Below are positions 1-31,158 of a DNA stretch of 31,158 nucleotides, piece by piece. Within the stretch, counting starts at the first letter, position 1. The number at the start of each line of letters is the position of its first letter. The notes beneath the pieces were generated by a model, which searched no databases, had not been told where the DNA came from, and saw only the letters and a list, made by a program, of their open reading frames with translations. The stretch is from Eubacteriales bacterium (GTDB lineage Bacteria; Bacillota_A; Clostridia; Christensenellales; Aristaeellaceae): contig JAQUXV010000004.1 in assembly GCA_028692205.1 (NCBI GenBank), positions 1-31,158 of the forward strand, in the 5' to 3' direction. The position numbers and the translations under genes were made by a program.

Positions 1-1284
1 GCGCGTCGTTTGGACCCGGCGCGGTTGGGGGATTTGTATACCGAAAAACCACGGACGTTTTACCCGCTGGATAACGGGGCGAAGCAGTACCCGCTTGTGA
101 TGCGCAAAGGCCAGATGGCGATGTTCCGCTTAACGGCTACGCTTGCGGAACCGGCAGACCCCGTGATCTTACAGCTTGCTTTACACTTTGTGCTTCACCG
201 ATTTCCCCATTACGCCACCAGAATGCGTAAGGGCGCGTTCTGGTATTACCTGCAAACCTGCCGTACACGGTACATTGTGAGCGAAGAGCAGGAACAATAT
301 TGCCAGGCGATCGACCTTGATGACGACAGCAACCAGCTGTTTCGCGTGATGTACAGAGAAAACCGGGTTTCTGTGGAACTCTTTCATATTCTGGCGGACG
401 GTACGGGCGGCCTTGTGTTTCTGAAAACGCTGCTTGCGGAATATTACCGGATTCTGGGCGAGAACCCGGACTATGAAGATAAACAAATTTTGGATACGGG
501 CATGCCTTCTCTCCCGGAAGATACGGAGAACGGTTTCTGGCGTTTCAGAGAGAGCAGGGGCGGGGAATCCGTTATCGGAACACCGGCGATTCAACTTCCC
601 GCGGTACCGCTGCCGGAAAACGAGCATCATGTGGATATTTTCGCTTTTCGCGCAGAGGAACTTGCGGTTTCGGCGCACAAAAGGAGCGTCTCGGTAACCG
701 AACTGCTGAGCGCTGTAATCCTTTCGGCCTGCCGGGAAACGGCGCCCGCCGAAAAAGGCAGGTATCAGCTTCAGGTGCCGATCAACCTGCGCAAGGTTTT
801 TCCGTCCGCGACGCTTCGGAATTATTCATGGTTTTGTTCGCTGTCGCTGGATGCCGCCGAAATGCTGACAGACGACCAGCTGTTGTTAAGCGTTTCTCAG
901 CAGCTTCGGCGGTATACGGAGCGGGAAACACTTCGGAAAAACGTATCTGTGGGCCAGCGGATGATACGGTTTCTGCGTTATGTGCCCCTTCAATGGAAAT
1001 CGGTTTGTATGGGTACGGCATATCAGCTGACGGGCGATTTCTTTTTTACAACGACGCTGTCCAATATCGGCCTGATCCCGCTGCCTCCGCATTTGGCATC
1101 CCGTGTGACTGATATTTCTATCGCACTGGGGCCCTCGTTGACCAATCCATACAATATGGGGCTGGCTACCTGCGGCGACTGGGCGATGCTGACCGTAACG
1201 CGCACGACCGCCGACCTTGCGTTTGAAAAGGCTTTGGTTGCGTCGGCGAGAGCCTACGGGCTTACGATAAACCGGAAAGGATGA
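1..1284 (+). CDS. Condensation/alcohol-acetyltransferase-like protein (5' partial)
   Basis: The frame is open to the window edge, so the true start may lie upstream; a TTG at 10 would give 424 residues, near full length. The protein resembles the CoA-dependent acyltransferase superfamily (alcohol acetyltransferase, condensation domain). An HxxxDG motif (His126 and Asp130, counted from the TTG) sits in a typical context, FHILADGTGG, where the His would be the catalytic base. No signal peptide or membrane segment is seen, so it is probably cytoplasmic. The stop overlaps the region of the next gene's ribosome binding site, so the two are co-transcribed. The family assignment rests on the motif and general layout; the acyl donor and acceptor cannot be told. 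Confidence 0.65.
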   Translation, partial: ARRLDPARLGDLYTEKPRTFYPLDNGAKQYPLVMRKGQMAMFRLTATLAEPADPVILQLALHFVLHRFPHYATRMRKGAFWYYLQTCRTRYIVSEEQEQYCQAIDLDDDSNQLFRVMYRENRVSVELFHILADGTGGLVFLKTLLAEYYRILGENPDYEDKQILDTGMPSLPEDTENGFWRFRESRGGESVIGTPAIQLPAVPLPENEHHVDIFAFRAEELAVSAHKRSVSVTELLSAVILSACRETAPAEKGRYQLQVPINLRKVFPSATLRNYSWFCSLSLDAAEMLTDDQLLLSVSQQLRRYTERETLRKNVSVGQRMIRFLRYVPLQWKSVCMGTAYQLTGDFFFTTTLSNIGLIPLPPHLASRVTDISIALGPSLTNPYNMGLATCGDWAMLTVTRTTADLAFEKALVASARAYGLTINRKG

Positions 1285-1287
1285 ACG

Positions 1288-1833
1288 ATGATGAACTGGA
1301 AGATGATACGTTCCACGATGGAGGAATACCGAAATGCACTGCGCACAAGCGCGGCCCTGCGAAAGCTGCTGTGGTTCGGCATTCCCACGCTGATCCTGTG
1401 CGGAGTTTTCGGCGGGAGCTTGGCCCTGCTTCTTGCCTTTGGGTATCTGAAGACCGTCTGGCTGTATTTTGCTCCCCGTGAACTGGTGGAAGCCAGGCCG
1501 GTGGAACGTGCGGCTCAGCTTGCACTGGGACTGGAAAAAATGGGATTCCTCTCGATGCTTACATACGGCACGGCATTCTGGGGAGTAATGATGGTAGCCT
1601 GCCATTTGTGGAATTTGTATCTGATACGTTGCGGAGAGACGCAGAACGTGGAGGTGTCGCCCCTGCTGCTGCTTTCAGGCAGCGCCTTCCTGCTGGCGGG
1701 GCTGGTTTGCTGTAACGGACAACCGATTGTGCTCGTGGCTTTCACGGCGGCGCTGGCAATTACGGTTGAACAGGCGGCGGGCCGGTTTGCCGAACTGACC
1801 CGGCAGCTGCACATTCGGTTTCACCTGGCCTGA
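1288..1833 (+). CDS. Small membrane protein of unknown function
   Basis: 181 residues with three or four hydrophobic segments (about residues 29-55, 88-108 and 125-160) and a basic C-terminus. The start is at tandem ATGs (1288 or 1291), 7 nt after AAAGG and only 3 nt past the upstream stop, so it is translationally linked to the acyltransferase-like gene. I do not recognise a named family. The neighbourhood (acyltransferase-like protein, two SDR oxidoreductases) suggests a membrane partner in small-molecule or lipid modification, but that is inference. Confidence 0.6.
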   Translation: MMNWKMIRSTMEEYRNALRTSAALRKLLWFGIPTLILCGVFGGSLALLLAFGYLKTVWLYFAPRELVEARPVERAAQLALGLEKMGFLSMLTYGTAFWGVMMVACHLWNLYLIRCGETQNVEVSPLLLLSGSAFLLAGLVCCNGQPIVLVAFTAALAITVEQAAGRFAELTRQLHIRFHLA

Positions 1834-1902
1834 ATACGGCGGGTACCTGGTGTATCAAACCGCGTCTGAAGGGCGCACAGTAAATGAGAGGAGCTGTCAA
1901 CT

Positions 1903-2763
1903 GTGAAAACAATCGTTATAACGGGCGCTACCTCCGGAATCGGGCTGGAAAGCGCACGCCTGCTGGCGCAGAAATACTTTCGCGTTCTTGGCGTTGGGCA
2001 CAGCCCGGAGAACTGCAAAAAAGCCGAGGCGAGCCTATTGGACGGGAACCCGGACGCGGAAGTTGCTTTCTTCGCGGCGGATCTGCTGCAGCGCCGTGAA
2101 GTGATCCGCGTTGCGAAAGAACTTACCGAGTATCTTGACGCGCATTGTGAGGGTGAGCTGTATGCGCTGATCAATAATGCCGGATGCGTGCGCAGCTGGT
2201 ACATGACGACGGAGGAGGGGTATGAGCAACAATTCGCGCTGAACTATCTCGCCGGTTTTTTGCTTACGCACGAACTGTTGCCGCTGCTTCAAAAAGCAGG
2301 CGGAAGAATTATTATGACGGGCAGCGAATCGCATAAGGGCATCAAAGTGCGGTGGAACGATGTGATGCTCAGAAACGGGTACCAGCCCCTGACGGCATAT
2401 AAGCAGTCCAAGCTGTGCGATATTCTTTTTGCCAGAGGAATCAACGACCGGTATGCCGGTACGGGTATCCGCGCTTATACGGTCGACCCGGGGCTGGTTA
2501 ACACCGAAATCGGCAGCAAACGAACCGCGGGTATTGTGCGGTTTTTCTGGGAACGTCATAAACAGCATGGCGTGCCCCCGACCGTTCCGGCTGAAACGTA
2601 TGCTTTTTTGTGCGAACAGGAAAACGCGCCGAGCGGACTTTATTACACGCTCTGCAGGGAAAACCGTTACAGCAGGCAGGTAACCGGTCAAAACGCGGAT
2701 CGGCTGTTTGCCCTGAGCGAGCGCTTATGCAACGTGCAATTCGGGAAGGAGAATGAGCAATGA
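1903..2763 (+). CDS. Short-chain dehydrogenase/reductase (SDR)
   Basis: 286 residues, a classical SDR fold: N-terminal nucleotide-binding TGATSGIG (about residues 7-14), NNAG around residue 92, and a catalytic Tyr-Lys pair in YKQSK, with the preceding Ser in MTGSES. The C-terminal half resembles retinol-dehydrogenase-like SDRs, with VDPGLVNTEIG after the active site. GTG start at 1903, 9 nt after AGAGGAG. It overlaps the next SDR by 4 bp (ATGA), so the two are translationally coupled. Expected reaction: NAD(P)-dependent oxidation or reduction of an alcohol or ketone; substrate unknown. Confidence 0.9.
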   Translation: MKTIVITGATSGIGLESARLLAQKYFRVLGVGHSPENCKKAEASLLDGNPDAEVAFFAADLLQRREVIRVAKELTEYLDAHCEGELYALINNAGCVRSWYMTTEEGYEQQFALNYLAGFLLTHELLPLLQKAGGRIIMTGSESHKGIKVRWNDVMLRNGYQPLTAYKQSKLCDILFARGINDRYAGTGIRAYTVDPGLVNTEIGSKRTAGIVRFFWERHKQHGVPPTVPAETYAFLCEQENAPSGLYYTLCRENRYSRQVTGQNADRLFALSERLCNVQFGKENEQ

Positions 2764-3578
2764 ACGTAATGATCACCGGCGCTGCCGGCGGGTTTGGGCG
2801 TGCGCTTGCAAACGAATGCGGCCGACGCGGTTACGACCTGTTTTTAACGGATATGAACGCGGAAGGGCTGGAAAGCATCCAATACGGGATCGAGCGGCAG
2901 TTTAACGCAGCTGTTTCCATATACCCCTGCGACCTTACGAACGTTAAACAGGTGGATGATATGCTGGCTGGGATCGACAGACAGGGCATCCGTTTTGATA
3001 TGCTGTTGAACGTGGCGGGCATCGACTACGAAGGCGGTTTTATGAGAAGAGAGCGCGAAACGATTGCTAAAATCGTTTCGATGAACGATACGGCTACGCT
3101 TCGCATTTCCCACGCCGTGCTGGAACGCAGAAAGAAGGACGCGCGTTTTACCGTTTTGTTCGTATCCAGCCTGGCCTCCATGTTCCCTATGCCGCTTAAG
3201 GCAACGTATGCCGCTTCCAAACGCTTTTTGTTTGATTTCGCGCTCGCCCTCCGGCAGGAGCTGAAAGATCAGAACGCGAGCGTGACGGTGCTTTGCCCCG
3301 GCGGGCTTGCGACGACGAACGAAGCGATGGAGGGGATTGCGGCACAGGGGTTTTGGGGAACCGCAACGACAAATAAACTGGAAAAGGTTGCAAGAAAAAT
3401 CGTTGAGGATACGCAGCGGGGGAAAGCGGTATATATCCCCGGGCTTATAAACCGGAGCTTTGCTTTTCTGGGGGCGGTTGTGCCGCGCTCCGCAGTGGCG
3501 GCAATTGTGTACAACCGCTTCAAAGGTGCCCAGAAGGCATGGCTGGAAACTGGAGAGGCGAATAAACTGCTGCCGTAA
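2760..3578 (+). CDS. Short-chain dehydrogenase/reductase, DltE-like (second SDR)
   Basis: 272 residues. TGAAGGFG nucleotide-binding motif at residues 6-13, NVAG in place of NNAG, and a catalytic set Ser (VSSLAS) and YAASK. After the active site comes CPGGLATTNEA, typical of SDRs. The C-terminus has a hydrophobic stretch (about residues 224-245) as seen in membrane-associated SDRs of the DltE/YqjQ type. The ATG overlaps the stop of the upstream SDR and uses the AAGGAG just before it. Substrate unknown. Confidence 0.88.
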   Translation: MNVMITGAAGGFGRALANECGRRGYDLFLTDMNAEGLESIQYGIERQFNAAVSIYPCDLTNVKQVDDMLAGIDRQGIRFDMLLNVAGIDYEGGFMRRERETIAKIVSMNDTATLRISHAVLERRKKDARFTVLFVSSLASMFPMPLKATYAASKRFLFDFALALRQELKDQNASVTVLCPGGLATTNEAMEGIAAQGFWGTATTNKLEKVARKIVEDTQRGKAVYIPGLINRSFAFLGAVVPRSAVAAIVYNRFKGAQKAWLETGEANKLLP

Positions 3579-3669
3579 AACGATGGTACGAAATTTCTGC
3601 GGCATGTTTGCCCGGGCCGGCCGGACAGAGGGGCAAAGGATGGCACTTCTGAAACCCCGTCGATTCAGC

Positions 3670-3698
3670 TTGACAAGACAGGCTGACTATTTTACACT
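3670..3698 (+). promoter_or_regulatory. SigA-type promoter of the padR operon
   Basis: Perfect -35 TTGACA (3670-3675), a 17-bp spacer, then TACACT (3693-3698), 28 bp before the padR GTG start. It indicates that padR and the HAAS gene form their own transcription unit. Confidence 0.7.
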
Positions 3699-3726
3699 GC
3701 ATAATAGAACAGAGAGGGGCGCGAGT

Positions 3727-4047
3727 GTGAATATTCAGTATAAAAAAGGGGTGTTGGAGCTCTGCGTCCTTTCACTTCTCAACCGAAAAGATCAGTACGG
3801 GTACGACGTTTCGGAATACCTGTCCGCACATGTTGATATCTCCGACGGCACGGTTTATCCGATCTTGCGCAAACTGAAGGACGACGGCATGGTAAAGACT
3901 TACCTGAGCGAAGAAAGCGGCGGCCCGCCCAGGAAGTACTATACGTTGACCGAACAGGGCCGTGCGCAATATCAAAGCGATAAGCGCGACTGGCTGGATT
4001 TTGTTGAACGTATCAAAGCGATTCTGGAGGATCAGGATAATGAATAA
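3727..4047 (+). CDS. PadR-family transcriptional regulator
   Basis: 107 residues from a GTG at 3727, chosen because GAGAGGGG lies 7 nt upstream and the product then begins like other PadR proteins (NIQYKKGVLELCVL). The winged-helix core contains YGYDVSEYL, the GTVYPILRKL recognition-helix region and the wing GPPRKYYTLTEQG. Short PadR-s type. It overlaps the downstream HAAS-domain gene by 8 bp. PadR proteins of this type usually repress their own operon and release in response to envelope stress or small ligands. Confidence 0.93.
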   Translation: MNIQYKKGVLELCVLSLLNRKDQYGYDVSEYLSAHVDISDGTVYPILRKLKDDGMVKTYLSEESGGPPRKYYTLTEQGRAQYQSDKRDWLDFVERIKAILEDQDNE

Positions 4048-4744
4048 GGCTCAATACCTGTCTGCACTTGAAACTTCATTGCAAAAAATGAAGGTTGCGG
4101 ACACCGACGATATTCTGGCGGATTACGAAGCGCATTTCGCCCGTAAAGCGCTGGATGGCTATACGGAAGAGGAAATCGCCCACCGCCTTGGCAACCCGGA
4201 CGATATTGCGTTGGACTTTCAAACCGATTCTCCAAAGCCTCAAGGGGCCAAAAGCCATCTGTGGGGCAGGCTGGCGGCCTGCCTGGCGGATATTGGCGCC
4301 GTTGTGTTTTTTCCGGTATTGTTTGTATGTGTATTGGCACTGCTGCCTTCAGCGGTCGGCGTACTTTTGCTGGGAGGGTACCTGGTTGGCGGCTCCACAG
4401 CCCTGATGGGGATACCGTACATGCCCTTGGCCGGAAAGCTGCTGATGGGCGGTGCCCTGATTGCGCTGGCGGTGCTGATTGCGCTGGGTGGCATCTGGCT
4501 GTTCGTATTATCCAAACAGATGCTTCGCGCCTATGGCCGCTGGCACAGCAACCGTTGGTTTGGCCGGCATGAGCTTCCGCTTCCGGTAACGCCGCAGTTT
4601 GTTGGCAAAGCCCGGAGACGGCTTCACCGCGGGACGATCTTCTCCGCCGTTAGCTGCCTTATCCTGTTTGCGGCGGCCTACTGCGTTATGAGCATTCAGG
4701 CTGGGGCACCTGGGTTTTGGCACGTGTGGCACTGGTTTTCATAA
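4040..4744 (+). CDS. HAAS/DUF1700-domain membrane protein, PadR partner
   Basis: 234 residues. The N-terminal cytoplasmic HAAS (DUF1700) domain, about residues 1-65, has the family hallmarks YLSALETSL, DILADYEAHF and RLGNPDDIA. Four hydrophobic segments follow (about 78-100, 103-125, 132-158 and 200-222). The start ATG at 4040 lies inside the end of padR with GGAGG 9 nt upstream, so it is translationally coupled. PadR-HAAS pairs are a standard regulatory unit in Bacillota; the HAAS protein is thought to act as a membrane partner or sensor. Confidence 0.88.
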   Translation: MNKAQYLSALETSLQKMKVADTDDILADYEAHFARKALDGYTEEEIAHRLGNPDDIALDFQTDSPKPQGAKSHLWGRLAACLADIGAVVFFPVLFVCVLALLPSAVGVLLLGGYLVGGSTALMGIPYMPLAGKLLMGGALIALAVLIALGGIWLFVLSKQMLRAYGRWHSNRWFGRHELPLPVTPQFVGKARRRLHRGTIFSAVSCLILFAAAYCVMSIQAGAPGFWHVWHWFS

Positions 4745-4771
4745 CGCTGATAGGATAACTTACCAATAGAA

Positions 4772-4805
4772 ATCAAGCCATCGTACGCTGTGCGATGGCT
4801 TTGAT
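4772..4805 (+). terminator. Stem-loop after the padR-HAAS operon
   Basis: ATCAAGCCATCG pairs with CGATGGCTTTGAT (one bulged T) around a 9-nt loop, 28 nt after the HAAS stop. There is no good T-tract, so termination is only likely, not clear. Confidence 0.4.
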
Positions 4806-4830
4806 GTTGCGTTCGCAAGCCGAGCTATTC

Positions 4831-4993
4831 TGGCAAACGCTGAAGCAACGCTTTTCACGTCTGCTTTTGTGGAGCAACGCGCCTTGGAACTCGAAAAGCC
4901 TTGAAATAGTCCTACGCTTCCTTCGGCATTTCTCACCCAAACCTGCGGCGCTCCGCTTTGGCATCCGCAAAGCGAATGAATCAGTGATTCTTT
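4831..4993. repeat. 163-bp MITE-like dispersed repeat, copy 1 (decayed)
   Basis: Matches the element at 20162-20324 over its whole 163 bp in the same orientation. The first 34 bases agree at 27 positions by eye, and shared blocks include CCTTGAAATAG, TTTCT(C/T)ACC(C/T)AAA and GCAAAGC..(A/T)TGAATCA. The terminal inverted repeats of this copy have decayed; only the central CTGA..CA part still pairs. A minus-strand open frame of 84 codons crosses it; copy 2 has stops in that frame, so it is not treated as a gene. Confidence 0.75.
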
Positions 4994-5235
4994 AACAAAT
5001 GCAGTCGCAGCCAATCATCCGCAAGCTTCGGCCATCTGCATCCCTCGGCGTTTGGTGAAAGCTGCCGCCACTGCGCCTGTATCTTCGCAGGATTGTCATA
5101 GCGGGACAGGGAGTTATACTTCTCTTCCGATACCGAAATTTCTCCCGCACGGATTTTATCAATGAGGGCAAAGGTCTGCTCTTTTGTCGCCCTGTCGTCC
5201 GGGAATTGCCCCTGTGCCCATTCGGCGCTTGCCAA
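4981..5235 (-). CDS. Small hypothetical protein or gene remnant
   Basis: 84 residues from a TTG start; the frame extends upstream to an in-frame TAA at about residue -15. The composition is protein-like (WAQGQFPDDRATKEQ, LIDKIRAGEIS, KYNSLSRYDNPAKIQ) and unlike the nearby junk frames. No clear ribosome binding site precedes the TTG, and the 3' end runs into the MITE-like repeat, so this may be the truncated tail of a longer gene. Upstream of the TAA the same frame reads on sensibly for about 20 codons, suggesting an older, longer gene broken by a stop. No family recognised. Confidence 0.35.
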   Translation of the reverse strand: MASAEWAQGQFPDDRATKEQTFALIDKIRAGEISVSEEKYNSLSRYDNPAKIQAQWRQLSPNAEGCRWPKLADDWLRLHLLKNH

Positions 5236-5391
5236 GGATGCGATATAAGCCGCGTGATGACGGCGTTTCTTTTCTGCTTCTTATTGATCGGCTGATTTGA
5301 ACAGGCTGACGGCATTGCTCCGTGAAGCCGCTGGATTGGCGGTTTAACGAGGGATGGACGGCCTCGCCCACAGAGGGGACGAGTCGGTCAT

Positions 5392-5433
5392 CCAAAGAAC
5401 CCGTGTTCCTAGCCTGGAACACGGGTTCTTTGG
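5392..5433. repeat. Perfect 18-bp inverted repeat (hairpin)
   Basis: CCAAAGAACCCGTGTTCC and its exact reverse complement are separated by a 6-nt loop (TAGCCT). There is no T-tract on either side, so it is not a standard terminator. It lies 55 bp beyond the stop of the histidine-phosphatase gene and may still serve as a 3' stabilising or terminating hairpin for it. Confidence 0.7.
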
Positions 5434-5487
5434 CAATCAAAGCCACCGGCGGAGCCTGATTCAACGCATGAACATTTTTCAGGACAA

Positions 5488-6096
5488 TCAATCGTTTAGA
5501 AGATGAGAAAAATCATTAAAGGTATGTAGACAATAATTTTGCTCGTTTTGCATGATAATACTGATGGAACAATTTTCGGTTGGAGAGCCGAAATAGAATC
5601 TCTTTTGCTGTGGTATGCCAAGAATACCACAAACGATGGAACGGATTGTACCCCCGTGGCAAACGATGGCAACCCGGTTACCATGGGACGCCGTTATAAT
5701 ATCCATTTTCTTTTTACATCTTTTCCAAACATCTATCCCGCGTTCGCCACCCGGATAGGGTATGTCTGCTTCATGTAAGACCCAATTTTGATAGATATCG
5801 GGGAATTCATCCCAGGATTTTCGATAGATTTCACCCATATCAATTTCTCGAAAAGAGGGAGATGCAACAATATCTGCTTTTACAGTCGTTCGTATTATTT
5901 CTGCCGTTTGCATCGCCCGATCCAAATCGCTGCAATATATTTTATCAAATGTTATGCCTTTTAACCTTCTTGCTAATTTGTTGGCTTGTTCAACCCCTTT
6001 AGGTGTAAGAGGTGGATCCATCGTTTGTTTTATATTGCTGAAATACTCTTCTGTAGCATTAAAACAATGACCATGGCGTATCAAGTAAATTTCCAT
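5488..6096 (-). CDS. Histidine phosphatase (phosphoglycerate-mutase-like) family protein
   Basis: 202 residues. The catalytic RHG motif is at residues 7-9 (IYLIRHGH), where the His is the phospho-acceptor. A C-terminal second His lies in VCHGGTIRS, and the expected Glu in FREIDMGE. The layout PPLTPKGVEQA then IYCSDLDRAMQTAEI is typical of small broad-specificity phosphatases (CobC/GpmB-like). The ATG at 6096 is chosen so the protein starts just before the beta-strand leading to RHG, with AAAGAGA 8-10 nt upstream; an in-frame ATG at 6114 is possible. It is more AT-rich than the flanking genes, which suggests separate acquisition. Confidence 0.88.
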   Translation of the reverse strand: MEIYLIRHGHCFNATEEYFSNIKQTMDPPLTPKGVEQANKLARRLKGITFDKIYCSDLDRAMQTAEIIRTTVKADIVASPSFREIDMGEIYRKSWDEFPDIYQNWVLHEADIPYPGGERGIDVWKRCKKKMDIITASHGNRVAIVCHGGTIRSIVCGILGIPQQKRFYFGSPTENCSISIIMQNEQNYCLHTFNDFSHLLND

Positions 6097-6799
6097 GAAA
6101 GTATCTCTTTTCATAATTATAAATATAGTCATCAGCGATTCCACCGCCATTTTAGCATGCGGGTTCAGCCGAAACAAGTCGCCGGCACCGCTCGGAGGGG
6201 AGGGGAAAGTCGCTGTATAAACCGTTAGAGCCGAAGCGGGCAAGATAAACGGCGCAGATATAACCACGGATACGTACCTTATCTGTATGCGCAAACGTGC
6301 CTGTGTTCACAAGCTCACATCAGGGATATAACGGGCTGATCGAAAAGAGGGGGGTTCCTCTCCCAAGGGAAAGAAGCTGCCGAGTTTAAAAGGGGTTATA
6401 CGTCTGGGCAGAACAGTCGGCAAAGCTGAAAATGGGCGAAATATTAACAGAGAATTACAATCGCCGGTGATACCACGATCCGAGGCCTGATTATACACAG
6501 AACTGGGTAAGTGTTCCGACCCAAAACGCTAAGCGACGCGCTTGTGAAAACCCATGACGATGAACCGGAAAATAAATAACGAAAAGACTCTGCTGACATC
6601 CGTACAGAAAGTCAACAGTGTCTTCTCGCTCTTTTTATAGGATTGGAATTACAGAGAACCTGCAAACCGGCTGCTACGGGGAATAAAATAAAACAATTTC
6701 AGTTTTCAGGCTGCTATCAATTTGCTGTCAAATCGGGAATCGGGATTTGTGGAATGTAGTGTTTTCAAGGGCTACGCGTCATTGAAAACCACATTTTAC
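6097..6799. other. Non-coding stretch left of the sugar locus
   Basis: No gene is supported. Short open frames on both strands lack ribosome binding sites and family resemblance. The region holds an imperfect hairpin (6580-6628) and, at its right edge, the 12-bp guaA-end match. The rest shows nothing recognisable. Confidence 0.5.
6580..6628. terminator. Imperfect stem-loop with T-rich flanks on both sides
   Basis: CGAAAAGACTCTGCTGAC pairs with GTCAACAGTGTCTTCTCG (three mismatches, 13-nt loop). It is followed by CTCTTTTTAT on the plus strand and by a T-rich run (TTATTTATTTT) on the minus strand, so it could terminate transcription either way. It is far (about 520 bp) from the response-regulator stop. 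Confidence 0.45.
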
Positions 6800-6811
6800 T
6801 TATTCCCACTC
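6800..6811. other. Candidate distal attachment site (guaA 3'-end repeat)
   Basis: TTATTCCCACTC, an exact direct repeat of the last 12 bases of guaA (30467-30478). The 3' end of guaA is a known integration site of tyrosine-recombinase elements. See findings. Confidence 0.5.
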
Positions 6812-6913
6812 GCTTCTTCAGCGTGTGATCTAAACGATTTTATTTAGATTATCTAGCTCACAACATTCTGACTGCTTGTATTATCCATAACGCAAGGAGT
6901 ATCTGATTTTTTG

Positions 6914-6935
6914 TTGTCAAAATGTTGCCAAAATG
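6914..6935 (+). repeat. Tandem 11-bp repeats, possible integrase arm sites
   Basis: TTGTCAAAATG is followed directly by TTGCCAAAATG, one mismatch in 11. They lie about 100 bp inside the candidate attachment site. Short tandem repeats near an element end are the usual look of arm-type integrase binding sites; this role is inferred. Confidence 0.4.
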
Positions 6936-7033
6936 CAGAGCAAGTTGGCTACCTACAAAATGCTTTTCTTTATCTTCTTAGGAGAAACGATAAGTATATT
7001 TAACCGTCTATATTCATATGTCCATTGTCTTTA

Positions 7034-7147
7034 CTATTCTTTTCGCCAACGTCTTATTATATCGTCAAATGCAACATCAATCCAATCCTTGTTCCATTCA
7101 TCAAAAACATTTACCTTAGCCTTCGGACCCTTTGGAGCATGCCGCGA
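7034..7147 (-). pseudogene. Coding-like 3' fragment in frame after the response-regulator stop
   Basis: Directly after the response-regulator TAA the same frame stays open for 37 codons and looks protein-like (KGPKAKVNVFDEWNK, then a DDIIRRWRKE end). It has no start codon or ribosome binding site of its own. It may be the 3' end of another gene brought next to the regulator by a deletion. Family not recognised. Confidence 0.3.
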
Positions 7148-8629
7148 TTATTTTATAAACTGCGACGCGTACTGTCTTGGCGTCATGCCGGTCTCGTTGC
7201 GAAAGATTTTATTGAAGTAGGATTGATCCTCATACCCGATCAACGTTGCCACATCTCTGAGCAGCATGTTGGGATTGTCATTAAGCAACTGCTTGGCGGC
7301 TTCCATGCGGCACTGGGTCAGGTAGGTGTTTACGGAGGTGTTGGCATATTTGCGCAGCAAACGGGACAGATAGGTTTGGCTGAAGCCGGTCTTGGCGCAG
7401 ATCGATTGCACGTTCAGCGCCTTGTTGAAGTTCTTCTTAATATAATCCAACGTATACGCGCACAGCTCATCGCCGCTTATCTGTTTGTCATGCTCGGACA
7501 GATCGCCGAAAAGCACCCCATACAGGCCGGACAGCAATTCACCCACAGTGCCTGCAATGGCAAACAGATTGTTTACTTCCTCATGGATTTCCTGCATGCT
7601 GCGTTGCTCGTTGAGGCCGCTTTCGTCAAAGGTTTGGTTGATCAGCTGATAACAATGCTGCTCCACCTGCTCCTGCGGTAGCCGAGCCTTCTCCCACTCA
7701 ACCGCCAGGGAGAGAAACAGATCCTGAATCACGCGCCAGGAGCAGCTCATGACGCAAGCGGAGAGCTGCCGGCGAATGTTGGCTGGCAACGCTTCGGCGG
7801 TCTTTGGCACAGTGTTGCCGATACTCAGACATTGTGTGTTTCCGATAATGAGCGTTTCGTTCAGCTGCTTATTGGCCTTTTGAAGAAAAGGCACAAGCTG
7901 TTTGAGCGAACTTGCGTTACCTTCATATACGGCTGTCCACGCACGCCCTCTTGCCCTGCGATTCATCCATTCGCTCAGCAGCTGGGGGAAATTGCCATTG
8001 TGGTGGGTGTTCGCATGCAGAATGATGAACTCATTTTCATCCCGACCGCAGAAAACCTGCCACCCCGGCTGCGTTATGGTATCCGGGCCAATACTGGTGA
8101 TGTGTGCGAACCGATTACTGTTTAAATTACCGATACGCGCGAAAGCAAACATGAAGGGGGATGAACCAAAGGCCCTCTCCAGTTCCTCAGGCTTCGGTTC
8201 TCTTTGGCGAAGCAGATCCGTGAATACTCGCTGCAGCAGAGGGATGTGTTCGTCGTCCAGAAGGGCTTTAATATTCATCAACACCTCTTTGACGCGGGAG
8301 ATTGAAATCGGCTTGAGCAGGTAATCCTCTACCCCGGCTTGTATCGCGCCTCTGGCATACTCAAACTCCGCATACCCTGACACGATGACGATGTGCAACT
8401 CGGGATAGATCTCCCGCGCAGCTTTTGTAAGGTCGATGCCGTTCATATCGCCGGGCATGCTCACATCCGTTACCAGCACGTCAACGGCCTGTTTTTCAAG
8501 GAGGGCGATTGCACTGGGGGCGTCCTCCGCCAGGCCTGCGATTTCAAAATCGGGCAAGTATTTTGTTACAATGGCATTGAGAAAATTCAACGCCGGTCGT
8601 TCATCATCAACGAGTAAGATGCGATACAT
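7148..8629 (-). CDS. Two-component response regulator, YesN/AraC type
   Basis: 493 residues. The N-terminal receiver domain (1-125) has the acidic pair D8/D9, phospho-acceptor Asp55 (LVTDVSMPG), Ser84 and Lys106 (YLLKPIS). A poorly conserved central linker follows (about 130-385), then a C-terminal AraC-type double helix-turn-helix (about 393-493) with TGFSQTYLSRLLRKY and IGYEDQSYFNKIFRNETGMTPRQY. It starts 4 nt after the stop of the sensor kinase, so both are one operon. AraC-type domains commonly bind tandem direct repeats about two helical turns apart; the 22-bp repeats at four promoters in this locus fit this protein as their binding partner. Expected output: activation of the GH3/ABC operon and its satellites. 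Confidence 0.93.
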   Translation of the reverse strand: MYRILLVDDERPALNFLNAIVTKYLPDFEIAGLAEDAPSAIALLEKQAVDVLVTDVSMPGDMNGIDLTKAAREIYPELHIVIVSGYAEFEYARGAIQAGVEDYLLKPISISRVKEVLMNIKALLDDEHIPLLQRVFTDLLRQREPKPEELERAFGSSPFMFAFARIGNLNSNRFAHITSIGPDTITQPGWQVFCGRDENEFIILHANTHHNGNFPQLLSEWMNRRARGRAWTAVYEGNASSLKQLVPFLQKANKQLNETLIIGNTQCLSIGNTVPKTAEALPANIRRQLSACVMSCSWRVIQDLFLSLAVEWEKARLPQEQVEQHCYQLINQTFDESGLNEQRSMQEIHEEVNNLFAIAGTVGELLSGLYGVLFGDLSEHDKQISGDELCAYTLDYIKKNFNKALNVQSICAKTGFSQTYLSRLLRKYANTSVNTYLTQCRMEAAKQLLNDNPNMLLRDVATLIGYEDQSYFNKIFRNETGMTPRQYASQFIK

Positions 8630-8633
8630 AGGC

Positions 8634-10466
8634 TCACGAATCCTTTCCGATTTGGGTTATGATCATTTCCACCACGGCGCCGTGGTCATTGCGCAGAAGC
8701 ATTTTGATCCTTTTATCAGAGAAATAGTATAGTCTTCGATAGGTGTTGACAAGCCCAATATGCACGTCCGTGTTCTCAACGGCTGAAAACTCTCCCTTTT
8801 CAATGCAGTCGAATTCATGCCGCAGCCGTAAGAGTACGAACTCGTCAAACCCGCAGCCGTTGTCTCGAATGATCAGATGCAGGCGGCCTGCCTTATCAAT
8901 CTCACCGGATATCATAATGGAGAAATTGCCATGGGAGCTTTGATAACCATGGGAAATCGCGTTTTCGATAATGGGCTGCAAGGAGAGCTTCGGAAGCTCT
9001 TTTTGCATGAAGATATCCGGCACGTTGATCGTATACGTCAGTTTGTCTTCATACCGGAACTTCGCAAGCAGAAGATAGTTCTTCGCGTTTTCGATTTCTT
9101 CCAGCAGGGTGGCCGTTTTGCAGTGCAGGTCGGTAGAATACCGCAGCATCTGCGCGAAGAGATCACAAATATCGATGACAACCTCATTGCCTGTCTCCAT
9201 GGATTTGGCGGAAATGATGTTTAGCGTATTGTAGATGAAATGAGGGTTGATTTGCGCCTGCAAAGCGTTCAGCCGGGCGCGCAAGGTGCTTTCCCGAAGC
9301 TGCATCTCCGTCTGGGTCGAGGTTTGAAGAGCCTGAAGCATCTCGTCAAAAGAATTCTCCAGAAGACGAACCTCCGCGTCACGTTTGCTGGTTACCTTCC
9401 GCAGCGCATCGGCTCCGAGATTATCCACCTCCACCAGCGTTTTTTTGCTGATGCCAGCTATTTTTCCTGTCAGTTTGTGAATAGAGCTTGTCAGGCTGAA
9501 GGACAGAACCACAATGATGAGGATCGTTATCACCAGCACAAGAAGGCCTGTCAGGAAGTGACTGCGGATTGCGGTATGAACGGAGGTCATATATTCATCG
9601 GTACGCTGCGCCGCGTAGATGGTCAGGCCCAGATTTTTGTTGTAGGCAGAAACAACATAATAAGTCGCGCCATCCGCATCAACACAGGTGGTCATCGTGC
9701 CGGGCGTCATGGCCGTATATTGTATGGTGTCATTGCTGCTACGGAACAGTTCCCGCATCCCTTCCAGGGTTCGCCCTTCATAGATGCCGGCAGCGTGAAA
9801 GCCGTCCATAGCGGGGATTTCAAAAATACTGTTCAGATCGGAGGCCAATGCGTTGATTTCCAGATAACCAACGTTTTTACCGTGGTAAATCGCATTGGAC
9901 CACATGGAATAGATCGAAATGGATCGGGCCTGAGAGTGATAAATATCCCAAGGGTCGGGGTGAGGCGTGATCACCTGTTTGGAATTAAGGCGAACAGAAT
10001 CATCCTTGAGCCAAGGCATGAGGCTCATCTGCTGGAAGAGCTCCTCCGAATAGCTTTCGATGAGTTCAAACTTCTGAAAGTGGCTGGACAGAATAAACCC
10101 GCTGTTGGTGATGACATTGATGCTGTAAAACCGATCGTTGAGCGGTTCGTGATACAAATGATTGGACAGCGTCGTCTGCGCCTCGGTATATTCGGAGGTG
10201 TGCGCACCCTCCTCGCCCAAACTGTCGATGGTGGCCAGTGCCGCCAAAAAGGTGTTATCTTCTGCCAGACCATCGATCCCATATTCCATGAAAGTAAGGT
10301 TTTCTTCGATCTCACTGGATATCTGCTGGGACACAACGGTTAATGTTTCTTGCTCGTGCGTCTGCAATGTATGAAGCTCCGTATTGATCGACAACACCGT
10401 GTTGAGCACAATCAGCAACGCTGTAACACAGGAGAAGAGAATGATCATCTTAATGCTCATCCGCAT
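8634..10466 (-). CDS. Sensor histidine kinase, YesM-like
   Basis: 610 residues. Transmembrane segment 1 at about 7-27, an extracellular Cache-like sensor region (28-300), transmembrane segment 2 at about 302-325, HAMP linker, then a His_kinase (PF06580-type) domain with phospho-acceptor His409 in QAQINPHFIYNTLN. The C-terminal ATPase domain has the N-box IIENAISHGYQ and DNGCGF. The first ATG has AGAGAGG 11 nt upstream; Met3 is an alternative. It is divergent from the sugar operon and precedes its partner regulator by 4 nt. Likely senses an extracellular sugar or a binding-protein/sugar complex; the ligand is not visible from sequence. Confidence 0.93.
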   Translation of the reverse strand: MRMSIKMIILFSCVTALLIVLNTVLSINTELHTLQTHEQETLTVVSQQISSEIEENLTFMEYGIDGLAEDNTFLAALATIDSLGEEGAHTSEYTEAQTTLSNHLYHEPLNDRFYSINVITNSGFILSSHFQKFELIESYSEELFQQMSLMPWLKDDSVRLNSKQVITPHPDPWDIYHSQARSISIYSMWSNAIYHGKNVGYLEINALASDLNSIFEIPAMDGFHAAGIYEGRTLEGMRELFRSSNDTIQYTAMTPGTMTTCVDADGATYYVVSAYNKNLGLTIYAAQRTDEYMTSVHTAIRSHFLTGLLVLVITILIIVVLSFSLTSSIHKLTGKIAGISKKTLVEVDNLGADALRKVTSKRDAEVRLLENSFDEMLQALQTSTQTEMQLRESTLRARLNALQAQINPHFIYNTLNIISAKSMETGNEVVIDICDLFAQMLRYSTDLHCKTATLLEEIENAKNYLLLAKFRYEDKLTYTINVPDIFMQKELPKLSLQPIIENAISHGYQSSHGNFSIMISGEIDKAGRLHLIIRDNGCGFDEFVLLRLRHEFDCIEKGEFSAVENTDVHIGLVNTYRRLYYFSDKRIKMLLRNDHGAVVEMIITQIGKDS

Positions 10467-10533
10467 ACGGCTTATTACCTCTCTCTTCTTCAGTTGGTAG
10501 GGTCAACACACTGTAGCGTTCTTTTTTTGATGT

Positions 10534-10549
10534 GGCAAAATCCTGCACA
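10534..10549 (-). promoter_or_regulatory. Single inverted copy of the 22-bp-repeat motif facing the kinase gene
   Basis: On the minus strand TGTGCAGGATTTTGCC matches the TGTGTTGGATTTTCC motif of the four tandem-repeat promoters, but without a second copy 22 bp away. It lies about 70 bp before the kinase start and next to the operon's operator, so it could give auto-control. Weak evidence alone. Confidence 0.35.
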
Positions 10550-10614
10550 AACTGGATTTTCCAAATTTCTGTGTTGGATTTTCCATTGAAGGGGGAGGGT
10601 GCATCTCCTATACT
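10548..10614 (+). promoter_or_regulatory. Promoter A with tandem 22-bp operator (sugar operon)
   Basis: Repeat cores TGGATTTT at 10553 and 10575 (22 bp apart), the second as TGTGTTGGATTTTCC. A -35 of TTGAAG (10586-10591) follows directly, then a 17-bp spacer and -10 TATACT (10609-10614). It drives the CBM9-1 gene at 10662 and probably the operon to 20011. The position abutting the -35 suits a class II activator. Confidence 0.75.
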
Positions 10615-10661
10615 CTATTTAGTGACATTTCAGGGGTATTAAACAAGCGGAGGTTTGGATA

Positions 10662-11495
10662 ATGGATCATTTTCTTTTTTTCAGGAAGGCTGCGGCAGTG
10701 GCGCTGACTTTAGGTCTTGTGTGTTCTTCAGCCGTTGCGCTGGCATACTCGGATAAGAATCTGGATGCGCCCAAAGTGAAGGAAATCGTCATCGACGGCG
10801 ACCTTTCGGAATGGGATCTGTCACGCAGCCTGCGCATTGATAATCAGAGCCAGATTATTGATCAGTTGGAGCATTGGGATGATGCGGCTGACTGTGCAAT
10901 GGACCTGAGCGTCATGTGGGATGAGGAGAACCTTTATCTGGCTGTGACCATCAGTGATAAAGACGCTTTTGTGTATCGTGAGGGCTTCCCGCTGGACGAG
11001 CTGGATGCTATTATCTTCTTCCTGAGCACGAACCCCGATGCGAACCCCGCCCGCACCGCGTATGAAGCCACAGACTGGCGATGGACCACCAGCGTTGAGG
11101 ATTATTATGGCGATTGGTTTAACTATATCGACCGTTCTATGATTGCCGACCCCATGGGGTATGAAACCGCGGGCGAGTACGGTGACGAGCGGCTGTTCGA
11201 CGGGGATGATTATCAGGCGGCTTTTATGAAGATTGAGGGAGGCGCAACCTACGAGATCAAGCTGCCGCTGCACTACCTGAGCAACGACCAGCTTCCGGAG
11301 CTGGTACCCGCCGCAGGTCAGACAATCGGCTTTGATTTCTCCATTCTGGATGTGGACCTGCCCTGCCCCGGCATTCACAGCCTGCGCATGCAATCCTCCG
11401 CCAACCTGACCGTTACCGGGGGCCGCAAGCCTGAGATGTACGACGTGGACAACAACCCCAGCCTATGGGGCACGCTGACCTTTGTCGAAGAGTGA
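10662..11495 (+). CDS. Exported CBM9-like carbohydrate-binding protein (CBM9-1)
   Basis: 277 residues. A signal peptide (about 1-28, ending AVALA) precedes one beta-sandwich domain of the CBM9/DOMON-like type: IDGDLSEWD at the start, then WDEENLYLAVTISD, and NPSLWGTLTF at the end. It has no catalytic domain. ATG with CGGAGG 8 nt upstream. First gene after promoter A; only 25 nt separate it from the binding-protein gene. Related in layout to the product at 24634, including the shared PCPG and NPSLWG motifs. Role inferred: binding a sugar or glycan outside the cell, to help the GH3 enzymes or to signal to the sensor kinase. Confidence 0.8.
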   Translation: MDHFLFFRKAAAVALTLGLVCSSAVALAYSDKNLDAPKVKEIVIDGDLSEWDLSRSLRIDNQSQIIDQLEHWDDAADCAMDLSVMWDEENLYLAVTISDKDAFVYREGFPLDELDAIIFFLSTNPDANPARTAYEATDWRWTTSVEDYYGDWFNYIDRSMIADPMGYETAGEYGDERLFDGDDYQAAFMKIEGGATYEIKLPLHYLSNDQLPELVPAAGQTIGFDFSILDVDLPCPGIHSLRMQSSANLTVTGGRKPEMYDVDNNPSLWGTLTFVEE

Positions 11496-11520
11496 GCCGA
11501 ACAGAAGGGGGAGAATCATC

Positions 11521-12885
11521 ATGAAGTTAAACCAGTTAGGTGGCATGGCGCTGGCGGCAATGCTGGCGCTGACAAACACCACCGGTGCGCTGGCTGCAAA
11601 GAATGAGAAGATCGATGCCGCCACGATTGACTTCTCAGCGGTCATTGAAGATACCGCCGAGAAGGGCACCGTCAACGTCTATCACTGGTGGACGGCCGGC
11701 GGTGAAAAGGATGCCATAGAGTCCGTCATCGCCGGATTCAAGAGCGCCTACCCTGAGGAGAAGGCCAAATCCAACGCGATCCCCGGCGGAGCGGGGGGCG
11801 CCATGGTGATGAAAGTCAAGGTGCTGCAACAGGCAGGCAAGAGCCCGGAAGCCTTTCAGGCGCATCCCGGTCAGGAGATACAGCCTTATCTGGATGCAAA
11901 CATGCTGTTGGATTTAAGCAGCTTGTGGGACTACGCCGGGCTGAATGACCGGGTCATTGCCAGCCTGAAGGAGCTGTGCACTGCGTCGGATGGTAAGCAG
12001 TACATTGTCCCCATCGGCATTCACAAGACCAACGTCATCTTCTACAACATTCATGTGTTTGAAAAGTATGGCATTGCGATTCCCGACCATGAAGACATTA
12101 CCTGGGACGAGTTCTGGTCGCTGTGCGATCAGCTGGCGGCTGCGATGCCCGATGGGGAGTATCCCATCGATTTGGGAGATCGCAAAGGCTGGCCGGCCTG
12201 TCAGGTGTTTGAGGATATCATGATGGGAACGAGTCCACAGATTTACGAGGACTTTATCAACGGCAGCTACAACGTGGATGATGTGACAGAAGTCATGAGC
12301 ACTTACGCCAGACTTTTGGACTATGTTGCCCCGGATCACAGCAGCCGGGACTGGTACGAAGCCAGCGGTCAGGTGGTGGCGGGTACCTATGCCATGCAGA
12401 TCATGGGGGCGTGGATGCAACCACTGCTGACCAGCATGGGTCAGGTCTATGGCGAGGATTACGGTGTGTTCACTTTCCCGGGTACGGAAGGCTGGTTTGG
12501 CTTGTGCGTGGACGGCTTTGTTGTGAGCAACGACTCCGCCGATGTGAATGCCGGGATTCGCTGGGCTTATAACGTATCCACCAAATCTGTACAGGAGAGC
12601 TTCTCCGCACTGAAGGAATCCATCTCGCCCTATACCGACACCGACGATTCAATTTACTGCCCGCTGACCCTGCGCTTTAAGGAGCAGATGAACAGCGATT
12701 CTGTGAAGACTTACCCAAGCTTCACCCACGGCACGGCGCTTCCGTGGAGCGCGTCCACCAGCCTGCAGACACAGATTCAGGAATTTGCTACCTCCAGCGA
12801 TCACGACGCGGAATATTTCGCAAACAAGATCGTGAATATTCTGAAAGAAGCTGGAGTGAAAGGAGAATGGCAACTTGTCGATTAA
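11521..12885 (+). CDS. Sugar ABC transporter solute-binding protein, glucose/mannose (GtsA-like) type
   Basis: 454 residues. ATG at 11521 with GGGGGAG 8 nt upstream. Signal peptide (about 1-25), then family-1 binding-protein fold. The motifs VYHWWTAGGE, IGIHKTNVIFYN, SGRDW-like SSRDWYEASG and FPGTEGWFG match the glucose/mannose-binding group best known from Thermus and Pseudomonas. The signal peptide has no cysteine, so it is not a lipoprotein, which is unusual for a Gram-positive importer. The stop overlaps the GH3-A start by 11 bp. Likely delivers monosaccharide (glucose or mannose) to the permeases encoded downstream; substrate is inference from family. Confidence 0.85.
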   Translation: MKLNQLGGMALAAMLALTNTTGALAAKNEKIDAATIDFSAVIEDTAEKGTVNVYHWWTAGGEKDAIESVIAGFKSAYPEEKAKSNAIPGGAGGAMVMKVKVLQQAGKSPEAFQAHPGQEIQPYLDANMLLDLSSLWDYAGLNDRVIASLKELCTASDGKQYIVPIGIHKTNVIFYNIHVFEKYGIAIPDHEDITWDEFWSLCDQLAAAMPDGEYPIDLGDRKGWPACQVFEDIMMGTSPQIYEDFINGSYNVDDVTEVMSTYARLLDYVAPDHSSRDWYEASGQVVAGTYAMQIMGAWMQPLLTSMGQVYGEDYGVFTFPGTEGWFGLCVDGFVVSNDSADVNAGIRWAYNVSTKSVQESFSALKESISPYTDTDDSIYCPLTLRFKEQMNSDSVKTYPSFTHGTALPWSASTSLQTQIQEFATSSDHDAEYFANKIVNILKEAGVKGEWQLVD

Positions 12886-14851
12886 AAATGTAACCAGACG
12901 TGGGGCAGCCATACTCAGCGCATTGGCAGTATCCCTGTCCATGATGAGCGGCGCGGCCTTTGCGGAGGCTACCGCTTATAAGCAGCCTGTTCTGAATCCG
13001 CATGTGAAATCCGTCGTCGAGGCAGACGGTTACCAGTTCATTGACCTGAATGCAAACGGTACGCTTGATGCTTATGAAGACTGGCGGCTGGATGCGGAAA
13101 CCCGCGCTCAGGACCTTGTCGGGCAGATGACCCTGGCCGAGAAGGTCGCGCAGATGCAGCACCCTACCTTCCTGCCCCGTGAAGACGGTAAAATGCCTTC
13201 CTACCTGAGCAGATGGTGCACCGATATGGGCATTGGCATGCTGCTGGTTCGTGAGCTCAACAGCGTGGAAGCCGCGGCGACCTCCATGAACACCATTCAG
13301 GAATATGCCGAATCCAGCCGTCTGGGCGTGCCCATTCTGATCTCCATGGATTCCGTACACGGCCTGTCTTATGTCAGCGGCGCTACGGTAACGCCGCAAA
13401 ACCTGGCGCTGGCTGCCACCCGTGACACCGAGCTGGTGACGAAGCTGGCTGAAGTCGCCCGAAAAGAGCACCTCGCTGTAGGCGTACGCATGACGCTTTC
13501 CCCGGAGGCTGATATTGCCTCCGAACCCCGCTGGGGCCGCGTGATGGAAACTTTCGGCGAGGATCCTGATCTGGTGACCGAGATGGTCAGGGCGCAGATC
13601 GTCGCCTTCCAGAACGGTACCGACGGCCTGAATACCGGCTCCATTGCAGCCTGCATCAAACACTTCCCCGGCGCAGGCCCCCAGATGGAGGGCAAGGACA
13701 CTTCGCCCATCATCTCCAGCGAAGAGACGCTTGAAACGCATCTGAAGCCTTACTATGCGGCTATTGAGGTGAATGTGGCTTCCGTGATGCCCTACTATTC
13801 TGTGCCGCTGACTTTGGATGCTGAAAACTCCGCCATTGGCTCCAAGCTGGTGCTGCAGGATCTCCTGCGTGACAAGATGGGCTTCAAAGGCTTTATCCAG
13901 ACGGACTGGGGCATGATCTGGGCGATTCAGGAAGGCCGCTCCACCATGTCCGGGGAAGAAATTACCGACGATGAAGCCATTGTCATCGGTCTGATGGAGG
14001 GCGGTATCGACGGTATCGGCGGCGAAAGCATTAACATTATTGATCAGATTGAAAATCTGGTGAATAGCGGCGATATTGACGAAGCGACCATCACCGAATC
14101 GGCCCTTCGCATCCTGACAGCCAAGTTTGAACTGGGTGTGTTTGAAAACCCTTATTGCGATGTGGAAGCCGCTGTTGCCACCGTGGGCAGCGAGGAAAGC
14201 CAGAAGCTGAATCTGCAGGCTGCGGAGGAGGCCATGACGCTGCTGAAGAACGACGGTATTCTGCCCTTGAAGGCGGATGCCGGTCAGAATATATTGGTAT
14301 GCGGCCCTCGCGCAGGCGATATGGACAGTCTGGTGGGCGGCTGGTCCTCAAAGCAGGAGGGTAAAACCATTGCGGCGGCGATTGCAGAATACGCAGGAGC
14401 CAGTAGCACGGTGACCTACATTTCGGACGATGTAACTGCCATCACCGAAGCAGCGAAGGATGCGGATATCATCATCGTCTCCATTGGTGAACCCAGCTAC
14501 CAGCATGACCCGCCGTGGGGCTATGACACGCTGGAGATTACCCAGAGCCAGCAGGACATTCTGGACGCGGCAGTCGCCTCTGGCAAGCCTGTGGTAACAG
14601 TGGTGACCGGCGGCCGTCCCTACATCCTGACGTGGTGCGACGAGAACACGCACGCGATTCTGGAAGCTTATTATCCCGGCAGTCAGGGCGGCATCGCCAT
14701 CGCGGAAACGCTGTTTGGCATGAACAATCCTACGGGCAAGACGCCGATTCAGTTCCCCCGCGATATGGAATCGGTCAGGAATCAGGAAGGCGATGTATCT
14801 TTCGATCTGGAAAACCCGCTGTATGATTTTGGCTGGGGCTTGAGCTACTGA
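12875..14851 (+). CDS. Exported glycoside hydrolase family 3 (GH3-A)
   Basis: 658 residues from a TTG start (AAAGGAG 10 nt upstream), overlapping the binding-protein gene. Signal peptide about 1-30 (ends GAAFA), then a short calcium-loop-like segment (DLNANGTLDAYEDWR). The N-terminal GH3 barrel has SMDSVHG, EPRWGR, KHFPGAGP and nucleophile Asp344 (QTDWG). The C-terminal alpha/beta sandwich domain has the GEPSYQHDPPWG motif, with Glu539 the probable acid/base, and closes in YDFGWGLSY. There is no FnIII-like tail. Expected activity: beta-glucosidase or related exo-glycosidase acting outside the cell, releasing sugar for the neighbouring importer. Confidence 0.93.
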   Translation: MSIKNVTRRGAAILSALAVSLSMMSGAAFAEATAYKQPVLNPHVKSVVEADGYQFIDLNANGTLDAYEDWRLDAETRAQDLVGQMTLAEKVAQMQHPTFLPREDGKMPSYLSRWCTDMGIGMLLVRELNSVEAAATSMNTIQEYAESSRLGVPILISMDSVHGLSYVSGATVTPQNLALAATRDTELVTKLAEVARKEHLAVGVRMTLSPEADIASEPRWGRVMETFGEDPDLVTEMVRAQIVAFQNGTDGLNTGSIAACIKHFPGAGPQMEGKDTSPIISSEETLETHLKPYYAAIEVNVASVMPYYSVPLTLDAENSAIGSKLVLQDLLRDKMGFKGFIQTDWGMIWAIQEGRSTMSGEEITDDEAIVIGLMEGGIDGIGGESINIIDQIENLVNSGDIDEATITESALRILTAKFELGVFENPYCDVEAAVATVGSEESQKLNLQAAEEAMTLLKNDGILPLKADAGQNILVCGPRAGDMDSLVGGWSSKQEGKTIAAAIAEYAGASSTVTYISDDVTAITEAAKDADIIIVSIGEPSYQHDPPWGYDTLEITQSQQDILDAAVASGKPVVTVVTGGRPYILTWCDENTHAILEAYYPGSQGGIAIAETLFGMNNPTGKTPIQFPRDMESVRNQEGDVSFDLENPLYDFGWGLSY

Positions 14852-14864
14852 TGAATTAGGCTGG

Positions 14865-14915
14865 CGGCTCTCATGGGCATCGAAGCGTTCTGGCCCATGG
14901 GAGCCGTGTTTTAAA
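14865..14915 (+). terminator. Stem-loop between GH3-A and the permeases
   Basis: CGGCTCTCATGGGC pairs with GCCCATGGGAGCCG (one G-U pair, 14-nt loop), then TGTTTTAAAA. It is a good intrinsic terminator or 3'-stabilising hairpin inside the operon and would lower permease relative to binding-protein output. Confidence 0.7.
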
Positions 14916-14944
14916 AACAAAACAAGGGAAAGGGGACACTACCC

Positions 14945-15976
14945 TTGGAGCAGATACAGGCGTTCTTTGAGAACTTTGGGTACATGACCTTTTCTTCCGA
15001 TCGGGTTTGGATCATTGGCGGCATCCTTCTGGCACTCATCCTGATCTATCAAATGCTGCTCAAGCTGGCACCCAAATCAGTGGCGCTGCCGCATCGGTTC
15101 TTCACTCGGCACCCCCTGATCTGGATCTGTATTCCGGCAGCGCTTTTGATTTATTTTGTATATGTGTCCCTGGGGTGGAATCTGTGGGTATCCGTTTCCG
15201 ATTGGGAGTCCGGGCAGCTGGAGGCCAGCTATGGCTTTGGAGGCTTTGATAATTATGTAAAAATGTTCTCCAGCGCTAATTTCCTGCCATCGTTGGGCAA
15301 CACGCTGCTGCTTTTCTGCCTGATCCCCATCTGCCTGCTGCTGGGGTTAGGTCTGGCACTGCTGATGGATCAGGGCCTGCGTGGCACATCGGTCTTCCGC
15401 ACATTGATCCTTTTGCCCTTCGCGTTGTCCTTTGTGGTGACGGGTACGGTCTGGGCGTACATGTACCGTCCCACGGGCGGGGTGCTAAACTCCTTTCTGG
15501 GGCTGCTGGGTGTCAATGTTTCCGCGGCGATTAAAGACGGAAACTTAATGTGGGCTTCCAGCAACGCGACCATTATGCTATCGATTATCATTGCACTGAT
15601 GTGGCAGTTTTCGGGTTATGTGGCGGTCATCTTCCTTGCGGCCATTAAAAATGTTCCGGTGAATGTGATTAACGCAGCGAAGCTGGACGGCGCTTATATG
15701 CCACGTATCTATTGGCGGCTCATCATACCGCAGCTCAAGGGGGCAATGGGCTCGTGCATTACGATTCTCGCCATGTACGCGCTCAGGTCCTTCGATTTCA
15801 TCGTTTCTCTGGTGGGCTATACCACATCCTCGGCATGGACACTGCCCGTCTGGATGTATAATGAAGCCTTCCAAAATAATAACTTTGCTTACTCCGCGGC
15901 GATTAGCTGTTTCCTGCTCGCGCTTGTGCTGGTTCTGATCCTGCCGCTGACCTACTGGACCAACAAAAGGAAGTGA
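14945..15976 (+). CDS. Sugar ABC transporter permease (MalF/GtsB-like)
   Basis: 343 residues, TTG start with AAAGGGG 9 nt upstream. Two extra N-terminal transmembrane segments (about 20-42 and 57-78) precede the usual six-helix permease core (about 115-340). The cytoplasmic EAA loop, which docks the ATPase, reads VINAAKLDGAYMPRIYWRL. PTGGVLNSFLGLLGV is a common stretch of this permease family. Only 4 nt separate it from the second permease. Forms the membrane channel together with the 15981 product. Confidence 0.93.
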   Translation: MEQIQAFFENFGYMTFSSDRVWIIGGILLALILIYQMLLKLAPKSVALPHRFFTRHPLIWICIPAALLIYFVYVSLGWNLWVSVSDWESGQLEASYGFGGFDNYVKMFSSANFLPSLGNTLLLFCLIPICLLLGLGLALLMDQGLRGTSVFRTLILLPFALSFVVTGTVWAYMYRPTGGVLNSFLGLLGVNVSAAIKDGNLMWASSNATIMLSIIIALMWQFSGYVAVIFLAAIKNVPVNVINAAKLDGAYMPRIYWRLIIPQLKGAMGSCITILAMYALRSFDFIVSLVGYTTSSAWTLPVWMYNEAFQNNNFAYSAAISCFLLALVLVLILPLTYWTNKRK

Positions 15977-15980
15977 TTGC

Positions 15981-16874
15981 ATGCAACGCGGAACAGACAT
16001 TGAGCGCAGCAAGGAAGGGCAAAAAGCCCAAACAGTACAGATTCATCCGAGATGGCACATGACGGTTTTGCACGTTGTGTACTATCTCATCATGGTGGCC
16101 TTTCTGGTGTTCTACATGCTCCCCTTCTGGGGAACGGTCATGACGTCCTTCAAGTCCAACAGTGAAGTCATGACCACCACCCCGATTACCCCGCCTACGG
16201 AATGGACGACGGAAGGCTATGAAAGCGCGCTGGAGGAGCTGACCGGACCGCTGTGCACAAGTCTGGTGGTCACGATCTTTGGCGCGGCGGGTTCGCTTTT
16301 CATGGGTTCCATTTGCGCCTATGCCCTGAGCAAATGGAAGTTCAGGCTGAACAACGTATTCTTTATTGCGCTGGTTGCGGCAACCTATCTGCCTTTTCAG
16401 GCGATCTTGATCCCGTTGCTACAGACGATTAACGCGCTTAATCTGTATGACAACATCTGGGGCTTGGTTCTGGTGCATACCGTCTTTGGCATGCCCATGT
16501 GCACGGTCATGATGCGCGGTTATTACGCGGATGTGCCCGATGCGCTGATACGGCAAGCAATGATTGATGGCAACGGAACCTGGCAGATTTACCGCAAGAT
16601 CATTCTGCCAAACACTATGATTGCTACCATCACCGTGTTTGTTTTCCAATGCACCTCCATCTGGAACGAGATGCTTTTCGCACTGGTGTTGGGCGGTTAT
16701 GATTCTAAGCCCGCCACCATTGCCCTGAACGAGCTGGCCGGAACGATGGCCGCCGAATTCAACGTTCAGATGGCCGGTTCTTTGTTGCTTGCACTGCCGG
16801 TGCTTGTGCTATATATTTTCATGGGGAAATACCTGATCAGTGGACAAATGAACGGCGCCGTTACAGCGTCCTGA
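15981..16874 (+). CDS. Sugar ABC transporter permease (MalG/GtsC-like)
   Basis: 297 residues with six transmembrane segments and the EAA loop PDALIRQAMIDGNGTWQIYRK followed by ILPNT. N-terminal cytoplasmic tail of about 25 residues. The start ATG lies 4 nt past the previous stop, with AAAGGAAG upstream. Inner-membrane partner of the 14945 product. Confidence 0.93.
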   Translation: MQRGTDIERSKEGQKAQTVQIHPRWHMTVLHVVYYLIMVAFLVFYMLPFWGTVMTSFKSNSEVMTTTPITPPTEWTTEGYESALEELTGPLCTSLVVTIFGAAGSLFMGSICAYALSKWKFRLNNVFFIALVAATYLPFQAILIPLLQTINALNLYDNIWGLVLVHTVFGMPMCTVMMRGYYADVPDALIRQAMIDGNGTWQIYRKIILPNTMIATITVFVFQCTSIWNEMLFALVLGGYDSKPATIALNELAGTMAAEFNVQMAGSLLLALPVLVLYIFMGKYLISGQMNGAVTAS

Positions 16875-16897
16875 CAAATTGAGGAGGCAACTTGAAA

Positions 16898-18844
16898 ATG
16901 AATTGGGCAAAACGTTTTCTGGCACTGACTACAGTCGCGCTACTGGCTTTCTCCACCTCGGCTTTCGCGGAAGAAGCGGACGAGGAAACGATACCTGCGG
17001 TAGAGGTTACAACCATTACGCAGGAATATGAAGGCCGCGAAATCGTACTGAAAACGGCGGAGCTTGATCTGATTGAGGCGGACGGCTATCAGTTCAAAGA
17101 TTTAAATAAAGACGGTGCCCTGCAACCCTATGAGGACTGGCGGCTGTCGGCTGAGGAGCGCGCTGAAAATTTGCTGACGCTGATGAGCGACGAGCAAAAA
17201 GCCGCGCAGATGGCTCACATGACAATGGTCACGCTGAAGGAAAGCTGGTTTTCCGATCTGGATATCGGCTTTGCCCTGACCTATACCTTTTTTGGTGAGG
17301 GGAAGGAAAGCACTGTTGGTAAAATGAACTACATCCAGTCTCTGTGCGAAAGCAGTCAACTGGGGGTGCCCGTGGTTTTCTCGATGGACTCGGTCATTGG
17401 GGCAAGCTGGATCAATGACACGACCATTATGCCCGACGCCATCACCCTGGCGGCTACTGGCGACGTGACGCTGGTGCAGGAGATTGCCGATATTCAGCGT
17501 CAGGAGATGAAGGCGCTGGGTGTGCGCATGAGCTTATCCCCCAATGCCGATTTGGCGACCGATCCCCGCTGGGGGCGCAATCAGGAGACGTACGGCGAGG
17601 ATGCGGATACCGCCAAAGCGATGGTGAAAGCTGCGGTAACCGGCTTACAGGCCGGCACCGAGGGCTTAACCACCGATTCGGTCATGGCCTGTGTGAAGCA
17701 TTTCCCGGGTTCCGGTCCGCAGACTGCGGGGGTGGACGGAACGCCGCTGGTGTTTGATGACGAAACTTTTGCGCTGCATTTGAGCATCTTCGAGGCGGCT
17801 ATGGAGGTCAACCCGGCGTGTATCATGCCCTACGGTTATTCGACCGTGCCTTACCTGGGTGGCGACGCTGTGGAAAATTACGCCCATGAGTCGTATACCG
17901 TCATGACGGAGCTACTGCGTGAGAAGATGGGTTATCAGGGCATCATCCACACCGATTGGGGTCTGAGCGCAATCTCCGAGGTGCAGGCGGGTGCGGATGC
18001 CGTGGGCGGCATGGGTCAGCGGGATATTAAGAAATTGCTGGATCAGGTGGATTCAAGCACCCTGACCGAACGCTGCCGCCGACTGTTGGTGGCGAAGTTC
18101 AAGCTGGGCGTGTTTGAGAATCCTTTCATCACGCTGGAGGATGTGAATGCCTCCGTCGGAACGGAGGAACACTACCAGAAGGCTTTGGAAGCCGCCGAGA
18201 AAGGCGTGACCTTGGTCAAGTATGAGAACCAAACCGCATTGGAGGGTCAGCATATAATCGTGGCCGGTTATCTGGCCAAGGATGTGGATGCCCTCTCCAG
18301 CGGCTGGAAGCTATCCTCTGAAAACGGCTTGAAAACCGAAGGGAAATCCATTTTCGAGGCCATTGAAAACCGCGCGGGCGCGGATAAGGTGACATACATC
18401 GCCGATGCTTCCGAGGTAGAGTCCAGCTATCCCGAAGGGACGACCGCCATCGTGGTGGTTGGCGAAGCCAGCGGCACCCATGAACCGGCTTGGGGATCGG
18501 CCACGCTGGAATTCCCAGAAGACCAGATTGCGCTGGTGAACGAACTGGATGCGGCCGGCGTAAACGTTATTTCCGTGGTGCTGATGAACCGCGCTTATGT
18601 CATGACGCCTGTCGACACAGCCTCCGATGCGGTGCTGATTGCCTATCGCCCCGGGGTAACTGCGGGCGCAGAGGCGGTAGCGCACGCGCTCTTTGGCGAC
18701 AGTGCAATTTCCGGCAAACTGCCCTGGCAAATCCCCGCAACGATGGATTCCGTGCTGCTCCAGCGTGAGGATCTGCCTAAGGATATCGAGGCGCCGCTAT
18801 ACGACTACGGCTTCGGCATCGAAGTAGCCTCCTTCGGCAAATAA
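16898..18844 (+). CDS. Exported glycoside hydrolase family 3 (GH3-B)
   Basis: 648 residues from ATG 16898, preferred over the in-frame TTG at 16892 because GAGGAGG (16881-16887) is 10 nt away from the ATG and only 4 from the TTG. Signal peptide to about residue 24 (STSAFA). The same DLNKDGALQPYEDWR segment as in GH3-A, then the barrel with SMDSVIG, DPRWGR, KHFPGSGPQ and nucleophile Asp353 (HTDWG). The C-terminal domain carries VVGEASGTHEPAWG with Glu523 as likely acid/base. All key residues are present. It lies between permease and ATPase genes in one operon. Substrate probably a beta-glucoside; A and B are diverged enough to differ in linkage preference. Confidence 0.93.
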   Translation: MNWAKRFLALTTVALLAFSTSAFAEEADEETIPAVEVTTITQEYEGREIVLKTAELDLIEADGYQFKDLNKDGALQPYEDWRLSAEERAENLLTLMSDEQKAAQMAHMTMVTLKESWFSDLDIGFALTYTFFGEGKESTVGKMNYIQSLCESSQLGVPVVFSMDSVIGASWINDTTIMPDAITLAATGDVTLVQEIADIQRQEMKALGVRMSLSPNADLATDPRWGRNQETYGEDADTAKAMVKAAVTGLQAGTEGLTTDSVMACVKHFPGSGPQTAGVDGTPLVFDDETFALHLSIFEAAMEVNPACIMPYGYSTVPYLGGDAVENYAHESYTVMTELLREKMGYQGIIHTDWGLSAISEVQAGADAVGGMGQRDIKKLLDQVDSSTLTERCRRLLVAKFKLGVFENPFITLEDVNASVGTEEHYQKALEAAEKGVTLVKYENQTALEGQHIIVAGYLAKDVDALSSGWKLSSENGLKTEGKSIFEAIENRAGADKVTYIADASEVESSYPEGTTAIVVVGEASGTHEPAWGSATLEFPEDQIALVNELDAAGVNVISVVLMNRAYVMTPVDTASDAVLIAYRPGVTAGAEAVAHALFGDSAISGKLPWQIPATMDSVLLQREDLPKDIEAPLYDYGFGIEVASFGK

Positions 18845-18886
18845 GCATCGGCCAGCCGAAATGAATTCAGAAGGAAGGAATCGGAA

Positions 18887-20011
18887 ATGGCTTCGATTAC
18901 CATTCAAGATATGGATATCACCTATAACAAGGGCAAGACCAAGGTGATCAATGGCGTTAACCTTGAGATAGAGGATGGAGAGTTCTGCGTATTCCTCGGC
19001 CCCTCCGGCTGCGGAAAGTCTACAGCCATGTACTCCATTGCTGGCCTGTTACACCCCAGCCGCGGCAAGATCAGCTTTGGCGACGAGGTGATGACAGAGG
19101 TTAACGACAAAGGCAAGGACAAGACGTTTGTGCCTCCGCAGGAGCGTAACATCGCCATGGTCTTTCAGGAATATGCTTTGTATCCCAACATGACCGTTCG
19201 AAGAAACATGTCCTTCGCACTGGAAACCAAGAAGGCTTCCAAGGCGGAGATCGACAAACGCGTAACGGCCATGTCGTCCATGCTTGGTCTGGATGAGCTG
19301 CTGGATCGCAGACCCGCGCAGCTCTCGGGGGGCCAGCGGCAGCGTGTTGCGCTTGGCCGCGCCCTTGTGCGTGATCCGCAGGTGTTTCTTCTGGATGAGC
19401 CGCTGGGAAATCTGGATGCAAAACTTCGGGATCAGGTGCGTTATGAGCTGAAGAAAATTCAGACCAAGCTGGGCATCACCACGGTTTATGTCACTCATGA
19501 CCAGACCGAGGCCATGACCATGGCCGACCATATCGTGCTGATGAAGGACGGGCGTATCATGCAGCAAGGTACGCCGAATGATCTGTACAGTCATCCCAAT
19601 TGCCTGTTTGCCGCAAGCTTTGTAGGCACCCCCCAGATCAATAAGCTGCAGTGCAGGGTTGTGTCGGAGGAAGGCAACATCAAGCTGGTATGTGACCAGC
19701 TGGTTTTAAACGCCCCTGATGATGTGAAGGAGCTGCTCAGGCTCTATGAGGGTAAGGAAGTCATCATCGGTATCCGCCCGTCGGAGTTGGCGCTTGCGCC
19801 GGAGGGCCAAGGCGAGCTGAACGGCATTGTGGACAGCGTTGAGCCTTTGGGCGACGGTTTCCATGTGTATCTGAACGTGGACGGTCAGGTGCTGGTAGCT
19901 AAAATCGCCGGTGGCAGCACCGTCATCGGCAAAACCCTTTCGCTGAACATCGAAAACGGCAAAATGCACATCTTTGACAGTGTAACGGAAGAAAGGCTGA
20001 ATATCGGCTGA
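18887..20011 (+). CDS. Sugar ABC transporter ATP-binding protein (MsmX/UgpC/MalK type)
   Basis: 374 residues. Walker A GPSGCGKST (about 39-47), Q-loop FQEYALYPNM, signature LSGGQRQRVALGRAL, Walker B VFLLDEPLGNLD, H-loop VTHDQTEAM; C-terminal TOBE-type regulatory domain from about 240. ATG with AAGGAAGG about 8 nt upstream. Last gene of the operon, energising the two permeases. Directly downstream lies a decayed second copy of its 3' end, so the gene was once duplicated in tandem. Confidence 0.95.
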   Translation: MASITIQDMDITYNKGKTKVINGVNLEIEDGEFCVFLGPSGCGKSTAMYSIAGLLHPSRGKISFGDEVMTEVNDKGKDKTFVPPQERNIAMVFQEYALYPNMTVRRNMSFALETKKASKAEIDKRVTAMSSMLGLDELLDRRPAQLSGGQRQRVALGRALVRDPQVFLLDEPLGNLDAKLRDQVRYELKKIQTKLGITTVYVTHDQTEAMTMADHIVLMKDGRIMQQGTPNDLYSHPNCLFAASFVGTPQINKLQCRVVSEEGNIKLVCDQLVLNAPDDVKELLRLYEGKEVIIGIRPSELALAPEGQGELNGIVDSVEPLGDGFHVYLNVDGQVLVAKIAGGSTVIGKTLSLNIENGKMHIFDSVTEERLNIG

Positions 20012-20039
20012 TTGCTAAATCAAACAAGAAGTGGGACAG

Positions 20040-20457
20040 GCGGGCTCAGCTTCGAACTCCGCGCCCATCCCTGCACTGTCAACGGAGGGGCAGGGCGGGC
20101 GGAACGCCCTTACAGACAGCGTTGAGTCTTTGAATGATGACATCCATGGATCCATGAACCCAGGTAAGCGCTGAATCAATGCTCTTCACGCCTGCCTTCG
20201 CAGAACGCCGCTGCTTCGGGCTCAAAAAACCTTGAAATAGCGCCGCCATTCCTGCGGCTTTTCTTACCTAAATCAACGACGCTCAGCTATGGCAGCCGCA
20301 AAGCCATTGAATCATCGCTTACCTAGACGGTCGGGTGTGGGTGGCGTAAGTTACCGGTGGCCGTACCGCCATCGGCAGGACCCGCTCACCGAACATGCAG
20401 AAGGGTTCATTCGACCTTTTCGACAGCGTTGCCGAAGCATGTTTGAGCATCGGCTGA
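20040..20457 (+). pseudogene. Decayed duplicate of the ABC ATPase 3' end, split by a MITE
   Basis: Bases 20084-20126 match 19801-19843 of the ATPase at 34 of 43 positions. Bases 20326-20457 align with 19880-20011 over exactly 132 nt without gaps and end at the same stop codon. Translated, GGRTAIGRTRS and LFDSVAEACLSIG mirror GGSTVIGKTLS and IFDSVTEERLNIG of the real gene, with an internal stop. Matching weakens to the left of about 20050. A 163-bp repeat (20162-20324) interrupts it without any net gain or loss of target bases. Confidence 0.8.
20162..20324. mobile_element. 163-bp MITE-like element, copy 2, with 20-bp terminal inverted repeats
   Basis: The left end AGGTAAGCGCTGAATCAATG and the reverse complement of the right end, AGGTAAGCGATGATTCAATG, differ at only two of 20 positions. 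It is inserted into the ATPase pseudogene. A diverged copy of the same length and orientation is at 4831-4993. Too short to code for a transposase, so it would depend on one supplied elsewhere. No target-site duplication is evident. Confidence 0.75.
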
Positions 20458-20473
20458 CCGTCAGACAACCCTG

Positions 20474-20500
20474 AAAGCGGGAGCATACACCTCCCGCTTT
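20474..20500 (+). terminator. Terminator at the end of the sugar operon region
   Basis: AAAGCGGGAG and CTCCCGCTTT form a perfect 10-bp stem around a 7-nt loop; outer CCCT and AGGG can extend it, and a T-rich run (TTATCTTTCTT) follows. It lies just past the pseudogene, insulating promoter B. Confidence 0.7.
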
Positions 20501-20534
20501 TAGGGTTATCTTTCTTCAGGAGACGGCCCCAGAA

Positions 20535-20601
20535 CGTGTTAGATTTTACAAAATGCAGTGCTGGAATTTCCCTTTTTATTTCCCCCGGATGTCTTTATCA
20601 T
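20535..20601 (+). promoter_or_regulatory. Promoter B with tandem 22-bp operator (GH3-C)
   Basis: Repeat cores TAGATTTT (20540) and TGGAATTT (20562), 22 bp apart. -10 TATCAT at 20596-20601, exactly 34 nt after the second core start; the -35 (TTTTTA) is weak, which fits activator dependence. Confidence 0.7.
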
Positions 20602-20709
20602 AATAGCAAAGGTGGATATTCGCCTGAATCACTTGGTATGGAAGGGAGGCTCAATTCTTTTTTGAGAATATCCAAACCCACTGCAATAAAACAGATTTGG
20701 AGGGCTAAC

Positions 20710-23223
20710 ATGAAAAAAATTGCTTTGTTACTGGCGGCATTGATGGTGTTTTCCTGTATCCCCACCTCCGCGCTGATGGAGAGTGCTCCCGCCGTTAAGG
20801 AATCTTCTTCAGGCTTCTACTATGTGGAGGCGGATGAGGCAACGGGTCAAGCCCGGCTGAGCGCGTCCAGCCAGGACATGTTCATTCAGGCGGATGGCCT
20901 GTATTTCAAGGACCTGAACAAGAACGGCTCCCTGGATGTTTATGAAGATTATCGTCAGGATGTCACGGTGCGCGTGAATGATCTTCTGGGTCAGATGACC
21001 ATGGAAGAAAAGGCGGGTACGCTGGGCTTCGGCGGTATTGGCGGCAAGAATGGCATTACCGTTTCAAACCTGTCGGGGGACAGCCTGTCGACCGGTCAGA
21101 CCGGCGTTTCCTTCATCCAGCCGGACAGCGAGCAGATGAATAACGAAACCGACACGTTAATCACGGTGGATGAAATTATTTATACGCCCGTTGCTTATCA
21201 GATCAAGCAAATGAATCTGACCACCATGATTGCCGCGATGACCGGCAACCCCAAAGATCAGCTGGATGTGCTGAACAAGATCCAGTCGATCGCGGAAGAA
21301 AATCGCCTTGGCATTCCGGTGGTGTTCTCGGGCGACCGCACCTACAACACCTGGGGCGGCATGATCGACGCGGCGCATTACGCGCTGGGCGTAGCCCATG
21401 ACGAAGATCTGCTGTACAACCTGCTGTCCGAATATGCCAAAGAATCCGTTGCCCTGGGCTATACGCAGGTGTTCCACGGCTATGGCAACGAAATCGGCTC
21501 CTGGTATGGCGACGATCCCTCCTACATTGCCACGATGTCCGCACTTGAAACCCGCGCCTATGAGGACAACGGTTTTAACAGCCATTCCAAGCACTTTATT
21601 GCCCGCGGCGGCCGCAACTCCTATGCCGCAGCCCGCAGTGAAGCCGATTTGATCGACTCCTGGCTGGTTGGCTGGAAGGCCGTTGTGGATGCAGGCACAC
21701 AATGGATCATGACCAATAATAACATTGGGCGTACCGAAGGTTTGTACACGGTTCTTGATCGTACAACCTATTCCATCCTGCGTGATGATCTGGGATACAA
21801 GGGGATCATCTGTCTGGATTGGCCGCTGGGCGCGGATCGCATTGATGCGCTGACCGGCACCACTGCGGATGGCGTTGACGTGACCACGCTGAGCATTGAA
21901 GAAAAGTATGCGCTGATCATGAATGTCGGCATCGACATGTTCTCCTGCTATGGCGCGACGCCTGGCACCGATCTGGCCAGCTATGCCGAGCTGACCAACA
22001 ACTTCTATCCCGAAATCGTGATTGCAGCTGTGAATGACGGCCTCGTTACGGAAGAGGACTTCAACACCCACGTCAGCCGTGTGCTGAAGAACAAGTTTGA
22101 CCAGAAGCTGTTTGAAGATCCCTACTCGGATTGGGAAGCGGCTGCCGCGCTGCTCGTCAACGAACAGTATATCGCCGATGGCATGCCCACCGTGCTGAGC
22201 AATGCGGAGATTGACAAATATCGCCGCACCGAAGTGGCGGACATGGAAGAGCAGCTGATGGTCGAATCTACCATCATGCTCAAGAACGACAACGTTCTGC
22301 CTCTGGCCGCGAGCGCCAAGGTTTATCTGTTCTCAAATAACGGCTCCATTCAGGAAGAAGAAGATGCCGCTCTGGCGGAGAAGCTGACGGTTGTGGATAC
22401 GCTGGCGGATGCCGATGTTGCGCTGATCCATGTGACCGCCTTTGACGATGCTTACGATCTGGCTGTGGAAGACGCTCAGGATGCAGGCAAGCCCATCATC
22501 CTGATCTATGAGGGCACGATTGGCCGTAGCGGCGCACAGGGCGATCCCTACTACGATCAGGTGTCCACGGCCGCCGCAGTGCTGGTGCAAACGTACAGCA
22601 ACACGCCCGACCATGGTTCCTCCGTCGGTTCCTTCTATCGCTATGTAACGCCTTCCGTGACGGTAGCGATGCTCATGGGCGAAAAGGATCCCGCCGGTTC
22701 CACTGTGTTTGAGGTGCCATATAATGTTTCCGACCTGATCCTTTCCAATTATGAGTTGCAAAACGATGTGGGCACAGACGCCAAAACGCGCCTGTACATG
22801 ACCATGATGGCAAAGGACGATCCGACCTCTGTGCCCAACAACATGGGCGATGCCATGTATACCACCAACTTCGGCATGAGTTATGCGAAGACTGCTGACA
22901 TTCAGCTGAGCCTGCTGAGCGTCGATCAGGATTACACGGTCGAAGCCTATGTGGATTCTCGCGGACGCGACGCGACCCGCAACGTCATCACCAATAAGGT
23001 GCAAAAAGCGGGCGTGCCCTTCGATATCGCCTTCGTTGCCCAGAATAATGGCGGTGACGGAACCATCAACGTGCAGGTTCTGGACGGCGAAACGGTGGTT
23101 GCCGAGAAGTTCCTGGGCGTTGACGGCGGTCAGTGGCGCGTTGTGAACATGGAGCTGACCCTTGAGGCCGGCGAACATGTGATCACAATTGGGAACATGA
23201 CCACCACCATCACCGTGGAGTAA
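20710..23223 (+). CDS. Exported divergent glycoside hydrolase family 3 protein (GH3-C)
   Basis: 837 residues from ATG 20710 (GGAGG 7 nt upstream; the longer open frame upstream crosses promoter B). Signal peptide to about residue 21. DLNKNGSLDVYEDYR segment, then a GH3 barrel with KHF (in SKHFIARGG) and probable nucleophile Asp370 (ICLDWPLG). The usual RWGR motif is replaced by FHGYGNEIGSWYGDDP, and the sandwich domain lacks the GE(P/A)S acid/base motif found in GH3-A and GH3-B. A C-terminal extension of about 95 residues looks like a CARDB/CBM6-type beta-sandwich (LLSVDQDYTVEAYV to the end). A different substrate or a weak or absent catalytic function is possible. Monocistronic, with its own promoter and terminator. 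Confidence 0.88.
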   Translation: MKKIALLLAALMVFSCIPTSALMESAPAVKESSSGFYYVEADEATGQARLSASSQDMFIQADGLYFKDLNKNGSLDVYEDYRQDVTVRVNDLLGQMTMEEKAGTLGFGGIGGKNGITVSNLSGDSLSTGQTGVSFIQPDSEQMNNETDTLITVDEIIYTPVAYQIKQMNLTTMIAAMTGNPKDQLDVLNKIQSIAEENRLGIPVVFSGDRTYNTWGGMIDAAHYALGVAHDEDLLYNLLSEYAKESVALGYTQVFHGYGNEIGSWYGDDPSYIATMSALETRAYEDNGFNSHSKHFIARGGRNSYAAARSEADLIDSWLVGWKAVVDAGTQWIMTNNNIGRTEGLYTVLDRTTYSILRDDLGYKGIICLDWPLGADRIDALTGTTADGVDVTTLSIEEKYALIMNVGIDMFSCYGATPGTDLASYAELTNNFYPEIVIAAVNDGLVTEEDFNTHVSRVLKNKFDQKLFEDPYSDWEAAAALLVNEQYIADGMPTVLSNAEIDKYRRTEVADMEEQLMVESTIMLKNDNVLPLAASAKVYLFSNNGSIQEEEDAALAEKLTVVDTLADADVALIHVTAFDDAYDLAVEDAQDAGKPIILIYEGTIGRSGAQGDPYYDQVSTAAAVLVQTYSNTPDHGSSVGSFYRYVTPSVTVAMLMGEKDPAGSTVFEVPYNVSDLILSNYELQNDVGTDAKTRLYMTMMAKDDPTSVPNNMGDAMYTTNFGMSYAKTADIQLSLLSVDQDYTVEAYVDSRGRDATRNVITNKVQKAGVPFDIAFVAQNNGGDGTINVQVLDGETVVAEKFLGVDGGQWRVVNMELTLEAGEHVITIGNMTTTITVE

Positions 23224-23242
23224 GACATTCACCACAAACCGG

Positions 23243-23276
23243 GGAGGGAGCTGCTTTTGGGCAGCTCCCTCCTTTT
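23243..23276 (+). terminator. Strong intrinsic terminator after GH3-C
   Basis: GGAGGGAGCTGC and GCAGCTCCCTCC form a perfect 12-bp stem with a TTTTGG loop, followed by TTTT. It lies 20 bp after the GH3-C stop. Confidence 0.9.
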
Positions 23277-23283
23277 GTGAATC

Positions 23284-23350
23284 TGTGTTGGATTTTGCAA
23301 AGGCCAGTATTGGATTCTCACTTGCGGCACAGGGAAAATGCCAGTATGCT
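23284..23350 (+). promoter_or_regulatory. Promoter C with tandem 22-bp operator (foldase gene)
   Basis: Repeat cores TGGATTTT (23289, in TGTGTTGGATTTTGC) and TGGATTCT (23311). -35 TTGCGG directly after the second repeat, 17-bp spacer, -10 TATGCT at 23345-23350. Confidence 0.7.
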
Positions 23351-23376
23351 TTGAAAAAGGAAGGAATGAAGAAGAT

Positions 23377-24510
23377 ATGAGAAACGTGCGGAAGCTGCTT
23401 GCGTTGTTGCTGGCCGCGATCGTCTGGATGGGGTGCGCCGCGGCCGAGGAGGCCGCGCAGATCGCCGCAGTCGTGAACGGAGAAGATGTGCTGCAAAGCG
23501 AGGTAGATACCCAGTTGGCATATTACAGACAGCTCTATGCCGAAAACGGAGTGGACACAGCGGATGAAACCATCGCTGCTTATTTGGAGAGCATGGCGCT
23601 GACGGCGGCGATTTCCGACCGTCTCCTGGTGCAGGACATGACGGCCAAAGGGGTGTTTGCCTTCACGGAGGAGGAAACAAGCGATATCCAGAGCGAGGCG
23701 CAGAGCACCTATGCGGCACTCGCAACGCAGAGGATAACAGCCTACAGGAGCACAGAGGAGGGCGCGGCGGCATCGGATGACGAAGCGCTGGCCTATGCTG
23801 AGAACGATTTACAACAGCGTGGCTACACTCTGGCGTATTTCAATCAGTACTATCGGAACGACGTGGCATCTCAAAAGTACGCCGACCTGCTTATGGAGGG
23901 CGAGACGATTTCCGATGAGGAGGTGCAAACCGCCTATGAGGCGCGGGTGGCGGAGAGCAAAACGGCCTATGAAGGGAATGTATCGGCTTATGAAACGGCG
24001 CTGAACAACGGCGAGGAGGTTTGGTATGTCCCGGCAGGCTATCGCAATGTGCTGCAAATTTTGATTCGCTCAGATGCCGAGGACAAGCTGGCGGATACGG
24101 CGGATACAGTGGCGGCGATCTACTCGGCACTGGAGGCGGGCACGCCGTTTGAAGAGCTGATTCGTACCTATGGGGAGGACAGCGCCTTTGATATAGAGTC
24201 TTTCTTCAGCACCGGCTACATGGTAAACAAGGATTCTGTTCTTTGGGACGATGCCTTTGTAGAGGCCGCCTTTTCCGAGGATATGCTTGAGCCGGGGGAT
24301 TATACCGGCACGGCAATCGAAAGCGACGTGGGGGTTCACATTCTGTATTATCTGAGTGATCACCCCGCGGGCGTTGTAGAACTGACAGATGACGTGAAGG
24401 AAGCGCTGCGGGAAACGCTATACGGGGAGACGGCCAACCAGCGGGTGCAGGCCCGGCTGGCCGTCTTGCAGGATGAGGCCGATGTGCAGCTGACGAGCGA
24501 CACGCAATAA
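23377..24510 (+). CDS. Exported PrsA/SurA-like foldase (PpiC-type)
   Basis: 377 residues. Signal peptide with a possible but imperfect lipobox (WMGC, Cys19), so it may be membrane-anchored. The N-terminal SurA_N/PrsA chaperone region (about 27-200) begins VAVVNGEDVLQSEVDTQL-like, as in this family. A PpiC parvulin-like domain (about 222-345) has NVLQILI where active family members have a His (RHILI), ending in GVHILYYL. Peptidyl-prolyl isomerase activity may therefore be weak. It has its own copy of the 22-bp operator, so it is probably dedicated to folding the secreted proteins of this locus. ATG chosen after AAGGAAGG (12 nt). Confidence 0.8.
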   Translation: MRNVRKLLALLLAAIVWMGCAAAEEAAQIAAVVNGEDVLQSEVDTQLAYYRQLYAENGVDTADETIAAYLESMALTAAISDRLLVQDMTAKGVFAFTEEETSDIQSEAQSTYAALATQRITAYRSTEEGAAASDDEALAYAENDLQQRGYTLAYFNQYYRNDVASQKYADLLMEGETISDEEVQTAYEARVAESKTAYEGNVSAYETALNNGEEVWYVPAGYRNVLQILIRSDAEDKLADTADTVAAIYSALEAGTPFEELIRTYGEDSAFDIESFFSTGYMVNKDSVLWDDAFVEAAFSEDMLEPGDYTGTAIESDVGVHILYYLSDHPAGVVELTDDVKEALRETLYGETANQRVQARLAVLQDEADVQLTSDTQ

Positions 24511-24512
24511 GC

Positions 24513-24579
24513 TGTGCTTGAAAGTACAAAGTGCTGTGTCAGAATTTCCATTGCAACCAAAGCTATCCCCCGCTATACT
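24513..24579 (+). promoter_or_regulatory. Promoter D with tandem 22-bp operator (CBM9-2 gene)
   Basis: TGTGCTTGAAAGTACAAA and TGTGTCAGAATTTCC repeats with core starts at 24518 and 24540. -35 TTGCAA, 17-bp spacer, -10 TATACT at 24574-24579. It begins 2 nt after the foldase stop. Confidence 0.7.
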
Positions 24580-24633
24580 TTTTGTATATACGGATCGATT
24601 CTCCGGTTTGGAGAGAAAGATAGGAGATATACG

Positions 24634-25422
24634 ATGATGAAAAAGCTTGCAATGCTTCTTGCCCTGATGCTGGCCGCAATGACGCTGTGCACGGCGGCGC
24701 TTGCCGAAACCGCGCAGACCCCCTCACTCACGGCCCACAGGGTTGAAACGGCGCCCACGATTGATGGCGATCTTTCCGATTGGGATCTTTCCTCCGCGGC
24801 CGAGCTGACCGACGCTGAACAGGTGATCCGCGATTTGTTTTTTTGGCAGGGCACAAATGACCTGTCCGCCAAGGTCTACGTTGCTTATGACGCGGAGAAC
24901 CTTTACTTGGCCTTTGACGTGACCGAGGATACCCCCTTTGGCGCTATCGAGATGCTGACGCTGGACGGTGAGGACAACATCAAACTGTACATTTCCACCG
25001 ATCCTGCCGACGATCCCGCCAGAACCGAATACCACACCAACGATTTTCTGCTGTACCTCATCACCGACGGTGAATATTATGATACCGCGTTTGACCGTTC
25101 CATGCTGGCCAAAGATTATCGTATGCGCTTCATCAGCCGCGGCATGGACGGCGGCGAGGATGTGCTGACCGGCTATCAGGCTAAGGCGGTAGCTTCCACC
25201 ACGGGCTATATCTGGGAGTGCGCCATACCGCTGGCTAACTTCGCCAATGAAAAAATCGCCCAGTATACCCCGCAATCCGGCGATACGGTAAAGTTTGACG
25301 TCGCTCTTACGGATATCTCTTATCCATGCCCCGGTACCGAATATATCCCCCAGATTGCATGGTGCGGGAACCTCGATATCAACAAGAATCCCAGCTTGTG
25401 GGGTAATTTGGTTTTTGAATAA
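24634..25422 (+). CDS. Exported CBM9-like carbohydrate-binding protein (CBM9-2)
   Basis: 262 residues. Start at tandem ATGs (24634, 24637), AGGAG 7 nt upstream. Signal peptide to about 24 (AALA), then one beta-sandwich of the same type as the product at 10662: IDGDLSDWDL, YDAENLYLAFDVTED, then PCPGTEY and NPSLWGNLVF at the end. No catalytic domain. The shared C-terminal motifs mark the two as paralogs. Role as for CBM9-1: extracellular glycan binding, inferred. Confidence 0.8.
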   Translation: MMKKLAMLLALMLAAMTLCTAALAETAQTPSLTAHRVETAPTIDGDLSDWDLSSAAELTDAEQVIRDLFFWQGTNDLSAKVYVAYDAENLYLAFDVTEDTPFGAIEMLTLDGEDNIKLYISTDPADDPARTEYHTNDFLLYLITDGEYYDTAFDRSMLAKDYRMRFISRGMDGGEDVLTGYQAKAVASTTGYIWECAIPLANFANEKIAQYTPQSGDTVKFDVALTDISYPCPGTEYIPQIAWCGNLDINKNPSLWGNLVFE

Positions 25423-25440
25423 GAGGAATTGCGGAACTTC

Positions 25441-25473
25441 ATGCAGGGCGTTTCGGCGTCCTGCATTTTCTTC
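25441..25473 (+). terminator. Terminator between CBM9-2 and the beta-helix gene
   Basis: ATGCAGGGCG and CGTCCTGCAT form a 10-bp stem (one G-U) with a TTTCGG loop, then TTTTCTT. It sits only 18 nt before the next ATG with no separate promoter seen, so read-through or anti-termination would be needed for the beta-helix gene. Confidence 0.8.
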
Positions 25474-25490
25474 CCCTTCGGAGGCGAAAC

Positions 25491-26999
25491 ATGAAAAAAG
25501 AGACTTTGCTGCTATTGCTTACGATGGCGCTGCTTGGTTGGGCAGGCACCGCTTTTGCCCAGGAGATCACCATATCCTCCGATGGACGGGCGGACTATGC
25601 TACGCTTACGGAGGCGGTTGCCGCTGCACAGCCGGGGGATACGCTGGTGCTGAAAGAAGGCATTTATGCAGCGCCTGCCGAGAGCTTTCCCATTGTGGTT
25701 GACAAGCCGCTGACAATTCTGGGAGAAGGAACCGCTGTTCTGGACAGTCCGCGGTTTACGACGATCCTCGAGATAACAGTGGACGAGGTCAGCGTCACGG
25801 GCGTGTCCTTTCTGGTACGCAAGTGGGGAATCGTTGCGGCGCAGAGTCGGGGGATGACGCTTGACGGCTGCACGTTTACGCTGGCGGAGGAAGATTCACG
25901 CACCTCCTCTACCGCCGTGTGGATGGAGGCCATGGAGGATTGCAGTGTCCTGAACTGCGCGTTTGAGGGGGTGGGGGTCTGCATGGCGGGCGACCCGCTC
26001 AGCGAAAGCAGCAGCGGTAAAGCAGTGCTGACCGGGTTGTGTGAGGTTGGGGAAGAAAGGGCTTACTTTGTCTCCCATCGCTTTGAAAACTGCACAGTCA
26101 ACGGCAAGCCCTTGTATTACATCACCGATGGGAAGGACGTGACCGTGCCTTCAGATGCAGGCGGGGTCATCGCGGCTTACTGTGATGGAATCACCGTGAA
26201 GGATGCCGATGTATCCGACAGCAGCATGGGGCTGGAGATCGTTCATAGCAGGGACGTGGTGCTTGATCATGTGACAGCGGATCGCTGCGGCATCTTCGGC
26301 ACTTATGTAGCTTTTGCCGAGGGAGGAACGATCAAGGACGTGACTGTGAGCGGAACAAACCACGGTATCGATACCCGCGCCAGCAGAAACGTTACGGTAG
26401 AGGGCTGCCTTGCAGATGGCTGTGAACAGGGCATTTTCTTTTCCATGTGCACAGGCGCCGTCATGCGTGATTGTGATGTGCGCGGCTGTGGTTTCGGCTG
26501 CTTCACGGCGAAGGGAAGCGGAATGCAGATCATTGATTGCCGATTGGACGCGAATGCGGACGGTATCTATCTTCAAAACGAACAGGAGACGGCCATTTCC
26601 GATTGCATGATCACGGCATCCACGGTGGTGGGCCTGCGAATACTGAAGTCAAGCGGCCTGTGCGAAAACACTGCGCTGCAAGGCAACTGGACCGGCGTTA
26701 TCATCTATGATTCGGAGGGCGTGACCATTCGCGGCTGCACGTTGGACAGTAACCAGGCTGCCGGTATTTACGCAGGCAACGCGAGGGAAATGATAATCGC
26801 CAATTGCACCTTTTCAGGCGAAACCACGGCGCATTTTGAATTCGAGGGTTCTTTTCGCAATGCTTCTGTTACAGGGTGCACGCTGAGCGGCGACAGTGCC
26901 TCGATGCTTCGCCTCAAATCGGATGAAAAGCCGGCATTCCTGAACAATGACTGGATCAAAGACACGCCGCGTCAGATTTCAAAGGTCGGAGCCGCATGA
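25491..26999 (+). CDS. Exported right-handed parallel beta-helix protein (NosD/pectate-lyase-like fold)
   Basis: 502 residues. Signal peptide to about 24 (GTAFA). The N-terminal GDTLVLKEGIY motif is typical of pectin-lyase-fold proteins. Many PbH1-type turns of about 22-24 residues follow (such as VTVEGCLADGCEQGIFF, DGIYLQNEQETAISDC, VTIRGCTLDSNQAAGIY). ATG with CGGAGG 7 nt upstream. No clear catalytic cluster of a polysaccharide lyase could be identified, so binding or an unknown carbohydrate activity is equally possible. It follows CBM9-2, probably by terminator read-through. Confidence 0.8.
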   Translation: MKKETLLLLLTMALLGWAGTAFAQEITISSDGRADYATLTEAVAAAQPGDTLVLKEGIYAAPAESFPIVVDKPLTILGEGTAVLDSPRFTTILEITVDEVSVTGVSFLVRKWGIVAAQSRGMTLDGCTFTLAEEDSRTSSTAVWMEAMEDCSVLNCAFEGVGVCMAGDPLSESSSGKAVLTGLCEVGEERAYFVSHRFENCTVNGKPLYYITDGKDVTVPSDAGGVIAAYCDGITVKDADVSDSSMGLEIVHSRDVVLDHVTADRCGIFGTYVAFAEGGTIKDVTVSGTNHGIDTRASRNVTVEGCLADGCEQGIFFSMCTGAVMRDCDVRGCGFGCFTAKGSGMQIIDCRLDANADGIYLQNEQETAISDCMITASTVVGLRILKSSGLCENTALQGNWTGVIIYDSEGVTIRGCTLDSNQAAGIYAGNAREMIIANCTFSGETTAHFEFEGSFRNASVTGCTLSGDSASMLRLKSDEKPAFLNNDWIKDTPRQISKVGAA

Positions 27000-27012
27000 G
27001 CGTTCTTCTTTT

Positions 27013-27380
27013 TCACGGAAGGCAGTGCGATGAGTATACAGAAATCACGCACTGCGAAAAATGGTGCCGTTGTTGCCATGAGAGCCGATGATACTGCGCG
27101 AAAACAGATAGATAAAGCCGTTGATCCTGCTGATCACGCCCGACAATATCCAGCACTGCTTTGTTATCCGTTCGCTTTTCTTTATGCATGATAAAGGCGC
27201 CATCAGCAGCGCCCAGCAATCCATTGGTTCCGGAAATGGTCTCAAAGCAATCTTCCGCACTTTGCTTCCGGGTATGGTGGACGAGAAGAATACAGATGTT
27301 ATACTGATCGGCAAACACCTTAAGTTTCGTTACGATGTCATAATCGCTTGCGTAGCTATACTTTTCGCCGCCTACATAAG
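27013..27380 (-). pseudogene. RepA-like AAA ATPase, internal/C-terminal fragment
   Basis: Only the part from VGGEKYSYASDYD onward remains: LLVHHTRK, SGTNGLLGAADGAF and GRDQQDQRLYL, typical of RepA/DnaB-like ATPases of integrative elements. Walker A and the N-terminus are missing. It is joined directly to a truncated integrase on its 5' side, in another frame. The C-terminus is also lost after QRLYL. A second copy of the same region lies at about 28280-28480. Confidence 0.75.
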
Positions 27381-28027
27381 GAAATATGTGAATGCCGGAT
27401 GTCATAGACACGAATACGCTTGATTTTAGCTTCTTTAGTTCCTCTGTCCATTTCATGGTGAAGGTAATACATCGTAACTGGGAAAATACGGTCTGTAGCT
27501 TCTATCCCGTATATCATCTCAATAAATTCCTGCATTTCATCACAAAGGAACTGCGGCATATTGATAACTCGATTACTTTTCTGTGTTTTAGGGGTGGTTA
27601 TTACATCCCTGCCCTTAATTCGCTGATATGATTTGGTGATGGATACGGTTTTGCGTTCAAAGTCAAAATCTACAGGTGTTAGTGCCAGCAGCTCTCCCTC
27701 CCTAATCCCGCACCAGTAGAGCATCTCAAATGCGTAAAAGGATATGGGCTTGTCCATCATCACATCGGAGAATTTCAGATATTCCTCCTTTGTCCAGAAC
27801 AGCATTTCCCTGCTTTTTGCTTTTCCCATATTGCCAACCTTAGCGGCAGGATTAATGGCAAGACCGTAAAACTTAACAGCATGATTGAATAAAGCGCTAG
27901 AGCTATCAATATTGACAGGTCGGTTTATGGCTGCTTCTGGGATTAGTAACTGTTTTGCAATACAGTCATAAATTTCATTCATATCATCAAGGGTAGTATC
28001 AGTAATCAATAGTGAATATTTCTTCAT
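27356..28027 (-). pseudogene. Chimera: RelE/ParE-like toxin start fused to a tyrosine integrase middle
   Basis: Residues 1-36 (MKKYSLLITDTTLDDMNEI..) look like the start of a RelE/ParE toxin. From about residue 44 (ALFNHAVKFYG) the frame is the catalytic half of a Tn916-type integrase: MLFWTKEEYLKF, the first catalytic Arg in CGIREGELLALTP, and TPKTQKSNRVINMP. The HxxR box has Tyr for His (VYDIRHSHISL), and the domain stops there, losing the last His/Trp and the nucleophile Tyr. It cannot be an active recombinase. The toxin start overlaps an upstream open frame (TGA/ATG overlap), as in toxin-antitoxin pairs. Confidence 0.75.
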
Positions 28028-28133
28028 CTATGACGCTCACGAAACGCTGCAAAGGTTTTAGGTACTTTGTGTACGTGATCGTCCTGCAATCTGGATAACG
28101 AGCATGCAATGCGATGTAAGCTCCTGAGATGAT

Positions 28134-29000
28134 TTACAGCCAAAATTCTGCACACTTATCGAGCGCTGCCTTTCGCTCTTTCCAGTCGGGCATTAGCATA
28201 GTAAGAAAATCGTAAAACTGCTTTGAATGGTTAGGGTGTATGAAGTGGCAAAACTCATGCACCACCACATACTCAATAATAAACGCACCGTCCGCAGCGC
28301 CCAGCAACCCGTTTGTGCCGGATATCATGTCGAAGCTGTCAGCCGCTTCCATCTTGCGTGTGTGATGCACCACCAGTAAACACAGCTTGTGGGCATCGCT
28401 AAAGGTCTTGAGCCGAGTAACGATCTCGTAATCGCTGGCGTAGCTGTACCGATCGCCCCCGACCTCACGCACCTTTTGCAGGGTGTCGATGATAATCAGC
28501 TTGGTGTTGGGATGCTCTTTCAGGAAAGTGCAGAGCTGTTCGTCAAGCCCCGTAGTAAGCGTTTTCGCCTGCGTGGCGAAGTGTAGATGGTCACAACCAT
28601 CTACACCGAACATTTGCGACAGGCGCTTTTGCAACCGTGCGTAATCATCCTCTAAGGCAAGGTACAACACCGTGCCTTGGCGCACCTCATAGTTCCACAG
28701 AGGAAGCCCCATGGCCACATGGTAACTAAGCTGCGCCATGAAGAACGATTTGCCGATCTTCGGCGCACCTACGAACAGGTACGTTCCTGCACAGAGCAGT
28801 CCGTCGATCAGGATTGACTTGGGCTCATAGGACATGTCATACAGTTCCGACATGGAGATTGTTTGCAGGGAACCGTTATTTTTCTTGATAATTACGGGTT
28901 TCGTTGGTATAATATCTGTGGATTTGGTACTTTGCGACTGCCCTTCATCTGCGCCAACAGATGAGTTCAGGGCGGTTTCTTTTTGATTTTCAGCCTTCAT
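28134..29000 (-). CDS. Chimeric RepA-like ATPase with a YgjP-type metallopeptidase tail
   Basis: 288 residues. Residues 1-242 are a RepA-like AAA ATPase: Walker A GAPKIGKS (78-85), Walker B KLIIIDT, LLVVHHTRK, SGTNGLLGAADGAFI. From residue 243 the sequence switches to the end of a YgjP/SprT-like metallopeptidase with zinc motif HEFCH (248-252) and a third ligand region in NHSKQF. Both halves are cut relative to their families, so this is most likely a deletion fusion rather than a designed enzyme. The ATG has AAAGGAG 7 nt upstream, so it may still be translated. Confidence 0.75.
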   Translation of the reverse strand: MKAENQKETALNSSVGADEGQSQSTKSTDIIPTKPVIIKKNNGSLQTISMSELYDMSYEPKSILIDGLLCAGTYLFVGAPKIGKSFFMAQLSYHVAMGLPLWNYEVRQGTVLYLALEDDYARLQKRLSQMFGVDGCDHLHFATQAKTLTTGLDEQLCTFLKEHPNTKLIIIDTLQKVREVGGDRYSYASDYEIVTRLKTFSDAHKLCLLVVHHTRKMEAADSFDMISGTNGLLGAADGAFIIEYVVVHEFCHFIHPNHSKQFYDFLTMLMPDWKERKAALDKCAEFWL

Positions 29001-29070
29001 GCGTTTCTCCTTTCAATCCATCCATCGTATCGGTTATCCATCGAATCACATCCAGCAATTCATTACTCAC
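28990..29070 (-). CDS. Possible 26-residue leader peptide overlapping the RepA-like start
   Basis: A GTG start and 26 sense codons (ELLDVIRWITDTMDGLKGE) ending in TGA 11 nt inside the RepA-like gene. Such overlap could couple translation. No family match known; low certainty. Confidence 0.3.
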   Translation of the reverse strand: MSNELLDVIRWITDTMDGLKGETHEG

Positions 29071-29071
29071 T

Positions 29072-29445
29072 TCACCAGCGTTTGCCATTCTCCATGTGAG
29101 CTGCCATGAGCGTGTTTTGCCATGCGATCACGTCTTTAGGCTCAATTTCACTGATGATTCTCTTCTGGAAATAGGGAAGAATCTTGGTGTCGATCATGTT
29201 ATCCTTGGATATCATGTGTTTTCCCGCAGACGATCCTTCTTGTCGGTGCGGTAAGTCGTCACGAAATCACCGAAGGTCATGGTTAAGTCCGCTGTTTTTT
29301 GAAGAAGATACTGCCTTTCCCATTCCTGCGCGTCACGCTTTTTGGCAAATCCGCGCTTCATCTTCTTTCGGCGAACACCTGTGTTATCTGTGAAGTAAAA
29401 CGATGCGTAGTAGGTTCCTTGCTTTTCATCTTTATAGACTGGCAC
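29072..29445 (-). pseudogene. Tyrosine integrase, N-terminal part, frameshifted and truncated
   Basis: GTG at 29445 with AAGGAGG 8 nt upstream. The arm-DNA-binding domain (VYKDEKQGTYYASFYF, KKMKRGFAKKRDAQEWE) runs into the core-binding domain (LTMTFGDFVTTY). At about 29212 one base is missing (RLRENT then stop), and the next frame continues sensibly (ISKDNMIDTKILPYFQKR to NGKRW) until TGA at 29072. The rest of the gene is displaced to 27377-27895. It overlaps the excisionase-like gene end by 14 bp, as in native xis-int operons. Confidence 0.85.
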
Positions 29446-29638
29446 ATTGTTCACCTCCTTGTTCCATCCCATAGAACTGTTCCTGAAAGAAGCGGCGGCT
29501 CACCCGACCGGATACCGCTGTGTACCCTCTTGCCTTGAGCTTTTCATTCCATTCATGAATCATCTTGTAGGCGGTTGCCCTGGAAACGCCTAATTCCTGT
29601 GCTACCTCTTGCGCTGTTGCAAAAACGTTGTTTTTCAT
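29432..29638 (-). CDS. Excisionase-like helix-turn-helix protein
   Basis: 68 residues from ATG 29638 (GGAGGGG directly upstream). The single helix-turn-helix ATAQEVAQELGVSRATAYKMI is close to excisionase/MerR-type DNA-binding domains. The position ahead of and overlapping the integrase fits an excisionase. Driven by the minus-strand promoter at 29683-29711. Confidence 0.7.
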   Translation of the reverse strand: MKNNVFATAQEVAQELGVSRATAYKMIHEWNEKLKARGYTAVSGRVSRRFFQEQFYGMEQGGEQCASL

Positions 29639-29682
29639 TTTCCCCTCCAACACTATATATATTTGATTAGTAAACACAACGA

Positions 29683-29711
29683 ATTATACACTAAGCATAA
29701 ATGAATAGCAA
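29683..29711 (-). promoter_or_regulatory. Promoter of the excisionase-integrase genes
   Basis: Minus-strand -35 TTGCTA (29706-29711), 17-bp spacer, -10 TATAAT (29683-29688), 45 nt before the excisionase start. Confidence 0.65.
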
Positions 29712-29719
29712 TATCTTTT

Positions 29720-29737
29720 CTAAATATATTTATTTAG
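29720..29737. promoter_or_regulatory. Candidate XRE repressor operator (palindrome)
   Basis: CTAAATA-TATT-TATTTAG, a perfect 7-bp inverted repeat with 4-bp spacer, between the divergent promoters. Well placed for a repressor controlling the switch. Confidence 0.45.
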
Positions 29738-29743
29738 TAATTC

Positions 29744-29772
29744 TTGAGACACTCTCATCTGTGTGGTATACT
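29744..29772 (+). promoter_or_regulatory. Promoter of the XRE regulator gene
   Basis: -35 TTGAGA (29744-29749), 17-bp spacer, -10 TATACT (29767-29772), 34 nt before the ATG. Confidence 0.65.
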
Positions 29773-29806
29773 ATAAATAAGACGATTGTTTTCAGGGAGG
29801 TTTTTT

Positions 29807-30313
29807 ATGGCGGTTGGAGATCGGATTAAGCGAGCGCGCAATTATCGCAAGATGACGATGATGGAATTGGGGCGTGCTGTTGGATTTGACGAAAATAGCG
29901 CCGATGTCCGTATTGCGCAATATGAAAACAATTCGCGTAAACCTAAAGAAGACTTGCTGCGTAAGATTGCAGAAGCCTTGGATGTAAACTATCGCTCGCT
30001 GTATGAACCTACGTTGTATACAGCTGAGGATATTATGTATATGCTTTTTGAACTGGATGAGCACTATCCGTCTATTCGCTTGTTTGATGTAGTTGATAAT
30101 ACAGATGGGGATGCTCCCGAAAAACGTGTTGCAGTATGCTTCCGCTACGATCTGGTGGAAAGTTTTCTGAAAGAGTGGAAGCTTCGCAAGGAGCAGCTGG
30201 CAAACGGAGAAATCAATAAAGCCGAGTACGAGGAGTGGAAACTTAACTGGCCACAAACAGCAGATGATTGCGGTAAATTTCAGCCCAAGAAAGAATGGCG
30301 ACAAAATCCATAA
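29807..30313 (+). CDS. XRE-family helix-turn-helix regulator
   Basis: 168 residues from ATG 29807 (AGGGAGG 6 nt upstream). N-terminal XRE/Cro-type DNA-binding domain, about residues 5-63 (DRIKRARNYRKMTMMELGRAVGF, QYENNSRKPKEDLLRKIAEAL), then an uncharacterised C-terminal region rich in charged residues (YEEWKLNWP). Divergent from the excisionase-integrase genes, as element-borne repressors usually are. Likely controls excision; the element itself is no longer functional. Confidence 0.88.
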   Translation: MAVGDRIKRARNYRKMTMMELGRAVGFDENSADVRIAQYENNSRKPKEDLLRKIAEALDVNYRSLYEPTLYTAEDIMYMLFELDEHYPSIRLFDVVDNTDGDAPEKRVAVCFRYDLVESFLKEWKLRKEQLANGEINKAEYEEWKLNWPQTADDCGKFQPKKEWRQNP

Positions 30314-30320
30314 ATACATA

Positions 30321-30355
30321 AAACCCCTCCGAAACTTACCGTTTCGGAGGGGTTT
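30321..30355. terminator. Bidirectional terminator between XRE gene and guaA
   Basis: AAACCCCTCCGAAAC and GTTTCGGAGGGGTTT form a perfect 15-bp stem with a 5-nt loop (TTACC). It serves the plus-strand XRE gene (8 nt after its stop) and can serve the minus-strand guaA. Confidence 0.85.
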
Positions 30356-30466
30356 GTGTCTGCCCTCTTGTTTTGAGAATAATGCAATATAGTATCAAAT
30401 CAGTATCGCAAGGCATTTGGAAGTCGCAAAACCCCTGAGATTACTGGCTGTTTTGATAATCCGCGG

Positions 30467-31158
30467 TTATTCCCACTCAATGCTCGCGGGGGGCTTGGTG
30501 GTAATGTCGTACAGCACGCGGTTGACACCCTTCACTTCCCCGATGATCCGCCCGACGATACGGTTGAGCAGGGCATAGGGGAGCTGCGCCACGTCGGCGG
30601 TCATGAAATCGTCGGTGGTTACCGCGCGGATGGCTACGGCATAGGCATAGGTGCGCTCGTCGCCCATCACGCCCACGCTGCGCGCGCCGGTAAGCACGGT
30701 GAAGTATTGTGAAATCGTACGGTCGAGATTGGCTTCGGCGATTTCCTCACGCAGGATTTTATCGCTCTCGCGCACGATGCGCACCCTGTCCGGTGTCAGC
30801 TCGCCGATTACGCGGATGGCGAGGCCCGGGCCGGGGAACGGCTGACGGTATACCAGGCTTTCCGGCAGGCCGAGGGTAAGGCCCAGCTTGCGAACCTCAT
30901 CCTTAAAAAGCATGCGAAGCGGCTCCACCAGACTTTCGAAACCAAGCTCCTTGGGCAGCCCGCCCACGTTGTGGTGGCTCTTGATAACGGCGCTGCCTTT
31001 GGTGTTGCCGGATTCGATAACGTCCGGGTATATGGTGCCCTGCGCGAAATGGTCGCGTTTGCCGAGCTTGGCGGCTTCCTGCTTGAACACTTCCACAAAA
31101 TCGCGGCCGATGATCTTGCGCTTCTCCTCCGGCTCGGTAACGCCCTTCAGATCGGCGA
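30467..31158 (-). CDS. guaA: GMP synthase (glutamine-hydrolysing), C-terminal part
   Basis: The window holds the last 230 codons; the frame is open to the edge. GMP synthase turns XMP into GMP using glutamine and ATP. Seen are the end of the ATP-pyrophosphatase domain ([21 protein letters not shown]) and the dimerisation domain with [12 protein letters not shown], and the typical end [10 protein letters not shown]. The 3' end GAGTGGGAATAA is intact, as expected for an att site that regenerates the gene. Confidence 0.97.

Follow-up and report, generated by a model that had tools for sequence, protein, structure and literature searches.

Tandem operators with a fixed promoter geometry in a YesM/YesN-linked transporter and glycosidase cluster

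Genes and predicted transcription units

The window, by which we mean the whole 31-kb stretch of DNA analysed here and from whose first letter all coordinates count, carries a minus-strand kinase/regulator pair that faces a transporter/enzyme operon, followed by the genes for a GH3 glycosidase (GH3-C), a foldase and a CBM9-like protein (CBM9-2). The regulator (7148-8629, minus strand), the proposed binder of the operators described below, is a YesN-type response regulator with Response_reg at residues 4-116 (Pfam, 1.5e-22) and HTH_18 at residues 410-488 (Pfam, 1.3e-20), that is, a receiver domain combined with a C-terminal AraC-type helix-turn-helix (HTH) domain. Adjacent to it lies the gene for a YesM-type sensor histidine kinase (8634-10466, minus strand; Pfam His_kinase, 3.7e-21), a membrane sensor whose putative extracellular part is assigned from a dCache_1 match below the cut-off. 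The kinase and the regulator are encoded by two genes, which probably share one operon. Two other DNA-binding proteins, of PadR type and HTH_3 type, were found among the 25 open reading frames scanned (47 of at least 120 amino acids are listed), and both are encoded outside the cluster.

The predicted plus-strand operon begins with CBM9-like protein 1 (CBM9-1; 10662-11495; Pfam CBM9_1, 1.4e-7), which is 33% identical to its paralogue CBM9-2. It continues with the solute-binding protein (SBP) of a sugar ABC transporter (11482-12885; Pfam SBP_bac_1, with sugar- and glucose-binding chains among its matches in the PDB), GH3 glycosidase A (12875-14851; Pfam, and β-glucosidases and β-xylosidases in the PDB), two ABC permeases (14945-15976 and 15981-16874; Pfam BPD_transp_1), GH3 glycosidase B (16892-18844; Pfam) and the sugar ABC transporter ATPase (18887-20011; Pfam ABC_tran and OB_MalK). 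Downstream on the same strand are GH3-C (20710-23223; Pfam Glyco_hydro_3, 4.6e-10 for the reading frame from 20536), the putative foldase (23377-24510) and CBM9-2 (24634-25422; Pfam CBM9_1, 8.6e-11 for the reading frame from 24514). The listed reading frames of these last three genes start within an operator or promoter. The likely starts at 20710, 23377 and 24634 fit a ribosome-binding site and a signal-peptide-like N-terminus; for GH3-C, the listed start at 20536 falls inside the operator, and the start was therefore moved to 20710, an ATG preceded by a ribosome-binding site. Export is predicted from N-terminal sequences by eye, and CBM9-1, GH3 glycosidase A and the foldase each have a signal-peptide-like N-terminus by this reading. 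The foldase appears PrsA/SurA-like from several weak matches, sub-threshold in both Pfam (SurA_N, just below the cut-off) and NCBIfam (peptidylprolyl isomerase, 1.5e-11), together with a match to the parvulin chain HP_0175 (8.6e-5).

A terminator-like hairpin of 17 pairs (20467-20507, plus strand) lies just 5′ of the GH3-C operator, and an inverted repeat followed by a T run, seen by eye and absent from the hairpin list, lies just 5′ of the foldase operator. These two elements suggest that GH3-C and the foldase gene are probably separate transcription units. Scans of the window against Rfam (gathering scores) and for tRNAs gave no matches.

Tandem operators and promoter geometry in the window

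Four plus-strand promoters in the window are preceded by two copies of a half-site with the consensus ~GTnYTGGAWWTTMC by direct reading. At CBM9-1 the two copies are AAACTGGATTTTCC (10549-10562), which lacks GTG, and GTGTTGGATTTTCC (10571-10584); together they span 10549-10584. The GH3-C operator (20536-20571) consists of GTGTTAGATTTTAC (20536-20549) and GTGCTGGAATTTCC (20558-20571), that of the foldase gene (23285-23320) of GTGTTGGATTTTGC (23285-23298) and GTATTGGATTCTCA (23307-23320), and that of CBM9-2 (24514-24549) of GTGCTTGAAAGTAC (24514-24527), a weak half-site (p 0.002), and GTGTCAGAATTTCC (24536-24549). All were read directly and also scored by matrix. The first-pass annotation had described motif pairs 22 bp apart at these four promoters, and this is confirmed to the base: the core starts are 10553/10575, 20540/20562, 23289/23311 and 24518/24540, exactly 22 bp apart in every pair. 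Thus two direct half-sites lie about two helical turns apart at all four promoters, and each half-site is itself bipartite, with a conserved GT and a conserved T about one helical turn apart.

The promoter elements are placed with equal precision. A −10 hexamer (TATACT, TATCAT, TATGCT and TATACT, in gene order) starts 34 nt past the second core start in all four cases, and a −35 region (TTGAAG, TTTTTA, TTGCGG and TTGCAA) starts 11 nt past the second core, leaving a 17-bp spacer. When the hexamers and offsets were re-read, the earlier description of a −10 at 34 nt, a 17-bp spacer and a −35 region following the repeat held at each promoter. The resulting promoter-like sites, identified by hexamer match on the plus strand, lie at 10586-10614 (TTGAAG-17-TATACT) for the unit of CBM9-1, SBP, GH3, permease, GH3 and ATPase genes, at 20573-20601 (TTTTTA-17-TATCAT) for GH3-C, at 23322-23350 (TTGCGG-17-TATGCT) for the foldase gene and at 24551-24579 (TTGCAA-17-TATACT) for CBM9-2. 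The −35 regions match TTGACA at 4, 3, 3 and 4 of 6 positions in the same order and are therefore weak. The downstream half-site adjoins the −35, which is the position expected of an AraC-type activator.

The operator and its geometry are non-random. In leave-one-out runs with a 38-bp tandem matrix, three operators were used for training and both strands of the window were scanned for the fourth, and each time the held-out operator was the best untrained position, at 27.4-35.2 bits (E 2e-9 to 1.3e-5 for the window; best non-site, 14.5 bits). A matrix scan of the remainder of the 31-kb window found no fifth tandem. Furthermore, among 58 offsets tried (12-69), 34 is the only one that reaches at least 14/24 matches to TATAAT summed over the four promoters; it scores 19/24, and the chance of such a score at one offset is 1.6e-8 under independent bases. 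Pairwise identity among the four promoters is 60-69% in the operator, 6-35% in the spacer and 10-38% in the flanks. Operators that are alike between unrelated flanks and spacers point to selection on the site rather than to copied promoters.

A third half-site, GTGCAGGATTTTGC, adjoins the CBM9-1 operator in inverted orientation (10535-10548, minus strand). It was absent from the first-pass annotation. At 13.8 bits it is the best off-site half-site match in the window (next, 11.6); found post hoc, it has an E of 0.0027 for the 195-bp intergenic region and 0.43 for the window. It overlaps the −35 of a divergent promoter-like site (TTGCCA-17-TACAGT; 10510-10538, minus strand) that faces the kinase/regulator operon and is proposed from a consensus match only, and such consensus sites number 17 in 10400-27100, with 10.8 expected.

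The layout beside related regulators

Homologues of the regulator at 73-87% identity, retrieved by a protein search that returns no gene context, are named Pullichristensenella and Aristaeellaceae. Clearly related regulators occur in 4 of 291 genomes of the class of genome G001, with the same four found in 391. A scan of genome contigs for closer relatives returned 10 loci, the best of them 42% identical in one segment (Anaerocolumna, L001), where no convincing operator site was seen. No relatives were found in viral contigs. No regulator was returned from the order of G447 (35 genomes) or from a phylum sample (398 genomes), both at E 1e-60; among the 7 genomes in the order of G084, searched at E 1e-65, only G084 itself was returned, and that of G072 (30 genomes) gave none at E 1e-75, a threshold stricter than G072's own match and therefore uninformative. 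The marker GuaA reached at best 68% identity in the sampled genomes (45 of 299 at E 1e-84; 6 of 247 at E 1e-80), so the sampled genomes seem to lack the lineage of the window. Its taxonomic placement goes by names only, those of the regulator homologues above and of GuaA fragments named Christensenellaceae (89% over 78% of the query).

The same layout is found at the yesMN loci L029, L030 and L031, whose regulators have the three best profile scores among 33 fetched YesN loci. The tandem site precedes the SBP gene adjoining the regulator in L031 and L029, and in L030 it precedes a gene for a GH78 rhamnosidase just 5′ of the kinase gene. In the raw scan with the window matrix the L029 site was second-best and the L030 site tied best, and they were picked partly by location and −10. 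At all three sites (L031, L029 and L030, respectively) a −10 (TATTAT, TAACAT, TAAAAT) lies at exactly +34, outside the matrix; offset +34 scores 14/18, the highest over offsets 14-69 (next, 11).

The L030 and L031 sites were subsequently held out in genome-wide scans of 10 genomes, L029 entering no hold-out. Model R1 combined the four window sites with those of L029 and L030, and model R2, run on the same genomes, combined them with those of L031 and L029; ranks refer to 150 candidates scored of 157-1668 per genome. With R1 in G039 (3.1 Mb), the held-out site adjoining the regulator ranked first among the candidates scored (E 0.052; next, 0.68). With R2 in G084 (3.9 Mb), a new site (C2:184810-184876, E 9.4e-4) ranked first and the held-out site (C2:167194, E 0.0068) second among the candidates scored, both less than 12 kb from the regulator (C2:171929-173443). 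The new site, part of no model, lies ahead of genes for an SBP and two permeases, with TACAAT at +34; with R1 it came third among the candidates scored (E 0.031), behind a training site and a match inside a long open reading frame. In six genomes without such a regulator locus the best E was 0.039-0.46 with R1 (0.039 in G064) and 0.046-0.62 with R2, and in G157, away from its regulator, it was 0.017 with R1 and 0.035 with R2. Since the best E elsewhere is as low as 0.017, the G039 result is carried by rank and location, not by E. Matches on G072 C97, G072 C26, G084 C7 and G157 C8 were judged by eye to be chance.

With these, all eight operators, four in the window and four from three other genomes, fit the 22-bp and 34-nt spacings, the 22-bp spacing being imposed by the matrix for three of the four relatives' sites. 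Over the 16 half-sites, the counts at four positions are G 15/16, T 15/16, T 15/16 and T 16/16; the GT/YT box hardly changes (15, 15 and 15 of 16), and the last two positions vary. An extended −10 is present at all four relatives' sites and at none of the four window promoters. The layout-bearing regulators are 29% identical to that of the window overall and 46-49% in the HTH domain. Their first HTH resembles that of the window (SQTYLSRLLRKY), reading SQTYLSRLFRKY in both L030 and L031 and SQAYLSKLFRKY in L029. The presumed first recognition helix is nearly unchanged between the window and its layout-bearing relatives, and the second has drifted. We infer that the first helix reads the GT/YT box and the second the TTMC box.

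The operator code looks clade-specific among YesN regulators. A YesN-wide code was considered and is not supported: 45 of 100 fetched loci were entered, a full YesN was recognisable in 33 of them and the other 12 were set aside, and over the 33 the window matrix did no better than 200 permuted matrices. In 5 of 33 loci its best upstream match was accompanied at +34 by a −10 scoring 4/6 or better (permuted mean 2.6, maximum 8), and the mean match was 2.00, as against 1.79 (sd 0.21) for the permuted matrices. Three of the five loci are L029, L030 and L031, and the other two are L083 and L099. L085 and L091 gave an identical site and look like one locus entered twice. Model R3, built on the window sites only, was run on 24 sources. 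In 441 kb of sequence, L029-L031 among it, the model returned the four sites it was built from plus a single weak match (E 0.11) and recovered none of the relatives' sites. The tandem layout was not found at the regulator locus of the fourth-best YesN (L032, in G157; 27% identical overall, 40% in the HTH domain) nor at more distant YesN loci. These results are why the code seems clade-bound.

A proposed switch and its relation to known systems

We consider it highly probable that the tandem site is the operator of the cluster's own YesM/YesN system and serves class-II-type activation of the four units. The membrane kinase (8634-10466) would sense an extracellular signal, probably a sugar, and phosphorylate the response regulator (7148-8629). 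A pair of regulator DNA-binding domains would then fill both direct half-sites, whose 22-bp offset corresponds to about two helical turns, and both HTHs of a single AraC-type domain would contact each half-site, at the GTnYT box and the TTMC box, which are about one turn apart. Abutting the weak −35, the downstream subunit may recruit RNA polymerase in the manner of a class-II-type activator. The unit of CBM9-1, the ABC transporter and GH3 glycosidases A and B would thus be co-activated with GH3-C, the putatively exported foldase and CBM9-2 from predicted transcript starts. The first-pass annotation had proposed that the 7148-8629 regulator binds here and that the four units form one regulon. 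This prediction is supported by the receiver domain and AraC-type HTH, the bipartite half-site and its place beside the −35. Independent support comes from the layout at the three relatives' yesMN loci and from recovery of the held-out site at the regulator's locus in both genomes tried.

Different AraC-type regulators can have similar half-sites, and another regulator, of the AraC family or not, encoded elsewhere in the genome might bind these operators, with the local YesN serving other promoters. We regard this as unlikely, since the layout travels with the regulator clade, the top sites among the candidates scored lie at the yesMN locus in both hold-out genomes, and no fifth tandem was found in the rest of the 31-kb window. 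Slightly less likely still is that the regulator represses, the tandem keeping the promoters shut until a signal arrives from the kinase. The inverted half-site (10535-10548), overlapping the divergent −35, does occupy a position where binding could repress; however, the sites of all four main promoters are upstream of a weak −35 (3-4/6), and such sites of AraC-type regulators in Caldicellulosiruptor bescii are read as activator sites (PMC8579813). That the four promoters are recent duplicates sharing the motif by ancestry is very improbable: CBM9-1 and CBM9-2 are indeed paralogues, but the spacers and flanks have far lower identity than the operators, and the layout recurs in other genomes before SBP and GH78 genes.

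Activation by the local YesM/YesN pair can be extended to a wider proposal, which we offer tentatively and would stop just short of favouring. One grammar (GTnYTGGAWWTTMC twice at 22 bp, with a −10 at +34) would be common to a YesN clade only ~29% identical, the GT/YT box and first HTH staying nearly constant as the second box and HTH drift, in combination with a partial −35 in the window or an extended −10 in the relatives. The foldase would be co-driven, so that folding capacity rises with the secreted enzymes, and the inverted half-site would tie in the regulator operon. Gut and rumen Clostridia commonly carry YesM/YesN pairs. To our knowledge few of them have a defined operator, which makes their regulons hard to read from sequence. 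If true, a fixed-geometry operator that recurs beside relatives would make regulons of uncultured species predictable, and a foldase under the same switch would be a concrete link between enzyme secretion and folding capacity.

The kind of switch is already known; the foldase is an unusual target, and the operator is well supported. An operator of this description was not found in titles and abstract openings of the open-licence literature, and the passages of three further reports give context and no operator for comparison (PMC4780118, PMC11253607, PMC10766802). Among the nearest known counterparts are the C. bescii systems, e.g. BxgRS, in which a kinase and an AraC-type response regulator also lie beside an ABC sugar transporter with tandem repeats; for three of the five AraC-type two-component regulators there, the tandem repeats lie upstream of promoter elements and the regulator is interpreted as an activator (PMC8579813). 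The C. bescii sites were set against mapped transcript starts, whereas the window starts are predicted, and the likeness concerns layout (PMC8579813).

The XydS/XydR system of Clostridium (Ruminiclostridium) cellulolyticum also has an AraC-type response regulator, and direct repeats and a resemblance at the predicted −35 have been noted for it; knock-out and EMSA experiments established that XydR acts on the xyl-doc cluster next to it and on one gene elsewhere. Its targets, however, are CBM6-containing proteins, and the passages of that report define no operator (PMC3572039). Bacteroides hybrid systems likewise use an AraC-type domain and direct repeats to control polysaccharide loci, but there the kinase and regulator form one polypeptide rather than two gene products, and the repeats (16+5, 12+9 or 14+6 bp) have a period of 20-21, as against 22 in the window (PMC3878776).

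The arrangement of two direct half-sites about two turns apart, with the downstream one touching the −35, is also that of Escherichia coli AraC at I1-I2. E. coli AraC binds the sugar itself, whereas the regulator of the window has a receiver domain and a partner kinase.

An additional half-site and a partial repeat within the cluster

A third, inverted half-site (10535-10548) lies between CBM9-1 and the divergent operon encoding the YesM-type kinase and YesN-type regulator, and points to possible autoregulation of that operon. Downstream of the ABC ATPase gene, 77 nt (20083-20159) share 71% identity with 19800-19876, part of the end of that gene, and this segment of the long gap preceding GH3-C is perhaps its decayed partial duplicate.

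The region beyond CBM9-2

CBM9-2 is followed by a terminator-like hairpin (25441-25466) and then by a gene for a right-handed beta-helix protein (25491-26999), at which a matrix scan of the window found no tandem operator; this gene may be expressed by read-through or may not be part of the regulon. Beside the cluster, 27013-29000 perhaps represents the remains of a mobile element, comprising an integrase-like fragment (27356-28027, minus strand; Pfam match below cut-off) and an AAA_25/YgjP-like ORF (28134-29000).

Promoters and gene content in relatives

At the G084 locus L125, a dCache chemotaxis-receptor-like gene (8322-10475) lies downstream of the solute-binding protein and permease genes preceded by the new operator, and sugar taxis is perhaps encoded there together with uptake.

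An extended −10 (TGn) is present in all four relatives' promoters (L031, 9022-9091; L029, 11009-11078; L030, 3193-3262; L125, 4810-4879), whereas none of the four window promoters carries one; three of the latter have TTG at −35.
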